DNA of 64,000 bases from Streptomyces sp. NBC_01237 (GTDB taxonomy: Bacteria; Actinomycetota; Actinomycetes; Streptomycetales; Streptomycetaceae): positions 6,758,001 through 6,822,000 of the forward strand of contig NZ_CP108508.1 of assembly GCF_035917275.1 (NCBI RefSeq), written 5' to 3'. This document shows, in pieces, positions 1 to 64,000 of the stretch (its first letter is position 1; the number at the start of each line of letters is the position of its first letter). Under the pieces are notes generated by a model, which saw nothing but the letters and a program-made list of their open reading frames with translations, made no database searches and was not told the origin of the DNA. A program made the position numbers and the translations under genes.

Positions 1-1953
<1,953 letters not shown>

Positions 1954-2145
1954 GTCCCCATCGTGCACCCCGCCACTGACAACAGCCGGTGACGGCGTGC
2001 GTCGGGGCCGGTCGGCCGGGCGTGCGGGAGGCGGTCCGCACGTGTGTGCGGAAGGGGTGCGGTGGGGGCGCGGCGGGGGCGCGACGGGGGCGCGGTGATC
2101 TTTCCTGGCCTGCGGAAAGCGGCCAGGACCTGCGAGAATTCGCTT

Positions 2146-3009
2146 ATGGCGGGAGTGGACGGGACGAAGGAGTGGGCGAGGTACTGGCAGCACGCGGAGC
2201 TGCCCGACCTCGATCTTCTGCGCGCCCGGTACGTCCGCCACACGTTCCCCCGGCACAGCCACGAGGGCTACGTCTTCGGCACGATCACCCGCGGCGTCGA
2301 GGACGTCGGACTGCCCGGCGGCACGGTGCACGCGGGCCCCGGCATGGTGGTCATGATCAATCCGGAGGTGCCGCACACCGCCCGCGCCGGAGTCCCCGAG
2401 GGCTGGGTGTACGCCACGCTCTATCCGTCGGCCCAGGTGATCAACGACATCGCCGCCGACGTGACGAGCCTGCGCGGGACCGTCGGGTTCGCCGAGACCA
2501 GCGCGGCCGACCCCGGGGCGGCCCGGCTGATCACCGAGATACACCGTGCCGCGGAGGAGGGCAACGCGCTGGCCGCCGACAGCCTGCTGCGGGTCATGGT
2601 GGCCCGGTTGCTGAACCGGCACGGCAGCCCGTTGCCCACCCTCGCCCCGCACGCCGCGGGCGCCGGCGACGCCGCCCGTGCCCGTGCCGTGCTGGAGGAA
2701 CGGATGACCGGGCCGCCCACCCTGGAGACGCTCGCCGCCGAACTGGGGACCAGCCCGTTCGCGCTGCTGAGGGCCTTCAGGAAGCGCTACGGGATGCCGC
2801 CGCACACCTGGCTCACCGATGCGCGGGTGCGCAGGGCGCGACGCATGCTCGACGCGGGTGTCACCCCCGCCGACGCCGCGGCGGCCGTCGGCTTCACCGA
2901 TCAGCCGCATCTCAACCGTCACTTCACCCGGATCGTGGGGGTGCCACCGGGCGCGTACCAGCGCGAGCGCGCAAGAACGTACAAGACCGGCCCGGACCGC
3001 TCGCCGTAA
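2146..3009 (+). CDS. AraC-family transcriptional regulator
   Basis: DNA-binding regulator of 287 residues with an N-terminal cupin-type sensing domain (HSHEGYVFGTI near residue 35) and a C-terminal AraC helix-turn-helix pair (TLETLAAELGTSPFALLRAF, then AADAAAAVGFTDQPHLNRHF). The ATG at 2146 is preferred over upstream in-frame starts because the AraC-type domain begins just after it; no strong ribosome site is visible. The AzlC-type gene starts 10 bases after the stop, so this looks like the local regulator of the AzlCD exporter and probably shares its transcript. The ligand is unknown, possibly a branched-chain or related amino acid given the neighbours. Confidence 0.85.
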   Translation: MAGVDGTKEWARYWQHAELPDLDLLRARYVRHTFPRHSHEGYVFGTITRGVEDVGLPGGTVHAGPGMVVMINPEVPHTARAGVPEGWVYATLYPSAQVINDIAADVTSLRGTVGFAETSAADPGAARLITEIHRAAEEGNALAADSLLRVMVARLLNRHGSPLPTLAPHAAGAGDAARARAVLEERMTGPPTLETLAAELGTSPFALLRAFRKRYGMPPHTWLTDARVRRARRMLDAGVTPADAAAAVGFTDQPHLNRHFTRIVGVPPGAYQRERARTYKTGPDRSP

Positions 3010-3019
3010 CGTTCCGGAC

Positions 3020-3754
3020 GTGGCAGAACAGACAGCACCCCCTCAGAGCGCGGACGTCGGCGCCGGGCGGGAGAAGCCGGACGCGGCGGTCGTACGGGAC
3101 GCGCTCGGCGTCGGCATCGCCGTCGGGCTCTCCGGCTTCGCGTTCGGCGTCACCTCGGCGGGATCCGGACTCACGCTTCTCCAGACCTGCGCACTCAGCC
3201 TCCTCGTCTTCACCGGAGCCTCGCAGTTCGCCCTGGTGGGCGCGCTCGCGGCGGGCGGCAATCCGTACACCGCGGCGGCCGGAGCGTTCTTTCTCGGCGT
3301 CCGCAACGTCTTCTACGGCCTGCGCCTGTCGCAGCTGCTCTCCCTGCCGCGCGCCCTACGCCCCTTCGCCGCACAGTGGGCCATCGACGAGACGACGGCT
3401 GTCACGCTGCCCCAGCCCACCCGGCGGGCCGCGCGGATCGGCTTCACGGTCACCGGGCTCACCCTGTACGTGCTGTGGAACCTGACCACGCTGGTGGGCG
3501 CGCTGGGTGCCGAGGCGCTCGGCGACACCGACGCCTGGGGGCTGGACGCGGCGAGTCCCGCGGTCTTCCTGGCCCTGCTCGCGCCGATGCTGAAGAGCAC
3601 CACGGAACGCGTCACGGCGGCACTCGCGGTGCTGCTGGCCCTGGGCCTGCTGCCCGTGCTGCCCGCGGGACTGCCGGTCCTCCTGTCGGCGCTCGCCGCA
3701 CCCGTGGTCCTTTTCCTGATGGGGCGCCCGAAGAAGGCCGAGGAGCGCCGATGA
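3020..3754 (+). CDS. azlC: AzlC-family branched-chain amino acid exporter, large subunit
   Basis: Integral membrane protein of 244 residues and the large partner of an AzlC/AzlD two-component amino-acid exporter. Family signatures seen include FAFGVTSAGSGLTLLQTCALS, FTGASQFALVG and FFLGVRNVFYGLRLS in the first half, with several hydrophobic segments. The start is the GTG at 3020, 10 bases after the regulator stop, reading VAEQTAPP. The stop overlaps the azlD start in an ATGA arrangement, so the two are translationally coupled. Export of branched-chain amino acids is the known role of the Bacillus family member; the substrate here is inferred. Confidence 0.88.
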   Translation: MAEQTAPPQSADVGAGREKPDAAVVRDALGVGIAVGLSGFAFGVTSAGSGLTLLQTCALSLLVFTGASQFALVGALAAGGNPYTAAAGAFFLGVRNVFYGLRLSQLLSLPRALRPFAAQWAIDETTAVTLPQPTRRAARIGFTVTGLTLYVLWNLTTLVGALGAEALGDTDAWGLDAASPAVFLALLAPMLKSTTERVTAALAVLLALGLLPVLPAGLPVLLSALAAPVVLFLMGRPKKAEERR

Positions 3755-4056
3755 ACGTCTGGATCGCCATCGGACTGACCGCCGCCGGCTGCTACCTGGC
3801 GAAACTCCTGGGGCTGGTCGTACCGGCCGGAGTGCTGGAACGGCCACTGGTGCAGCGCCTGGCCGCGCTCCTTCCGGTGGCGCTGCTCGCCGCCCTCACC
3901 GCACAGCAGACCTTCGGTGACGGCCGGCAGCTGGTGCTCGACGCCCGGGGCGTGGGCCTCGCCGCGGCAGCGCTCGCGCTGGCTCTGCGGGCCCCCTTCC
4001 TGGTCGTGGTCGGCGCCGCCGTCGTGGTGACGGCGGGCGTACGGGCGCTGGGCTGA
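3751..4056 (+). CDS. azlD: AzlD-family exporter, small subunit
   Basis: Small membrane protein of 101 residues with about four hydrophobic helices (GLTAAGCYLAKLLGLVVP, AALLPVALLAALTAQQ, GLAAAALALALRAPF, VVVGAAVVVTAGV). Length and position match AzlD, the obligate small partner of AzlC. Its ATG overlaps the azlC stop codon (ATGA at 3751-3754). It ends the regulator-azlC-azlD operon and converges on the gene ending at 4072. Confidence 0.85.
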   Translation: MNVWIAIGLTAAGCYLAKLLGLVVPAGVLERPLVQRLAALLPVALLAALTAQQTFGDGRQLVLDARGVGLAAAALALALRAPFLVVVGAAVVVTAGVRALG

Positions 4057-4071
4057 ACGCCACCGGCCCGG

Positions 4072-4986
4072 TCAGCCGAGCCTGCGACCGTACGCCCGCA
4101 GGGTGTGCAGTGCCTTCAGTGTCACCAGGGGGCGGCCTTCCAGCTCCGTGCCCGGTGCCCACCGGCGCCAGTTCACCGGCCAGCCGCCGTCCTCCTGCTG
4201 CTCGGACGCCAGGTGGTCGAGCGAGCGGTCCAGCTCCTCGTCGGTGAACCAGCGCCGCGCCAGCGAGCCGGGTGTACGGGCGTAGTCGTACGGGAAGTGG
4301 TGCTCTCCCGGGGCGTAGCCGGGCGACCCCGGGTACTCCGCCCGCCGCTCCGGGTCCAGTACCGCCAGCCGCTGCTCGCGCACCAGCCGTCCCAGCCGGC
4401 CCGCCGCGGCCTCGGCGCGGGCGCGGTCCGGAGCACCGTCCAGGAAGGCGACCGCGGCCTCGATCTCGTACGGATGTGACTGCTCCAGGTTGTCGACGGC
4501 ATCCCAGCAGAAGTCCGTGGCCCGGAACAGCCAGGCGTGCCACACCTGATTGCGGTGCAGCAGCCCGACGATCGGGCCGGTGGCCAGCAGCTCGGCGGGC
4601 GGGTCGTCGACGATCGGGATGAACGGCGCGGCGGGATAGCCGCGCTGTGTGGGCAGGAGCGCGGGCAGTGCGCCCTCCTTGGTCGACACATCGGTCAGAT
4701 AGCGGCAGATCCGCTCGACCCGTGGTCCGTTGCAGCGGCCGATCGAGTCGAGAACGTTCAGCGCGTGGGCGGTGTGCAGCGGCTGGCTCACAGGGCCGCG
4801 GAGGTCGGGTTCGAGGGCGTGGCCGTAGCCGCCGTCCTCGTTCAGATAGGCGGCGAGTGCCGTCTCGACCGCGTCCGTATTTCCTTCGAGGAAGTCGTGG
4901 GCGAACCGCCGCTGTTCGAGGACGCGGGCGGTGAGCCAGATGAACTGTTCGGCGCGGGCGAGTGGGTTTGCTCCGGTTCCAGCCAT
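4072..4986 (-). CDS. Conserved hypothetical, prenyltransferase/squalene-oxidase-like toroid fold
   Basis: Protein of 304 residues with no signal peptide or membrane segment. Two QDGGW-like repeats, AYLNEDGGYGHALEPD near residue 45 and EQQEDGGWPVNWRRW near residue 265, are typical of alpha/alpha-toroid repeats of terpene cyclases and prenyltransferase beta subunits. It lacks the DXDD acid motif of cyclases, so it may be a non-catalytic toroid protein. The start ATG at 4986 (MAGTGANPLARAEQF) fits the repeat pattern. It is convergent with azlD and divergent from the DUF3046 gene. Function is not known to me. Confidence 0.6.
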   Translation of the reverse strand: MAGTGANPLARAEQFIWLTARVLEQRRFAHDFLEGNTDAVETALAAYLNEDGGYGHALEPDLRGPVSQPLHTAHALNVLDSIGRCNGPRVERICRYLTDVSTKEGALPALLPTQRGYPAAPFIPIVDDPPAELLATGPIVGLLHRNQVWHAWLFRATDFCWDAVDNLEQSHPYEIEAAVAFLDGAPDRARAEAAAGRLGRLVREQRLAVLDPERRAEYPGSPGYAPGEHHFPYDYARTPGSLARRWFTDEELDRSLDHLASEQQEDGGWPVNWRRWAPGTELEGRPLVTLKALHTLRAYGRRLG

Positions 4987-5066
4987 GAACCGACCGTAGA
5001 GCGGAAAGTGCCGTTGGCAGATGCGTAGCGGCCCGGCTGCACTCTCAGGAGCGGGATACTGGTGGC

Positions 5067-5261
5067 ATGCGGTTGACGATTTTCTGGGAACGGATGGCGG
5101 ACCACTTCGGTGAGGGGTACGCGGATTCGTTCGCGCGCGACCATGTGATGGCCGAACTGGGCGGTCGTACGGTGCACCAGGCACTCGCCGCCGGATGGGA
5201 TGCCAAGGACGTCTGGCGAGGAGTCTGCAAGGCCGTGGACATCCCCGCCCACAAGCGCTGA
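5067..5261 (+). CDS. DUF3046 family protein
   Basis: Small soluble protein of 64 residues (MRLTIFWERMADHFGEGY...) matching DUF3046, an actinobacterial family often found upstream of recA. It has a WxRM-x-HFG N-terminal motif and ends VDIPAHKR. No biochemical role is known to me. The last 30 bases, including the stop codon, recur in degenerate form in the tandem repeat that follows (see the repeat entry). Confidence 0.8.
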   Translation: MRLTIFWERMADHFGEGYADSFARDHVMAELGGRTVHQALAAGWDAKDVWRGVCKAVDIPAHKR

Positions 5262-5397
5262 GAGGCCCATGGGCGTCCCTCCACAGTCGTCGGCACGGGC
5301 GCCCGTGGACATCCCCGCTCACCAGCGCCGACGGGCCCGTGGGCACCGCGGAGAGCAGCGCCGACGGGCCCGTGGGCATCCCCGCGACCTGCGCTGA
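5231..5397 (+). repeat. Degenerate 30-34 bp direct repeat echoing the DUF3046 gene end
   Basis: Copies begin at 5232 (end of the coding sequence), 5301, 5335 and 5368, with a partial copy at 5264-5280. Each runs GCCCGTGGRCAYCCCCGC followed by CAGCGCYGA, the last two copies being 33 bases apart. The first copy contains the DUF3046 stop codon. The repeats fill most of the gap before the next gene. Confidence 0.75.
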
Positions 5398-5442
5398 CGG
5401 GGCGGGCGGCCGGCTGTCACCGGCGTAGGCGAGACTTGTTCC

Positions 5443-6783
5443 GTGGCACCGACAGACGAGACCGCCCAGACCCAGCCGTCCACCTCCCCGCCCGTTCCGC
5501 CGGCCGCGCCACCGACGCCGTCCGGCACGGGGCCGGTCCGCATGCCCGGCTGGCTGCCGCGCGCGATGGTGCTGGCACTGGCGCTCTATGCCTGTTTCCG
5601 GCTCGGCAGCTGGGCGTTCGACCAGCTCATCGGGTTGCTGATCAACGTGCTCATCTCGTTCTTCCTCGCGCTCGCCATCGAGCCCGCGGTGAGCCGGATG
5701 TCGGCCCGCGGCATGCGCCGCGGCCTCGCCACGTTCCTCGTCTTCCTCGGCGTGCTGATCGCCGGTGTCGGCTTCATCGTGCTGCTGGGTTCGATGCTCG
5801 CCGGTCAGATCGTCGACATGGTCGACGAATTTCCCAAGTACCTCGACTCGGTGATCAGCTGGGTCAACCAGACCTTCAACACCGACCTCTCGCGGGTCGA
5901 GGTGCAGGACAGCCTGCTGCACTCCGACTGGCTGCAGAAGTACGTCCAGAACAGCGCGACCGGCGTGCTGGATGTTTCCACGACGGTGCTCGGCGGGCTG
6001 TTCCGGCTGCTGACGATCTTCCTGTTCTCCTTCTACTTCGCGGCCGACGGCCCCCGGCTGCGGCGCGCTCTGTGCTCCGTTCTCCCGCCCGCCCGGCAGG
6101 CCGAGGTACTGCGGGCCTGGGAGATCGCGGTCGACAAGACCGGCGGCTATCTCTACTCGCGCGGTCTCATGGCCCTGATCTCCGGCATCGCGCACTACAT
6201 CCTGCTGGTGATCCTCGGAGTTCCCTACGCCCCGGCCCTCGCGGTCTGGGTCGGGCTGGTCTCGCAGTTCATCCCCACCATCGGTACGTATCTGGCGGGC
6301 GCCCTGCCGATGCTGATCGCCTTCACCGTCGACCCCTGGTACGCGGTGTGGGTGCTCGGGTTCGTCGTGGTCTACCAGCAGTTCGAGAACTATGTGCTCC
6401 AGCCCAAGCTCACCTCCAAGACCGTGGACATCCATCCCGCGGTCGCGTTCGGCTCGGTGATCGCGGGTACGGCGCTGATGGGTGCCGTCGGCGCGCTGAT
6501 CGCGATCCCGGCCGTGGCCACGCTCCAGGCGTTCCTCGGCGCCTACGTGAAGCGGTACGACGTGACGGACGACCCGAGAGTCCATGGCCGCCACGGCTGG
6601 CAGCGGGGCGAATCGGTGCGCTCACGGATTCGCCGTGCGGTGTCCGCCCCCGGCAGCGGCGACGGAACCAGCGGACCGGTCCGGCCGGCCGGATCCGACG
6701 GGCAGGACCGGTCCGGGGGGTCCGACGGACCGGAGAGCGCCGACGGCTCGGGTGGTGCCACGGGGACGGGCGACCGTAGCTGA
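5443..6783 (+). CDS. AI-2E/PerM-family transporter
   Basis: Polytopic membrane protein of 446 residues of the AI-2E transporter (PerM/YdiK) superfamily. After a Pro-rich cytoplasmic N-terminus it has paired helices at about 40-90 (LINVLISFFLALAIEPAVSR is a family hallmark), then an extracytoplasmic stretch, then the conserved IPTIGTYLAGALPMLIAF and AVAFGSVIAGTALMGAVGALIAIP region near residues 280-350. The Gly/Ser/Asp-rich tail of about 70 residues is disordered. GTG at 5443 is the start. Substrates vary in this family, and none can be assigned here. Confidence 0.85.
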   Translation: MAPTDETAQTQPSTSPPVPPAAPPTPSGTGPVRMPGWLPRAMVLALALYACFRLGSWAFDQLIGLLINVLISFFLALAIEPAVSRMSARGMRRGLATFLVFLGVLIAGVGFIVLLGSMLAGQIVDMVDEFPKYLDSVISWVNQTFNTDLSRVEVQDSLLHSDWLQKYVQNSATGVLDVSTTVLGGLFRLLTIFLFSFYFAADGPRLRRALCSVLPPARQAEVLRAWEIAVDKTGGYLYSRGLMALISGIAHYILLVILGVPYAPALAVWVGLVSQFIPTIGTYLAGALPMLIAFTVDPWYAVWVLGFVVVYQQFENYVLQPKLTSKTVDIHPAVAFGSVIAGTALMGAVGALIAIPAVATLQAFLGAYVKRYDVTDDPRVHGRHGWQRGESVRSRIRRAVSAPGSGDGTSGPVRPAGSDGQDRSGGSDGPESADGSGGATGTGDRS

Positions 6784-6788
6784 CGCCT

Positions 6789-6810
6789 CGCGGCCCGGAG
6801 CGGGCCCGCG
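6789..6810. terminator. Stem-loop between convergent genes
   Basis: CGCGGCCCG, loop GAG, then CGGGCCCGCG: a GC-rich hairpin with a one-base bulge and no T-tract, lying between the convergent membrane protein and SDR genes. It probably terminates both. Confidence 0.55.
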
Positions 6811-6815
6811 GTGTC

Positions 6816-7808
6816 TCAGCGGTATCCGGTGACGTCGGCGGGCAGCCCCGGGTCCTGGACCTCGGTCATGTACCGCCAGGCGTCGGGCCGGCTGCCGTCG
6901 AGGTCGGTGAAGCCGTAGACCCGCGCCAGCTGCCCGCTGGACAGGGATGTCCCGTTCCAGCGCGCCACCTCGGGGTCCTGCGCGAGGGCGGCCACGGCCC
7001 GGCCGACGAAGGACGGGGTCTCGGAGATGGCGAAATGGGGCGAGTGCGCGATCGCGTCACGCCAGGTGGCTTCGGTGACCCCGTGGGCCTGGAGCATGGC
7101 CTCGGACCTGAGCCAGCCGGGCGTGAGCGACACGGCGGTCGCGCGGTGCGGTGCCAGTTCGTGCGCGAGGGCGAAGGCCATCCGGTTCACCGCGGCCTTC
7201 GCCAGGTCGTAGAAGAACGACACCCGGTAGTTGACGGCGTTGTACTCGTCCGTCCCGTCGGTCACCTCGATGACCAGACCACCCGGCGTCTCGATGAGAA
7301 GCGGGATCGCGAAGTGACTGGTGATGGCATGTGTGTCGACCGCCAGCCGCAGGGTGCGCAGGCCGGTTTCCAGGGAGGATTCCCAGACCGACCTGTTCCA
7401 CTCGATCTCGGCGCCCCAGATGTCGTTCACCAGAATGTGCAGGGCTCCCTGCTCGCTTCCGATACGCCCGACCAGCGCACTGACCTGGTCGGGGACCAGA
7501 TGGTCCACCTGGACGGCGATCCCCCGGCCGCCCGCGGCGTCGACGAGAGCCGCGGTCTCCTCGATCGTCTCGGGCCGGTCCATCTCGGAACGCTCGGACC
7601 CGGTGGTACGACCGGTGACGTACACGGTCGCCCCGGCGGCGCCCAGCTGAACGGCGATTCCCCGGCCCGCGCCGCGGGTAGCCCCCGCGACCAGCGCGAC
7701 CTTTCCGGCGAGCCCGGAACCTGCAGCGCCGGAACGTGGACCGCCGGGATCCGAAAGTCTTGAATGAGATGTCCGCATATGGCAGGAATTTAGCATGAGG
7801 TTCGACAC
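6816..7808 (-). CDS. SDR-family NAD(P)-dependent oxidoreductase
   Basis: Short-chain dehydrogenase of up to 330 residues. The Rossmann nucleotide-binding motif AGATRGAGRGIAV lies near residues 42-54, the active-site Tyr/Lys pair is in YDLAKAAVNRM near residue 212, and the C-terminal part (PGWLRSEAM, then TDLDGSRP) resembles plant DHRS1-like SDRs. The usual catalytic serine position reads VTDGT, so Thr or an offset Ser may take its place. The start is uncertain: GTG at 7808 or ATG at 7778, neither with a good ribosome site; the Rossmann fold is complete with either. Substrate unknown. It is divergent from recA. Confidence 0.8.
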   Translation of the reverse strand: MSNLMLNSCHMRTSHSRLSDPGGPRSGAAGSGLAGKVALVAGATRGAGRGIAVQLGAAGATVYVTGRTTGSERSEMDRPETIEETAALVDAAGGRGIAVQVDHLVPDQVSALVGRIGSEQGALHILVNDIWGAEIEWNRSVWESSLETGLRTLRLAVDTHAITSHFAIPLLIETPGGLVIEVTDGTDEYNAVNYRVSFFYDLAKAAVNRMAFALAHELAPHRATAVSLTPGWLRSEAMLQAHGVTEATWRDAIAHSPHFAISETPSFVGRAVAALAQDPEVARWNGTSLSSGQLARVYGFTDLDGSRPDAWRYMTEVQDPGLPADVTGYR

Positions 7809-7880
7809 TCTTCATTGACTTGTGGAATGTCGACTGCTATAAGGCGCTACCCTCGGTGGCGCGGGCCCGGCGTGGTGCGC

Positions 7881-7910
7881 TTGACACTGAAATCGAACAT
7901 CCATTCTCAT
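7881..7910 (+). promoter_or_regulatory. recA promoter with LexA (SOS) box
   Basis: A TTGACA -35 element at 7881-7886 is followed, about 18 bases on, by a weak -10 (TCTCAT, 7905-7910). The 12-mer GAACATCCATTC at 7895-7906 sits in the spacer and overlaps the -10. It matches the Gram-positive/actinobacterial box GAAC-N4-GTTC with one change in the second half-site. LexA bound here would block RNA polymerase. Confidence 0.7.
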
Positions 7911-8046
7911 GGGATTCCGGCCGGGTTTTCCCGGGCCCGACCGTGGAGTTGTCCACAGGCCGGGAGGACGTCGAGGCCCATTGTCAGTGGCAGGGGTTAG
8001 CGTCTTTGACGTGAAGCGATCGACTCAAGCAAATCGGGTGGAACCC

Positions 8047-9177
8047 ATGGCAGGAAACGACCGCGAGAAGGCGTTGGACGCCGCACTCGCACAGATTGAA
8101 CGGCAATTCGGCAAGGGCGCGGTGATGCGCCTCGGTGAGCGGCCGAACGAGCCGATCGAGGTGATCCCCACCGGGTCGACCGCGCTCGACGTCGCACTCG
8201 GCGTCGGCGGCCTGCCGCGTGGCCGTGTGGTGGAGGTGTACGGGCCGGAGTCCTCCGGCAAGACGACGCTGACGCTGCACGCCGTGGCGAACGCGCAGAA
8301 GCTCGGCGGCACGGTGGCCTTCATCGACGCCGAGCACGCCCTCGACCCCGAGTACGCGAAGAAGCTCGGCGTCGACATCGACAACCTCATCCTGTCCCAG
8401 CCGGACAACGGTGAGCAGGCGCTGGAAATCGTGGACATGCTGATCCGCTCCGGTGCCCTCGACCTGATCGTCATCGACTCCGTCGCGGCCCTGGTGCCCC
8501 GTGCGGAGATCGAGGGCGAGATGGGTGACTCGCACGTGGGTCTGCAGGCCCGTCTGATGAGCCAGGCCCTCCGTAAGATCACCAGCGCGCTCAACCAGTC
8601 CAAGACCACCGCGATCTTCATCAACCAGCTCCGCGAGAAGATCGGTGTGATGTTCGGCTCCCCGGAGACCACGACCGGTGGCCGGGCCCTGAAGTTCTAC
8701 GCCTCGGTGCGCCTCGACATCCGCCGGATCGAGACGCTGAAGGACGGTACCGACGCCGTCGGTAACCGCACCCGTGTCAAGGTCGTGAAGAACAAGGTCG
8801 CGCCGCCCTTCAAGCAGGCCGAGTTCGACATCCTCTACGGCCAGGGAATCAGCCGCGAGGGCGGCCTGATCGACATGGGCGTGGAGCACGGCTTCGTCCG
8901 CAAGGCCGGCGCCTGGTACACGTACGAGGGCGATCAGCTCGGCCAGGGCAAGGAGAACTCCCGCAACTTCCTCAAGGACAACCCCGATCTCGCCAATGAG
9001 ATCGAGAGGAAGATCCTCGACAAGCTGGGTGTCGGCATCCGGCCGGACAAGGACAAGGCCAAGACAGAGGCCGAACCGGCCACGGACGCGGCGGCGACCA
9101 CCGACGGTGCGGCGAAGGCGGCACCCGCGTCGGCCACCAAGGCCAAGCCGACCAAGGCCGCGGCGGCAAAGAGCTAG
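8047..9177 (+). CDS. recA: Recombinase RecA
   Basis: RecA, 376 residues: ATP-dependent strand exchange protein and co-protease that triggers LexA self-cleavage. Walker A GPESSGKT is at residues 66-73, with [22 protein letters not shown] and the [27 protein letters not shown] segments intact. The tail from about residue 335 is Lys/Ala/Thr-rich, as in Streptomyces RecA. ATG at 8047 ([14 protein letters not shown]) fits the family start; an in-frame extension upstream exists but runs through the promoter region. recX follows 3 bases after the stop. Confidence 0.98.
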
Positions 9178-9180
9178 ACC

Positions 9181-9924
9181 GTGACGCGCCGTACGGAGTG
9201 GCCGGGCAGCGCCGATGAATCCGGCGCGGGACCCGGTCCCGAGTTCACCGGCGGACCCGGCGAAGGGTTCGTGTCCGAGTCGGGGGACGGTCCCGCAGGA
9301 CGTTCCCGTTCCCGGTCCCGCGGGGGAGCGGGAACGGGGTTCGGCGAAGGGGCGGGCCGACGCGGCCGCTCCGGCACCAGAAGCAGCGGCTCCCCTTCCT
9401 CGTCGAGGGCCGAGAAGGGGGAGCCGCGAGACCCGGTCGAGCAGGCGCGCAACATCTGTCTGCGTCTGCTCACCGGGACCCCTCGAACGCGCAAACAGCT
9501 CGCGGACGCCCTGCGCAAGCGTGAGATCCCGGACGAGGCCGCGGAAGAAGTGCTGTCGCGCTTCGAGGACGTCGGGTTGATCGACGATGCGGCGTTCGCG
9601 GGCGCCTGGGTGGAGTCCCGGCACCACGGCAGGGGGCTCGCACGCCGCGCCCTCGTCCGCGAACTGCGCACCAAAGGGGTGGACTCCGCCCTTATCGACG
9701 AGGCGGTCGGCCGACTCGACTCGGAGCAGGAGGAGGAGACCGCCCGCGAGCTCGTGGCACGCAAGCTCCGCTCCACGCGGGGCCTGGACCGCGACAAACG
9801 TCTGCGCCGCCTGGCGGGCATGCTCGCGCGCAAGGGGTACGGGGAGGGCATGGCCCTGCGCGTGGTGCGACAGGCGCTGGAGGAGGAGGGCGAGGACACG
9901 GAAGGCTTGGACGAGCCCTTCTGA
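9181..9924 (+). CDS. recX: Recombination regulator RecX
   Basis: RecX, 247 residues, which modulates RecA filaments. The conserved three-helix repeats start near residue 85 (DPVEQARNICLRLLTGTPRTR, with the LIDDAAFAGAWVESR signature near 140) and run to about residue 230. An N-terminal extension of about 80 residues is Gly/Ser/Arg/Pro-rich and probably disordered. GTG at 9181 follows the recA stop by 3 bases, so the genes are cotranscribed and probably coupled. Longer than the roughly 150-200 residues usual in other bacteria because of this extension. Confidence 0.95.
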   Translation: MTRRTEWPGSADESGAGPGPEFTGGPGEGFVSESGDGPAGRSRSRSRGGAGTGFGEGAGRRGRSGTRSSGSPSSSRAEKGEPRDPVEQARNICLRLLTGTPRTRKQLADALRKREIPDEAAEEVLSRFEDVGLIDDAAFAGAWVESRHHGRGLARRALVRELRTKGVDSALIDEAVGRLDSEQEEETARELVARKLRSTRGLDRDKRLRRLAGMLARKGYGEGMALRVVRQALEEEGEDTEGLDEPF

Positions 9925-10048
9925 ACCGGGCGGTGGTCCGTCCACGGGGGCGGGGAGGGGCACGGTCAGGACGGGGTGGGGCAGGGCTTTCGGGGCGGGG
10001 GAGGGGGCTCCGGCGGCCGGGGGACCGCTTCGTGGGTGGCGGGGCGGA

Positions 10049-10771
10049 TCAGTGCCCGGCGGACGATGCCCGGCGGATGGTGGCGTCGATCAGGGCAAGG
10101 GCATCGGTGGCGGTGCGGCCGGGGTGCCGGTTCCAGGGGCCGATCAGGCCTGGCCAGCCCTGGGAGCGGAGCTCGGTGATCAGCCAGGCCCCGGCCCGGT
10201 TCACGGTGCCGAGGGATCCGTAACCGAGCCGGTGCGCGGTGAGCAGGGCGCCACAGATGCAGCGGGCGCCACGGGCGTTGCGCAGCCGGTACGGGGTGTT
10301 CTGCCAGCCCCACTCGGTCAGGACCTGCCGTGCGTAGCCGAGCTGGGTGGAGGGGCGAAGGTCCGGCTGCCCGACGCGCCGCCAGGCATGGACGCGGTCG
10401 GGCAGGGCCGCACCCAGCCGTCCGGGGAGCGGGCGTTCGTACGGCGGGGCGGCGGGCAGCGTCCGCATCGCGTCGTCGATGAGCTGACCGACGGGTACGG
10501 ACAGCAGGCTTCGCCAGTCGGCCGAGCCCTGCGCCGTGCTCCGGGGCGGGTTCCCCGCCACCACCGGATCCTCTGCCGGTTTCTCCGCTGGTTCCACGGC
10601 CGGTTGTGCCGACGGGGTCGACGCCGGGGGGAACGCGGGCGCCGGGGCGGTGTACTCCCAGCCGGTGACGATCTGCTGCCATGCCTCCGTCTCATGAAGG
10701 CGGGCCGCCTGGAGGTCGAGCTGATCAGGGGTGAGGGCAGGGGCTTCCATCAGTGCGACATCTCCGTACAT
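10049..10771 (-). CDS. Hypothetical protein, DUF6197-like
   Basis: Protein of 240 residues. The C-terminal half, from EWGWQNTPYRLRNARGARC through CGALLTAHRLG to PWNRHPGRTATDALALIDAT, has the pattern I associate with DUF6197 proteins of Streptomyces (a GW start, RCICGAL, then W-N-x-GRTATDA). The N-terminal part is Ala/Pro/Glu-rich linker. The start at 10771 is chosen because AGAGGA precedes that ATG by 5 bases; a longer frame to 10951 exists. It diverges from the ArsR-like gene. Function unknown. Confidence 0.6.
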   Translation of the reverse strand: MYGDVALMEAPALTPDQLDLQAARLHETEAWQQIVTGWEYTAPAPAFPPASTPSAQPAVEPAEKPAEDPVVAGNPPRSTAQGSADWRSLLSVPVGQLIDDAMRTLPAAPPYERPLPGRLGAALPDRVHAWRRVGQPDLRPSTQLGYARQVLTEWGWQNTPYRLRNARGARCICGALLTAHRLGYGSLGTVNRAGAWLITELRSQGWPGLIGPWNRHPGRTATDALALIDATIRRASSAGH

Positions 10772-10931
10772 TTCGGTCCTCTGTATGAGGCGAATGTCGG
10801 TCGCGCACGGCGATTGCTCCACCGGAGTGTGGCGTTCGGGTGTGGTGAAGGGCGGAGGGGGACCGGAAAGTGGGTGAGAAGTGCGTCGAACGGGGGGGCT
10901 AACCCCCGTATCAAGACGCAGGCATGCTCCA

Positions 10932-10951
10932 GTGCACAGATATCTGTGCAC
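10932..10951. promoter_or_regulatory. Perfect 20-bp palindrome, probable operator
   Basis: GTGCACAGATATCTGTGCAC is a perfect inverted repeat ending 17 bases before the start of the ArsR-like gene. Position and symmetry suggest the binding site of that homodimeric winged-helix regulator, giving autoregulation and perhaps control of the divergent gene. Confidence 0.65.
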
Positions 10952-10968
10952 AGAGCAGTGTGTACGTC

Positions 10969-11817
10969 ATGGCAGAGAAGCCCGGCGGTACCGAGATCAC
11001 CGAACTGGCGGCGCTCAAGGCGCTCACCCAGCCGCGACGCCAGCGGATCTTTCAGCACCTCACCCTGCACGGCCCTGCGACGTCCGCGAGCCTGGCCCGT
11101 GCCCTCGGTCTGAACACCGGGGCCACCAGCTATCACCTGCGTGAACTGGCCCGGTACGGGTTCGTCGAGGAGACCGCCCCCGAGGACACCCGGCACGAGG
11201 AGACCGACACCGAGGGCGCCGAACCTGAAGACACCGGGCCCGAGGGCGCCGAACCCGGGGACACTCGGCACGAGGGAACCGACCCTGAGGGCGCCGAACC
11301 TGAAGACACCGAACCCGAAGACACCGGGACCCGAGACGCGGGAGCGTCCGGTTCCGGGGCGGAAGTCCCCGGGGCCCACCGCCGCAGATGGTGGCGTGCG
11401 ATTCCGGGCGACCGGCGCTTCCCGCCCAGGTCCCGCCAGAACCCCGAGACGCGGCTCGTCATGGACGAGCTCAATCACCACGCGTACGCCGAGGACCTCG
11501 CCCTCTTCGAACGGCTCCAGCGCGACGCCCCGCTGCCCGCCCCGGAAAGCGGTCGGCCGAGCGGCCCGGGGCAGGCGGAGGAGGCGGGAGAGCCGGACGA
11601 GGGCGAGTGGGCCGATGCCTTCGCGTACTCGCGCGGTTCCCTGCGGCTGACTCTCCCCGAACTCCGCGAGTTCTTCGAGGAGTACATCGCCCTGATGAAC
11701 CGCTACAAGCGGCCCGAGGGCGATGTCCCTCCCGCGTCCCGCACGGTCCACACCCGCCTGCTCGCCTTCCCGGCCCCCGACTCCACGATCGACCGCACAG
11801 AGACGGACGCACGATGA
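10969..11817 (+). CDS. ArsR-like winged-helix regulator with acidic repeat insert
   Basis: Regulator of 282 residues. The N-terminal winged helix (ALKALTQPRRQRIFQHL, then LGLNTGATSYHLRELARYG) is of the ArsR/HTH_20 type. Residues about 70-125 are an acidic Pro/Glu/Asp/Thr linker built from two 25-residue repeats. The C-terminal helical region (NPETRLVMDELNHHAYAEDL, then LTLPELREFFEEYIALMNRY) resembles the dimer/effector part of Streptomyces permease-linked ArsR proteins. Its stop overlaps the FtsX-type permease start (ATGA at 11814-11817), so the two are coupled. A perfect palindrome lies just upstream. Ligand unknown. Confidence 0.8.
   Translation: MAEKPGGTEITELAALKALTQPRRQRIFQHLTLHGPATSASLARALGLNTGATSYHLRELARYGFVEETAPEDTRHEETDTEGAEPEDTGPEGAEPGDTRHEGTDPEGAEPEDTEPEDTGTRDAGASGSGAEVPGAHRRRWWRAIPGDRRFPPRSRQNPETRLVMDELNHHAYAEDLALFERLQRDAPLPAPESGRPSGPGQAEEAGEPDEGEWADAFAYSRGSLRLTLPELREFFEEYIALMNRYKRPEGDVPPASRTVHTRLLAFPAPDSTIDRTETDAR
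11185..11334 (+). repeat. Two 75-bp in-frame tandem repeats in the ArsR-like gene
   Basis: The segments at 11185-11259 and 11260-11334 encode related DTRHE-E/G-TD...EGAEPEDT units, each also containing shorter PEGAEP and EPEDT sub-repeats. The reading frame is kept, so copy-number change would alter only linker length. Confidence 0.7.
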
Positions 11818-14489
11818 TGCTGCGCTACGCACTCCAGACGATCCGGGACCGGAAAGGCGGGTTCCTCGGTGCCCTGCTGGCCCTGATGTGCGCCGCCGCG
11901 CTCATCACCGCCTGCGGCACTCTTCTGGAGACCGGTCTTCGCGGAAGGATCACCACCGAGCGGTACGCGGCCACCCCGCTGATCGTCTCGGCCGACCAGA
12001 ACGTCCACCGGACCACGGTCAAGCACAAGGGCAACGGGAAGACGAAGACCAAGCACAAGGCGAAGCCCGTCGCCGAGCGCGCGTGGCTGCCCGCCGCCAC
12101 CGCCGACCGGGTACGTGCCCTCGACGGTGTCCACGCGGTGGTCCCCGAACTCACCTTCCTCGCCCAGCCTTTGTCCGACGGCCGGAAGCACATGTCCGCC
12201 GACCGGCCGTCGTACGGCCACTCCTGGGCCTCCGCACCGCTCACGCCGTTCGCGATCATCGCGGGCAGGGCCCCGTCCTCGGCCGACGACGTGGTGATCG
12301 ACCGCGGGCTCGCCGAGCGGGCCGGACTTCAGCCCGGGGACCGGCTCACCGTGCAGTCCACCGGCGTTCCGCGGCCGTACCGCGTGAGCGGAATCGCCGC
12401 TCCCACATCGGCCGATGCCTCCCTGCGCCCCGGTGCCTCCCGCGCCTCCGCTGTCTCCCCCACCTCAAAGACCTCCACCGGCTCCGGTGTCCCCGCAGGC
12501 GTCGCGGACCGTGCCGACGACGCACATCGCGCCGATCTCAGGCAGCAGACCTCACTCTTCTTCGCCCCCGCGGAGGCCGAGCGGCTCGCCGCCCGCCCCG
12601 GCCGGATATCCGCCCTCGGTGTGATCCCAGAGCCCGGCACGGACCCCGGCCGGCTGGAACAGCGGGTCGAGCAGGCGCTGAAGGGCACGACGGCGCAGGT
12701 CGCCGCGGGGGACGAACGGGGGCCGGTCGAGTTCCTGGACGCCGCGGGCGCCCGTATCAAACTCATCTCCATGGGAGGCGCGATGGGCGGTACCGCGCTC
12801 CTCGTCGCCGTCCTGGTCGTCGTCGGCACATTCGCGCTCTCCATCCAGCAGCGCCACCGCGAATTGGCCCTGCTGCGCGCCATCGCCGCCACTCCTCGCC
12901 AGGTCCGCCGGCTGCTCGGCCGTGAAGCGCTGCTGGTGGGAGCCGTGGCCGGGGTGCTGGGATCATGCGCCGGGCTGCCGCTCGCGGGCTGGCTGCACAG
13001 TCGATTCATCGACATGGGTGCCGTACCCGCCTCCTTGGAACGCACCACGGGCATCTTCCCGCTGTTCGCCGCGGTCGCCATCACTCTCGTCGGAGCCTGG
13101 GCGGCCGCGCGGATCTCCGGCCGCCGGATCTCCCGTATCCGACCCGCCGAGGCCATGGCCGAGTCCGCGGTCGAGGGGGACCGTCCGGCGTGGGGCCGGA
13201 TCGTCGCGGGGCTGGTGCTGCTGGCGGGCGGTCTGGTCCTCGTCGCCGTACTGGGAATCCTGCGTACCGAGGCCGCGTCGACCCCGGTCACCTTCCTCGC
13301 GGTGGTCGTGCTGGCCACCTCCGTCTCCCTGCTGGGGCCGCTCCTGGTCAGGGCGACGGCCGCGCTGCTCGCCGGACCGTTGCGGCAGGCGGGTCCGGGC
13401 GGCCGCCTCGCCACCGCCAACCTGCGTGGCCACGCCGCCCGGATGGCCGCTGTCGTCACCCCCCTCACCCTGCTCATCGGGATGACCTGCACCGTTCTCT
13501 TCGTCCAGCCCACGCTCGGTGACGCCGCCCGTACACAGGCCCGCGAAGGCACCCGCGCCACCGCGGTCCTGGTGGGTCAGGGCCCCGGAGTCCCGTCCGC
13601 CGTCGCCCGGAAGATCCGGGCGACGCCCGGGGTCTCGGCCGCCACCGAAGTCGTACGCACCACCGTGCGGGTGGGCCTGGACAAGTACACGGCCCAGGGC
13701 GTCACCCCCGCCGGTCTCAGCCGCACCTGGGACCCGGATGTCACCAGTGGTTCGCTCAACGGTTTCACCACGACCGCTCGTCCAGCCGCGATCAGTGAAC
13801 TCGCGGCCGACCGGCTGGGTCTCGGTCCCGGCGACGGGCTGGCACTGCACCTGGGCGACGGGACCCCGGCGACCTTCACCGTCGTCGCCGTGTACGCCCG
13901 TGGACTGGGCTTCGGCGATCTGACCCTGCCGCACGACCAGGTCGCCCGCCACATGGACAACCCGCTGGCCGCCACGGTCCTGGTGGCCTCGGAGCTGGGA
14001 CGCGACGAACTCGCCACCGGGATCGCGGAGTTTCCCGGGATCGCCGTTCTCGAACCGGCCGCGGTCGACCGGCTCCAGGCCGACCGCACTCAGGCGAACG
14101 CCGAGGTCAACTATCTGGCCATGGGGCTTGTGCTGGCCTTCACCGCCATCGCCGTCGTGAACACCCTCGCCATGTCTGTCTCCGAACGGATCAGGGAGTT
14201 CGCGATGCTCCGGCTGGCCGGGGCGACCCGCCGACAGGTCCTGCGGATGCTCCGGATCGAAGCGCTGGCGGTGCTGCTCCTGGCCACCGTCCTCGGCACC
14301 GGTATCGCGCTGGCGGTACTGACCGCGTTCAGCGTCGGCATGACCGGCAGCGCGGCACCCGGTGTGCTGCCCCTGGTGTACGCGGAAGTGGTGGGTGCGG
14401 CCGCCCTGTTGACCTTGGTCGCCACCGCTCTTCCCGGTCGGCTGGCGCTGAGGACCCGACCGGTGGAGGTGGCCACATCCAGGCAGTAG
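11814..14489 (+). CDS. FtsX-type ABC transporter permease
   Basis: Membrane protein of 891 residues with the FtsX/MacB permease architecture. A first helix near residues 15-35 is followed by a large extracytoplasmic domain (about 40-310) with a Lys-rich insert near 75-85, then three helices at about 320-440 (QQRHRELALLRAIAATPRQVRRLLGRE is the FtsX signature). A second unit has helices near 460-520, an extracytoplasmic domain and a final helix set with SERIREFAMLRLAGATRRQVLRMLR. It starts at the ATG overlapping the regulator stop. No ABC ATPase gene is adjacent, although this family needs one. Confidence 0.9.
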   Translation: MMLRYALQTIRDRKGGFLGALLALMCAAALITACGTLLETGLRGRITTERYAATPLIVSADQNVHRTTVKHKGNGKTKTKHKAKPVAERAWLPAATADRVRALDGVHAVVPELTFLAQPLSDGRKHMSADRPSYGHSWASAPLTPFAIIAGRAPSSADDVVIDRGLAERAGLQPGDRLTVQSTGVPRPYRVSGIAAPTSADASLRPGASRASAVSPTSKTSTGSGVPAGVADRADDAHRADLRQQTSLFFAPAEAERLAARPGRISALGVIPEPGTDPGRLEQRVEQALKGTTAQVAAGDERGPVEFLDAAGARIKLISMGGAMGGTALLVAVLVVVGTFALSIQQRHRELALLRAIAATPRQVRRLLGREALLVGAVAGVLGSCAGLPLAGWLHSRFIDMGAVPASLERTTGIFPLFAAVAITLVGAWAAARISGRRISRIRPAEAMAESAVEGDRPAWGRIVAGLVLLAGGLVLVAVLGILRTEAASTPVTFLAVVVLATSVSLLGPLLVRATAALLAGPLRQAGPGGRLATANLRGHAARMAAVVTPLTLLIGMTCTVLFVQPTLGDAARTQAREGTRATAVLVGQGPGVPSAVARKIRATPGVSAATEVVRTTVRVGLDKYTAQGVTPAGLSRTWDPDVTSGSLNGFTTTARPAAISELAADRLGLGPGDGLALHLGDGTPATFTVVAVYARGLGFGDLTLPHDQVARHMDNPLAATVLVASELGRDELATGIAEFPGIAVLEPAAVDRLQADRTQANAEVNYLAMGLVLAFTAIAVVNTLAMSVSERIREFAMLRLAGATRRQVLRMLRIEALAVLLLATVLGTGIALAVLTAFSVGMTGSAAPGVLPLVYAEVVGAAALLTLVATALPGRLALRTRPVEVATSRQ

Positions 14490-14520
14490 CCACCCCCTTC
14501 GGACACGCGGGGGTGGCTAC
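14486..14520. terminator. Terminator overlapping the permease stop codon
   Basis: GTAGCCACCCCC (14486-14497) and GGGGGTGGCTAC (14509-14520) form a 12-bp perfect stem with an 11-base loop. The left arm includes the stop codon of the FtsX-type gene. It lies between convergent genes. Confidence 0.75.
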
Positions 14521-14525
14521 TGGCC

Positions 14526-14558
14526 AGGGTGCTCCCGGTCAGGAGGGTGCTCCCGGTC
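14526..14558. repeat. 15-bp direct repeat spanning the rhodanese stop codon
   Basis: AGGGTGCTCCCGGTC occurs at 14526-14540 and 14544-14558, 18 bases apart. On the minus strand it covers the last codons of the rhodanese gene and its immediate downstream sequence. A second hairpin, GCTCCCGGTC/GACCGGGAGC at about 14549-14575, overlaps the gene end. Confidence 0.65.
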
Positions 14559-14985
14559 GGGCGTCGACCGGGAGCCCTTGCGCGCGCCATGCCTGGAATC
14601 CGCCGATCAGATCGGTGGCCCTGTGCAGTCCCAACTGCCGCAGCGACGCGACCGCGAGGCTCGACGCGTACCCCTCGTTGCAGATCACCACGATCCGGAG
14701 GTCGTGGCTGACCGCCTCGGCGGCGCGGTGGCTTCCCTGTGGATCGAGCCGCCACTCCAGTTCGTTGCGCTCCACGACCAGCGCTCCCGGAATGAGGCCG
14801 TCCTTCTCGCGAAGCGCCGCATAGCGGATGTCCACCAGGAGTGCGCCGTCCGCCGCTGCCGCCGCCGCGTCCTGCGGGCCGATCCGGTCATAACCGGTCC
14901 TGATCCGCTCCAGCAAGGCGTCGATGCCCACCCGTTCCGTACGGTTCGTGCCGCTGTCGGTATCGCCGCTGCCACCGGTGCTCAC
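14539..14985 (-). CDS. Rhodanese-like sulfurtransferase
   Basis: Single-domain rhodanese of 148 residues. The active-site cysteine is C102 in the loop CNEGYASS; LVDIRYAALREKDGLIPGA near residues 50-68 is the CH2A-type motif, and DLIGGFQAWRAQGLPV closes the domain. It starts at GTG (14985-14983) overlapping the cysteine dioxygenase stop as GTGA, so the pair is translationally coupled. Together they suggest oxidation of cysteine and handling of the released sulfur or sulfite. It belongs to the operon with the Cys-rich leader. Confidence 0.9.
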   Translation of the reverse strand: MSTGGSGDTDSGTNRTERVGIDALLERIRTGYDRIGPQDAAAAAADGALLVDIRYAALREKDGLIPGALVVERNELEWRLDPQGSHRAAEAVSHDLRIVVICNEGYASSLAVASLRQLGLHRATDLIGGFQAWRAQGLPVDARPGAPS

Positions 14986-15656
14986 TGCCAGTCCTCCGGA
15001 CGTTCGGTCTGCTCAAGGCGGAGTACCGCGCCCGACCGGCTGTACCTGCGGATCTGCGGCAGCGGCGGGTAGTAGGCATGCACCGAGACGGCGTGTTCAC
15101 GGTCGGACTCGTTCAGCACCTCATGCACATGGTGCTGTCCGAACGCCCGGCCCTGACCTGTCGTCAACTCACGTGACCGGTCGACCCCTTCGCTCAGCTC
15201 CAGGGTCTTCCAGCCGTCGGTGGGCAGCCGTGCGGCCAGCGAGTGTTCCCTGAGCGTGCCCGCCGCGGTGGTGAAGGCGCCGATCGAGTCGGCGTGATCG
15301 TGCCAGCCGGTGCCGGTGCCGGGGGGCCAGCCGATCAGCCATGCCTCGCTGCCGCCGGGCCCGGCGAGCCGGACCCAGGTGCGTCCCTCGGGGTCGAGGG
15401 GCAGGGAGCCGATGAGAGCCGTGTCCTGAGCGGTACGGCGGACGAAGTCGAGCAGCTCTGTGATGCCCGGCCCGGCGGGGGTCGCGGACGCGGAGCCGGC
15501 GGGGACAGCGGAACCGGAGATGCCGGTGGAGCCGGCGGAGGAATCGGAGACGTGCGAGGAGTCGGCGCCGGAGGGGGAACCGGGACCGGACGAGGAATCG
15601 GCGCCGGAGGGGGAATCGGAGGCAGCCGTGGTTACGGAAGGGGAGGGTGCAGACAC
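14982..15656 (-). CDS. Cysteine dioxygenase
   Basis: Cupin-fold cysteine dioxygenase of 224 residues that oxidises L-cysteine to cysteine sulfinate using Fe(II). Likely metal ligands are H119 and H121 (GWHDHADSIGAF) and one of the histidines at 175-178 (FGQHHVHEVLN). Residues about 10-62 are a Ser/Gly/Ala/Pro-rich linker containing short repeats. The start is GTG at 15656, with AGGA 8 bases upstream; an open frame continues upstream through the leader region but has no ribosome site. It overlaps the rhodanese gene and lies 74 bases downstream of a Cys-rich leader ORF. Confidence 0.88.
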   Translation of the reverse strand: MSAPSPSVTTAASDSPSGADSSSGPGSPSGADSSHVSDSSAGSTGISGSAVPAGSASATPAGPGITELLDFVRRTAQDTALIGSLPLDPEGRTWVRLAGPGGSEAWLIGWPPGTGTGWHDHADSIGAFTTAAGTLREHSLAARLPTDGWKTLELSEGVDRSRELTTGQGRAFGQHHVHEVLNESDREHAVSVHAYYPPLPQIRRYSRSGAVLRLEQTERPEDWQ

Positions 15657-15690
15657 AGGGACCGTCCTGAGAGTTCGCGCGAAGGCACAG

Positions 15691-15710
15691 CCGTGCGGAA
15701 AGCGGCACGG
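15691..15710 (-). promoter_or_regulatory. Stem-loop between leader peptide and cysteine dioxygenase gene
   Basis: On the minus strand CCGTGC, an 8-base loop, then GCACGG lies between the leader ORF stop (15730) and the gene start (15656). Its place is right for a translation-dependent attenuator or anti-structure element, but the stem is only 6 bp. Confidence 0.4.
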
Positions 15711-15729
15711 GCCGGCAGGGGAAGGCGAT

Positions 15730-15777
15730 TCAGCAGGACGGGCGACACACGCAGCCCGCGTAACGGACGAGGTCCAT
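15730..15777 (-). CDS. Cys-rich leader peptide upstream of cysteine dioxygenase
   Basis: A 15-codon ORF reads MDLVRYAGCVCRPSC and stops. Its ATG at 15777 has a strong GGAGG site 6 bases upstream. The frame is open further upstream, giving VHMDLVRYAGC..., which matches the HVDLxRxxxxxC pattern I know from actinobacterial putative leader peptides found before sulfur-metabolism genes. An alternative ATG at 15816 would give 28 residues but lacks a ribosome site. Three of the last seven residues are cysteine, so ribosome pausing at Cys codons could report cysteine level. Identification is by pattern and context. Confidence 0.7.
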   Translation of the reverse strand: MDLVRYAGCVCRPSC

Positions 15778-15848
15778 ATGGACCCTCCGCCACAGGCGCA
15801 CATCGGTGTCGGTCATGATCTGGAGTACACCATGTGCGCCTGCGAGGG

Positions 15849-17504
15849 TCAATTGATGTCTGCGGTCCGGTCGGAGCCGATGGAGGCACGCACCGAGTGC
15901 GCCGTCTCCGTGTCGTCGCCGGTCCCGTCCTCGGAGCGTCCGCCGCCGCGGGCCGCGTCGGCCGCCGCGTACAGCTCCGCGGGCCGCACGCCGCCGAAGG
16001 CCGCCACCAGGTGCCCGTCCGGCCTGACCAGCAGCACCGTGTGGGCCGACGCCCCCGGATAGCTCTCGGCCACCAGCAGCTCACTCCTGACCGGTAGCGC
16101 GTCGACGGCCTCCACGAGCCGCGGCATGACACCCGCGGTCAGCCAGTGGCGCCGGTCCCACACCCCGGTGCCCGGTGCGATCAGGATCACCAGGAAGTTC
16201 CCGCGCCCCTGCCGTTCGCGCAGGCGCACCGTCCTGCCGTCGGGCGCCGTCACCCCGACATCGGTGACCGGCGCACCAGGGGGCGTACCCACGGGGGTGT
16301 GCGCCTCGTCGCGCTGCGCAGAAAGGGGGGAGTGCGTGTACGAAGGGGGTGCGCCCAGGGGTCCGCACCCCAGGTGACCGTCGGCGAGCAGGGTGTCGTG
16401 CCCTCGCGCACCGCCCGGCACCAGTGTCCGCAGCCCGCCACCGCCGCGCAGTATCGGAAGCGACTGGTCGGCGGCGCGCAGCCGCGCGGCGACCGCGGCC
16501 CTGCGCTCGGCCTGGTAGCTGTCCAGCAGCAGGTCACCGGCGCCGTGGTGCCAGGACTGGGCCAGCTTCCAGGCGAGGTTCTCGGCGTCCCGGAGCCCTT
16601 CGTCGAGCCCCTGGGTGCCCAGCGCCCCCAGCAGGTGGGCGGCGTCGCCCGCCAGGAACGCGCGCTTCGCCCGCCAGCGCCGGGCGAGCCGGTGATGCAG
16701 CGTGTACACCCCGGTGTCCAGCAGTTCGTACGCCGGTGTCTCGCCGCACCACCCCGCCAGGGTGTCCCGGATCCGGGTGATCAGAGCATCGGGGGTGACC
16801 AGTTCGCCGCGTGGCGGAAGGAGCCAGTCCAGCCGCCAGACGCCGTCCGGCAGCGGTCGCGCGGTCACTTCGGCGCCGCCGTTGCGCCAGGGCGGCATCC
16901 GGTGCAGTACGGCCTGGTCCGGCCACGGAAGTTCGGCGCGCAGCGCGGCGACAGCGTGCCGTTCCACCGCCGTACGGCCGGGAAACCTGATGTCGAGCAG
17001 TTTGCGTACGGTGGAACGGGCGCCGTCGCAGCCGACCAGATAACTCCCGCGCCACCACGTCGAACCGGGTTCCCTGGTGTGCACCGTGACCCCGCCGGGG
17101 TCCTGCTCAAGGGTGTCGATCCGGCTGAACGGCACCAGCCGCACCAGATCCTGCGCGCGGATCGCGTCCCGCAGGCCGGCGGTGAGGGCGTGCTGGGGCA
17201 GATGGACCGGGGCGGACACCGGCGTCTCGCCGTCCTCCCCGCCGAGCGGCACCTCGCGCACCACCTGCTTGCGCCGCATCGAACGCCAGCCGGTCCACCG
17301 CAGGCCCGACTCGTCCAGGTTGGTGCAACCGAGCCGTTCCACCAGGTCGGCGGTGTCCTCGCGCAGCACGACGGTGCGTGCGGGGCGCGGCTCCTCCTTG
17401 CCCGGACCTTCGTCCAGGAGGACGGAGGGGACACCCTGCGCGGCGAGGGCGAGCGACAGCGTCAGACCGACGGGTCCGGCGCCGACGACGATCACCGGGT
17501 CCAC
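15849..17504 (-). CDS. FAD-dependent aromatic monooxygenase
   Basis: Flavoprotein hydroxylase of 551 residues of the FAD_binding_3 (phenol hydroxylase/PHBH-like) group. The dinucleotide motif GAGPVGLTLSLALA starts at residue 8, the substrate-side motif GCDGARSTVRK is near 165, and the second FAD motif RAFLAGDAAHLLGALGTQGLDEGLRDAENLAWKL is near 285-320. A C-terminal thioredoxin-like domain from about 430 lacks a CxxC. GTG at 17504 is chosen because GGAGGG lies 8 bases upstream; a longer frame to 17714 has no such site. Likely substrates are aromatic compounds or polyketides; not assigned. Confidence 0.85.
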   Translation of the reverse strand: MDPVIVVGAGPVGLTLSLALAAQGVPSVLLDEGPGKEEPRPARTVVLREDTADLVERLGCTNLDESGLRWTGWRSMRRKQVVREVPLGGEDGETPVSAPVHLPQHALTAGLRDAIRAQDLVRLVPFSRIDTLEQDPGGVTVHTREPGSTWWRGSYLVGCDGARSTVRKLLDIRFPGRTAVERHAVAALRAELPWPDQAVLHRMPPWRNGGAEVTARPLPDGVWRLDWLLPPRGELVTPDALITRIRDTLAGWCGETPAYELLDTGVYTLHHRLARRWRAKRAFLAGDAAHLLGALGTQGLDEGLRDAENLAWKLAQSWHHGAGDLLLDSYQAERRAAVAARLRAADQSLPILRGGGGLRTLVPGGARGHDTLLADGHLGCGPLGAPPSYTHSPLSAQRDEAHTPVGTPPGAPVTDVGVTAPDGRTVRLRERQGRGNFLVILIAPGTGVWDRRHWLTAGVMPRLVEAVDALPVRSELLVAESYPGASAHTVLLVRPDGHLVAAFGGVRPAELYAAADAARGGGRSEDGTGDDTETAHSVRASIGSDRTADIN

Positions 17505-17610
17505 GGCGCGTGCCCTCCGGCCCGTACGGTCGTGCGGAACGTGGCGGTCGAAGCCGGGTGCGTGATCACAGAACGTATGCAACCCACTGGGGGTGCTTGC
17601 GTCAAGTGAC

Positions 17611-17640
17611 CGAGGCAGCGGCGCGTGCGCCGCTGCCTCG
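17611..17640. terminator. Terminator of the gluABCD operon
   Basis: Two perfectly complementary 14-base arms (17611-17624 and 17627-17640, rich in GGCAGCGGCGC) form a strong hairpin about 20 bases past the gluD stop on the minus strand. No T-tract, as is common in Streptomyces. Confidence 0.8.
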
Positions 17641-17661
17641 AATGCTCCTGGTGGGAAGGGG

Positions 17662-18657
17662 TCAGTCCTTGCCCACTCCGGCCCCGTCACCACCACCGAT
17701 CCCGTCCGTGCCATCCACAGCGGTGGTCCCGGCGATGCCTGCGCCCCCTGCGCCCCCCGTGCCCGTTCCGATGCCCCCCGTGCCGGGGGCGGACGGGCCG
17801 CCGGGTGCGTCGAGCACGTCCGTGGTCCCGGTGGCGGCGGCCACCGGGATGCCGGTCTTGGCGCGTCGCCCGCGCTTCTCGATCCAGGTCGCGAGCGCCG
17901 ACAGCAGCAGACACATCGCGACGTAGATGGTGCCGATGACCGCGATCGTCGAGACGTACGGGTACTGGCCGTTGACCTGAGTGTTGGAGGCGATCAGACG
18001 GGCCGTCTGCAGCAGCTCCGGGTACAGGATGATGAAGCCCAGCGAGGTGTCCTTGAGGGTCACCACGAGCTGGCTGATGATCGTCGGCAGCATGGCCCGG
18101 ACGGCCTGCGGGATCAGCACGCTGACCATGACCTGGGTCTTGCTCATGCCCAGGGCGTACGCCGCTTCGCTCTGTCCCTTGGGCACCGAGTTGATGCCGG
18201 CCCGCAGCACTTCGGCCTGCACGCAGCCGTTGTAGACGGACAGGCCGAGCGCCAGGGCCCACATCGAGTAGTCGGTGAGGAAGCCGACCCAGATGGCGTA
18301 GATGGTGATCAGCAGCGGGATCGAGCGGAACAGCTCGATGAACGTGGCGGACACCCAGCGGACCGGCTTGTGGTCGGAAAGCCGTCCGACGGCGAGCACC
18401 ACACCCAGGACCAGCGAGCCGATCGCGGCCAGGCCGAAGGCCTTGAGGGTGGCGACCAGGGCGTCGGCGATGTTCTGCCGGATGCCCGAGTAGTTGAAGA
18501 TGTCCCACATCTCGGGGGCGAGATGGCCCTTGTCGGACAGCCGCATGATGCTGACGGCGAGCAGCGCCAGGATGGCGAGGCTGCCGAGGACCGCGTAGAT
18601 CCGGTTGCGGGCGGCGGCCTTGGGTCCCGGTGCGTCGTAGAGAACGCTGGCGCTCAT
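17662..18657 (-). CDS. gluD: Glutamate ABC transporter permease GluD
   Basis: Permease of 331 residues of the polar amino-acid (HisM/GlnP) family. Helices include residues about 22-40, 70-95, 108-130, 145-160 and 235-260, with the ATPase-contact loop AGINSVPKGQSEAAYALGMSKTQ near residue 155. The C-terminal tail of about 60 residues is Gly/Ala/Asp-rich and unusual for the family. The start overlaps the gluC stop as ATGA. It partners GluC, the ATPase GluA and binding lipoprotein GluB to import glutamate. Confidence 0.92.
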   Translation of the reverse strand: MSASVLYDAPGPKAAARNRIYAVLGSLAILALLAVSIMRLSDKGHLAPEMWDIFNYSGIRQNIADALVATLKAFGLAAIGSLVLGVVLAVGRLSDHKPVRWVSATFIELFRSIPLLITIYAIWVGFLTDYSMWALALGLSVYNGCVQAEVLRAGINSVPKGQSEAAYALGMSKTQVMVSVLIPQAVRAMLPTIISQLVVTLKDTSLGFIILYPELLQTARLIASNTQVNGQYPYVSTIAVIGTIYVAMCLLLSALATWIEKRGRRAKTGIPVAAATGTTDVLDAPGGPSAPGTGGIGTGTGGAGGAGIAGTTAVDGTDGIGGGDGAGVGKD

Positions 18658-19301
18658 CGGGCGACCTCCATGCGACGCTCCAGCAGCCGGAAGAGGCCGC
18701 TGATGACAAAGGTGACGACCAGGTAGCCCAGGGCCACCCAGATGAAGACGGGAGTGATCTCGTAGCCCCTGTCGCTCATCAGCTTCTGCCAGCCGAAGAG
18801 TTCGGTGACGCTGAAGGCGCCCGCGATCGCCGAGTTCTTGGTGAGGGCGATGAAGATGCTGCTCAGCGGCGGGATCACGGTCCGGGTGGCCTGCGGGAGC
18901 ACCACGATCCGCAGTGTCTGGGCGAACGTCATGCCGATCGAGCGCGCGGCCTCGGCCTGGCCCAGCGGAACGGTGTTGATGCCCGAACGGACCGCCTCGC
19001 AGACGAACGAGGAGGTGTAGAAGCCGAGCGCCAGCGATCCGAGCAGGAACGGGCTCATGCCCGGGAAGAGGATCTCCGGGACGACGAAGTAGAAGATCAG
19101 GAAGAGCAGGGTCAGCGGGGTGTTGCGCAGCAGCGTCACCCAGGCGGTGCCGAAGATCCGCAGCGGCGGCACGGGCGAGACCCGGAAGCCGGCGATGGCG
19201 ACACCGAGGACCAGGGCGATAACCGAGCTGACGGCGGTGATCGACACTGTTCCTATGAAGCCGTCGCGGAACTCTGGGAAATTGTCGAGCAGTACGTTCA
19301 T
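18654..19301 (-). CDS. gluC: Glutamate ABC transporter permease GluC
   Basis: Permease of 215 residues, opening MNVLLDNFPEFRDGF, with helices near 17-40, 55-78, 88-105 and 180-205 and the EAA loop RSGINTVPLGQAEAARSIGMTF near residue 105. ATG at 19301 follows a GGAGA site and fits the family start. It overlaps gluD and is separated from gluB by 212 bases containing a stem-loop. Heterodimer partner of GluD. Confidence 0.93.
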   Translation of the reverse strand: MNVLLDNFPEFRDGFIGTVSITAVSSVIALVLGVAIAGFRVSPVPPLRIFGTAWVTLLRNTPLTLLFLIFYFVVPEILFPGMSPFLLGSLALGFYTSSFVCEAVRSGINTVPLGQAEAARSIGMTFAQTLRIVVLPQATRTVIPPLSSIFIALTKNSAIAGAFSVTELFGWQKLMSDRGYEITPVFIWVALGYLVVTFVISGLFRLLERRMEVAR

Positions 19302-19350
19302 GAGGTCTCCGCGTCGGCGGTCAGCGGCATCAGGGCAGGGGAAGGGGCGC

Positions 19351-19398
19351 CCCGTACGCACACCGTGTCCGCGAGGGGCGGCAGCGGTGGCGTACGGG
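19351..19398 (-). promoter_or_regulatory. Intercistronic stem-loop between gluB and gluC
   Basis: CCCGTACGC (19351-19359) pairs with GCGTACGGG (19390-19398) around a 30-base loop. Such hairpins after a binding-protein gene often stabilise or partly terminate the message, letting the binding protein exceed the permeases. Confidence 0.45.
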
Positions 19399-19513
19399 AC
19401 GCTTCGATCACGCGTACGGCGTCAGGGCCGGTCACCCGCGCCGCATCGGTGACGAGACGTCAGCGGCGCGGAACCGGCGGTGGGGCAGGACGCTTTCGGC
19501 GACGAGGCGGCGG

Positions 19514-20437
19514 TCAGTAGCGCTCGATGGCCGGCGGCTCGGTGTAGTCCGAGCCGGACAGGCCCAGCGTCGCCTCGTAGATCTTCTTGTACGTGCCGTC
19601 CGTGACGTGCTTCTCCAGCGACTTGTTGATCGCCTCGCGCAGCGCCTTGTCGTCCTTGTTCATGCCGACGCCGTAGGGCTCGTCGGTGAACGGCTTGCCG
19701 ACGACCTGGAGCTTGCCGGAGTTCGCGGCGGCGTAGCCCTTGAGGATCGAGTCATCGGTGGTGACGGCGTCGATCTGCTTGGTCAGCAGCTGCTGCACGC
19801 AGTCCGAGTACTTGGCGAGCTCGACGACGCTCGCACCGTACTCGGGCTTCTTGATCTCCTGGAGGGGAGTGGAGCCGACGATCGAGCAGACCTTCTTGCC
19901 CTTCACCGACTCCTTGCCGGTGATGGAGGTGTCGCCCTTGCGCACCAGCAGGTCGGCGCCCGCCTTGTAGTACGGGCCCGCGAAGCCGACCTGCTTCTTG
20001 CGCTCGTCGTTGATCGTGTACGTACCGACGAAGTAGTCGACCTGGCCCTTGGAGATCGCCGTCTCGCGGATGCCGGAGTCGACGGTCTTCCACTCGATCT
20101 GCTTGTCGGAGAAGCCGAGGTCGGCGGCGATCATCTTGGCGATCTCGATGTCGAAGCCGGAGCGCTCCTTCGTCGACTGGTCCTCGAAGCCCAGGTACGG
20201 CTGGTCGGCCTTGGCGCCGATGACCAGCTTGCCGCGCTTCTTGGCCTCCTTGAAGGCCGGAGAGTCCAGGTCGACACCCGTCGCGACGGTGTACGTCGGC
20301 AGCTTCGGGGCCTCGGAGGAACCGGGCTTGGTCCCGGACGGCTTGTCGCCGGCCGAACCCTCCTTGCCACCACAGGCGGTCGCGGTCAGGGCGAGCACAG
20401 CGATGGCCGCGACAGCGGCCGACTTGCGGAGCTTCAT
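19514..20437 (-). CDS. gluB: Glutamate-binding lipoprotein GluB
   Basis: Solute-binding protein family 3 lipoprotein, 307 residues. The signal peptide has a KLRK start and lipobox LTATAC with the lipidated cysteine at residue 22, then a Gly/Ser/Lys/Pro linker to about 50. The mature domain shows KLVIGAKADQPYLGFED, RSGFDIEIAKMIAADLG and TDDSILKGYAAANSGKLQVVG, typical of glutamate/glutamine binders. It delivers ligand to GluC/GluD. Encoded 32 bases after gluA. Confidence 0.93.
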   Translation of the reverse strand: MKLRKSAAVAAIAVLALTATACGGKEGSAGDKPSGTKPGSSEAPKLPTYTVATGVDLDSPAFKEAKKRGKLVIGAKADQPYLGFEDQSTKERSGFDIEIAKMIAADLGFSDKQIEWKTVDSGIRETAISKGQVDYFVGTYTINDERKKQVGFAGPYYKAGADLLVRKGDTSITGKESVKGKKVCSIVGSTPLQEIKKPEYGASVVELAKYSDCVQQLLTKQIDAVTTDDSILKGYAAANSGKLQVVGKPFTDEPYGVGMNKDDKALREAINKSLEKHVTDGTYKKIYEATLGLSGSDYTEPPAIERY

Positions 20438-20469
20438 GTGAACTTTCCTTATGTCGTAGGTCGTTGTCG

Positions 20470-21255
20470 TCAGTGGTGAAGGATCTTCGACAGGAAGTCC
20501 TTGGCCCGGTCGCTGCGCGGATTGCTGAAGAACTGGTCGGGCACGGCCTCTTCGACGATCTTCCCGTCCGCCATGAAGACGACACGGTTGGCGGCCGAAC
20601 GGGCGAAGCCCATCTCATGGGTGACGACGACCATCGTCATCCCGTCCCGGGCCAGCTGCTGCATGACTTCGAGGACCTCGTTGATCATCTCGGGGTCGAG
20701 CGCCGAAGTGGGCTCGTCGAAGAGCATGACCTTGGGGTCCATCGCCAACGCCCGCGCGATGGCGACGCGTTGCTGCTGTCCGCCCGAGAGCTGCGCCGGG
20801 TACTTGTCGGCCTGCACCCCGACGCCCACCCGGTCGAGCAGGGCCCGGGCCTTCTCCTCCGCGGCCTTCTTCTCCGTCCTGCGGACCTTGGTCTGGCCCA
20901 GCATGACGTTCTCCAGCACGGTCTTGTGCGCGAAGAGATTGAACGACTGGAAGACCATGCCCACGTCGGCGCGCAGCCGGGCGAGCTCCTTGCCCTCCTG
21001 GGGCAGCGGCTTGCCGTCGATCGAGATCGCGCCCGAGTCGATCGTCTCCAAGCGGTTGATGGTGCGGCACAGCGTGGACTTGCCGGACCCGGAAGGCCCG
21101 ATGACGACCACGACCTCGCCACGGGCGATGGTCAGGTCGATGTCCTGGAGCACATGCAGCGCGCCGAAGTGCTTGTTGACGTTGCTCAGTACGACAAGGT
21201 CGTTCGCCGCAGGCGCGGCATCCTCGGCGGCCTTGGTCACTGAAACTCCGCTCAT
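20470..21255 (-). CDS. gluA: Glutamate ABC transporter ATPase GluA
   Basis: ABC ATPase of 261 residues of the GlnQ type. Walker [10 protein letters not shown] is at 53-61, the Q-loop in [19 protein letters not shown], signature [15 protein letters not shown] near 160, Walker [14 protein letters not shown] and switch histidine in VVTHEMGFA. The first gene of gluABCD; AGGAGG lies upstream of ATG 21255. It powers glutamate import. The promoter lies in the divergent region shared with gluR. Confidence 0.95.
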
Positions 21256-21637
21256 CGGCTTCTTGCTCCGTCCTCCTCGGTTGGCAAGGACACTAGTGAC
21301 GCAGTGCGACCAGAGTCATTACATCTGAGCGGAAATTGAGCATAACGATCCGGCGGCAACCGGACACTCCGCGTGAACGGGACGCCTGGAGCAGCGCCGG
21401 GGCGTACCGGGTGCATAACGGAAACCCTGCTGTAACCGGCAGGCCCTTGACTGACGTGCCCGTCATCGGAGTGGATGCCCTGAAGAGATCGGACGTGAAA
21501 CGCCGCTGAACGGGAAGCCTCACAGAGGCCACGCGGAGTGAAACGCCATGTATCGGTACGTAACAGCACGTAACGCCACGCGACATCAGTAAGTAGCCCG
21601 GAGGCCCGCAAGGCCCGGGGAGACGGAAAGGAGGGCC
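21256..21637. promoter_or_regulatory. Divergent gluA/gluR control region
   Basis: A 382-base non-coding stretch carrying the promoters of the importer operon and of the two-component system. Apart from the phased repeats listed separately I see no convincing -10/-35 pair, riboswitch or small gene in it. Confidence 0.6.
21495..21584. promoter_or_regulatory. Phased heptamer repeats, candidate GluR operator
   Basis: Five heptamers start exactly 10 bases apart: GTGAAAC (21538), ATGTATC (21548), ACGTAAC (21558), ACGTAAC (21568) and ACGCGAC (21578). A second group, GTGAAAC (21495) and GCTGAAC (21505), has the same phasing. Ten-base direct repeats are how OmpR-type regulators such as GluR bind DNA. 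The cluster ends 53 bases before the gluR start. Confidence 0.6.
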
Positions 21638-22330
21638 ATGAGACTGCTGCTCGTCGAGGACGACGACCACGTCGCGGCGGCCCTGTCCGCCGTGCTCGCC
21701 CGGCACGGCTTCCAGGTGGTGCACGCCCGCAACGGCGAGGAGGCCCTGCGCGCCCTGCTGCCCGCGGAGAAGGAGCCCTTCGGGGTCATCCTCCTCGACC
21801 TCGGGCTGCCCGACCAGGACGGGTACGAGGTGTGCGGCAAGATCCGCAAGCGGACCGCGACCCCGGTGATCATGGTGACCGCCCGCGCCGACGTGCGCTC
21901 GCGCATCCACGGCCTCAACCTCGGCGCCGACGACTATGTCGTCAAGCCCTACGACACCGGTGAGCTGCTGGCCCGTATCCACGCCGTCGCCCGGCGCACC
22001 ACATCCGGCGAGGACACCGCGCCGACACCCGCCGCCGCCCTGCGGCTCGGACCGGTCCACATCGAGCTGCCGACCCGCCGGGTCAGCGTCGACGGCGAGG
22101 AAGTCCAGCTCACCCGAAAGGAGTTCGACCTCCTCGCGCTGCTGGCCCAGCGGCCCGGCGTGGTCTTCCGCCGGGAGCAGATCATCAGCGAGGTGTGGCG
22201 CACCAGCTGGGAGGGAACGGGGCGCACACTGGAAGTGCATGTCGCCTCCCTGCGCTCCAAACTGCGGCTGCCCGCACTGATCGAGACCGTGCGGGGCGTC
22301 GGCTACCGGCTCGTCTCGCCGTCCGCGTAA
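21638..22330 (+). CDS. gluR: OmpR-family response regulator GluR
   Basis: Response regulator of 230 residues. Acidic residues 7-10 (EDDD), phospho-acceptor D54 (LLDLGLP), T81 in the MVTARAD segment and K103 (GADDYVVKPYD) form the receiver. The C-terminal winged helix (LTRKEFDLLALLAQRPG, then LEVHVASLRSKLR and VRGVGYRLV) is OmpR-type. The kinase gene follows after 15 bases. From memory, GluR-GluK of S. coelicolor senses glutamate and controls gluABCD from the same divergent position. Confidence 0.9.
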   Translation: MRLLLVEDDDHVAAALSAVLARHGFQVVHARNGEEALRALLPAEKEPFGVILLDLGLPDQDGYEVCGKIRKRTATPVIMVTARADVRSRIHGLNLGADDYVVKPYDTGELLARIHAVARRTTSGEDTAPTPAAALRLGPVHIELPTRRVSVDGEEVQLTRKEFDLLALLAQRPGVVFRREQIISEVWRTSWEGTGRTLEVHVASLRSKLRLPALIETVRGVGYRLVSPSA

Positions 22331-22345
22331 GGGCGTACGTTCCCG

Positions 22346-23740
22346 GTGCGTACCCGCCTGCTTCCGCTGCTCATCGTCCTCATGGCAGCCGTTCTGCTCG
22401 CCCTGGGCTTTCCGCTCGCCGTGAGCGTGGCCGCCGCCGAGCAGCAGCGCGTCGTCATCGACCGGATCGATGACACGGCGCGCTTCGCTGCGCTGGCGCA
22501 GTTCGTCAGCGAGCCCATCCCCGACAACGACGAACGCAGACGCACCCTCCAGGCGGAGCTGGAGGCGTACGACTCCGTGTACGGGATACGGGTGGGCGTC
22601 TTCTTCCGCGACGACAGACCGCTGGCGAAGGCTCCCTCCGACTGGCTCCTGCCCGTCGAGGGGGAGGGGCGTGCGGCGTTCAAGGAAGCACTGCTCGGCC
22701 GCCGTTCCCACGATCCGCCCCAGGTCTGGCCGTGGCAGAACGGCCGTGTCGTCGTCGCCTCGCCCGTCGTGCGGGACGGTGACGTCGTCGCCGTCGTCGT
22801 GATCGACTCGCCCACCGGTGAGATGAGGTCCCGGACGCTGAACGGCTGGCTGCTGATCGGCCTCGGCGAGGCCCTCGCGATGCTGGTGGCGGTCGGCGCG
22901 GCGTTCCGGCTCACGGGCTGGGTGCTGCTGCCCGTAGGGATCCTGGACGCGGCGACCCACGACATCGCCAGCGGCCGCATGCGGTCACGGGTCGCGGCCT
23001 CCGGCGGGCCGCCGGAACTCAGGCGCCTGGCCCGCTCGTTCAACGAGATGGCCGACAACGTGGAGGACGTGCTGGAGCAGCAGCGCGCCTTCGTCGCCGA
23101 CGCCTCGCACCAACTGCGCAACCCACTGGCCGCGCTGCTCCTGCGCATCGAGCTCCTCGCCCTCGAACTCCCCGAGGGGAACGAGGAGATCGCCTCGGTG
23201 CGTACGGAGGGCAAGCGCCTGGGCCAGGTCCTCGACGATCTCCTCGACCTCGCGCTGGCCGAGCACACCGAGGCCGACCTCCAGCTCACCGACATCGGCG
23301 CGCTCACCGCCGAGCGGGTCGCTTCCTGGCGCCCGCTCGCGGAGGAGAAGGGCGTGATCCTGACACTGGACGGCGCGGCGGCGGTCACCGCCTGGGCCGA
23401 CCCCATCGCCTTCTCCAGCGCCCTCGACGCCGTGATCGACAACGCCCTGAAGTTCACGCCGCCGGACCAGGACGTACGTGTCACGGTCGCCGCCGAGGCC
23501 GACCGGGCCACGGTCGTGGTCGCCGATCGCGGACCGGGGCTCACCGAACAGGAACTGGAACGTATCGGCGACCGCTTCTGGCGCAGCAACCGGCACCAGA
23601 ACGTCAAGGGGTCGGGCCTGGGGCTGTCCATCTCCCGGGTGCTGCTCGCGGCGGGCGGCGGTTCGATCGCGTACGCCCCGCACGAGCCGCACGGGCTGCG
23701 GGTGACCGTGTCGGCGCCACGGAACACTCCGCACAGCTGA
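22346..23740 (+). CDS. gluK: Sensor histidine kinase GluK
   Basis: Kinase of 464 residues. Transmembrane helix 1 spans about 6-30, an extracytoplasmic sensor domain about 31-165, helix 2 about 166-195 and a HAMP linker about 196-245. The phosphorylated histidine is H255 in ADASHQLRNPL. The ATPase domain shows DNALKFTPPDQ, DRGPGL and GSGLGLSISRVLL. Start GTG at 22346. It signals to GluR; the periplasmic domain is the likely glutamate sensor. It converges on the TAXI-type gene. Confidence 0.92.
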   Translation: MRTRLLPLLIVLMAAVLLALGFPLAVSVAAAEQQRVVIDRIDDTARFAALAQFVSEPIPDNDERRRTLQAELEAYDSVYGIRVGVFFRDDRPLAKAPSDWLLPVEGEGRAAFKEALLGRRSHDPPQVWPWQNGRVVVASPVVRDGDVVAVVVIDSPTGEMRSRTLNGWLLIGLGEALAMLVAVGAAFRLTGWVLLPVGILDAATHDIASGRMRSRVAASGGPPELRRLARSFNEMADNVEDVLEQQRAFVADASHQLRNPLAALLLRIELLALELPEGNEEIASVRTEGKRLGQVLDDLLDLALAEHTEADLQLTDIGALTAERVASWRPLAEEKGVILTLDGAAAVTAWADPIAFSSALDAVIDNALKFTPPDQDVRVTVAAEADRATVVVADRGPGLTEQELERIGDRFWRSNRHQNVKGSGLGLSISRVLLAAGGGSIAYAPHEPHGLRVTVSAPRNTPHS

Positions 23741-23760
23741 CCGGGCGGGCCCCCTCGGCG

Positions 23761-23821
23761 GCCGGACGCTCAGGGCTTGACCGAACGGTGGGGCCGGACG
23801 CTCAGGGTTTGACCGAACGGT
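23761..23821. repeat. 29-bp direct repeat at the end of the TAXI-type gene
   Basis: Copies at 23761-23789 and 23793-23821 differ by one base. The right copy contains the stop codon and last codons of the minus-strand TAXI gene; the left copy repeats them, stop included, just beyond the gene. Confidence 0.75.
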
Positions 23822-24800
23822 AGTAGCGCCCGGCCCCTTCGTGCAGCGGGAGCGGGTCGGTGTAGATCGCCGTCCGCAGGTCCACCAGCTGCGCCGCGTG
23901 CACCTCGCGCCCGATCCGGTCCCTGCTGTTGATCACGGTCCGGGTGAACGCCTCGGTCATCGCGGGATCCGTACGGTCCGTGGTGACCAGCAGATTGGCG
24001 ACGGCGACGGTGGGCACGGACTGTCCCTGCTGCGCGTCCAGGTAGGCGTCGGCGGGCATCACGGCCGAGCGGTAGTAGCGGGTGGATCCGCCCGCCGCCT
24101 GCAACTGTGCGATCAGCGGATCCTCCAGCGGCACCAGCCGGATGGCGAACCGGTCCGACAGCTCCTGCACCGCACCGGTCGGCAGACCGCCCGACCAGAA
24201 GAAGGCGTCGAGCAGACCGTTGGCCAGCCGGGTCGGCATCGTGTCGATGCCGGCCGACACCGGGGTGATCCCGGTCCTCGGATCGATGCCCCCCGCGTTC
24301 ATCAGCCGGTCGGCGACCAGCCGGACACCGGACCCCTGCTGCCCCACCCCGACGCGTTTGCCCCGCAGGTCGGAGACCTTGCGTATCCCGGAGTCGCGGG
24401 GCACGACCAGCTGTATGTAGTCGTCGTACAGCCGCACACAGCCGCGCAGCCGCTGTGCGCCGGGCTTGCCGTCGCGCAGGTAGGTGGCGACGGCGTCAGC
24501 GGTGGCGATCGTGAAGTCGGCCTTCCCCGTCGCGACCCGTTCGAGATTCTGCTGCGAGCCCTCGCTGGTCTGCAACCGTACGGACACCTCGGGCATGTCC
24601 TTGGCCAGGGCTCCTTCGAGCCGCTCGCCGTACCGCTGGTAGACGCCGCTGTGTACGCCGGTGGAGAAGGTCAGCGAGCCGGTGGGCGTCCTCTCCCCCA
24701 GGGGGAGCACCCACCACAGCAGCAGCCCGAGAACGACCGCGACGGCGGCGCCCCCCTGAAGGGTGCGTCGTCGGCCGAATCGGGACAGTGCGTGGAGCAT
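23802..24800 (-). CDS. TAXI-family (TRAP-associated) solute-binding protein, membrane-anchored
   Basis: Protein of 332 residues: a short cytoplasmic basic N-terminus, one membrane segment at about 16-33 ([20 protein letters not shown]) and a TAXI-type binding domain. Family features seen are [42 protein letters not shown] and [25 protein letters not shown] sequence (here [11 protein letters not shown]). TAXI proteins of TRAP carriers bind glutamate or 2-oxoglutarate among others. No TRAP membrane subunit gene is nearby. It converges on gluK, hinting at a link to glutamate sensing. ATG at 24800. Confidence 0.8.
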
Positions 24801-24947
24801 GGCCGCGATCCTGCCAGCTCACACCCGTGGTGGCCAGGCCCGGCCGCCGCCGGGCGGAGGGAGGACACGGGCTCCGCGGAGGGCGGGAGGACAGGGGGGA
24901 AGGGGAGGGACGGCGGGAGGCGCGCGACTACCGCCTACCCTTGTCGC

Positions 24948-26462
24948 ATGAGCAGCGGCAACCGGAGCGAAGCAGTGGACGTCAAGAAAAGCTACGAGGT
25001 GCGCACCTACGGGTGCCAGATGAACGTTCACGACTCCGAACGGCTGTCGGGTCTCCTGGAGGACGCCGGTTACGTACGCGCGCCCGAGGACGCCGACGGT
25101 GATGCCGATGTCGTCGTCTTCAACACCTGTGCGGTACGGGAGAACGCCGACAACAAGCTCTACGGCAACCTCGGCCGCCTCGCCCCGATGAAGACCAAGC
25201 GGCCCGGGATGCAGATCGCCGTGGGCGGCTGCCTCGCGCAGAAGGACCGCGACACGATCGTCAAGCGGGCGCCCTGGGTGGACGTCGTCTTCGGTACGCA
25301 CAACATCGGCAAGCTGCCCGTGCTGCTGGAGCGCGCCCGTATCCAGGAGGAGGCGCAGATCGAGATCGCCGAATCCCTGGAGGCGTTCCCCTCCACGCTC
25401 CCCACCCGCCGCGAGTCCGCCTACGCCGCGTGGGTCTCCATCTCCGTGGGCTGCAACAACACCTGCACCTTCTGCATCGTCCCCGCGCTGCGCGGCAAGG
25501 AGAAGGACCGTCGCACCGGCGACATCCTGGCCGAGATCGAGGCGCTCGTCGCCGAGGGCGTGTCCGAGATCACCCTGCTCGGCCAGAACGTGAACGCGTA
25601 CGGTTCCGACATCGGCGACCGCGAGGCGTTCTCCAAGCTGCTGCGCGCGTGCGGACGGATCGAGGGACTGGAGCGCGTCCGCTTCACCTCGCCGCACCCC
25701 CGCGACTTCACCGACGACGTCATCGCGGCGATGGCCGAGACCCCGAACGTGATGCCGCAGCTCCACATGCCGATGCAGTCGGGCTCGGACACCGTCCTGA
25801 AGGCGATGCGACGCTCCTACCGGCAGGAACGCTTCCTCGGGATCATCGAGAAGGTGCGTGCCGCGATGCCGGACGCCGCCATCTCCACCGACATCATCGT
25901 GGGCTTCCCCGGCGAGACCGAGGAGGACTTCCAGCAGACGATGCACGCGGTGCGCGAGGCGCGCTTCGCGAACGCCTTCACCTTCCAGTACTCCAAGCGG
26001 CCCGGAACCCCGGCCGCCGACATGGAGGGGCAGATCCCCAAGGAGGTCGTGCAGGAGCGGTACATGCGCCTGTCCGCACTCCAGGAGGAGATCTCCTGGG
26101 AGGAGAACAAGAAGCAGGTCGGCCGCACCCTGGAGGTCATGGTCGCCGAGGGGGAGGGGCGCAAGGACGGCGCCACGCACCGCCTCTCCGGCCGTGCCCC
26201 CGACAACCGTCTCGTCCACTTCACCAAGCCCTCGCAGGAGGTCCGCCCCGGCGATGTGGTGACCGTGGAGATCACCTACGCCGCCCCGCACCACCTGCTG
26301 GCCGAGGGCGCGCCGCTGGGCGTGCGGAGCACACGCGCCGGGGACGCCTGGGAGCGGCGCACCTCGGCGGCGGCCGCCAAGCCCGCCGGTGTGATGCTCG
26401 GTCTGCCGGGCATCGGCGTCCCGGCGCCGCTGCCGGCCGCGGCGGCTCCCGGCTGCGGCTGA
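24948..26462 (+). CDS. miaB: tRNA-2-methylthio-N6-isopentenyladenosine synthase MiaB
   Basis: Radical SAM methylthiotransferase of 504 residues that adds the methylthio group to i6A37 of tRNA. The auxiliary cluster cysteines are C23, C61 and C95, and the SAM cluster motif CNNTCTFC has C169, C173 and C176. A TRAM domain follows near 380-455 ([15 protein letters not shown]...), then an Ala/Pro-rich tail. ATG 24948 opens [24 protein letters not shown]. MiaA, which makes its substrate, is encoded about 1.4 kb downstream. Confidence 0.97.
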
Positions 26463-26579
26463 GACCGCCACCGGGGAGGCCGGGCGGCTCCGGGCCCCGG
26501 CTCCCTGCCCCGGTTTCCCCGGCTCCCGGCTTCGGCCTGCGACCCCGCCCCCCGGCTCCGGGCTCCCGGCGTCGGCTGA
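26444..26579 (+). repeat. Repeats of the miaB 3' end
   Basis: GGCTCCCGGCTGCGGCTGA (26444-26462, with the miaB stop) recurs as a related copy at 26521-26544 and again at 26561-26579 with 17 of 19 bases the same and the TGA kept. The rest of this 160-base gap is low-complexity C/G-rich sequence. Confidence 0.55.
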
Positions 26580-26622
26580 CGGCGCACCAGGAGCCGGGGC
26601 GCCCCGCAGTACGCTGATCGGC

Positions 26623-27363
26623 ATGCTTGTCGCCGCTGCCGTGTGCCCCTGCCCGCCTCTCCTCGTGCCCGAGGTCGCTGCCGGAGCCGCACCCGAGCTC
26701 GATGCCGCGAGGACCGCGTGCCTCGACGCTCTGGGCGTGCTCGCCGCCTCCCGGCCCGATCTGCTCGTGGTGGTCGGTCCCGCCGAGCAGGAGTCCCGTG
26801 GAGCGCATCCCGCAGGCGCCACCGGGTCCTTCGGAGGGTTCGGGGTCGACCTCGAAGTGCGCCTGGGCGCGGGGCCTTCGCCCGGTCGCGCGGCCGGGGA
26901 GACTCCGGTCGCGCCGGCCCGGCCGCTGCCGACCTCGCTCGCCGTGGGCGCGTGGCTGCTGGACCGGGCGCGATGGGCCGACGCCCCGGTCGAGGGACTC
27001 GGCGTGGGTGAGCCCCTCGACGGCGACCGCTGCGCGCGGGCGGGGCGGGAGCTGGCCGCCGGGGCCGAGCGCGTCGCGCTCCTGGTGATGGGTGACGGCA
27101 GTGCCTGCCGCACGCTGAAGGCGCCGGGATATCTGGACGAGCGGGCCATGGACTTCGACGCGCGGGCGACCCGTGCCCTGGGGTCCGCGGATCTCGCCGC
27201 GCTCCGGGGGCTCGACGAGTCCCTCGCGTACGAACTGAAGGTGGCGGGCCGCGCGCCGTGGCAGGTACTCGCGGGCGCCGCCGAGGGGGCGGGCCTGGGC
27301 GGGCAACTGCTGTACGAGGACGCCCCGTACGGCGTGGGCTACACCGTCGCCGCCTGGTCGTGA
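26623..27363 (+). CDS. Class III extradiol dioxygenase-like (LigB fold) protein
   Basis: Protein of 246 residues resembling the LigB/MEMO-type class III dioxygenase fold: CPCPPLLVPEVAAG near the N-terminus, LLVVVGPAEQE, VALLVMGDGSACRTLKAPGYLDERA near 145 and YGVGYTVAAW at the end. The usual metal histidines are not all evident, so activity is doubtful. ATG at 26623. From memory it keeps this place between miaB and miaA in streptomycetes. Role unknown. Confidence 0.6.
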   Translation: MLVAAAVCPCPPLLVPEVAAGAAPELDAARTACLDALGVLAASRPDLLVVVGPAEQESRGAHPAGATGSFGGFGVDLEVRLGAGPSPGRAAGETPVAPARPLPTSLAVGAWLLDRARWADAPVEGLGVGEPLDGDRCARAGRELAAGAERVALLVMGDGSACRTLKAPGYLDERAMDFDARATRALGSADLAALRGLDESLAYELKVAGRAPWQVLAGAAEGAGLGGQLLYEDAPYGVGYTVAAWS

Positions 27364-27422
27364 AACGGCCGGGCCGGTGGGTGGCCGTGCCCCCTGCCGG
27401 ACCGGCGGGGAACGAGCGCACA

Positions 27423-27465
27423 CGCAGGACGGCCGTGGAGCGATGAGCTCCACGGCCGTCCTGCG
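27423..27465. terminator. Strong bidirectional terminator
   Basis: Nineteen-base perfect arms (27423-27441 and 27447-27465) around a 5-base loop GATGA, between convergent genes. One of the strongest hairpins in the window. Confidence 0.9.
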
Positions 27466-27492
27466 CGTGATCACGGCGACATCAGGTCCGGA

Positions 27493-27729
27493 TCAGGTAG
27501 TGGGCGGCCTACCACCCTCGTCCTTGTGGCCCAGACGGTCCACGGCGTCCTTCGCCTTCTGCGTACCGGACACGATCTTGTCGCTGTACTTGCCCTTGGT
27601 CTTCTGATCCACCGTGCGTGCGGCCTTGTCCAGGCCCTGTTCGATCTTGCCCCCGTGCTGATGCGCGAGGTCGCCGACCTTGTCCTTGGCCGGCGCCAGT
27701 TTGGCCTTCAGGTTGTCCAGGAAACCCAT
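27493..27729 (-). CDS. MT0933-like putative antitoxin
   Basis: Small Lys-rich helical protein of 78 residues: MGFLDNLKAKLAPAKDKVGD, then KIEQGLDKAARTVDQKTKGKYSDKI. This matches the MT0933/Rv0909-type antitoxin family (PF14013). ATG 27729 has GGAAGG upstream. No toxin-like gene is adjacent, as is usual for Streptomyces members, so the antitoxin label is by family only; a general stress or DNA-binding role is equally possible. Confidence 0.7.
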   Translation of the reverse strand: MGFLDNLKAKLAPAKDKVGDLAHQHGGKIEQGLDKAARTVDQKTKGKYSDKIVSGTQKAKDAVDRLGHKDEGGRPPTT

Positions 27730-27885
27730 GGGGCACCTTCCGTGCAGAGGGGACTGTGTACGAGCGCTCTCTCCCACCCCATTGTCCGTTACCGCCGATT
27801 TTACTCGGCGGGGTGGGCGGTCGCGCTGCTCCGATGGCCGTTCGGCACGTTCGGGAAGAGGCCGGAGATTTGCGAGACTGTGCCG

Positions 27886-28824
27886 GTGACAAGTCCCGCT
27901 TCAGCCCCCCGCGTCATCACGGTCGTCGGCCCCACCGCAGCCGGAAAGTCTGATCTGGGCGTATTTCTTGCCCAGCAGCTCGACGGCGAAGTGGTCAACG
28001 CCGACTCCATGCAGCTCTACCGCGGGATGGATATCGGCACCGCCAAACTGACGCTCCCCGAGCGCGGCGGTGTGGTGCACCGGCTGCTGGACATCTGGGA
28101 CGTGACCGAGGCCGCCAGCGTCGCCGAGTACCAGCGGCTGGCCAGGCTGGAGATCGACCGGCTGCTCGCCGAAGGCCGTACCCCCGTCCTCGTCGGCGGC
28201 TCCGGCCTCTATGTGAAGGGCGCCATCGACGCCCTGGAGTTCCCCGGTACGGACCCCGAGGTGCGGGCCCGGCTGGAGCGGGAACTGGCCGGCAGCGGCC
28301 CCGGCGCACTGCACGCACGGCTCGCCGTCGCCGACCCGGACGCCGCCCGCGCCATCCTGCCCAGCAACGGACGCCGCATCGTCCGCGCCCTCGAAGTCAT
28401 CGAGATCACCGGCAAGCCCTTCACCGCGAATCTCCCCGGGGACGAGGCGGTCTACGACGCCGTGCAGATCGGCGTCGATGTCGGCCGCCCCGAACTGGAC
28501 GAGCGCATCGCCCTGCGGGTCGACCGGATGTGGGAGGCCGGCCTCGTGGACGAGGTGCGCGCCCTGGAGGCCGAAGGACTGCGGGAGGGGCTCACCGCCT
28601 CCCGCGCGCTCGGCTACCAGCAGGTGCTGGCGGCCCTCGCGGGGGAGTGCACCGCGGACGAGGCGCGAGCCGAGACGGTGCGCGCCACCAAACGCTTCGC
28701 GCGCCGTCAGGACTCCTGGTTTCGCCGCGACCCGCGTGTGCAATGGCTCAGTGGCACGGAGGACCAGCGCCGGGAACTCCCGCACCGGGCGCTGACGTTG
28801 GTCGAACGAGCGGTTACAGCCTGA
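27886..28824 (+). CDS. miaA: tRNA dimethylallyltransferase MiaA
   Basis: Isopentenyl transferase of 312 residues that modifies A37 of tRNA, giving the substrate of MiaB. P-loop GPTAAGKS is at 15-22, then VNADSMQLYRGMDIGTAK, LVGGSGLYVKG, and the C-terminal RATKRFARRQDSWFRRD. Two in-frame GTG codons compete (27880 and 27886); 27886 gives the N-terminus closest to what I recall for S. coelicolor MiaA, while a GGAG at 27864 is nearer 27880. Confidence 0.95.
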   Translation: MTSPASAPRVITVVGPTAAGKSDLGVFLAQQLDGEVVNADSMQLYRGMDIGTAKLTLPERGGVVHRLLDIWDVTEAASVAEYQRLARLEIDRLLAEGRTPVLVGGSGLYVKGAIDALEFPGTDPEVRARLERELAGSGPGALHARLAVADPDAARAILPSNGRRIVRALEVIEITGKPFTANLPGDEAVYDAVQIGVDVGRPELDERIALRVDRMWEAGLVDEVRALEAEGLREGLTASRALGYQQVLAALAGECTADEARAETVRATKRFARRQDSWFRRDPRVQWLSGTEDQRRELPHRALTLVERAVTA

Positions 28825-28920
28825 TCACGTGATGGCATCGGGAAGCTCCGGCCGTCATTTCGGCACCCGTGATCGTGCCATCATCGAGCATCGATCGACC
28901 AGTCCGAGTTGGGAGGGCGC

Positions 28921-29364
28921 GTGGCGATGGAGGCCGGCCCTCGCGACACAGAACAAGACGCACCGGATACGGGGCACACGACGGGCGGCCTGAGCCCCGA
29001 CGGGCCCGACGAGCACGTCACCCCCGAGGTGGAGGTCGAGCTCCGCCCGGCGCGCCGACTGCGTATCTGGCAGCTCGCACCGATCGTCATGCTGGCCGCG
29101 ATCGGCTCCCTGATGTTCGCCTTCCCGCTCGCCTTCGAGTTCGGCGGCGGCGGCGCGGTCGTCGCCATGCTGGGACTTCTGATCAGCTGCTGCGCGGCCG
29201 GCTGGGGCATGATGGCGGCCCGCCGCGTCGGCCACACCTGGCCCGGCCTGCCCGCCAGGGGCACCGGAGAGCGTCCCGACTGGCGCGTGATCGCCCTGTA
29301 CGTCGCCGTCTGCGCCGGACTGGTCGCCCTGGCCGTCTGGCGCGTGGCCCGCCTCCGGTCCTGA
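28921..29364 (+). CDS. Small membrane protein
   Basis: Protein of 147 residues with an acidic N-terminal region to about residue 45 and three hydrophobic segments (LAPIVMLAAIGSLMFAFPLAFEF, AVVAMLGLLISCCAAGWGMMA, VIALYVAVCAGLVALAVW). GTG 28921 follows GGGAGG by 4 bases; ATG 28927 is an alternative. It lies between miaA and dapF. I recognise no domain. Confidence 0.65.
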   Translation: MAMEAGPRDTEQDAPDTGHTTGGLSPDGPDEHVTPEVEVELRPARRLRIWQLAPIVMLAAIGSLMFAFPLAFEFGGGGAVVAMLGLLISCCAAGWGMMAARRVGHTWPGLPARGTGERPDWRVIALYVAVCAGLVALAVWRVARLRS

Positions 29365-29423
29365 GAGCCGGTCGGCGGCCGACGCACGACCGGCCGTCCC
29401 CCTGCTCTCCTGCCGGACGCTTC

Positions 29424-29480
29424 CCGGCACCGGCACCGGCACCGGCACCAGCACCGGGCAACCGGCCCCAGCACCGGCAC
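29424..29480 (+). repeat. CCGGCA hexanucleotide repeat
   Basis: Four to five tandem CCGGCA/ACCGGC units at 29424-29450 followed by degenerate copies (CAGCACCGGG) to 29480, in the gap before dapF. A slippage-prone microsatellite; no function apparent. Confidence 0.6.
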
Positions 29481-29557
29481 CCGATCGGCAATGCGTAGCG
29501 GCTCCACCCCCGGATCCGGGTTCGCGGGCCGTCGGCGCGGCCTCGTACAGTTGCCCT

Positions 29558-30430
29558 GTGAGCACCTCGCAGATCGCCTTCCTCAAGGGTCACGGCACCG
29601 AGAACGACTTCGTGATCGTCCCCGACCCGGACAACGCCATCGACCTGCCCGCAGCCGTCGTCGCCCGGCTCTGCGACCGCCGGGCCGGTATCGGCGGCGA
29701 CGGTCTGCTGCATGTCGTACGGTCCGCCGCGCACCCCGAGGCGCTGGCCATGGCGGCCGAGGCCGAGTGGTTCATGGACTACCGCAACGCGGACGGCTCG
29801 ATCGCCGAGATGTGCGGCAACGGAGTCCGCGTCTTCGCCGCACATCTGCGGCGCGCCGGGCTCGTGGAGGAGGGCGACCTCACCGTCGCGACCCGTGGCG
29901 GAGTCAAGCGGGTCCACCTCGCCAAGGGCGGCGACATCACGGTCTCCATGGGACGCGCCCTGCTTCCGGACGAGGGCGTCACGGTCACCCTCGACGGACG
30001 CGGCTGGCCGGCCCGCAACGTCAACATGGGCAACCCGCACGCGGTCGCGTTCGTCGACGACCTGGCGCACGCCGGTGAACTGCGCTCCGCGCCACCGTTC
30101 AGCCCGGCGGGGGTCTACCCCGACGGGGTCAACGTCGAGTTCGTCGTGGACCGGGGCCCCGGCCATGTCGCGATGCGCGTCCACGAGCGGGGCTCGGGCG
30201 AGACCCGCTCCTGCGGCACCGGCGCCTGTGCCGTCGCGGTCGCCACCGCCCGCCGCGACGGCCTGGACCCCGCGCGGACCGGCCTCCCCGTCACGTACCG
30301 GGTGGATCTGCCCGGCGGCACGCTGGTGATCACCGAGAACCCGGACGGCGGGATCGAGATGACCGGCCCCGCCGTGATCGTCGCCGAAGGCTTCATCGAT
30401 CCGGTCTGGCTCGAAACGGCCATCGGTTAG
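29558..30430 (+). CDS. dapF: Diaminopimelate epimerase
   Basis: DapF, 290 residues: interconverts LL- and meso-diaminopimelate for lysine and cell-wall synthesis. The two catalytic cysteines are C86 (MCGNGVRVFA) and C219 (SCGTGACA). Substrate-contact motifs NADGSIAE, NVNMGNPH and GVNVEFV are present. GTG at 29558. Stands alone between the small membrane protein and rshA. Confidence 0.97.
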   Translation: MSTSQIAFLKGHGTENDFVIVPDPDNAIDLPAAVVARLCDRRAGIGGDGLLHVVRSAAHPEALAMAAEAEWFMDYRNADGSIAEMCGNGVRVFAAHLRRAGLVEEGDLTVATRGGVKRVHLAKGGDITVSMGRALLPDEGVTVTLDGRGWPARNVNMGNPHAVAFVDDLAHAGELRSAPPFSPAGVYPDGVNVEFVVDRGPGHVAMRVHERGSGETRSCGTGACAVAVATARRDGLDPARTGLPVTYRVDLPGGTLVITENPDGGIEMTGPAVIVAEGFIDPVWLETAIG

Positions 30431-30661
30431 GACACCGTCGCGGTGCCCTCCGGGTGCCCGGCGGGATCTTCCCTTGAGCTGCTCGTCCGGGCGTACGACG
30501 GGACCTCACGGACACGCCGGGAACTTCGCTCGAATGGGTGATCCGTTTCACGCTGGGCGAGAGCCGGACTGTGCCACGTGGTGGGGTCGGTAGCATCAAG
30601 CACCGGCCCGGAGGCGCATCCGCCTCTCCCCACCGCCGGTCGACGTTGCCGGAGGTGCCCC

Positions 30662-32824
30662 ATGAGTGCAGAGGCCGCCAATCCAGGTGCTCCCCTTCGC
30701 AAACGGGGTCGTCCCCGGATCGATCTGCGCAGACTCGGACGTGTGGCACTGCTCGGGCCGGCCTCCCGCGACCGGCTGTCCGACGCCATCGGGCATGTCG
30801 CCGAGGCCCACCGCGCCCACCATCCGGACGCCGACCTCTCCATCCTGCACAAGGCCTATGTCCTGGCGGAGTCGTCGCACCGGGGACAGATGCGCAAGAG
30901 CGGCGAGCCCTACATCACCCACCCGCTCGCGGTGACACTGATCCTCGCCGAACTCGGCGCGGAGACCACCACGCTGACCGCCTCCCTCCTCCACGACACC
31001 GTGGAGGACACCGAGGTGACACTCGATCAGGTGGGCGAGCAGTTCGGTGAAGAGGTCCGCTACCTCGTCGACGGCGTCACCAAACTCGAAAAGGTCGACT
31101 ACGGGGCGGCCGCCGAACCCGAGACCTTCCGCAAGATGCTCGTCGCCACCGGCAACGACGTCCGGGTCATGTCGATCAAACTCGCCGACCGGCTGCACAA
31201 CATGCGCACGCTCGGGGTGATGAGACCCGAGAAACAGGCCAGGATCGCCAAGGTCACCCGCGACGTGCTCATCCCGCTCGCCGAACGTCTCGGCGTACAG
31301 GCGCTCAAGACCGAACTCGAAGACCTCGTGTTCGCGATCCTGAACCCCGAGGAGTACGCGCACACCCTGGCCGTGATCGCCACCGCGGGCGGCAAGGACG
31401 ACCTGCTCGGCACCATGGCCGACAGCGTCAGGACCACGCTGCGGGAGGCCGACATCACCGCCGAAGTCCTGATCAGACCGCGTCACCTGGTCTCCCTGCA
31501 CCGCGCCGGGACCAAACGCGGCGAACTGCGGGGCACCGACTTCGGGCGGCTGCTCGTCCTGGTCACCGAGGACGCCGACTGCTACGCCGTCCTCGGTGAA
31601 CTGCACACGTGTTTCACCCCGGTGATCTCCGAGTTCAAGGACTTCATCGCGGCCCCCAAGTTCAACCTCTACCAGTCGCTCCACACCGCAGTCGTCGGCC
31701 CGGACGGAGCGGTCGCCGAAGTCCTCATCCGCACGCACCGGATGCACAAGGTCGCCGAGGCGGGCGTCGTCGCACTCGGCAATCCGTACACCCAGGACAA
31801 CGCGACCCCACCGCAGCAGGCCGAACCGGCCGACGGCGAGCGCGCAGACCCGACCCGGCCGGGCTGGCTCTCCCGGCTCCTCGACTGGCAGGAGTCCGCC
31901 CCGGACCCCGACACCTTCTGGACGACCCTGCGCGCCGACCTCGCCCAGGACGGCGAGATCACGGTGTTCCGCACCGACGGAGGGACGCTCGGACTCCCCG
32001 CCGGAGCCACCTGCGTCGACGCCGCCTACGCGCAGTACGGCGAAGAGGCCCACGGCTGTATCGGGGCCCGCGTCAACGGCCGCCTCGCCACCCTCAGCAC
32101 CGTCCTCGGCGACGGCGACACCGTACAGCCGCTGCTCACCGAGGACACCGCGTCCGGCCCCTCGCCCGACTGGCTCGACCACGCCCGCACCCCGGCCGCC
32201 CGGATCGCCATCACCGGCTGGCTCGACGCTCATCCGGACGACGAACGGACCCCGGACGCCGCACGTCCGGAAGGGCCGGGACCGCAGCCCGCGGACCCCG
32301 CGACCGGCACCCCGGAGGGCGCGCCGACGGGGCGCACCAGGACGGACGCCCGTAGGGCCGGTGTCGTGCTGGACCGGCCGGGCGGACCCGTACGCCTGGC
32401 CGGCTGCTGCACCCCGGTGCCGCCCGACGCCATCGTCGGGTTCCTGGTACGCGGCGGCGCCGTCACCGTGCACCGCCAGGAGTGCCCCGCCGTGGCCCAT
32501 ATGCGGGAGATCGGCCGCGCGCCGGTGGCGGCCGGCTGGGACGAGAGCGGTGACTGGAGGGACGCCTCGGAATGCCGGGTCACCCTGATCGCCGAGTCCT
32601 TCGGCCGGCCCCGGCTGCTCGCCGACCTCACCGAGGCGATCGCGACGGCCGACGCGGCGATCGTCTCCGCCACCGTCGAACCCCCCAGTGAGCAGCGGGT
32701 CCGGCACACCTACACCCTCCAGCTCCCGGATGCCGCGGGTCTTCCCGCCCTCATGCGAGCCATGCGCGATGTCGCCGGGGTGTACGACGTGAGCCGCGCC
32801 CAGCAGCCGGCCCCCGCAGGCTGA
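30662..32824 (+). CDS. rshA: RelA/SpoT-family (p)ppGpp enzyme RshA
   Basis: Long RSH protein of 720 residues. The hydrolase HD domain is intact: H73R74, H87, H111D112 and EDTEVT. The synthetase domain (about 270-390) keeps EFKDFIAAPKFNLYQSLHT but departs elsewhere: RPRHLVSLHRAG instead of RPKHYYSIYQKM, EVLIRT instead of EVQIRT, and no HWRYK. A TGS domain (about 440-500), a Cys motif GCCTPVPPD and a C-terminal ACT domain follow. ATG 30662 has GGAGG upstream. It corresponds by position to S. coelicolor rshA, the second RSH gene beside relA. Confidence 0.9.
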   Translation: MSAEAANPGAPLRKRGRPRIDLRRLGRVALLGPASRDRLSDAIGHVAEAHRAHHPDADLSILHKAYVLAESSHRGQMRKSGEPYITHPLAVTLILAELGAETTTLTASLLHDTVEDTEVTLDQVGEQFGEEVRYLVDGVTKLEKVDYGAAAEPETFRKMLVATGNDVRVMSIKLADRLHNMRTLGVMRPEKQARIAKVTRDVLIPLAERLGVQALKTELEDLVFAILNPEEYAHTLAVIATAGGKDDLLGTMADSVRTTLREADITAEVLIRPRHLVSLHRAGTKRGELRGTDFGRLLVLVTEDADCYAVLGELHTCFTPVISEFKDFIAAPKFNLYQSLHTAVVGPDGAVAEVLIRTHRMHKVAEAGVVALGNPYTQDNATPPQQAEPADGERADPTRPGWLSRLLDWQESAPDPDTFWTTLRADLAQDGEITVFRTDGGTLGLPAGATCVDAAYAQYGEEAHGCIGARVNGRLATLSTVLGDGDTVQPLLTEDTASGPSPDWLDHARTPAARIAITGWLDAHPDDERTPDAARPEGPGPQPADPATGTPEGAPTGRTRTDARRAGVVLDRPGGPVRLAGCCTPVPPDAIVGFLVRGGAVTVHRQECPAVAHMREIGRAPVAAGWDESGDWRDASECRVTLIAESFGRPRLLADLTEAIATADAAIVSATVEPPSEQRVRHTYTLQLPDAAGLPALMRAMRDVAGVYDVSRAQQPAPAG

Positions 32825-32928
32825 CCGGAGACGCCCCGCCGGTTCCGGCCCTCGACCGGCCGACCTCGTTCGGGTGGTGCGGCGCGCGCCGTACCCGCGC
32901 GACCGGCGGTCGCTGGTAGCCGTAGTCC

Positions 32929-34380
32929 ATGCCGCTCACCTCCCGCCGACTGCGCGCCGCCCTGCTGGCCACCGCGTCGGTCACCCTCGTTGCCGCCACC
33001 CTTCCCGCGCCCGTGCCGCTCGGCATCGGCGACCGGCTCTTTCCCGAGCTCGGCAACCCCGGCTACGACGTCCTGTCGTACGACATCGCGTTCACCTACC
33101 ACGGCAGCAACACCCGACCCCTGGACGCCGTCACCAGGATCAGGGCACGGACCACCGCGCCACTGGAGCGGATCAACCTCGACTTCACGCACGGCACCGT
33201 GCGCGGTGTCGAGGTCAACGGTCTGGCCTCCGACTTCGGTACGAAGGACGAGGACCTGGTCGTCCGGGCACCGGGACGTCTCCCGGCCGGAGTGCCCCTG
33301 AACATCACGGTCCGGCACACCAGTGATCCCACCGGCGACCAGAACAACGGCGGCTGGGTCCGTACCTCCGACGGCCTCGCCATGGCCAATCAGGCCGACG
33401 CCGCACACCGCGTCTTCCCGGGCAATGACCACCCCGCCGACAAGGCGTACTTCACGTTCCGGATCACCGCCCCGGAGAAACTGACCGCGGTCGCGAACGG
33501 TCTGCCCGCCGGCCGCACCCGGCACGGCGCCACCACGACGTGGACGTACCGGACCGAGCACCCCATGGCCACCGAACTGGCCCAGGTCTCCATCGGCCGG
33601 TCCACCGTCCTGCGGCGCACCGGCCCCGACGGCCTTCCGGTACGTGACGTGGTGCCGGCGGCGGACCGCGCGAAGCTGGAACCCTGGCTGAGCAAGACCC
33701 CGGACCAGCTGGCCTGGATGGAGCGGCAGGTCGGCGCCTACCCCTTCGAGACGTACGGAGTGCTGATCGCCGACGCCGAGACGGGGTTCGAGCTGGAGAC
33801 CCAGACGCTCTCCCTCTTCGAGCGGTCACTGTTCACCGAACCCGCCTACCCGGAGTGGTACGTCGACTCGGTCATGGTCCACGAGCTCGCCCACCAGTGG
33901 TTCGGCGACAGCGTCTCGCCGGGGTCCTGGTCCGATCTGTGGCTGAACGAGGGACACGCGAGCTGGTACGAGGCCCGCTACGCGGAGGAGCACGCCGAGC
34001 AGCCGCTGGAGCGGCGCATGCGGGAGGCGTACACCCGGTCCGACGCCTGGCGGGCGGCCGGCGGGCCCCCGGCACATCCGGACGCCCCGGCTCCGGGGCA
34101 GAAGATCAGCCTGTTCCGGCCAGTGGTGTACGACGGCAGCGCACTCGTCCTCTACGCGCTGCGCCAGGAGATCGGCACCGCCGCCTTCGACCGGCTGGAG
34201 CGGACCTGGGTGCACAAGTACCGGGACGAGTCGGCGACCACGGCGGACTTCACCGAACTGGCGTCCAGGGTGGCCGGACGCGATCTGGGCGCGTTCTTCG
34301 AGGCCTGGCTGTACGGGAAGAAGACGCCCCCGATGCCCGGACACCCGGACTGGCGCAGCCGGAAGCCGGCCGCGCGGTGA
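32929..34380 (+). CDS. Secreted M1-family metallopeptidase
   Basis: Aminopeptidase-type zinc peptidase of 483 residues. The N-terminus is a signal peptide (RRLRAALLATASVTLVAATLPAPV). An N-terminal beta domain (YDVLSYDIAFTYHG...) precedes the catalytic domain with HELAHQWFGD near residue 322 and the third zinc ligand in NEGHASW about 18 residues later. FELETQTL replaces the GxMEN exopeptidase motif. It lacks the long C-terminal helical domain of full-size M1 enzymes. ATG at 32929. Confidence 0.9.
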   Translation: MPLTSRRLRAALLATASVTLVAATLPAPVPLGIGDRLFPELGNPGYDVLSYDIAFTYHGSNTRPLDAVTRIRARTTAPLERINLDFTHGTVRGVEVNGLASDFGTKDEDLVVRAPGRLPAGVPLNITVRHTSDPTGDQNNGGWVRTSDGLAMANQADAAHRVFPGNDHPADKAYFTFRITAPEKLTAVANGLPAGRTRHGATTTWTYRTEHPMATELAQVSIGRSTVLRRTGPDGLPVRDVVPAADRAKLEPWLSKTPDQLAWMERQVGAYPFETYGVLIADAETGFELETQTLSLFERSLFTEPAYPEWYVDSVMVHELAHQWFGDSVSPGSWSDLWLNEGHASWYEARYAEEHAEQPLERRMREAYTRSDAWRAAGGPPAHPDAPAPGQKISLFRPVVYDGSALVLYALRQEIGTAAFDRLERTWVHKYRDESATTADFTELASRVAGRDLGAFFEAWLYGKKTPPMPGHPDWRSRKPAAR

Positions 34381-34587
34381 GCCGCGCACGGGAGTCGGTA
34401 CGGGGGTCGGCACAGGCCCCGGAACGGGGTCCGGAACGGCGGAAACCCGAGTGACGGGCCCGGCAGGGCCGTGCCACTATCAACAGGTCGGCACCGCGGC
34501 CGCGCCGGGAATCCCGTCAGCGGGAATCATCCGAGCACGTCACGCGTTGTGACTGACGTAACGCACATCTATCGACGTAAGGATCCA

Positions 34588-36108
34588 ATGACCTCCTCTT
34601 CTTCCCTTCCCCAGGACGCGCAGGACGCGCAGAGCGCCACGGAGAATGCCACCGAGAGCCTCAACGAAAGCCTTCGGGCCGACGCCCTGATGGAAGAGGA
34701 CGTCGCCTGGAGCCACGAGATCGACGGCGCGCGGGACGGCGACCAGCTGGACCGCTCCGAGCGGGCCGCGCTGCGGCGCGTGGCGGGCCTCTCCACCGAG
34801 CTCGAGGACGTCACCGAAGTCGAGTACCGACAGCTGCGCCTGGAGCGCGTGGTGCTGGTCGGTGTCTGGACCTCGGGGACCGTGCACGACGCGGAGATCT
34901 CGCTCGCGGAGCTGGCCGCGCTCGCCGAGACGGCAGGTGCCCAGGTACTGGACGCCGTCTATCAGCGGCGCGACAAGCCGGACCCGGCCACGTACATCGG
35001 TTCGGGCAAGGCGCTGGAGCTGCGCGACATCGTTCTGGAGACCGGGGCCGACACCGTCGTGTGCGACGGTGAGCTGAGCCCCGGCCAGTTGATCCACCTG
35101 GAAGACGTCGTCAAGGTGAAGGTGGTCGACCGTACCGCCCTGATCCTCGACATCTTCGCTCAGCACGCCAAGTCCCGCGAGGGCAAGGCGCAGGTCTCAC
35201 TGGCACAGATGCAGTACATGCTGCCGCGTCTGCGCGGCTGGGGTCAGTCGCTCTCCCGTCAGATGGGCGGCGGCGGTTCCAGCGGCGGTGGCGGCATGGC
35301 CACCCGTGGTCCCGGTGAGACCAAGATCGAGACGGACCGGCGCCGGATCCGCGAGAAGATGGCGAAGATGCGCCGGGAGATCGCGGAGATGAAGACCGGC
35401 CGCGAGATCAAGCGGCAGGAGCGCAAGCGCAACAAGGTGCCTTCGGTGGCGATCGCCGGATACACCAACGCGGGCAAGTCCTCGCTGCTCAACCGGCTGA
35501 CCGGTGCGGGTGTCCTCGTGGAGAACGCCCTGTTCGCCACGCTGGACCCGACCGTGCGCCGGGCCGAGACGCCGAGCGGCCGCATCTACACCCTGGCCGA
35601 CACCGTCGGGTTCGTACGGCACCTGCCGCACCACCTCGTCGAGGCGTTCCGCTCCACCATGGAGGAGGTCGGCGATTCCGATCTGATCCTGCATATCGTG
35701 GACGGCTCCCATCCGGTTCCGGAGGAGCAGCTCGCCGCGGTACGCGAGGTGATTCGTGACGTGGGCGCGGTCAACGTGCGGGAGATCGTCGTCATCAACA
35801 AGGCCGACGCCGCGGACCCCCTGGTCCTTCAGCGTCTGCTGCGCATCGAGAAGCACGCGATCGCCGTGTCGGCGCGGACCGGCGCCGGGATCGAGGAGCT
35901 GCTCGCACTCATCGACACCGAGCTGCCGCGGCCGTCCGTCGAGCTCGACGCGCTCGTTCCCTACACCCAGGGCGGCCTTGTCTCCCGGGTGCACGCCGAG
36001 GGCGAGGTGATCTCCGAGGAGCACACGGCGGAGGGCACACTCCTCAAGGCGCGGGTGCACGAGGAGCTGGCCGCCGAACTGGCGGTGTTCGTTCTCGCCG
36101 CGCACTGA
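34588..36108 (+). CDS. hflX: Ribosome-associated GTPase HflX
   Basis: HflX of 506 residues, a GTPase that binds 50S subunits and helps split stalled ribosomes. The HflX N-domain starts near 80 (ERVVLVGVWTSG, GSGKALEL), followed by the Gly-rich linker QMGGGGSSGGGG and coiled-coil arm. The G domain has G1 GYTNAGKS at 291-298, G3 DTVGFVRHLPH and G4 NKAD. An acidic extension of about 75 residues precedes it. ATG 34588 has AAGGA upstream. Confidence 0.96.
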   Translation: MTSSSSLPQDAQDAQSATENATESLNESLRADALMEEDVAWSHEIDGARDGDQLDRSERAALRRVAGLSTELEDVTEVEYRQLRLERVVLVGVWTSGTVHDAEISLAELAALAETAGAQVLDAVYQRRDKPDPATYIGSGKALELRDIVLETGADTVVCDGELSPGQLIHLEDVVKVKVVDRTALILDIFAQHAKSREGKAQVSLAQMQYMLPRLRGWGQSLSRQMGGGGSSGGGGMATRGPGETKIETDRRRIREKMAKMRREIAEMKTGREIKRQERKRNKVPSVAIAGYTNAGKSSLLNRLTGAGVLVENALFATLDPTVRRAETPSGRIYTLADTVGFVRHLPHHLVEAFRSTMEEVGDSDLILHIVDGSHPVPEEQLAAVREVIRDVGAVNVREIVVINKADAADPLVLQRLLRIEKHAIAVSARTGAGIEELLALIDTELPRPSVELDALVPYTQGGLVSRVHAEGEVISEEHTAEGTLLKARVHEELAAELAVFVLAAH

Positions 36109-36140
36109 CGCCGCACACCCGCGGTACAGCCGTACGGACA

Positions 36141-36188
36141 GAAGGCCCGTTCCCGGGAGACCTCATGGCCTCCCGGGAACGGGCCTTC
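36141..36188. terminator. hflX terminator
   Basis: Nineteen-base perfect arms (36141-36159 and 36170-36188) around a 10-base loop, between convergent hflX and the protease gene. Confidence 0.9.
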
Positions 36189-36266
36189 CGGCGTGCCGGG
36201 CCCGCGACCACCGAGCGGTCCGGCTGTCGCCGCCCTCGCCCCGCGGCCAGGGACCCGGTGCCGTGA

Positions 36267-37439
36267 CTACCGACCGGCGAACTTGTCGCTCATCATCGTG
36301 AAGATGCCCTTCGCGCCCTCACCGAGCCGGGGACCGGCCAGCCAGCCCGAAGTGACCGGTCCGATGGATGTGTTGGACACCAGCGTCGACTTGCCGTCGG
36401 GCCCCTCGATGAACCAGCCGCCGCCGGAGGAGCCGCCGGTCATCGTGCAGCCGATGCGGTACATCGTCGGAGTCCCGGGGCTGATGGAGAGCCGGCCCGG
36501 ACGGTCGACGCACTGGTGCATGAGCAGACCGTTGTAGGGCGGCCCCGCGGGGTAGCCCCAGGCGCCCATGCCGCTGATCTGCTGGATCCCAGGAGCGTCG
36601 AAGGTGACCGGGAGGGCATTGCCCACGGTCTCCTCCAGCGACTTCGTACCGTTCTGCGGCTTCACATGCAGCACGGCGTAGTCGTACGGAGCGCCCTCGC
36701 CGCCCGTCGGACCGCCGTCGGCGATCCATTCGCCGGAGGACGCGGCCCAGTCCGCCCAGTACGTGCCGTAGGGGGCGACCTCCTGAGGCTGGGCGTTCCG
36801 CAGTGCTGCCGCCGATTTGCCCTGGTCGTTGTACGAGGGCACAAAGACGATGTTGCGGTACCAGCCGCCGTTCGCACCGGCGTGAACACAGTGTCCGGCC
36901 GTCCAGACGAGGTTGGACCTGCCGGGATTCCTCGGGTCCTTGACGACGGTGCCCGAGCAGACCATGGAGCCTTCGGGCGAGTCGAAGAAGACCTTGCCGA
37001 CCGGGGCCGCGTACTGGTGGTAGGGCAGCTTCTCCGGCTCGGCCCGGACCGGTGCCGGTTCCGGATCGCTGACGCCCTGGTCGCCGGTCAGGTCACCGGC
37101 CGCCATCGTCTTGGCCGGTTCCTCGGCCGACGTCATCCGTTCGGGCTTCCACAGTCCGTCGATGACCGGATTGACGAAGTCCTTGGCCTCGCGCAGCCAT
37201 GTGTCCTTGTTCCAGTTCCTCCACTCGCCGTTCTTCCACTTCTCCGGGTCGACACCGTGCTTCTTGAGTGTGTCGCCGAGACCGTCGGGAAGGCCGCCGT
37301 CGGAGCCCTTCTCGCCGGCCGAACCGGCTGTGGCCGAACTGCCTGCCGCGCCGTCCTCGTCGGGGCCGCAGGCCGTGGCCGTCAGCGCGAGTGCCGCGAC
37401 GAGGCCGGTCGCGGCCAGCAGCGGACGTATCGATCGCAT
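36267..37439 (-). CDS. Trypsin-like serine protease lipoprotein (paralogue 1)
   Basis: Exported protein of 390 residues. The signal peptide ends in lipobox LTATAC, with the lipidated Cys near residue 24. A Gly/Ser-rich linker leads to a Trp/Lys-rich module (KKHGVDPEKWKNGEWRNW...) at about 60-105. The S1-like protease domain has the catalytic His in WTAGHC, Asp in YDYAVLHV and Ser in TGGSSGGGW. ATG 37439 chosen because the signal peptide starts there. A close paralogue lies directly upstream at 37743-38966. Substrate unknown. Confidence 0.85.
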   Translation of the reverse strand: MRSIRPLLAATGLVAALALTATACGPDEDGAAGSSATAGSAGEKGSDGGLPDGLGDTLKKHGVDPEKWKNGEWRNWNKDTWLREAKDFVNPVIDGLWKPERMTSAEEPAKTMAAGDLTGDQGVSDPEPAPVRAEPEKLPYHQYAAPVGKVFFDSPEGSMVCSGTVVKDPRNPGRSNLVWTAGHCVHAGANGGWYRNIVFVPSYNDQGKSAAALRNAQPQEVAPYGTYWADWAASSGEWIADGGPTGGEGAPYDYAVLHVKPQNGTKSLEETVGNALPVTFDAPGIQQISGMGAWGYPAGPPYNGLLMHQCVDRPGRLSISPGTPTMYRIGCTMTGGSSGGGWFIEGPDGKSTLVSNTSIGPVTSGWLAGPRLGEGAKGIFTMMSDKFAGR

Positions 37440-37588
37440 GGAAAGGAATCCCCCTGAGTACATTACAAATTGCCATGGACGCGTCACATGGAAGGAATGG
37501 TCCACCCGCTGACCACCCATGGTGTGCGCCCACCCTATGGTGTCCCGCCCCGGTCCGGGCCACGGGGACAGAGCTCCACCGCGTACGG

Positions 37589-37635
37589 CGACGTCGGCCC
37601 CCCGGACCGCGAACCGGTCAGGGGGGCCGACGTCG
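37589..37635. terminator. Second stem-loop between the protease genes
   Basis: CGACGTCGGCCCCCC (37589-37603) pairs with GGGGGGCCGACGTCG (37621-37635), 15 bp. With the hairpin at 37681-37715 it probably isolates the two protease genes transcriptionally; the remainder of the 300-base gap should hold the promoter of paralogue 1. Confidence 0.7.
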
Positions 37636-37680
37636 TTCGAACCACCGGATCAGCCGGATCGGCCGGATCGGTCGGCGTCC

Positions 37681-37715
37681 GCGGTACCGGGAACGGGGTG
37701 AATTCCCGGTACCGC
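37681..37715. terminator. Terminator after protease paralogue 2
   Basis: GCGGTACCGGGAA (37681-37693) and TTCCCGGTACCGC (37703-37715) form a 13-bp stem with a 9-base loop, about 28 bases past the stop. Confidence 0.8.
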
Positions 37716-37742
37716 CAAGGACGTTGCCGGTCGGCGGCCGGC

Positions 37743-38966
37743 CTACTGCCCGGCGTACTTCTTGCTGACGGCCTCGTAGACGCCCTTGGCCTCCTTGCCG
37801 AGGCGCGGGCCTGCCAGCCAGCCCGCGGTGACCGGGCCGATCGACGTGTTGGAGACCAGGGCGGGCTTGCCGTCCCGGCCCGCCGCGACCCAGCCACCGC
37901 CGGAGGAGCCGCCGGTCATCGTGCAGCCGATACGGTGCATCGTCGGTTCGTCCTTGACGACCGAGAGGCGGCCCGGCCTGTCCTTGCACTGGAGCAGCTT
38001 CTGACCGTCGAACGGCGGCGCGGCCGGGTATCCGGTCGCCGTCATGTCCGCGATCTCCGCCACCGCCGGGGCGTTGAACTCCACCGGAAGCGCCGAACCG
38101 ACCGTCTCCTCAAGAGACTTGCCCGTCGCGCCCTTCTCCGGCGTCACATGCAGCACCGCGAAGTCGTACGGAGCGCCCTGTCCGCCGACCGACGCGCCCT
38201 CGGCGATCCACTGCTCGGACGTCTGGGCCCACTGGCCCCACCACACGCCGTACGGTGCGATCTTCTCCTTGGGTGCGTTCTGCAGCTCCTCCAGCGACAG
38301 GCCGCTGTTGTTGTACGCCGGGACGAAGGCGATGTTGCGGTACCAGCCGCCCTTCTTGCCCGCGTGGACGCAGTGCCCCGCGGTCCACACCATGTTGGAC
38401 TTGCCGGGGTTCGCGGGATCCTTCACCACGGTCGCCGAGCAGACCATCGAGCCCTCGGGCCCGTCGAAGAGGAGCTTCCCGGATTCCGGGGCGTTGTCGT
38501 GGTAGGGCGTCGATACGGCCGCGGCCTCGACCGGGGAGGGCGTCGGGTCCGTCACGCCCTCGTCGCCGGAGATGTCGTTGTCGACCGGCTTCTCCGGGGA
38601 CTTGTCGGCATCCCGCATCCGGTCCGGGTCCCAGAGGCCCTCGATGATCGGGTTGACGAAGTCCTTGGCCTCACGCAGCCACTTCTCCTTGTTCCAGTTC
38701 TTCCACTCGCCGTCCTTCCACTTCTCCGGGTCGATGCCGTGCTCCTTGAGCCGGTTCTTGAGGTCGTCCGGAATCGTGACCTTGCCGTCGGACGACTGAC
38801 CGGCCGAGCTGCTCGGCGTGACGCCCGCGTTGTCCTCCTCCGGCCCGCAGGCGGTGGCGGTGAGCGCGAGGACGGCGGCGACGGCCGCTGCGGCGAGCAC
38901 GGGGGAGGGCGTGCGGAGTCGGCGCCTCCCGGGGTGTGCGGCATCGGTCGGGCGAATGGGTCGCAT
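37743..38966 (-). CDS. Trypsin-like serine protease lipoprotein (paralogue 2)
   Basis: Protein of 407 residues with the same layout as the neighbour: signal peptide with lipobox LTATAC near residue 40, Ser/Gly linker, Trp/Lys-rich module (KEHGIDPEKWKDGEWKNW...), then protease domain with WTAGHC, YDFAVLHV and TGGSSGGGW. Its N-terminus is longer and Arg-rich (RRRLRTPS before the hydrophobic core). ATG 38966 chosen; in-frame codons upstream belong to the intergenic region. The pair clearly arose by tandem duplication and has separate terminators. Confidence 0.85.
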   Translation of the reverse strand: MRPIRPTDAAHPGRRRLRTPSPVLAAAAVAAVLALTATACGPEEDNAGVTPSSSAGQSSDGKVTIPDDLKNRLKEHGIDPEKWKDGEWKNWNKEKWLREAKDFVNPIIEGLWDPDRMRDADKSPEKPVDNDISGDEGVTDPTPSPVEAAAVSTPYHDNAPESGKLLFDGPEGSMVCSATVVKDPANPGKSNMVWTAGHCVHAGKKGGWYRNIAFVPAYNNSGLSLEELQNAPKEKIAPYGVWWGQWAQTSEQWIAEGASVGGQGAPYDFAVLHVTPEKGATGKSLEETVGSALPVEFNAPAVAEIADMTATGYPAAPPFDGQKLLQCKDRPGRLSVVKDEPTMHRIGCTMTGGSSGGGWVAAGRDGKPALVSNTSIGPVTAGWLAGPRLGKEAKGVYEAVSKKYAGQ

Positions 38967-39267
38967 CTGGTGATCCCCCTGGGACTTCGACACTCGTGAC
39001 TCAGTACTGCACTTCGGGCATGTGGGGCGTCGGGACACTCCCTCCCACCCCGAGTGCGGCCCCCACTATGCCGGTGCCGATGGGGACGGTGCGCGGCAGG
39101 GCCGTGGTTCCGCGTCCGCAAGGATCTTCCGATTTACCCGTGATCCCCGGCGATCGGCGTCGTTGGTACGTACGGGGGAGACGGGGACAGCGTTCATCCG
39201 CGTAGTTCGCCCGTGGGGCGACGTACTGACGTGCAAGGCAACCGTTATCGCAGGAGGACCTACAGCC
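38967..39267. promoter_or_regulatory. Divergent region before the siderophore operon
   Basis: About 300 bases with no gene. It should hold promoters for protease paralogue 2 and the siderophore operon. I looked for the actinobacterial iron-regulator box (TTAGGTTAGGCTAACCTAA-like) and saw none. AGGAGG at 39252-39257 is the ribosome site of the aminotransferase. Confidence 0.5.
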
Positions 39268-40662
39268 GTGGCCGTGACCGAACCAGCTCCGGTGGCACCG
39301 CCCTCCGCGCACGAGGGCATTCTCCGACGTCAGTCGCTGCGTGAATCGGCTGCCCGCACCTATGCGCGCTCGCTGCCGATCGTGCCGGTGAGGGCGCGCG
39401 GGCTGACCATCGAGGGGGCGGACGGACGGCGCTATCTCGACTGTCTCTCCGGGGCGGGCACGCTGGCACTCGGACACAACCACCCGGTGGTGCTGGAGGC
39501 GATCAGGAAGGTCATCGACTCCGGAGCCCCCCTCCATGTGCTCGACCTCGCCACCCCGGTCAAGGACGCCTTCACGACCGAGCTGTTCGCCACCCTGCCG
39601 CGGCAGTTCGCCGACAACGCGCGCATCCAGTTCTGTGGCCCCGCGGGCACGGACGCCGTGGAGGCGGCCTTCAAACTGGTCCGCGCCGCGTCCGGACGCA
39701 CCGGACTGCTGGCCTTCACGGGCGCCTATCACGGTATGACGGCCGGGGCGCTCGCCGCCTCGGGCGGTGCCCCGGACACCAGTGTGACGCGGCTGCCGTT
39801 CCCCCAGGACTACCGCTGCCCCTTCGGGATCGGCGGCGAGCGGGGGGCCGACATCGCCGCGCACTGGACCGAGCACCTCCTGGACGACCAGAAGGGCGGC
39901 GTCCCCGCCCCCGCCGGGATGATCCTGGAACCGGTCCAGGGCGAAGGCGGGGTGAACCCCGCCCCCGACGGCTGGCTGCGCCGGATGCGGGAGATCACCG
40001 CGGCCCGCTCCATCGCGCTGATCGCCGACGAGGTGCAGACCGGCGTCGGCAGGACCGGCGCCTTCTGGGCGGTCGAACACAGCGGCATCGTGCCCGACGT
40101 GATGGTGCTCTCCAAGGCGATCGGCGGCTCCCTCCCGCTCGCCGTGATCGTCTACCGGTCCGAACTGGACGTGTGGCAGCCAGGGGCCCACGCCGGTACG
40201 TTCCGCGGCAACCAACTCGCCATGGCGGCGGGGGCGGCCACCCTCGCGTACGTACGGAGCAACGGGCTCGCGCAGCACGCCGCGACCCTGGGCGCCCGCA
40301 TGCTCGCCCGCCTCCGGGGGCTGAGCGCGGATCACCCGAGCATCGGCGACGTCCGGGGGCGCGGCCTGATGATCGGCATCGAACTCGTCGATCCCGAGGC
40401 CGCGCCGCTCCCCACCACGACCGGCGGCAGTTCCGCCCCGCCACCACCGGACCCCGTCCTCGCCCGCGCCGTCCAGCAGGAGTGCCTGCGCCGCGGTCTC
40501 ATCGTCGAACTCGGCGGACGACACGGCGCCGTGGTCCGCCTGCTTCCCCCCCTCACCCTCACCGACGAACAGGCGACGGCGGTCGTCGACCGCCTCGCCG
40601 ACGCACTGACCGCCGCCGAGCGCTCGCCGAACCGTCGGGCCGCTGCCGGGTCGAACCACTGA
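39268..40662 (+). CDS. Diaminobutyrate-type PLP aminotransferase of NIS siderophore operon
   Basis: Class III aminotransferase of 464 residues, RhbA/DABA:2-oxoglutarate transaminase-like. Motifs: YLDCLSGAGTLALGHNHP near 55, FCGPAGTDAVEAAFK, GAYHGMTAGALAASG, IADEVQTGVGRTGAFWAVEHSG and the PLP lysine in VLSKAIGGSLPLAV. It would make L-2,4-diaminobutyrate from aspartate semialdehyde. GTG 39268 lies 10 bases after AGGAGG; GTG 39274 is possible. First gene of a four-gene operon whose order matches rhbA-C-D-F. Confidence 0.85.
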   Translation: MAVTEPAPVAPPSAHEGILRRQSLRESAARTYARSLPIVPVRARGLTIEGADGRRYLDCLSGAGTLALGHNHPVVLEAIRKVIDSGAPLHVLDLATPVKDAFTTELFATLPRQFADNARIQFCGPAGTDAVEAAFKLVRAASGRTGLLAFTGAYHGMTAGALAASGGAPDTSVTRLPFPQDYRCPFGIGGERGADIAAHWTEHLLDDQKGGVPAPAGMILEPVQGEGGVNPAPDGWLRRMREITAARSIALIADEVQTGVGRTGAFWAVEHSGIVPDVMVLSKAIGGSLPLAVIVYRSELDVWQPGAHAGTFRGNQLAMAAGAATLAYVRSNGLAQHAATLGARMLARLRGLSADHPSIGDVRGRGLMIGIELVDPEAAPLPTTTGGSSAPPPPDPVLARAVQQECLRRGLIVELGGRHGAVVRLLPPLTLTDEQATAVVDRLADALTAAERSPNRRAAAGSNH

Positions 40663-40691
40663 CCCCGGACACCCCCACAAGGAAGACCGCC

Positions 40692-42581
40692 GTGAACCCC
40701 ACCCACGCATCCGAGGCCGACGGCCCTCTGTCCCACCCGCACCGGGGGCAGGACGGCCCGGCCTGCCCCGGCACGGTCGAGGCGGTGACGGTCCCCCGCC
40801 AGAAGGCCGCACCCCGCAGAGATCTCCGCACCCCCGCAGGCACTCCCGGCGGCTCCGCACCGGCGGATCTCCTGGACCACCCGGATCCGGTCCGGGCCGC
40901 GGACGCGGCGGGCACCGAGAACCTGCTGCGCTGCTGGATCCGGGAGAACGACCTGCCCCGCCCCGACCGCGACACCCTGCGCGTCCCCCTGCCCGCCACC
41001 GGCACCGCCCTGCTCGTTCCCGTCCTCTACTGGTCCGCCACCGGAGCACACCGCTTCGGGGCACCGGCCCTGGAGAGCGCACCCGAGCACGGCCCGGCCG
41101 TCGACGCCGTCACCGTCGCGGCACTCCTCGGCCGCGAGGCGGGCAGCCACGGGGGCGCCGACCTGGTGGCCAGGGTCGCCGACTCGGTACGCCACACCGC
41201 CGACTTCATCGCCCAGCGACGGCGTACCCCGGAAGCTCCCGCCGAGGCCGACCTGTTCCTCACGGCCGAACAGTCCCTCCTGCTGGGACACCCACTGCAC
41301 CCGACGCCCAAGAGCCGCGAAGGTCTCTCCGAGTCGGAGGCGCGCCTCTACTCACCGGAGCTGCACGGCTCGTTCCCGCTGCACTGGATCGCCGTGGACC
41401 GATCGGTGCTGGCCACCGAATCCTCCTGGACCGACAACGGCAGCCCGGTGTCCGCGGAGGCCCTCCTCGCCCCCCACACCGACGGGCTGCGCCTCCCCGG
41501 GAACACCGCGGCGCTCCCGCTGCACCCCTGGCAGGCCGCCGAACTGCACCGCCGGCCGGACGTGTCCGCGCTCCGGGACGCGGGGCTCCTCCACGACCTC
41601 GGCCGGCACGGTGAACGCTGGCACCCCACCTCCTCCATCCGCACCGTGCACCGGCCCGGCGCGAACCTGATGCTGAAGCTCTCCCTCGGCGTACGCATCA
41701 CCAACTCCCGTCGCGAGAACCTCCGCAAGGAACTGCACCGCGGCGCCGAGGTCCACCGCCTGCTCGGCACCGGGCTGGCCGCACAGTGGCAACAGGCCCA
41801 TCCCGGCTTCGACATCGTCCGCGACCCCGCCTGGCTCGCCGTCGACAGCATGGACGGCCTGCCCGTACCCGGCCTCGATGTCATGCTCCGCCACAACCCG
41901 TTCGGACCGGACGACGACGCCGTGTGCATCGCCGGACTCACCGCGCAGCGCCCCTGGCCGGGCCGCACCCAGGTGAGCTCCCGGCTCGCGGAGATCGTCT
42001 CCCGCCTCGCCACGCGCACCGGGCGGACGACCGGAGCCGTCAGCGCCGAGTGGTTCCTGCGCTACCTCGACCGTGTCGTACGCCCCGTGCTCTGGCTCGA
42101 CGCCACCGCCGGGGTGGCCCTGGAAGCCCACCAGCAGAACACGCTGGTTCTGCTCGATCCCGAAGGCTGGCCCATCGGAGGCCGCTACCGGGACAACCAG
42201 GGCTACTACTTCCGAGAATCCCACCGTGCCGCGCTGGAACAGCGGCTGCCCGGCATCGGCACCGTCAGCGACACCTTCGTCTCCGATCCGGTCACCGACG
42301 AGCGCTTCGCCTACTACCTCGGCATCAACAACGTGTTCGGACTCATCGGCTCCTTCGGAGCACAGCAACTCGCCGACGAGCAGCTCCTCCTCGCCGCCTT
42401 CCGCCGTTTCCTGGCCGGTGCCGCGGGGATGGGCTCGCCCCTGCCCGCGTACCTCCTTCACACGCGGCAACTGCGCTGCAAGGCGAACCTGCTGACCCGG
42501 ATGCACGGTCTCGACGAGTTGGTCGGACCCGTCGACACCCAGTCCGTCTATGTCTCCATCGCCAATCCTCTGACCACTTGA
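40692..42581 (+). CDS. IucA/IucC-family NIS siderophore synthetase (first)
   Basis: ATP-dependent synthetase of 629 residues that joins a carboxylate such as citrate to an amine. Motifs: GHPLHPTPKSREG near 208, LPLHPWQAAEL near 277, SSIRTVHRPGANLMLKLSLGVRITNSRR near 315-340, EAHQQNTLVLLD and GGRYRDNQGYYF near 480-500. The first 70 residues are a variable Pro/Ala-rich extension. GTG at 40692, 29 bases after the aminotransferase. By position and motifs it resembles RhbC/IucA, the first-condensation type. Confidence 0.88.
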   Translation: MNPTHASEADGPLSHPHRGQDGPACPGTVEAVTVPRQKAAPRRDLRTPAGTPGGSAPADLLDHPDPVRAADAAGTENLLRCWIRENDLPRPDRDTLRVPLPATGTALLVPVLYWSATGAHRFGAPALESAPEHGPAVDAVTVAALLGREAGSHGGADLVARVADSVRHTADFIAQRRRTPEAPAEADLFLTAEQSLLLGHPLHPTPKSREGLSESEARLYSPELHGSFPLHWIAVDRSVLATESSWTDNGSPVSAEALLAPHTDGLRLPGNTAALPLHPWQAAELHRRPDVSALRDAGLLHDLGRHGERWHPTSSIRTVHRPGANLMLKLSLGVRITNSRRENLRKELHRGAEVHRLLGTGLAAQWQQAHPGFDIVRDPAWLAVDSMDGLPVPGLDVMLRHNPFGPDDDAVCIAGLTAQRPWPGRTQVSSRLAEIVSRLATRTGRTTGAVSAEWFLRYLDRVVRPVLWLDATAGVALEAHQQNTLVLLDPEGWPIGGRYRDNQGYYFRESHRAALEQRLPGIGTVSDTFVSDPVTDERFAYYLGINNVFGLIGSFGAQQLADEQLLLAAFRRFLAGAAGMGSPLPAYLLHTRQLRCKANLLTRMHGLDELVGPVDTQSVYVSIANPLTT

Positions 42582-42660
42582 GCCATCACGTCCCCGAGCC
42601 GTCGCGCCCCTGTGCCACGGGGAAAGCCGACTGACCGACCCAGGAGAGGAGAGCATCACC

Positions 42661-43380
42661 GTGCCTCCCGCCGATGCGCACCCGGAGCCCGGCCCCACCG
42701 CGGCGCCCGCCACCAGCGCCGAGGACACCCTCGACCTGAGGCTCTCCGAAGAACTCCTGGCTCTGTCGGGCGACGACGTGAGAGCGGCCGACGCACGGCC
42801 GGCCGCCTCCGATCTGCTCGGGGATCCCGCCACCTGGCGCCCCGTCACCACAGCCAGGGGCGTGTTCCAGCTGGTCCCGGTACGACTGGAGCGCGACCTC
42901 GCCGTGCTCAGCCGCTGGATGAACGACCCGGCGGTCGCCGCGTTCTGGGAACTCGCCGGACCCGACGCCGTCACCGCCGAACATCTCGGACCACAGCTCG
43001 AAGGCGACGGACGCAGCATCCCCTGTCTGGGCGTGCTCGGCGGCATGCCCATGAGCTACTGGGAGATCTACCGGGCGGACCTGGACCCGCTGGCGCGCCA
43101 CTATCCGGCCCGGCCTCATGACACCGGCATCCACCTCCTCATCGGAGGCGTGAACAACCGGGGCAGGGGCATCGGCGCCACCCTGCTCCGCACCGTCGCC
43201 GACCTCGTACTCGATCACCTTCCCCTGTGCGGACGCGTCGTGGCGGAGCCGGACCTCCGCAATACGCCGTCCGTAGCCGCATTCCTCAGCGCCGGCTTCC
43301 GCTTCTCCGCCGAGGTGGAACTCCCCGCCAAGCGCGCCGCCCTGATGATCCGTGACCGAACGCACCGTGCCCAGCTGTGA
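42661..43380 (+). CDS. GNAT acyltransferase of siderophore operon (RhbD/IucB-like)
   Basis: Protein of 239 residues. The N-terminal 60 residues are a flexible region, followed by a GNAT fold of the IucB/MbtK/RhbD group: LVPVRLERDLAVLSRWMNDPAVAAFWEL, PMSYWEIYRADLDPLARHY, GIHLLIGGVNNRGRGIGATLL and VAEPDLRNTPSVAAFLSAGF. Family members acylate a hydroxylamine or amine of the siderophore building block. GTG at 42661 with AGGAGAGGAG upstream. Sits between the two synthetases. Confidence 0.85.
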   Translation: MPPADAHPEPGPTAAPATSAEDTLDLRLSEELLALSGDDVRAADARPAASDLLGDPATWRPVTTARGVFQLVPVRLERDLAVLSRWMNDPAVAAFWELAGPDAVTAEHLGPQLEGDGRSIPCLGVLGGMPMSYWEIYRADLDPLARHYPARPHDTGIHLLIGGVNNRGRGIGATLLRTVADLVLDHLPLCGRVVAEPDLRNTPSVAAFLSAGFRFSAEVELPAKRAALMIRDRTHRAQL

Positions 43381-43440
43381 ACAACTCGCCGTATTGCCCA
43401 GACCGCTCGAACCCCATCGGTTCCACCCGGAGGAGTCCCT

Positions 43441-45333
43441 GTGCCGAAATACCCTGCGAGCCATGAATCAGCCGAATCCCACGGCCTGCTCAGGACCCCG
43501 GAGCTGAACCGGACGGTCTGGGAGCGGGCGGCAGCCCGGCTGCTCGCCAAGATGCTCGGCGAATTCGCCTACGAAGAGATCATCGAGCCAGTGCAACGGC
43601 CCGGGGAGAGTGACACCTACGCGATCCGGCTCGACGACGGCGCAATTCTGAGTTTCCGGGCGGGCCGCGGTGTCTACGGCAGCTGGCGCGTCGTCCCGGA
43701 TTCGATCCATGTGTGCGAAGGGCCGTCCAGGACCGGGCCTTCCGGCATGCCCCGAGGGCAATCGGCGGGCCGTTCCGGCGAACCACAAGCCCGGACGCGG
43801 CCGTTCCGGGATCCGCTCCGGTTCCTCACCCGTGCCCGCGGTCTCCTCGGACTCGACGGTGCCACGCTCGGCCATCTCATCCGTGAGGTCACCACCACGC
43901 TGGCGGCCGACTCCCGTCTCGATCACACCGCTCTCACCGCCGACCGCCTGGCCGAGCTCGACTACGCCGAGCTCGAAGGGCACCAGACCGGTCACCCGTG
44001 GCTCGTCGCCAACAAAGGGCGCCTCGGTTTCTCCGCGGAGGACACCGCCCGGTTCACCCCGGAGACACGCAGAGCGGTACGTCTGCCCTGGATCGCCGTC
44101 AGCACCCGCATCGCGGGATACCGGGGGGTGACGAGACTGGCCACTCCCGAGCGCCTCTACGCCCAGGAACTCGACGCCCCCGTCCGCGCGTCCTTCGTCG
44201 CCGAACTCAGCTCGCGCGGCCTCGACCCGGAGGACTATCTGTACCTCCCGGTACACCCTTGGCAGTGGAACGAATGGATCGTTCCGCTCTTCGCCCCGGC
44301 CATCGCGGACGGGGACATCGTCGCGCTGCACGCCGACGACGACGCCCGGCTGCCGCAGCAGTCCATCCGTACGTTCTCCAATGTGGGGCGACCCGACCGG
44401 CACACGGTCAAACTGCCGCTGTCGATCCTCAACACGCTCGTATGGCGCGGTCTTCCCACGGAGCGCACGCTCGCCGCGCCGGCCGTCACCGCCTGGGTGC
44501 AGGGACTGTGCGACGCCGATCCGTTCCTGCGTGACACCTGTCGCATCATTCTTCTCGGCGAGGTCGCTTCCGTGGCCGTCGAGCACCCGCTGTACGACCA
44601 TCTTCCCGAGGCGCCGTACCAGTTCAAGGAGATCCTCGGCGCGATCTGGCGAGAGCCCCTGCCTCCTCGGCTGGCACCGGGCGAACGCGCCCGCACCCTG
44701 GCCTCACTGCTGCACACGGACCCCGACGGCCGCGCGTTCACGGCCGAGCTGGTCGACCGGTCCGGACTGACGCCGACCGTGTGGCTCACCCGGCTGTTCG
44801 CCGCTCTGGTGCCGCCTCTGCTGCATTTCCTCTACCGCTACGGAACGGTGTTCTCCCCGCACGGCGAGAACACCATCGTCGTCTTCGACGAACAGGACGT
44901 CCCCGTACGACTCGCGATCAAGGACTTCGTCGACGACGTCAATGTCAGTGCCCTGCCGTTGCCGGAGCACGATTCGATGCCCGAGGACGTACGGCGCGTC
45001 CTGCTGACCGAGGAACCCTCCTTCCTCACCCAGTTCATCCACTCCGGTCTCTTCATCGGGGTCTTCCGCTATCTGTCCCCCCTGTGCGAGGAACAGCTGG
45101 GTGTGCCGGAGAGTGAATTCTGGTCACTTGTCCGGGCGGAGATTCTTCGTCATCACGCCCGGTTTCCCGAGCTCAAGGAACGGTTCGAGACGTTCGACAT
45201 GCTCACTCCGGAGATCGAGCGCCTCTGTCTCAACCGTAACCGTCTGCATGTGGACGGTTACCGCGACCGGCCTCAGCGTCCGCACGCCGCCATCCACGGC
45301 ACCGTGCCCAATCCGCTCCACCCCGCCGTGTGA
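43441..45333 (+). CDS. IucA/IucC-family NIS siderophore synthetase (second)
   Basis: Synthetase of 630 residues. Motifs: GHQTGHPWLVANKGRLGFS near 178-196, LPVHPWQWNEW near 275, QQSIRTFSNVGRPDRHTVKLPLSILNTLVWRGLP near 303-340, FSPHGENTIVVFD near 477 and KDFVDDVN. These resemble RhbF/DesD/AlcC enzymes acting on an already substituted carboxylate. GTG 43441 with GGAGG upstream, 60 bases after the acyltransferase. Last gene of the operon; no exporter, reductase or binding protein accompanies it. Confidence 0.88.
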   Translation: MPKYPASHESAESHGLLRTPELNRTVWERAAARLLAKMLGEFAYEEIIEPVQRPGESDTYAIRLDDGAILSFRAGRGVYGSWRVVPDSIHVCEGPSRTGPSGMPRGQSAGRSGEPQARTRPFRDPLRFLTRARGLLGLDGATLGHLIREVTTTLAADSRLDHTALTADRLAELDYAELEGHQTGHPWLVANKGRLGFSAEDTARFTPETRRAVRLPWIAVSTRIAGYRGVTRLATPERLYAQELDAPVRASFVAELSSRGLDPEDYLYLPVHPWQWNEWIVPLFAPAIADGDIVALHADDDARLPQQSIRTFSNVGRPDRHTVKLPLSILNTLVWRGLPTERTLAAPAVTAWVQGLCDADPFLRDTCRIILLGEVASVAVEHPLYDHLPEAPYQFKEILGAIWREPLPPRLAPGERARTLASLLHTDPDGRAFTAELVDRSGLTPTVWLTRLFAALVPPLLHFLYRYGTVFSPHGENTIVVFDEQDVPVRLAIKDFVDDVNVSALPLPEHDSMPEDVRRVLLTEEPSFLTQFIHSGLFIGVFRYLSPLCEEQLGVPESEFWSLVRAEILRHHARFPELKERFETFDMLTPEIERLCLNRNRLHVDGYRDRPQRPHAAIHGTVPNPLHPAV

Positions 45334-45383
45334 GGCCGGGAGTGATCGCCGTTGTCAGTGGTGCGCCGTAGGGTGGTCGGGCT

Positions 45384-47354
45384 ATGACGAAGCCATCTCT
45401 CCCCGAGCTCCTCCATGCCGCCGTCACCGCCGTCGGCGGTTCGGAAAGGCCCGGCCAGGCCGCCATGGCCGAGGCCGTTGCCGAGGCTGTGGACGACCAA
45501 TCCCATCTCCTCGTCCAGGCCGGTACCGGCACGGGCAAGTCCCTCGGCTATCTGGTGCCCGCGCTGGCGCACGGGGAGCGCGTCGTGGTGGCCACGGCGA
45601 CTCTCGCGCTCCAACGGCAGCTCGTGGAACGAGACCTTCCGCGTACGGTCGACGCGCTGCATCCGCTGCTGCGCCGCCGTCCCCAGTTCGCGATGCTCAA
45701 GGGGCGCTCGAACTACCTCTGTCTGCACCGGCTCCACGAAGGGGTCCCGCAGGACGAGGAGGAGGGGCTCTTCGACCAGTTCGAGGCGGCGGCACCGTCG
45801 AGCAAACTGGGACAGGACCTGCTGCGGATGCGGGACTGGTCCGACGAGACGGAGACCGGGGACCGGGACGACCTCACTCCCGGTGTCTCGGACCGGGCCT
45901 GGGCGCAGATCTCCGTCTCCTCGCGTGAGTGTCTGGGCGCGACCAAGTGCGCGTACGGCGCGGAGTGCTTCGCGGAGATGGCCCGGGAGCGCGCCAAACT
46001 CGCCGACGTGGTCGTCACCAACCACGCGTTGCTGGCGATCGATGCCATCGAGGGTGCTCCCGTGCTCCCGCAGCACGAGGTGCTGATCGTCGACGAGGCC
46101 CACGAGCTGGTCTCCCGGGTCACCGGCGTCGCCACCGGTGAGCTCACTCCGGGGCAGGTGAACCGCGCGGTCCGCCGCGCGGCGAAGCTGGTCAACGAGA
46201 AGGCCGCCGATGCCCTGCAGACCGCGTCGGAGGGGTTCGAGCGGGTCATGGAGCTGGCGCTTCCCGGCCGCCTGGAGGAGGTGCCCGAGGATCTGGGGTA
46301 CGCCCTGATGGCGTTGCGCGACGCCGCGCGCACGGTGATCTCCGCTCTGGGCGCCACCCGGGACAAGTCGGTCCAGGACGAGGACGCGGTCCGTAAGCAG
46401 GCCATGGCCTCGGTCGAGTCGGTCCACAGTGTCGCCGAGCGGATCACACAGGGCTCGGAGTACGACGTCGTCTGGTACGAACGACACGACCGCTTCGGGG
46501 CCTCCGTGCGCGTCGCACCGCTCTCCGTCTCCGGCCTGCTGCGCGAGAAGCTGTTCGCCGAACGCTCCGTCGTCCTGACCTCCGCGACGCTGAAGCTGGG
46601 CGGGGACTTCAACGGGGTGGGGGCTTCGCTGGGGCTCGCCCCGGAAGGCACCGCGGGCGACAACGTCCCCCAGTGGAAGGGCCTGGACGTCGGGTCGCCG
46701 TTCGACTATCCGAAGCAGGGCATCCTCTACGTCGCCCGGCATCTGGCCACGCCAGGACGGGAGGGATCCCGTACGGACATGCTGGACGAGCTCGCCGAAC
46801 TGGTGGAGGCGGCAGGCGGCCGGACTCTGGGTCTGTTCTCCTCCATGCGAGCGGCTCAGGCGGCGGCCGAGGAACTGCGGGGCCGGCTGGACAAGCCGAT
46901 TCTGTTGCAGGGTGAGGAGACGCTCGGCGAGCTGATCAAGAACTTCGCCGCCGATCCGGAGACCTGTCTCTTCGGCACCCTGTCGCTGTGGCAGGGCGTC
47001 GATGTGCCCGGGGCGAGCTGCCAGCTCGTGATCATGGACAGGATTCCGTTCCCCCGGCCCGACGATCCGCTGATGAGCGCCCGCCAGAAGGCCGTCGAGG
47101 AGGCGGGCGGCAACGGGTTCATGGCGGTCGCGGCGACCCATGCCGCGCTGCTGATGGCCCAGGGTGCCGGTCGGCTCGTGCGGGCCACGGGCGACAAGGG
47201 AGTCGTCGCCGTGCTGGACCCCCGGCTGGCCAATGCTCGATACGGGAGCTATCTGCGCGCTTCACTGCCTGACTTCTGGTACACGACCGACCGTAACCAG
47301 GCCCGACGCTCACTGGCGTCCATCGACGCGGCGGCCAAGGCCGACGGGAAGTAG
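45384..47354 (+). CDS. DinG/XPD-like ATP-dependent DNA helicase
   Basis: Superfamily 2 helicase of 656 residues of the DinG/YoaA group. Walker A AGTGTGKS near 46-53, DEAH in VDEAHELVSRV, motif SATLKLGG, and VI in MAQGAGRLVRATGDKG. Four cysteines, NYLC plus ECLGATKCAYGAEC (near 180-195), are placed to hold the [4Fe-4S] cluster of these enzymes. Starts ATG 45384. It converges on lexA, fitting a DNA-repair role, but no LexA box is seen upstream. Confidence 0.88.
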   Translation: MTKPSLPELLHAAVTAVGGSERPGQAAMAEAVAEAVDDQSHLLVQAGTGTGKSLGYLVPALAHGERVVVATATLALQRQLVERDLPRTVDALHPLLRRRPQFAMLKGRSNYLCLHRLHEGVPQDEEEGLFDQFEAAAPSSKLGQDLLRMRDWSDETETGDRDDLTPGVSDRAWAQISVSSRECLGATKCAYGAECFAEMARERAKLADVVVTNHALLAIDAIEGAPVLPQHEVLIVDEAHELVSRVTGVATGELTPGQVNRAVRRAAKLVNEKAADALQTASEGFERVMELALPGRLEEVPEDLGYALMALRDAARTVISALGATRDKSVQDEDAVRKQAMASVESVHSVAERITQGSEYDVVWYERHDRFGASVRVAPLSVSGLLREKLFAERSVVLTSATLKLGGDFNGVGASLGLAPEGTAGDNVPQWKGLDVGSPFDYPKQGILYVARHLATPGREGSRTDMLDELAELVEAAGGRTLGLFSSMRAAQAAAEELRGRLDKPILLQGEETLGELIKNFAADPETCLFGTLSLWQGVDVPGASCQLVIMDRIPFPRPDDPLMSARQKAVEEAGGNGFMAVAATHAALLMAQGAGRLVRATGDKGVVAVLDPRLANARYGSYLRASLPDFWYTTDRNQARRSLASIDAAAKADGK

Positions 47355-47430
47355 GCAGGGGAGTGGGCCGCTCGCATGCTGCAACAGTCGGGGCATGCGG
47401 CGGCGTCGGCCATCGGGTGACACAGCAGGA

Positions 47431-47459
47431 CCCCGGGATCGGCGCAGTGAATCCCGGGG
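47431..47459. terminator. Terminator between dinG-like gene and lexA
   Basis: CCCCGGGAT (47431-47439) and ATCCCGGGG (47451-47459), 9-bp stem with 11-base loop, between convergent genes. A weaker CGCATGC/GCATGCG pair lies about 55 bases to the left. Confidence 0.65.
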
Positions 47460-47480
47460 CCCGGTCGGAATCGGCGGGTT

Positions 47481-48278
47481 TCACACCCGCCGCAGCACCG
47501 CGACGACCTTGCCGAGGATGGTCGCCTCGTCGCCGGGGATCGGCTGATACGCGGCGTTGTGCGGGAGCAGCCACACATGGCCGTCCTCGCGCCGGAAACG
47601 CTTGACGGTCGCCTCGCCGTCCAGCATCGCGGCCACGATGTCCCCGTTCTCGGCGACGGGCTGGCGCCGTACGGTGACCCAGTCGCCGTCGCAGATCGCC
47701 GCTTCGATCATCGAGTCACCGACGACCTTCAGGACGAACAGCTCTCCGTCGCCGACCAGCTGGCGGGGGAGCGGGAAGACGTCCTCGACGGACTCCTCCG
47801 CGAGGATCGGCCCACCGGCGGCGATCCGGCCCACCAGTGGCACATAGGAAGCGGCGGGCTTGCCCGTGGTGTCCGTCTGCTGGGTGCTGGGCTGATCGGA
47901 TCCACGGACTTCATAGGCGCGCGGGCGGTGCGGATCGCGCCGCAGAAAGCCCTTGCGCTCCAGGGCCATCAGCTGATGGGCGACGGAAGAGGTGCTGGAC
48001 AGTCCCACCGCCTGACCGATTTCCCGCATCGACGGCGGGTATCCGCGGCGCTGCACGGAATCCCGAATTACCTCGATCACCCGCCGTTGCCGATCCGTGA
48101 GCCCAGAACTGTCCGCACGGATTCCTGGGGGCCGGCCGGGCAATGAGCGCGCAGGGCGCGCGGGCTCTGGTCCCTCCGTGTTCGTGACTGAGTCATTCAT
48201 TGCATGCACCGGCTCAAGTCGGCTCTGGGAGCGGTGGTCCTGGGCAGTGATGGTGGCACTGTCTGCGGTGGTGGTCAC
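47481..48278 (-). CDS. lexA: SOS repressor LexA
   Basis: LexA, 265 residues from the ATG at 48278. Winged helix: [44 protein letters not shown]. The self-cleavage Ala-Gly lies in VGRIAAGGP, the nucleophile Ser in [14 protein letters not shown], and the general-base Lys in GEATVKRF. An ATG at 48200 ([10 protein letters not shown]) is an alternative start; the longer form agrees with my memory of the S. coelicolor protein. It represses recA and itself; a LexA-type box lies 64 bases upstream. Confidence 0.96.
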
Positions 48279-48341
48279 GTCGGCCCCTCTCGAATGTTCT
48301 CCCTAGTTGGACAACGGTAGTAGCTTTCGAAAGGTTGCGCC

Positions 48342-48353
48342 AAACACACGTTC
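48342..48353. promoter_or_regulatory. LexA box upstream of lexA
   Basis: AAACACACGTTC (minus strand GAACGTGTGTTT) matches GAAC-N4-GTTC with one change. Position 64 bases before the lexA start suits autorepression. A CTTTCGAAAG palindrome at 48324-48333 lies between the box and the gene. Confidence 0.65.
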
Positions 48354-48777
48354 GAGTGAAAAACGAATAAAGGCCTGTCGCGGCATTACGGCCAGGTGTA
48401 TGAGCGGGACATGGAGTGACCGGCAATTCGGTTCATTACGGTAGCGTCCCCGGGCGCCTCCGGAGCGTACGGGGTGGCTCGCGGGGGTGTCGCTCCAGGG
48501 TGCCGACCGGTGCCCCGGCGTCTCGGCGACAGCGTGTTTCCCGTACCCTCATGCCTGGCTCGCCCCGCCTTCGGGCCGCCCCGGGCGTACGACACGCGCT
48601 GGGGCAGAAAACGCGGCCAAACCCTAGATCTAGTGGTTGGATTACTCCAGCCGCCCAGAAGTTGTGGTCCGGGTTCATCGGGCTCGTGGCGATCGCCTAT
48701 GCTTGAGCTTGCTTCGAAGGGTCCGCGACGGACCTGAAGAGGCTATTCAGTCGTGCTGTGAAGGAGGGTTGGGAGCC
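48354..48777. promoter_or_regulatory. lexA-nrdR divergent intergenic region
   Basis: About 420 bases without a convincing gene; short frames here lack ribosome sites or recognisable sequence. It holds the nrdR promoter with paired NrdR boxes (48621-48667). I see no cobalamin riboswitch features, as expected for a B12-dependent enzyme operon. Confidence 0.5.
48621..48667 (+). promoter_or_regulatory. Paired NrdR boxes before nrdRJ
   Basis: Box 1 ACCCTAGATCTAGTGG (48621-48636) fits the NrdR consensus acaCwAtATaTwGtgt closely. Box 2 CGCCCAGAAGTTGTGG (48652-48667) fits its conserved half-sites. Their centres are 31 bases apart, about three helical turns, the usual NrdR arrangement. This implies dNTP/ATP-responsive autorepression of nrdRJ. 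Confidence 0.7.
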
Positions 48778-49290
48778 ATGCACTGCCCCTTCTGCAGGCA
48801 CCCCGACAGCCGGGTCGTCGACAGTCGCACCACCGACGACGGCACGTCGATCCGTCGGCGCCGCCAGTGCCCCGACTGCTCCCGCCGCTTCACGACGGTG
48901 GAGACGTGCTCGCTGATGGTGGTCAAGCGCAGTGGCGTGACCGAACCCTTCAGTCGCACCAAGGTCATCTCCGGCGTGCGCAAGGCATGCCAGGGGCGGC
49001 CCGTAACGGAGGATGCCCTCGCCAAGCTCGGCCAGCGGGTCGAGGAGGCGGTGCGTGCCACCGGAAGTGCCGAGCTGACCACCCATGACGTGGGTCTGGC
49101 CATACTCGGTCCCCTGCAGGAACTCGACCTCGTCGCCTACCTGCGCTTCGCGTCCGTGTACCGGGCGTTCAATTCACTCGAAGACTTCGAGGCCGCCATC
49201 GTGGAATTGCGCGAGCGGCAGCCCCTCGTGGAGGACGGCGGGAGCCGGGAGACCGTTGAGGTCCCGGCGCCCGCCATTGCCGCCGACTGA
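48778..49290 (+). CDS. nrdR: Transcriptional repressor NrdR
   Basis: NrdR, 170 residues, repressor of ribonucleotide reductase genes. Zinc ribbon cysteines C3, C6, C31 and C34 (MHCPFC, CPDC), then the ATP-cone domain ([29 protein letters not shown]...). ATG 48778 with GGGAG upstream; the family always begins MHCPFC or similar. It precedes nrdJ by 165 bases, presumably in one transcript. Confidence 0.97.
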
Positions 49291-49455
49291 GCGGTACCCG
49301 CTCGTCCCGTCCGGCAGTGGGCTGCCGGACGGCGACAGGGCAGTACAAGACCTGTTCGCGGATGCCGTACGCGGCGTCCGGAGCATCAGACACACACTGT
49401 GTCCCGGGAAGAACTGGGCACTTCAGGGCGTTTTTGCCCACATATGGGAGGCGGC

Positions 49456-52353
49456 ATGACAGAGACGGCGAGCGGCCCGGCACGAGGTTCCCGCACCAAG
49501 GGCACCAAGTCGACCAAGGGTCTGCGTATCGAGCGCATCCACACCACCCCCGGCGTGCATCCGTACGACGAGGTGGCGTGGGAGCGCCGTGACGTCGTCA
49601 TGACCAATTGGCGCGACGGCTCGATCAACTTCGAGCAGCGTGGCGTCGAGTTCCCCGACTTCTGGTCGGTGAACGCGGTCAACATCGTCACCAGCAAGTA
49701 CTTCCGTGGGGCTGTCGGCACGCCGCAGCGCGAGACCGGTCTGCGACAGCTGATCGACCGGATCGTGAAGACGTACCGGAAGGCCGGCGAGGAGTACAGC
49801 TACTTCGCCTCTCCCGCGGATGCCGAGATCTTCGAGCACGAGCTGGCGTACGCCCTCCTGCACCAGATCTTCAGCTTCAACTCGCCTGTCTGGTTCAACG
49901 TCGGAACCCCGCAGCCGCAGCAGGTCTCCGCGTGCTTCATCCTGGCCGTCGACGACTCCATGGAGTCGATCCTCGACTGGTACAAGGAAGAGGGCATGAT
50001 CTTCAAGGGCGGCTCGGGCGCCGGCCTGAACCTCTCCCGTATCCGTTCCTCCAAGGAACTGCTCTCCTCCGGCGGTAACGCCTCCGGCCCGGTCTCCTTC
50101 ATGCGGGGTGCCGACGCCTCCGCCGGAACCATCAAGTCCGGTGGCGCCACGCGCCGCGCGGCCAAGATGGTCATCCTCGATGTCGATCACCCGGACATCG
50201 AGAACTTCATCGAGACCAAGGTGAAGGAGGAGGAGAAGATCCGCGCCCTGCGCGACGCGGGCTTCGACATGGACCTGGGCGGCGACGACATCACGTCCGT
50301 CCAGTACCAGAACGCCAACAACTCGGTCCGGGTGAACGACGAGTTCATGAAGGCCGTCGAGTCCGGCGGCAAGTTCGGGCTGCGCGCCCGGATGACCGGT
50401 GACGTCATCGAAGAGGTCGAGGCCAAGTCCCTCTTCCGCAAGATGGCCGAGGCCGCCTGGGCCTGTGCCGACCCCGGCATCCAGTACGACGACACGATCA
50501 ATCAGTGGCACACCTGCCCGGAGTCCGGCCGGATCAATGGCTCGAACCCCTGCAGCGAGTACATGCACCTGGACAACACCTCGTGCAACCTCGCCTCGCT
50601 GAACCTGATGAAGTTCCTCAAGGACGACGGCGAGGGCCACCAGTCCTTCGAGTCCGAGCGCTTCGCCCAGGTCGTCGAGCTGGTCATCACCGCGATGGAC
50701 ATCTCGATCTGCTTCGCGGACTTCCCGACGCAGAAGATCGGCGAGAACACCCGCGCCTACCGTCAGCTGGGCATCGGCTACGCCAACCTCGGCGCACTGC
50801 TGATGGCGACCGGCCACGCGTACGACAGTGACGGCGGCCGCGCGCTCGCCGGTGCCATCACGTCGCTGATGACCAGCACCTCGTACAAGCGTTCCGCCGA
50901 GCTCGCCGCGGTCGTCGGCGCGTACGACGGCTACGCCCGCAACGCAGAGCCGCACCAGCGCGTCATGCGGCAGCACTCCGACGCCAACGCCAAGGCCGTC
51001 CACGTGGACGACCTGGACGCGCCGATCTGGGCCGCCGCCACGGAGGCCTGGCAGGACGTGATCCGCCTCGGCGCGAAGAACGGTTTCCGCAACGCCCAGG
51101 CGTCGGTCATCGCGCCCACCGGCACCATCGGTCTCGCGATGTCCTGCGACACCACCGGGCTGGAGCCGGACCTCGCTCTGGTGAAGTTCAAGAAGCTGGT
51201 CGGCGGCGGCTCGATGCAGATCGTCAACGGCACCGTGCCGCAGGCGCTGCGCCGTCTCGGCTACCAGCCGGAGCAGATCGAGGCGATCGTCGCCCACATC
51301 GCCGACCACGGCAATGTGATCGACGCCCCCGGTCTGAAGACCGACCACTACGAGGTCTTCGACTGCGCGATGGGCGAGCGTTCCATCTCCGCGATGGGCC
51401 ACGTCCGGATGATGGCGGCCATCCAGCCGTGGATCTCCGGCGCGCTCTCCAAGACGGTGAACCTGCCGGAGACGGCCACCGTCGAGGATGTCGAAGAGGT
51501 CTACTTCGAGGCGTGGAAGATGGGCGTCAAGGCGCTCGCGATCTACCGCGACAACTGCAAGGTCGGCCAGCCCCTCTCCGCCAAGACCAAGGAGAAGGAG
51601 AAGGAGGCGGTCACCGCCAAGGCCGAGGACACCATCCGCACCGCGGTGGAGAAGGTCGTCGAGTACCGCCCGGTTCGCAAGCGCCTTCCCAAGGGGCGTC
51701 CGGGCATCACCACCTCCTTCACCGTGGGTGGCGCCGAGGGCTACATGACCGCCAACTCCTACCCGGACGACGGTCTCGGCGAGGTCTTCCTCAAGATGTC
51801 CAAGCAGGGTTCGACCCTCGCGGGCATGATGGACGCCTTCTCCATCGCCGTCTCGGTCGGTCTGCAGTACGGCGTTCCGCTGGAGACGTACGTCTCGAAG
51901 TTCACGAACATGCGCTTCGAGCCGGCCGGTATGACGGATGACCCGGACGTGCGGATGGCACAGTCGATCGTCGACTACATCTTCCGCCGCCTGGCGCTCG
52001 ACTTCCTGCCCTTCGAGACCCGTTCGGCGCTCGGCATCCACTCGGCCGAGGAGCGCCAGCGTCACCTCGACACGGGTTCGTACGAGCCGTCCTTCGAGGA
52101 CGGCGAACTGGACGTCGAGAGCCTGGCCCAGTCCGCTCCGCTTCACGTGGAGCCGTTGAAGGCGGTGGCGGCTCCGGTGGAGACCGCTGAGAAGCCCGCC
52201 CCGAAGACGGCGCACACCTCGGCCGAACTGGTCGAGATGCAGCTCGGCATCAGCGCCGACGCACCGCTCTGCTTCTCCTGCGGTACGAAGATGCAGCGCG
52301 CGGGCTCCTGCTACATCTGCGAGGGCTGCGGCTCCACCAGCGGCTGCAGCTGA
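49456..52353 (+). CDS. nrdJ: Vitamin B12-dependent (class II) ribonucleotide reductase
   Basis: NrdJ of 965 residues, which makes deoxyribonucleotides using adenosylcobalamin. Active-site elements: SACFILAVDDSMES near 155, NPCSEYMHLDNTSCNLASLN near 360, PTGTIGLAMSCDTTGLEPD near 555, and the C-terminal redox/zinc cysteines CFSCG and CYICEGCGSTSGC. ATG 49456 with GGGAGG 6 bases upstream. Full length, no intein. Controlled with nrdR through the NrdR boxes. Confidence 0.97.
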   Translation: MTETASGPARGSRTKGTKSTKGLRIERIHTTPGVHPYDEVAWERRDVVMTNWRDGSINFEQRGVEFPDFWSVNAVNIVTSKYFRGAVGTPQRETGLRQLIDRIVKTYRKAGEEYSYFASPADAEIFEHELAYALLHQIFSFNSPVWFNVGTPQPQQVSACFILAVDDSMESILDWYKEEGMIFKGGSGAGLNLSRIRSSKELLSSGGNASGPVSFMRGADASAGTIKSGGATRRAAKMVILDVDHPDIENFIETKVKEEEKIRALRDAGFDMDLGGDDITSVQYQNANNSVRVNDEFMKAVESGGKFGLRARMTGDVIEEVEAKSLFRKMAEAAWACADPGIQYDDTINQWHTCPESGRINGSNPCSEYMHLDNTSCNLASLNLMKFLKDDGEGHQSFESERFAQVVELVITAMDISICFADFPTQKIGENTRAYRQLGIGYANLGALLMATGHAYDSDGGRALAGAITSLMTSTSYKRSAELAAVVGAYDGYARNAEPHQRVMRQHSDANAKAVHVDDLDAPIWAAATEAWQDVIRLGAKNGFRNAQASVIAPTGTIGLAMSCDTTGLEPDLALVKFKKLVGGGSMQIVNGTVPQALRRLGYQPEQIEAIVAHIADHGNVIDAPGLKTDHYEVFDCAMGERSISAMGHVRMMAAIQPWISGALSKTVNLPETATVEDVEEVYFEAWKMGVKALAIYRDNCKVGQPLSAKTKEKEKEAVTAKAEDTIRTAVEKVVEYRPVRKRLPKGRPGITTSFTVGGAEGYMTANSYPDDGLGEVFLKMSKQGSTLAGMMDAFSIAVSVGLQYGVPLETYVSKFTNMRFEPAGMTDDPDVRMAQSIVDYIFRRLALDFLPFETRSALGIHSAEERQRHLDTGSYEPSFEDGELDVESLAQSAPLHVEPLKAVAAPVETAEKPAPKTAHTSAELVEMQLGISADAPLCFSCGTKMQRAGSCYICEGCGSTSGCS

Positions 52354-52420
52354 TACCGGGCGGGGGTGCGTGGGATGTGGCATCCGACGTAGCCCGCACG
52401 GGTAGCTGACCAGCGGCTCA

Positions 52421-52453
52421 CGAAGGGGACCGGCCAGAGGCCGGTCCCCTTCG
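52421..52453. terminator. nrdJ terminator
   Basis: Fifteen-base perfect arms (52421-52435 and 52439-52453, CGAAGGGGACCGGCC and its complement) with a 3-base loop, 67 bases past the nrdJ stop. Confidence 0.9.
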
Positions 52454-52697
52454 TCGTACTGGGACCGGCCTTCTGCAACGCGTTCGCTGGACGGCCGGGC
52501 CCGGCGGCAGAGGGCCCGTCTCCTGGATGAGGAGGGGGAGCCGCGCCGCAGCGGACCACTGAACGCGGGCACGTGAGCGGCGTTCGACGGTTCGCTGTCC
52601 GGTGTTGGCCGGAATTCGACCATGGATGCGCAGGCGACCGGGGCGGCCGTCGCCTACGGGGCCCTCCGCCTCCGGGGCGCACGGGACCGCCGGTGAG

Positions 52698-52738
52698 CGG
52701 TGCGGCGGCCGATGACCGGAATCATCGGGGCCGCACCG
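52698..52738. terminator. Terminator of the TerD-like gene
   Basis: CGGTGCGGC-CCGATGA arm pairs with TCATCGG-GCCGCACCG across a 6-base loop, with a small bulge. It lies about 28 bases past the minus-strand stop at 52766. The rest of the 410-base gap from 52354 shows no gene. Confidence 0.65.
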
Positions 52739-52765
52739 AGGACATGTGGTCGGCGCGGCGCCGGA

Positions 52766-53302
52766 TCATGTTCCCGGGGTTCGGTTTCCCATCACCGCGG
52801 CGAACGAATCGGGGTCACCGTCGAAGCCGCGTACGGCCGCCTGGAACACCCAGACTCCTGAGCCGTCCCGGACGAACTCGGCGACGACCGCCGCAGTGGC
52901 CGCCGAGACGCCGGAGAAGTCGTTCTCGGAGAGGGTGGTGTAGCCCTCGCGGATCTGCACCCCGGTGCGCTGTATGTCGCCGAATGTCTTGTGGCCGTTG
53001 CGCTGTTGGATGGCGATGCCCACGACCACCCGCCCGTACGTCGTCGCCAGCCGGTCCAGCTCGATGGTCATGGCTTCGTCGAAGCCGAGGCCCTGGCCCG
53101 TCCTGCTGTCCCGGTTCAGGGTGATGGTGCCGTCCGGTGAGCGGCTGTCGAAGTGCACCAGGTACGAGGGGCTGCCGTAGGGCTCTTCGGTCGTGTACGT
53201 GGCGGCGATGATGTCGAGGTCATTGGCCGGTTCGCCGCTGTCGCTGGGGTCCCATTTCAGCCGTACTTCGACCTTCTCGATGTCCTTGTTAGGAGTGCTC
53301 AC
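52766..53302 (-). CDS. TerD-domain protein
   Basis: Protein of 178 residues with a TerD/CABP-like calcium-binding beta-sandwich: KVEVRLKWDPSDS, DLDIIAATYTTEEPYGSPSYLVHFD, GLGFDEAMTIELDRL and VWVFQAAVRGFDGDPDSFAAVMGNR. Family members are linked to tellurite resistance and stress in other bacteria, and to development in Streptomyces. GTG 53302 with GGAGGG 8 bases upstream. Single gene, not part of a ter cluster here. Confidence 0.75.
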   Translation of the reverse strand: MSTPNKDIEKVEVRLKWDPSDSGEPANDLDIIAATYTTEEPYGSPSYLVHFDSRSPDGTITLNRDSRTGQGLGFDEAMTIELDRLATTYGRVVVGIAIQQRNGHKTFGDIQRTGVQIREGYTTLSENDFSGVSAATAAVVAEFVRDGSGVWVFQAAVRGFDGDPDSFAAVMGNRTPGT

Positions 53303-53549
53303 AGGACTTCCCTCCTGGCAGTCGGGCCGACGGGCCGCTCTCATCACCCGATCATGTACGTAACTGTCCATGGAACCAACTGCCTTGGCGTCGGGCGACG
53401 GATTCGGGCCACCCATGCCGACCGCGGCGGTGCGCTCTTCACGTTCTCGCCGTGGCCGCCGGCCGCGGCGAGGCTGTCGGACACGTCGATTCGGGCAAGC
53501 GTTTCCCCGCTGGTGACCCACGACACGTTCGGCCCCGTACGATGGCGCG

Positions 53550-54155
53550 GTGCTGGTCAAGTGGATTCGCTGCACCGTGGTCGACCGTCATGGCTTCGAG
53601 CGGGGGCAGCGAAAGTGGGCGGGGCTGCTCGGTGAGCCGGGATTCAGGGGACAGAGCGGCGGGTGGAGCCGAGGACGCCCCGAGGTCGCCCATGTGTTCG
53701 CGTTCTGGGAGAACCGTGTCTTCTACGACTCCTTCATGGCTCGTGGGCACGACCGACTGGCCGCCGCGCAGTCCGGTATGTACCGGGATATGCAGGTGAA
53801 GCTCTTCGAGCACCGGCTCGATGTGAAGACCGGCTTTGAGCCGCACTTCGCGGACGCGGACGTCGTCAGAGTGGCCCACAGTCAGGTGCACGAGGACCGT
53901 GTCGAGCACTTCGCCCTCATGCAGGAGAGGGTGTGGAATCCGGCGATGGCCGGGTCGCCCGGGATGTTGCGTGGCGTGTTCGGAGAAGCTCCGGGGCACG
54001 AGTTCCTGGTGCTGTCGATGTGGCAGTCGAGCGCCGAGCGCGGCAAGTACCGGGCGGCGAGCGCCGAAAGGCTCTCCGTGCGGGCGCAGACCGAGACGGA
54101 TGTCGCCGCGCTGACCGGGGACGTGGTGGAGCTCGAACCGTCCTGGACGGTGTGA
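53550..54155 (+). CDS. YdbC-like (DUF4937) protein
   Basis: Soluble protein of 201 residues with two antibiotic-monooxygenase-like alpha/beta halves: LVKWIRCTVVDRHGFERGQRKW ... HVFAFWENRVFYDSFMARGHDRL, then VRVAHSQVHEDRVEHFALMQERVWNPAM ... FLVLSMWQSSAERGKYRA. This fits the YdbC/DUF4937 family. GTG 53550. It converges on the TetR gene. Function unknown. Confidence 0.6.
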   Translation: MLVKWIRCTVVDRHGFERGQRKWAGLLGEPGFRGQSGGWSRGRPEVAHVFAFWENRVFYDSFMARGHDRLAAAQSGMYRDMQVKLFEHRLDVKTGFEPHFADADVVRVAHSQVHEDRVEHFALMQERVWNPAMAGSPGMLRGVFGEAPGHEFLVLSMWQSSAERGKYRAASAERLSVRAQTETDVAALTGDVVELEPSWTV

Positions 54156-54854
54156 TCAGCCGTTTGGGGCGGGAGTTCCGGTGGCCGTGCCGTCAGTGGT
54201 GGGCGTCGGCCGCGTCGGCCCCGTGAACACCCCGGCCAGGGCAGCCGCCAGGGCGGCGTCCGCCGCCTGGTCCGCGAGGCCCTCGTCGACCGGCTCGCGG
54301 GTGATGAACAACCGCAGGAACAGCGGCGCGGACGCCGCCCGTATGAGCGCGCCCGCATCCGTGCCGTGAGGAATCTCGTCGCGCTCGACGGCGCGCAGGA
54401 CCACTTCTTCGCAGCGCCCGAACCGCTCGGAGTAGAAGGCGCGCAGCGCGTTTGCCGCCCGCGGCGACTGGAACGCGGCGGCGATGAACGCGGTCGGTGC
54501 GGCGGCCTGGGCGGGGTCGCGGAAGGAGTCGGCGGTCTCGCGCAGGAGTGCGCGCAGATCCCCCCGCAGGCTGCCCGTGTCGGGCGGCGTCCAGCTGTCC
54601 TCGCCTGCCAGTTCGAGGGCGTCGACGACCAGTCCTTCGACGTTTCCCCAGCGGCGGTACAAGGTCGTCTTGTGCACGCCCGAGTGCTCGGCGACGTATT
54701 CGACGGAGAGTCCGGGGAAGCCCTGCTCGGCCAGGCCCGTGAGTACCGCGTCGCGAACGGCGGCTCGGGTGCGGGCGGTGCGCCCACCGGGGCGCCGGCT
54801 GCCGGGCGCGGGGTCTGAATCGACCGCCCTCGGGGCGGCCTTCTCGTCACTCAA
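54156..54854 (-). CDS. TetR-family regulator
   Basis: Repressor of 232 residues. The N-terminal helix-turn-helix reads GLSVEYVAEHSGVHKTTLYRRWGN near 49-72 after an Arg-rich arm; the ligand domain follows (VVDALELAGEDSW ... LFLRLFITREPVDEGLADQAAD) and a Thr/Pro tail. It is divergent from the ABC-F gene across 74 bases containing inverted half-sites, so it probably represses that gene and itself, responding to an antibiotic-like ligand. Confidence 0.88.
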   Translation of the reverse strand: MSDEKAAPRAVDSDPAPGSRRPGGRTARTRAAVRDAVLTGLAEQGFPGLSVEYVAEHSGVHKTTLYRRWGNVEGLVVDALELAGEDSWTPPDTGSLRGDLRALLRETADSFRDPAQAAAPTAFIAAAFQSPRAANALRAFYSERFGRCEEVVLRAVERDEIPHGTDAGALIRAASAPLFLRLFITREPVDEGLADQAADAALAAALAGVFTGPTRPTPTTDGTATGTPAPNG

Positions 54855-54865
54855 TTGCTACTCCC

Positions 54866-54921
54866 GTTGCATTAGTGCGCTTCAGTGTGCCACAATCCTC
54901 CTAATGCGACAACGGTTGCAT
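54866..54921. promoter_or_regulatory. Candidate TetR operator between tetR and the ABC-F gene
   Basis: ATGCGAC-AACG-GTTGCAT at 54904-54921 is an 18-base near-palindrome (one mismatch). A further GTTGCAT half-site lies at 54866-54872. The palindrome ends 7 bases before the ABC-F ATG, so binding would block initiation. Confidence 0.6.
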
Positions 54922-54928
54922 TTATTTC

Positions 54929-56551
54929 ATGGAGGCGCCCTTGCCCACGCAGATCTCTCTCCGCGATGTGACGGTGTCCCGCGGTGACCGGCTTCTGCTC
55001 GAAGACGTCTCGCTCACGGTTCGCCCCGGTGAGCGGATCGGCGTCGTCGGCGAGAACGGTGCGGGAAAGAGCACGCTGCTGCGCCTGCTCGCCGGGCTCG
55101 AACAGACCGATGCCGGAGAAGTGATCACCCTGTCCGAGGGCGGTGCGGGGCTGCTCGCCCAGACCCCCCAGTTGCCGCCCGATCGCACGGTCGGGGACGC
55201 GGTCGACGCGGCCCTGGCGGAGCTGCGCGGGATGGAGCGGCGTCTGCGCGCAGCCGAGGCGGACCTCGGCTCGGCGGGTGAAGAGGACCTCGCGGCCTAC
55301 GGCGACCTGCTCACCGCCTACGAACTTCGCGGTGGATACGAGGCGGATGCCCGGATCGACAAGGCGATACATGGAGTCGGCCTCACCCACATCGGCCGCG
55401 AACGGATCCTCGGCAGTCTCTCCGGTGGCGAACAGGCACGGCTGGGTATCGCGTGTCTGGTCGCGGCGGCCCCGGAGGTACTGCTGCTGGACGAGCCCAC
55501 GAACCACCTGGACGAGGGTGCCCTGGAGTGGCTGGAATCAGCGCTGCTCGTGCATCCCGGCACCGTCGTCGCGGTCTCGCACGATCGGCTCTTTCTGGAA
55601 CGGGTCGCCACCGCGGTGCTGGAGGTCGACGCCGACCGCAGAACCGTCGTGCGCTACGGCGGCGGCTACGCGGGCTTCCGGGACGAGCAGGAAGCGGCAC
55701 GTCGTCGCTGGGAGCAGGCGTACGCGCGCTGGTGCGAGGAGACGGCTCGCCTTGAGGAGTACGCGCGGACGACCGCCCATGGCGTCGCGGCCGGGCGTGC
55801 CATCAAGGACAACAACAAAATGGCGTACGACCGGGCCGCCGGACGGGTCCAGTCATCGGTCTCCGGACGGATCCGCCATGCTCAGGAGAGGCTGCGCCGC
55901 CTCCAGGAAGAGCCCGTGGCCAGACCGCCGGAGCCGCTGCGCTTCGCCGCACTCCCGGAGGCCGGTGCGGTGACGGGAGAGCTGGTGTCCCTGAGGGGTG
56001 TCCGTGTCGGGGACCGGCTCGCCGTGGACGAGCTCACCGTGTCCGCAGGGGAGAAGCTCCTGATCCACGGCGGGAACGGTGCGGGCAAGTCCACTCTGCT
56101 GCGCGTCATGGCGGGGGTCCTGGATCCGGACGCGGGCTCCGCCGTCCGTCCGTGCGGCATCGGGTATCTCCCGCAGGAGATCCCGGTGCGACGCCCTGCG
56201 GAGCGGGTGCTGATGGCGTTCGGCAGGGGTCTCCCACTGGCCGAGGACGAACGGGCCGAACTGCTCCTGTCGTACGGTCTGTTCCGCCGCCGGGACCTCC
56301 ATGTGCCGGTCGGTTCCCTCTCGGCGGGACAGCTCCGGCGGCTGGCCCTCGCCCGACTGCTGGCCCGCCCCGCCGACCTGCTGCTCCTCGACGAACCGGC
56401 GAACCACTTGGCCCTCGGACTGGTTCAGGAGCTGGAGAGGGCTCTGTCGGACTGGTCCGGCGCGATGGTGGTGGTTTCTCACGACCGAATGCTGCGCCGT
56501 CGTTTCGTTGGTCACATACGCCGGATGGAGTCCGGACAACTGCTCGATTGA
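54929..56551 (+). CDS. ABC-F family ATP-binding protein, antibiotic-resistance type
   Basis: Two ABC domains in one chain of 540 residues with no membrane segment. Walker A GENGAGKSTLLRLLAG and GGNGAGKSTLLRVMAG, signatures LSGGEQARL and LSAGQLRRLALA, Walker B LLLDEPTNHLDEG and LLLDEPANHLALG, joined by a charged linker (about 235-325). ABC-F proteins bind the ribosome and many protect it from drugs. ATG 54929 is annotated, but TTG 54941 has GGAGG 5 bases upstream and may be the true start. Controlled by the divergent TetR gene. Confidence 0.88.
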   Translation: MEAPLPTQISLRDVTVSRGDRLLLEDVSLTVRPGERIGVVGENGAGKSTLLRLLAGLEQTDAGEVITLSEGGAGLLAQTPQLPPDRTVGDAVDAALAELRGMERRLRAAEADLGSAGEEDLAAYGDLLTAYELRGGYEADARIDKAIHGVGLTHIGRERILGSLSGGEQARLGIACLVAAAPEVLLLDEPTNHLDEGALEWLESALLVHPGTVVAVSHDRLFLERVATAVLEVDADRRTVVRYGGGYAGFRDEQEAARRRWEQAYARWCEETARLEEYARTTAHGVAAGRAIKDNNKMAYDRAAGRVQSSVSGRIRHAQERLRRLQEEPVARPPEPLRFAALPEAGAVTGELVSLRGVRVGDRLAVDELTVSAGEKLLIHGGNGAGKSTLLRVMAGVLDPDAGSAVRPCGIGYLPQEIPVRRPAERVLMAFGRGLPLAEDERAELLLSYGLFRRRDLHVPVGSLSAGQLRRLALARLLARPADLLLLDEPANHLALGLVQELERALSDWSGAMVVVSHDRMLRRRFVGHIRRMESGQLLD

Positions 56552-56576
56552 GCCGGACTCGATCTAGTCTCGACGC

Positions 56577-57236
56577 ATGGCACGACCGCAGCGCATTGTC
56601 CTCGTCCGGCACGGCGAGTCCGAGGGCAATGCCGATGACACGGTGTACGAGCGGGAGCCCGACCATGCGCTGAGGCTCACCGCCGCGGGGCTGCGACAGG
56701 CCAGGGAGACGGGGGTCCGGCTGCGTGATCTGTTCGAGGGGGAGCGGGTGAGCGTCTATGTATCGCCCTACCGCCGGACGCACGAGACGTTCAGGTCGTT
56801 CGGCCTGGATCTCGACCGGGTGCGGGTCCGGGAGGAGCCGCGGCTGCGCGAACAGGACTGGGGGAACTGGCAGGACCGGGAGGACGTGCGGCTGCAGAAG
56901 GCGTACCGGGACGCCTACGGCCACTTCTTCTACCGCTTCGCCCAGGGTGAGTCCGGTGCCGATGTGTACGACCGGGTCGGGGCTTTCCTGGAGAGCCTGT
57001 ACCGCAGTTTCGAGGACCCCGGTCATCCGGAGAATGTCCTGCTGGTCACCCACGGGCTGACCATGAGGCTCTTCTGTATGCGCTGGTTCCACTGGTCGGT
57101 GGCGGAGTTCGAGTCACTGTCCAACCCCGGGAATGCCGAGACGCGGACGCTGCTGCTCGGTGAGGACGGCCGCTACACGCTTGACCGGCCATTTGTGCGC
57201 TGGCGCACCCCCGAGCCGTACGGCATCACCGGATAG
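56577..57236 (+). CDS. Histidine phosphatase family protein
   Basis: Phosphoglycerate-mutase-like phosphatase of 219 residues. The RHGE motif with phospho-accepting His is at 11-14, SPYRRTHETF near 62, the proton-donor region REQDWGNWQ near 90 and the second His in VLLVTHGLTMRLF near 160. ATG 56577, 25 bases after the ABC-F stop, so possibly cotranscribed. Substrate unknown. Confidence 0.88.
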   Translation: MARPQRIVLVRHGESEGNADDTVYEREPDHALRLTAAGLRQARETGVRLRDLFEGERVSVYVSPYRRTHETFRSFGLDLDRVRVREEPRLREQDWGNWQDREDVRLQKAYRDAYGHFFYRFAQGESGADVYDRVGAFLESLYRSFEDPGHPENVLLVTHGLTMRLFCMRWFHWSVAEFESLSNPGNAETRTLLLGEDGRYTLDRPFVRWRTPEPYGITG

Positions 57237-57248
57237 AGTGGCAGAGCG

Positions 57249-58157
57249 ATGACCGCTGATTCTGCTTCCGACCGGCGCTTCGAACGCGCCCTGGCCAGCC
57301 TGCGTGGGCTGTCCGTGGGAGACGCCCTGGGCTCCCAGTTCTTCGTCCCGGCCAACTACCCACTGCTGAAACAACGCTCCCTGCCGCCCGGCCCGTGGCA
57401 GTGGACCGACGACACCGAAATGGCCTGCTCGGTCGTGGCCGTTCTCGCGGCGCACGACCGCATCGATCAGGACGCCCTCGCGCACTCCTTCGCCGAGCAC
57501 CACGATTTCGACCGGGGCTACGGACCGGCGGTGAACCGACTGCTCAGGCTGGTGCGGGAGGGCGGCGACTGGCGAGCGCTGGCGTCCGCGCTGTTCCAGG
57601 GCCAGGGGTCCTGGGGCAATGGCTCGGCGATGCGCATCGCGCCGCTCGGAGCCTGGTACGCGGGCGACCCGGAGCAGGCCACGCACCAGGCCGAGATCTC
57701 CTCGTACACCACGCACCAGCACCGCGAGGCTGTCGTGGGAGCGATGGCCGTGGCCGCGGCCGCCTCGCTGGCCGCCACCCCGGGAGGCGCCCCGACCCCG
57801 GGGGATCTGCTCGACGGTGTCGTCGCGCTCGTCCCGCGCAGTGCTGTCGGTGCTGGCCTGCGCCGGGCGCGCGACATGCTCGACTACCAGGACGCCGGCA
57901 CGGTCGCCGCGGTCCTGGGCAACGGACGCCGCACAAGTGCGCACGACACCGTGCCGTTCGCGCTCTGGTCGGCGGCGCGCAATCTCGGGGACTTCGAGCA
58001 GGCGTTCTGGGAGACGGCCCAAGCGGGCGGTGACGTCGACACGACGTGCGCCATCGCCTGCGGAGTCGTCTCGGCGGGCAACGGCGGTACGCCACCGGCC
58101 GGTTGGCTGGCGCAGACGGAAGACCTTCCGCATTGGGCCGCCCCGGCACACAGCTGA
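57249..58157 (+). CDS. ADP-ribosylglycohydrolase family protein
   Basis: Protein of 302 residues with the DraG/ARH fold. Metal-binding motifs: GDALGS near 24, WTDDTEMA at 52-59 and GGDVDTTCAIACG near 265. Enzymes of this type remove ADP-ribose from proteins or related molecules. ATG 57249 begins 12 bases after the phosphatase stop, suggesting one operon. An adjacent ADP-ribosyltransferase is not seen. Confidence 0.88.
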   Translation: MTADSASDRRFERALASLRGLSVGDALGSQFFVPANYPLLKQRSLPPGPWQWTDDTEMACSVVAVLAAHDRIDQDALAHSFAEHHDFDRGYGPAVNRLLRLVREGGDWRALASALFQGQGSWGNGSAMRIAPLGAWYAGDPEQATHQAEISSYTTHQHREAVVGAMAVAAAASLAATPGGAPTPGDLLDGVVALVPRSAVGAGLRRARDMLDYQDAGTVAAVLGNGRRTSAHDTVPFALWSAARNLGDFEQAFWETAQAGGDVDTTCAIACGVVSAGNGGTPPAGWLAQTEDLPHWAAPAHS

Positions 58158-58373
58158 TGACACACCCGTCGGCGCGGTGCGACCCGCCCCACCGCGCCGA
58201 CTGTCACGGTCCTGCCACAGCATCGTCCTGACCGTCTGGGCACAGGGGGCCGCAGCTACTCTTTCGGCCACGCCGCCCCTCGTCGATCTTGACGGGCGTG
58301 CGCCGAATGAGACACCGGGGCAGGCGCGCCGCCCACTGGCCGCGCGACCGGCCCCCGGTGGGGGAGGGGGCCC

Positions 58374-60161
58374 ATGTCCGATCAACCGTCCGAGGCATCG
58401 AATCCGCCGAACGCGTCCGACGCGTCCCAGGCATCGAGCGCACCGGAAACGTTCCCGCGGGCCGAGGGAGAGGGGGCGGCCGCGCGGGATACGGCCTCCG
58501 TGCTGTCCGAGGCCCCCGCCGCGGTGAAGCCCGAAGTGCTGGTCGCCGGGGGCGCGGGGCCGCTGCCCGCGCCCGCCGACCCGCAGGCGCGGCAGCAGCG
58601 ACGGCGAGCCGGGCCGCATCAGGGCAACCCGTGGCAGCCCGGTCCGAAAACGCCGCGACCGCTGTCCCTGCTGCGCCCCACCGCACCGGCCCCCGTCCGG
58701 GCCGCCACGCTCTGGGCGGTTCTGGCCACCGCACTGCTCAGTTCACTGCTCCTGGGCGACGGTGTCGGGCCGAATCTCCTGATCGTGGCCCTCCCGGCGG
58801 CGCTGGCGGCCTTCTTCGCCGCACAGGCGGTGGGCCGTCGCCCCCGTCCCTGGACCCTGACCTGGGCGGTCGGTGGACTCGCACTCCTCTCCGTCCCGGC
58901 ACTCCGGGACGCGGGCTGGCCGACCTTCTTCGCCGTGGTCTCGGCCATCGCACTGGGTTCGCTCGCCCTGCACGGCAGCCGCAGCTGGCTGGGCGTGCTG
59001 GCCGGCTCAGTGGGGTTGTTCGATTCGATCGTCCCCGGGCTCCAGTGGGGGTGGCGCGGCCTGCGCGACCGGGCCGACGGGCATCGCGGCCGCTGGGGCG
59101 CGGCGCTACGCACCACCGCGGTGGCTGCCGTGCTCCTGATCGTGTTCGGCGCCCTCTTCGCCAGTGCCGACGCCGCTTTCGCCGACCTCCTCGGCAACCT
59201 CACCCCCGACGCGTCCGTCGGCGAGGGCCCCTGGCGGTTCTTCCTGTTCCTGCTGGGCCTAGCCGGTGCCCTGGCCGCCGCGTACACGGCGGCCGCCCCC
59301 GTGCGCTGGGACGGGCTCACCGTCCGCCCGGGAAAGCCCCGCGGAAGGGTCGAGTGGGCGCTGCCGCTCATCGTGCTCAATCTGCTGTTCGCCGCCTTCA
59401 TCGCCCTTCAGCTCACCGTCCTGTTCGGTGGCTACGGCAAGGTGCTGACGGAGACCGGCCCGACCCGCTCCGAGTACGCGCGCCAAGGGTTCTGGCAGCT
59501 GCTCTGGGCCACACTGCTCACCCTCCTGGTGATCGCCCTGGCTCTGCGCTGGGCGCCGCGCGGCGGCAAACGGGACCGCACCCTCGTCCGCAGCGTGCTC
59601 GGCACCCTCTGTGTACTCACCCTTGTCGTCGTGGCGTCCGCGCTGCGCCGCATGGACCTGTACGTCGACGAGTACGGCCTGACCAGGCTCCGGATATCCG
59701 TCGCCGCCGTGGAACTCTGGCTCGGCGTGGTGATGGTCCTGATTCTGGGTGCGGGCGTGTTCGGGGCCAGGATCCTGCCGCGGGCCGTCGCGGTCAGTGC
59801 CGCGGTGGGTGTGCTCGCCTTCGGGCTGCTCTCGCCGGACGCGGTGATCGCGGAGCAGAACGTCCAGCGCCATCGCCAGGACAAGCCGATCGACATCGCC
59901 TACCTCAGGGGCCTCTCGGCCGATGCCGTACCGGCGCTCAACACCCTTCCCGAACCGCTGCGTTCCTGTGCGCTCCAGGAGATTCAGAGCACCTTGGACG
60001 GCTCGGACCCGCCTTGGTACGCCACGAGCTGGGGCGAAGCGCGGGCCAGGGGCATTCTGGAGAAACGGCCGGCGGTCGTCGACGGCCGGGGCTGCTTCGA
60101 CCGGGGCAGCGGCAGCGAGCGCGACGCCAACCGTGAGGACGACTCCTACGACCCGTACTGA
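58374..60161 (+). CDS. DUF4173-type polytopic membrane protein
   Basis: Protein of 595 residues: an acidic and Ala/Pro-rich cytoplasmic N-terminus of about 110 residues, then 10-12 hydrophobic segments (for example [60 protein letters not shown]) and a soluble tail with [13 protein letters not shown]. The [19 protein letters not shown] stretch is a DUF4173/DUF4153 hallmark. ATG 58374. Role unknown. Confidence 0.75.
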
Positions 60162-60331
60162 TCTCTCCGACCTCATCGATTTCGTTGCTCCGCTCCCGGT
60201 CGCTCCCCGCGCGTAGGCCATCGGTGGAGGCCGGTTCGCCCTGCTCCCAGCGATGCCGCGAGCGGATTCGCGGCGAGCAGGGCGCCCCGGGGTGTTGCTG
60301 CTGTTGCTGTCGGCGTACGCTGGCTGGCGCC

Positions 60332-61042
60332 ATGCCGTACGAACCACCCACGCACACCGTCGAGCGCTCGCTGCGCGCTACCACCGGTGCCAGAACCGTC
60401 GCCGGTGTCGACGAGGTCGGACGCGGAGCGTGGGCCGGTCCCGTCACCGTTTGCGCGGCGGTCACCGGCCTTCGGAAACCGCCCGAAGGGCTCACCGACT
60501 CCAAGTTGCTCACTCCCAGGCGTCGCGCCGAACTGGCCCCGCTGCTCAAGAGCTGGGTCACGGCCTACGGACTCGGTCATGCGTCACCGCAGGAGATCGA
60601 CGATCTCGGAATGACCGCCGCACTGCGGCTCGCCGCGGTGCGGGCCCTCGAAGGGCTCCCGGTACGTCCCGACGCCGTCATCCTCGACGGCAAGCACGAC
60701 TACCTGGGGCAGCCCTGGAAGGTCCGCACCGTGATCAAGGGCGATCAGTCCTGCATCGCGGTCGCGGCGGCATCGGTGATCGCCAAGGTCCACCGCGACA
60801 GGATGATGGCCGAACTGGGCGCGGGATCCGAGGAGTACACAGACTTCGCCTTCGACGCCAACGCGGGATATCCCTCTCCCGTACACAGGGCCGCACTGGA
60901 GGAGCGGGGGCCCACGCCCCAGCACCGCCTCTCCTGGGCGTACCTGGACGCGTTGCCCAGGTGGCAGCACCTGAAGAAGGTCCGTTTTTCCGCCGAGGCG
61001 GCTGCACTGGAAAGCGGGGGCCAGCTCGGCTTCGATTTCTGA
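60332..61042 (+). CDS. rnhB: Ribonuclease HII
   Basis: RNase HII of 236 residues, which removes ribonucleotides from DNA. Catalytic acids D27 and E28 in [13 protein letters not shown], a third Asp in VILDGKHDY near 114 and a fourth in the HRDRMM region near 150. ATG 60332 ([15 protein letters not shown]) is chosen because the DEVGRG motif follows at the usual distance; the upstream in-frame region is Cys/Arg-rich and lacks a ribosome site. Confidence 0.95.
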
Positions 61043-61080
61043 TCGCGCACACGCGCCCACCCCTGACGCCGACTGCGTCG

Positions 61081-61734
61081 GTGTCCGACAGACCACCTTT
61101 CACGCCTCTCATCCCCGAGGAGCCTCAGATTCACGAGAGCGCCCAGGGTCCCCGCGCAACTCCGGCCGCCGGCCGCACCGCGCCGACCCCCCGTCCCGTA
61201 CCAGGTCCGCGTTCCGCGGCCACACCGCGTCCCGGACGTCCGGGCCCCGGCCCCGCGCGGCCCGCGCCTCCCGCGCAGCGCCCGCAGCCCGTACCCGCTC
61301 CCGCCGCCGCCCAGGCCGTGTCGGCGCATCAGGAGAATCGTTCCGCGCCGCAGCTCCAGCTGATCCCGGCCCCGGTCGGCGGCGCACTCGACGCGGCCGA
61401 AGAGGCCGTTGATCTGCTGCTCGAATCCGGACGGGCACCGGGTGACATCCTGGTGCTCACCACCGGCGAGCAGCACCCGTGGGCAGCACATGAACTCTCC
61501 TTCGGAGAGGCCGCCTACTGGGCCCAGCACGACGCCGGCGACGACGTCTTCTTCGCGGCCGCCTCGGCGGCCGACCGTGCCACGTCCCGTCCGGTGGTCG
61601 TCGTCGCGGTCAACGGAGACGTCGATGACGTCGTCGCCCGCGCGCTTCCCGTGGCGCGGGAACGTGCGGACACACTGCTGATCGTCTGCGGAGACCCGCA
61701 GACGATCAACTCCGCGCTCGGCGCGGGCGTCTGA
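61081..61734 (+). CDS. Conserved hypothetical protein
   Basis: Protein of 217 residues. Residues 1-90 are Pro/Ala/Arg-rich and disordered; the C-terminal domain (AEEAVDLLLESGRAPGDILVLTTGEQHPWAAHELSFGE..., then RPVVVVAVNGDVDD and DTLLIVCGDPQTIN) is compact and resembles the C-terminal segment of UvrD-type helicases, without any helicase motif. GTG 61081, 38 bases after rnhB. Function unknown. Confidence 0.6.
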   Translation: MSDRPPFTPLIPEEPQIHESAQGPRATPAAGRTAPTPRPVPGPRSAATPRPGRPGPGPARPAPPAQRPQPVPAPAAAQAVSAHQENRSAPQLQLIPAPVGGALDAAEEAVDLLLESGRAPGDILVLTTGEQHPWAAHELSFGEAAYWAQHDAGDDVFFAAASAADRATSRPVVVVAVNGDVDDVVARALPVARERADTLLIVCGDPQTINSALGAGV

Positions 61735-61747
61735 GACGTCCACCTGA

Positions 61748-61786
61748 GGTTCGCCCGGCTGCCCGAAAGGCGCAGGCGGGCGAACC
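61748..61786. terminator. Stem-loop between convergent hypothetical genes
   Basis: GGTTCGCCCG (61748-61757) pairs with CGGGCGAACC (61777-61786), 10 bp. An adjacent 7-bp hairpin AACCGGA/TCCGGTT (61783-61798) touches the stop of the minus-strand gene. Confidence 0.65.
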
Positions 61787-61797
61787 GGAGTTCCGGT

Positions 61798-62439
61798 TCA
61801 GCGGGCAGCCGTGTGCCGTTGCGCCTCCGCCGCTCCGCCGCCGGTACGCAGCGGGGCCTGACGGTGATCGACAGCGATGTCGGCGAGAGCTGCCGGCCGT
61901 GACAGAGAGCTGGGCCGGCGCCCGCCGCGGCCTTCGCCGAGCACCTGCCATCCGCCGCTGGTCAGCGTGATGTACGCACCGCATCGCAGGCCGTGCAGCG
62001 TGCAGGCGTCCCGAAGACCCCACATCCACGCACCGTCCTCCTCGGTCCAGCGCTCGTCGCCCTCACGGCAGTAGAGCAGCACCGCGGTACGTACGGGGGT
62101 ACGGCGGCGCAGGTCGTGCGGGATGACACGGCGGAGATGGGCCAGCAGCGCGTTGCGGAAGTCCCAGCCGTCCGCGGCCACAGCCGTTCGGCGGACGAAT
62201 GAGGCGCTGGCCGTGAGCCGCTCCTCGTGGTCGAGCACCGCGAGGACAGCGGTGGTAGGCGTCGGGGCGTGCCTGGCGTGCAGGCCACTCACGACCTCGC
62301 GGGGGTTGCGCAGCAGCGGTATGCCCGCCGAGGCCCATTCGGCCGGTTCGAGTATCCGGGCAAGGCGGTTGTCGGAGTCTGCCGAAACCGAAGACGCCGA
62401 CATCGAAGTGGCTGCGGACGGAGCGAATCCGAAGGTCAC
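61798..62439 (-). CDS. Conserved hypothetical protein
   Basis: Soluble protein of 213 residues. Features: NRLARILEPAEWASAGIPLLRNPREVVSGLH near 24-54, PTTAVLAVLDHEERLTASASFVRRT, NALLAHLRRVIPHDLRRRTPVRTAVLLYCREGDERW and YITLTSGGWQVLGEGRGGRR. I recognise no domain. GTG 62439 with GGGAGG 3 bases upstream. The 216 bases between it and the recQ-type gene upstream show nothing else. Confidence 0.6.
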   Translation of the reverse strand: MTFGFAPSAATSMSASSVSADSDNRLARILEPAEWASAGIPLLRNPREVVSGLHARHAPTPTTAVLAVLDHEERLTASASFVRRTAVAADGWDFRNALLAHLRRVIPHDLRRRTPVRTAVLLYCREGDERWTEEDGAWMWGLRDACTLHGLRCGAYITLTSGGWQVLGEGRGGRRPSSLSRPAALADIAVDHRQAPLRTGGGAAEAQRHTAAR

Positions 62440-62655
62440 GGTCCTCCCTTCGCTACGCGCCCACGATGCGGGCAGGGTCGGGTGAGGGCGCGCCGCGGCA
62501 CAGCCCTTCCGGGCCGCGAAAGGACCGTGCGGGGAGCGACTCCAATTCTTCCTGGCGTATCCGCAGGCGGCAACGAGCAATTGCCAAGGCTGACGGGAAT
62601 CAGCCGGAATGACACTGATATCCCTGCCCAGGCCAGGCCCGGATGACGCCACCTG

Positions 62656-64000
62656 TCACGCCTGAACTGCGAGGACCAGCGGAAACACCCCTTCCGCCCC
62701 CGCCCGTCGGAGCAGGCGTGCCGCGACGGCGAGCGTCCAGCCCGTGTCGGAAAGATCGTCCACGAGAAGGACGGGTCCTCCCGCGGATGACAGCGCCGCG
62801 GCCAGCTCGGGCTCGACGACGAGTGCTTCGTGCAGTGCCCGCACCCGCTGTGCGCTGTTGGTCTGCGAGATCCGTACGTCCTCGGCCTCCGGTGCGTACG
62901 CGACGGTTCCGAGCAGGGGCATTCGGCCGACCTCCGCGATACGGCTGCCGAGCGACTGGACGAGCTGCGGCCTGCGGCGCGAGGCGACGGTCACCACGCC
63001 GACCGGCCTCGGGAGGGCGTCGGGTGCCCCGGAGGCCCAGCCACCGGGTCCCCTGGCCCAGTCGGCCAGCACGGTGACGACGGCACTGGCGACATCGTCC
63101 GGGACCACGGAGTCGGGTGCCTGTGCCGCGAGCATGGGGCGCAGCCGGTTGCCCCAGCCGATGTCGGAGAGACGGCCGAGCGCCCGGCCGGTGAAGGACA
63201 GTTCACCCGCGGGGATGCGGCCCTTGAGGTCGACGCCCACGGAGGCCAGGCCGGTGGGCCACATCTTCCGGGGTTCGACCTCGACGCCCGGGCGGCCGAG
63301 CTCGCCCCGGGCGCCGTCGAGGGCGGCGGTGGAGACCTTGTCGTCGAACCGTGCGCCCGCGCAGTTGTCGCAGCGCCCGCAGGCCGTGGCTTCCTCGTCG
63401 TCCAGCTGGCGGCGGAGGAACTCCATGCGGCACCCGGTCGTCGAGGCGTAGTCACGCATGGCCTGCTGCTCGGCGGCCCGCTGCCGGGCGACCCAGGCGT
63501 AGCGCTCGGAGTCGTAGATCCACGGCTCTCCTGTGGAGGTCCAGCCGCCCTTCACCCGCTTGACCGCACCGTCGACGTCCAGCACCTTGAGCATGGTTTC
63601 CAGCCGGGTGCGGCGCAGGTCGACCATCGGTTCCAGCGCGGGCAGCGACACCGGCCGGTCCGCCCGGCCCAGCACATCGAGCGTGCGCCGCACCTGCTCC
63701 TCGGGCGGGAAGGCGACCGAGGCGAAGTACTGCCAGATCGCCTCGTCCTCCTTGCCGGGAAGCAGCAGCACCTCCGCGTGCTCGACGCCACGTCCCGCAC
63801 GTCCGACCTGCTGGTAGTAGGCGATGGGGGAGGAGGGGGAGCCCAGGTGCACGACGAAGCCCAGGTCGGGCTTGTCGAATCCCATGCCGAGCGCGGAGGT
63901 GGCGACCAGGGCCTTGACCCGGTTGGCCAGCAGATCGTCCTCGGCCTGCTGGCGGTCGGCGTTCTCGGTCCGCCCCGTGTAGGAAGCGACCGTATGGCCG
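62656..64000 (-). CDS. RecQ-family helicase with C-terminal PRTase-like domain, N-terminus outside window
   Basis: C-terminal 448 codons of a RecQ-type DNA helicase; the gene begins beyond base 64000. Reading leftwards: the second RecA-like domain with SALGMGFDKPDLGFVVHLG and YYQQVGRAGRG, a zinc module with ACGRCDNC (near 63350), a winged-helix/PRTase linker region, and a final domain of about 130 residues ending in GPVLLVDDLSDTGWTLAVAARLLRRAGA, which has the PRPP-loop pattern of phosphoribosyltransferases. It probably acts in DNA repair. Confidence 0.88.
   Translation of the reverse strand, partial: GHTVASYTGRTENADRQQAEDDLLANRVKALVATSALGMGFDKPDLGFVVHLGSPSSPIAYYQQVGRAGRGVEHAEVLLLPGKEDEAIWQYFASVAFPPEEQVRRTLDVLGRADRPVSLPALEPMVDLRRTRLETMLKVLDVDGAVKRVKGGWTSTGEPWIYDSERYAWVARQRAAEQQAMRDYASTTGCRMEFLRRQLDDEEATACGRCDNCAGARFDDKVSTAALDGARGELGRPGVEVEPRKMWPTGLASVGVDLKGRIPAGELSFTGRALGRLSDIGWGNRLRPMLAAQAPDSVVPDDVASAVVTVLADWARGPGGWASGAPDALPRPVGVVTVASRRRPQLVQSLGSRIAEVGRMPLLGTVAYAPEAEDVRISQTNSAQRVRALHEALVVEPELAAALSSAGGPVLLVDDLSDTGWTLAVAARLLRRAGAEGVFPLVLAVQA

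Follow-up and report, generated by a model that had tools for sequence, protein, structure and literature searches.

A four-gene siderophore operon of Streptomyces and an unlinked decarboxylase-hydroxylase pair that may complete its pathway

The operon and its chromosomal setting

The window, a 64,000-nucleotide stretch of DNA from Streptomyces sp. NBC_01237, carries a real operon of four plus-strand open reading frames (positions 39268-45333) separated by gaps of 29, 79, and 60 bases (Table 1). The arrangement recurs at the same chromosomal site in most Streptomyces loci inspected, which is far beyond chance. The first-pass annotation had read these genes as rhbA, rhbC, rhbD, and rhbF types in that order, and this assignment is upheld by Pfam and NCBIfam matches and by comparison with S. 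meliloti pSymA, where homologues follow the order A-B-C-D-E-F and the window operon has A-C-D-F. Because that record carries no annotation, the rhb names of the pSymA genes are those we presume to apply.

Table 1. Operon genes and flanking features in the window
Feature	Position	Strand	Description
Trypsin-like neighbor gene	36267-37520		Trypsin_2 match, below cut-off
Divergent secreted-protein gene	37743..39038	-	Left-hand anchor of the site; paralogue of the adjoining trypsin-like gene
Conserved non-coding block CGTCGTTGGTACGTACGGGG	39158..39177	+	Before the aminotransferase gene; near-invariant among 12 aligned close relatives; not an iron box
DABA aminotransferase, RhbA-type	39268..40662	+	464 aa; GTG start, AGGAGG ribosome site
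First NIS synthetase, RhbC/IucA-type	40692..42581	+	629 aa
GNAT N-acyltransferase, RhbD/IucB-type	42661..43380	+	239 aa; Acetyltransf_8, 3.3e-45
Second NIS synthetase, RhbF/IucC-type	43441..45333	+	630 aa
Helicase gene, presumably dinG	45384..47354	+	Starts 50 bases after the operon; anchors the conserved site on the right; outside the pathway

The RhbA-type protein matches Pfam Aminotran_3 (E 1.7e-87), scores 482.6 bits against a cut-off of 401.6 in the NCBIfam diaminobutyrate--2-oxoglutarate transaminase family (dat), and is 54% identical to its pSymA homologue. Both synthetases match Pfam IucA_IucC and FhuF (1e-62 and 1e-32 for the IucA-type protein, 2.9e-72 and 2.8e-41 for the IucC-type protein). 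The top PDB relative of the former is aerobactin synthase IucA (5jm7, 1.6e-52), and it contains GHPLHPTPKSREG, PTSSIRT, and EAHQQN, which we take to be NIS synthetase motif patterns. The PDB relatives of the latter are DesD, an alcaligin protein, and IucC. The GNAT protein is 38% identical to its pSymA homologue over residues 77-230. For the divergent secreted-protein gene, no Pfam family was found at 0.001.

As the first-pass annotation had stated, rhbB and rhbE are missing from the site, and no exporter or uptake gene accompanies the operon. Open reading frames and Pfam matches from hflX to dinG revealed neither a decarboxylase or hydroxylase gene nor a transport gene.

An unlinked rhbB-rhbE pair in the same genome

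The same genome carries a two-gene unit (C1:2137359-2140207) with adjoining Pyridoxal_deC and Lys_Orn_oxgnase matches, which bears out the earlier suggestion that the missing steps might come from another locus. These rhbB and rhbE genes share a strand and overlap by 4 bases (ATGA), with a nucleotidase gene on one side and pepN on the other. In 20 pair loci from other genomes, pepN sits beside the hydroxylase or decarboxylase in every case, and the nucleotidase was seen in 17. The pair is 4.66 Mb from the operon, and the six genes do not form one cluster.

From sequence, the pair is predicted to encode RhbB, a decarboxylase of DABA, and RhbE, an N-hydroxylase acting on a diamine. The split RhbB is closer to a DABA decarboxylase (2qma, 264.6 bits) than to the desferrioxamine enzyme (214.1 bits), whereas the genome's own DesA has the opposite lean (308 versus 496). 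The split hydroxylase scores 303.4 bits with a desferrioxamine hydroxylase (5o8p), 289.6 with a putrescine hydroxylase (7us3), and 160.8 with the lysine hydroxylase MbtG. Two other strong hydroxylase matches in this genome are 28-30% identical to RhbE. Two findings count against our best explanation: in BLAST comparisons the S. meliloti decarboxylase is better matched by DesA than by the split RhbB, and dN/dS takes high values (0.27-0.76) for RhbB and RhbE, whose region has extreme third-position bias.

The first-pass annotation had also offered desferrioxamine genes as a possible donor, and this idea does not hold for the window genome. No DesD domain (PF04183) occurs there outside the operon's own synthetases. 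At the des locus, desB gives no match above chance and desD only a trace (E 2.8e-8), and among the strong hydroxylase matches of this genome none exceeds 40% identity to DesB of genome G134. With desB lost and no more than a trace of desD left, the desferrioxamine genes cannot supply the missing steps, and the desferrioxamine pathway, which calls for both DesB and DesD, is incomplete here. The strain is a Streptomyces that has lost desferrioxamine; DesD is retained in 117 of the 151 genomes sampled. The aerobactin pathway was likewise considered. It employs an N6-hydroxylysine building block and is not known to use a DABA aminotransferase or decarboxylase; it was ruled out by the presence of both enzymes and by hydroxylase scores above that for MbtG.

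A pathway of the rhizobactin or schizokinen type calls for an aminotransferase, two NIS synthetases, and a GNAT, all found in the operon, together with a decarboxylase and an N-hydroxylase, found in the genome as the unlinked pair. Because the pair supplies both enzyme types missing at the operon, the genome has all six functions as judged by homology, and the operon is not incomplete, given that the two absent types appear to be encoded elsewhere. We consider it likely that one schizokinen-type pathway is split over two unlinked, ordinary chromosomal sites. The aminotransferase would convert aspartate semialdehyde to DABA, RhbB would produce 1,3-diaminopropane from it, RhbE would form N-hydroxy-1,3-diaminopropane, and the GNAT would yield the N-acyl hydroxamate. 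The IucA-type synthetase would then join this hydroxamate to citrate and the IucC-type synthetase would perform the second attachment, with schizokinen or a close relative as the probable end product. These substrates, the step order, and the product are predictions drawn from the enzyme families.

Distribution and correlated loss across Streptomyces

Among 151 Streptomyces genomes, 149 were scorable for RhbB after G132 and G026 were dropped. RhbB is absent from 7 of 7 genomes lacking IucA and from 7 of 142 bearing it (Fisher p 1.2e-8, ancestry ignored). Before rescoring, with the two dropped genomes included, the counts were 9/9 and 9/142, from an initial RhbB absence in 18/151. Partial RhbB matches occur at contig edges in pepN loci of G092, G132, and G077, and G092 and G077 were scored as present, as was RhbE from partial matches in G039 and G067; RhbB absence in G030, G123, and G094 was scored from the genome search alone. 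In some genomes, empty or reduced operon or pair sites were seen directly. The earlier annotation had held that linked decarboxylase and hydroxylase genes, strictly co-occurring with the operon, would speak against its reading; co-occurrence is largely observed, and linkage and strictness are not.

Seven IucA-bearing genomes without RhbB at threshold (G007, G042, G048, G094, G114, G124, and G145) count against our explanation. In G042 and G114 a one-locus cluster includes a decarboxylase of lower similarity (45-46% identity; the 7/142 count was left unchanged), G145 has a TGA inside its IucA match, and G048 has a reduced operon. No explanation was found for G124. A tree-based sign test yielded two firm independent pairs, both concordant, a number with which 0.05 is out of reach. 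A single loss event in one clade is not rejected on a dinG tree (p 0.112) and is weakly rejected on a dinG plus pepN tree (AU p 0.043, five genomes); an earlier p of 0.003 from the one-clade test was replaced, having included the undetermined G132.

An IucC orthologue (at least 66% identity, some partial) occurs in 81 of the 151 genomes and is missing from 70, and 62 of the 151 lack IucC but keep IucA. Equating IucC absence with loss of the operon was rejected, as a PF04183 search and the loci themselves reveal that most of the 70 keep IucA and GNAT, and often the aminotransferase, at the same site. A test of the pair against IucC presence (Fisher 0.067, or 0.44 if four low-identity genomes count as lacking) was superseded by the IucA test. 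Of the 70 IucC-less genomes, 61 retain RhbE, so the pair is not bound to a complete set of four operon genes. These genomes each have 2 to 6 PF04183 matches in total, so other, functionally unassigned synthetases could also stand in for IucC. DesD is absent from 24/81 IucC genomes versus 8/62 IucA-only genomes (p 0.025, ancestry ignored), which is only a hint that DesD and IucC mutually replace each other.

It could be argued from the 70 genomes without IucC, and from reduced operons in single genomes, that the operon is a decaying relic with no product in the window strain. However, all four frames are intact there, the operon is 95-98% identical in a sister genome, and its dN/dS is about 0.10-0.27; we regard decay as very improbable.

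Another possibility, raised in the first-pass annotation, is that the operon's product is a carboxylate or amide compound built directly on DABA. This route would require neither decarboxylation nor hydroxylation, and the pair would then serve something else. Achromobactin-type chemistry provides a precedent, the operon has a DABA aminotransferase with no adjoining rhbB or rhbE, and genomes with shorter operons still carry the pair. However, IucA and GNAT are kept without the aminotransferase at six loci (L103, L112, L113, L117, L183, and L207), and in one-locus clusters rhbB and rhbE stand alongside homologues of the operon genes. Because the unlinked pair exists and its decarboxylase is absent from all seven IucA-lacking genomes, a DABA-direct product is not favored, and we regard it as very improbable.

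The pair might instead supply another pathway, such as mixed desferrioxamines, its shared absence with the operon being due to coincidence or ancestry. RhbE of the pair type is present in 139/151 genomes, including some with IucC missing and DesD present, and it outlives RhbB in G012, G042, and G145. Yet RhbE is also retained in 30 of 34 DesD-lacking genomes, including that of the window, and the two-gene tree points to joint losses in more than one lineage (p 0.043). We therefore consider this alternative unlikely, and prefer the split pathway.

Regulation, product, and related systems

A search of the window that allowed 3 mismatches found no iron box. After removal of 3 duplicates and of 14 loci that stopped short of the upstream region, 110 distinct loci remained of the 127 operon loci scanned, and none of them has an iron box within 5 mismatches. 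Boxes were found in 1 of 23 pair loci (before pepN, not at the pair) and, within 4 mismatches, in 7/7 des and one-locus rhb-type controls. The iron-boxed hydroxylase loci L046, L049, and L051 were left out of the controls because they were grouped only after their boxes were seen. Inspection by eye found no convincing motif common to the upstream regions of operon and pair. We infer that expression does not depend on an iron box of the DmdR1 type.

There is nonetheless a substantial, if less than even, chance that the pathway is correct and makes an ordinary low-iron siderophore, with iron control exerted by another regulator or through an extra, iron-boxed rhbB-rhbE pair. A relative carries such an extra pair (L051) with an iron box just upstream. 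In addition, one study, in the part available, reports significant siderophore production only where no iron salts had been added to the medium, and its schizokinen came from that medium. Set against this are the iron-box counts, the absence of an extra pair of the L051 type from the window genome (as judged by the two other strong hydroxylase matches noted above), and S. coelicolor data, in the excerpts available, in which SCO5799 and SCO5801 increase at 48 and 72 h, in contrast to desA and a coelichelin gene, which decrease.

A broader and more speculative reading, which we rate as somewhat unlikely, is that Streptomyces has a near-universal, two-locus, iron-box-free pathway to an N-acyl-N-hydroxydiaminopropane citrate compound. 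The roughly two-fifths of the genus without IucC would stop at a mono-citryl hydroxamate or borrow DesD or another synthetase, and in them the product would have a developmental or non-iron-acquisition role instead of classical scavenging. If true, this would account for the lack of a siderophore assigned to SCO5799-5801 in the literature found. In the portions available it is described as a putative siderophore locus, or its genes are listed with no product named, in agreement with the first-pass annotation. A literature search for SCO2016-SCO2018 returned nothing relevant.

The split pathway, if correct, gives an orphan biosynthetic locus, present in most sampled Streptomyces, its other half and a predicted product. 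Cluster-by-cluster genome mining would not link the two sites, so further orphan clusters of the genus could also have partners that go unnoticed.

All six rhizobactin 1021 genes (rhbABCDEF) have homologues in the window genome at 38-54% identity, and their order is preserved, with A, C, D, and F in the operon and B and E in the pair. Unlike the rhizobactin 1021 cluster, the genes of this genome occupy two unlinked chromosomal sites, with no iron box and no adjoining transport genes. Schizokinen pathways are known from Bacillus and cyanobacteria and, to our knowledge, are single clusters. They share the building block predicted here, N-acyl-N-hydroxy-1,3-diaminopropane on citrate, whereas the Streptomyces pathway would occupy two sites and have no iron box.

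Clusters with five or six homologues at one locus occur in other Streptomyces, Rhodococcus, Halorussus, and S. meliloti. Those at L044, L045, L048, and L250-L252 and on Rhodococcus pyridinivorans pSID are mostly 41-60% identical to the split genes (aminotransferase up to 71%) but, unlike them, are linked. All five Streptomyces one-locus clusters scanned have an iron box in their stretch (at L044 with 4 mismatches, about 1.5 kb before the first gene), and no GNAT was matched in L044, L045, L048, or L250-L252. In quick trees of RhbB, RhbE, IucA, and IucC, with long branches flagged, the split copies group with actinobacterial one-locus copies, apart from DesA/B/D.

In the published text available, LC-MS tentatively identified schizokinen in two strains, S. 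mutomycini SL02 and Streptomyces sp. SL03, and there is also an LC-MS report of it for S. anulatus RLA103; the cluster assignments given there come from genome mining, not mutants. Another strain, S. mutomycini NRRL B-65393, has the full operon.

The desABCD genes encode the same enzyme classes as the split genes, with desA/B/D on separate branches in gene trees. According to the available text of PMC12161575, the desG/desH loci are joined by iron boxes, unlike the operon and pair, where none was found. In that account, the desferrioxamine helper genes desG/desH of S. coelicolor likewise complete a siderophore pathway from a second Streptomyces locus that is not linked to the first.

The operon and a distant rhbB-rhbE pair

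The four genes of the operon have the types reported in the first-pass annotation, and their reading frames are intact (see table). Two divergent secreted-protein genes behind hflX lie on one side of the operon and a dinG-type gene on the other, and no transport gene is present among the operon genes and flanks from the hflX region to the dinG-type gene. The closest named record among the matches listed comes from Streptomyces sp. TSRI0281, whose IucA-type protein is 98% identical. The tandem secreted-protein genes (window 36267-37520 and 37743-39038) are weakly trypsin-like and are retained beside the operon in many loci. A conserved non-coding block 5' of the aminotransferase gene (window 39158-39177) is kept in 12 relatives, and an Rfam nrdJ RNA is matched at window 49350-49432 (75.7 bits).

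Coordinates of the operon genes (window numbering) and of the unlinked pair (contig C1)
Feature	Position	Strand	Remark
RhbA-type DABA aminotransferase	39268-40662	+	no internal stop
RhbC/IucA-type synthetase	40692-42581	+	no internal stop
GNAT	42661-43380	+	no internal stop
RhbF/IucC-type synthetase	43441-45333	+	no internal stop
Decarboxylase gene (RhbB)	C1:2138786-2140207	same as hydroxylase	placed from reading frames
Hydroxylase gene (RhbE)	C1:2137359-2138789	same as decarboxylase	placed from reading frames

One of two earlier suggestions was that the decarboxylase and hydroxylase steps missing from this rhizobactin-order operon come from another locus, for example the desferrioxamine genes. 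The first part of this suggestion is supported. Across the full 10.19 Mb of the genome (4 contigs), a domain search places NIS synthetases in the operon only; it gives several matches each to the hydroxylase and decarboxylase families, with one of each adjacent at C1:2137701-2139991, 4.66 Mb from the operon. The decarboxylase gene comes first and overlaps the hydroxylase gene on the same strand by 4 bases (ATGA); a 5'-nucleotidase gene and pepN flank the two. This locus (L020) exhibits strong strand skew over about 5000-14000: third codon positions are 87% C and 5% G in the decarboxylase gene, 78% C in pepN and 60% G in the opposite-strand nucleotidase gene. Among five genomes compared, synonymous divergence is lower in this region than at the operon.

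The desferrioxamine genes are ruled out as the donor. Their locus in this genome (L021, G000:C1:3056000-3075000) keeps a siderophore-interacting protein gene but is eroded at 7278-10820, where desA, preceded by a perfect iron box, and desC remain open, desD survives as a short trace alone (E 2.8e-8), and desB gives no match above chance. Moreover, none of the genome's three strong hydroxylase matches exceeds 40% identity to the DesB of another Streptomyces genome (G134), and the two outside the pair share 28-30% identity with the pair hydroxylase.

In comparisons with PDB sequences, the pair decarboxylase is closest to DABA decarboxylase 2qma (264.6 bits, versus 214.1 for desferrioxamine enzyme 5o5c), and this order is reversed for the DesA control from the same genome (308 versus 496 bits). 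The pair hydroxylase best matches 6xbb, an entry named just “Monooxigenase” (316.2 bits), followed by desferrioxamine hydroxylase 5o8p (303.4) and putrescine N-hydroxylase 7us3 (289.6); amino-acid hydroxylases score at most 161 bits. Quick trees of RhbB, RhbE, IucA and IucC, in which long branches are flagged, place the operon and pair copies with actinobacterial rhb-type copies from one-locus clusters (homologues together at a single site) and apart from DesA, DesB and DesD. Judged from predicted gene functions, the gap in the operon is real and closes elsewhere in the genome, and the best reading is a predicted pathway of schizokinen type whose genes are divided between two conserved sites on the chromosome.

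Distribution and joint loss in Streptomyces

Among 151 Streptomyces genomes, IucA is matched strongly in 142, weakly in 2 and not at all in 7. Pair-type RhbE occurs in 139, and RhbB at E <= 1e-80 in 133, some one-locus copies among them. In three of the 12 genomes scored without the pair hydroxylase (G041, G108, G114), a one-locus cluster brings RhbB and RhbE of its own. DesD is found in 117 genomes and the operon IucC in 81; IucA occurs without IucC in 62 of the 151, or 62 of the 142 that keep IucA. Most IucC-lacking genomes inspected retain IucA and GNAT at the same site, often with the aminotransferase. The S. coelicolor locus SCO5799-5801, with three genes by its numbering, would fit this shorter form. 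Named loci (the best 80 of more) include 58 with all four genes and 22 with fewer, 15 of which end at a contig edge.

Absence of IucC from the 62 genomes may indicate a shorter product, a pathway with another purpose, or a borrowed synthetase. The last is possible because IucC-less genomes hold other PF04183 synthetases: each of 70 such genomes has 2 to 6 matches, and several beyond DesD and IucA have no assigned role.

The operon's IucA and RhbB of the pair tend to be absent together. With two undetermined genomes dropped after site checks (n=149), RhbB is absent from 7/7 IucA-less genomes (G012, G025, G030, G087, G123, G125, G135) versus 7/142 IucA-bearing ones (Fisher p 1.2e-8, genomes counted regardless of ancestry); in two of the latter seven (G042, G114), a one-locus cluster encodes a decarboxylase at 45-46% identity. 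Inspection of the operon site in G012, G025, G030, G087, G125 and G135 shows it empty or reduced, and G123 has no operon gene within 1.5 kb before dinG. At the pair site, nucleotidase and pepN directly adjoin in G025, G087 and G125, in G135 the 1.5 kb around pepN contain nothing of the pair, and G012 retains RhbE with RhbB gone; loss of RhbB in G030 and G123 was scored from genome search alone. A dinG plus pepN tree (30 genomes, placing five of the seven IucA-less ones) groups G087 with G126 and G025 with G125, and rejects a single clade (p 0.043); dinG alone does not (p 0.112). A sign test had just two firm pairs, both agreeing.

Iron boxes and expression

The operon lacks an iron box. Across 127 operon loci (110 distinct, given 3 duplicates and 14 short of the upstream region), the best match has at least 6 mismatches in every one. 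The same holds for 22 of 23 pair loci, the exception having a box before pepN, away from the pair. Control loci (2/2 des and 5/5 one-locus rhb-type) all have a box with 0-4 mismatches. The missing box need not mean missing iron control: a 2026 study reports siderophores in significant amounts solely in medium without added iron salts, the source of its schizokinen finds (PMC13136089).

In a published S. coelicolor data set, SCO5799 (log2 1.3 at 48 h, 1.8 at 72 h) and SCO5801 (log2 1.8 and 1.3) are rising, and SCO2782 (desA) is at 1.1 at 24 h, then -3.7 and -3.2 at 48 and 72 h (PMC3610822). A copper study lists SCO5800 with a decrease where SCO2783 and SCO2785 show an increase (PMC6414726). No SCO579x or SCO580x gene turned up when the main text of a 2025 paper on the DmdR1 regulon was searched by term (PMC12161575).

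Reported schizokinen producers and one-locus relatives

Strains with tentatively identified schizokinen are S. mutomycini SL02 and Streptomyces sp. SL03 (PMC13136089), and the compound is also reported from S. anulatus RLA103 (PMC11865988); the authors ascribe it to gene clusters that may or may not correspond to the operon. Another strain of the first species, S. mutomycini NRRL B-65393 (L154), has the full operon. In the open-licence literature searched, no source connects the operon to the rhbB-rhbE pair beside pepN.

Streptomyces one-locus clusters L044, L045, L048 and L250-L252 match five of the six homologues, with GNAT unmatched; L047 and L054 have GNAT, with the aminotransferase unmatched. 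In L045, rhbB and the IucA-type gene are separated by an additional decarboxylase (5651-6997) from the ornithine/DAP family. Locus L051 (G004:C1:6383000-6402500) carries a second rhbB-rhbE pair (7875-10884) with an iron box upstream, between metE-type and ETF genes; no synthetase was matched at this locus, and no counterpart was found in the window genome. An iron-boxed stretch of L046 (G142:C1:3025000-3044500, 8008-12513) includes a gene resembling FhuF, a hydroxylase like RhbE and a single NIS synthetase that shares about 38% identity with the window's IucC.

One-locus clusters are likewise present in Halorussus and in Rhodococcus, the latter with the aminotransferase unmatched. Identities to the S. 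meliloti pSymA homologues are 54% for the aminotransferase, 39% for IucA, 38% for GNAT, 43% for the hydroxylase, 40% for IucC and 42.3% (over residues 113-447) for the decarboxylase, although DesA outscores the pair decarboxylase in BLAST with the S. meliloti decarboxylase. On pSymA the six homologues form a single run, whereas in the window genome they are divided over the operon and the pair.
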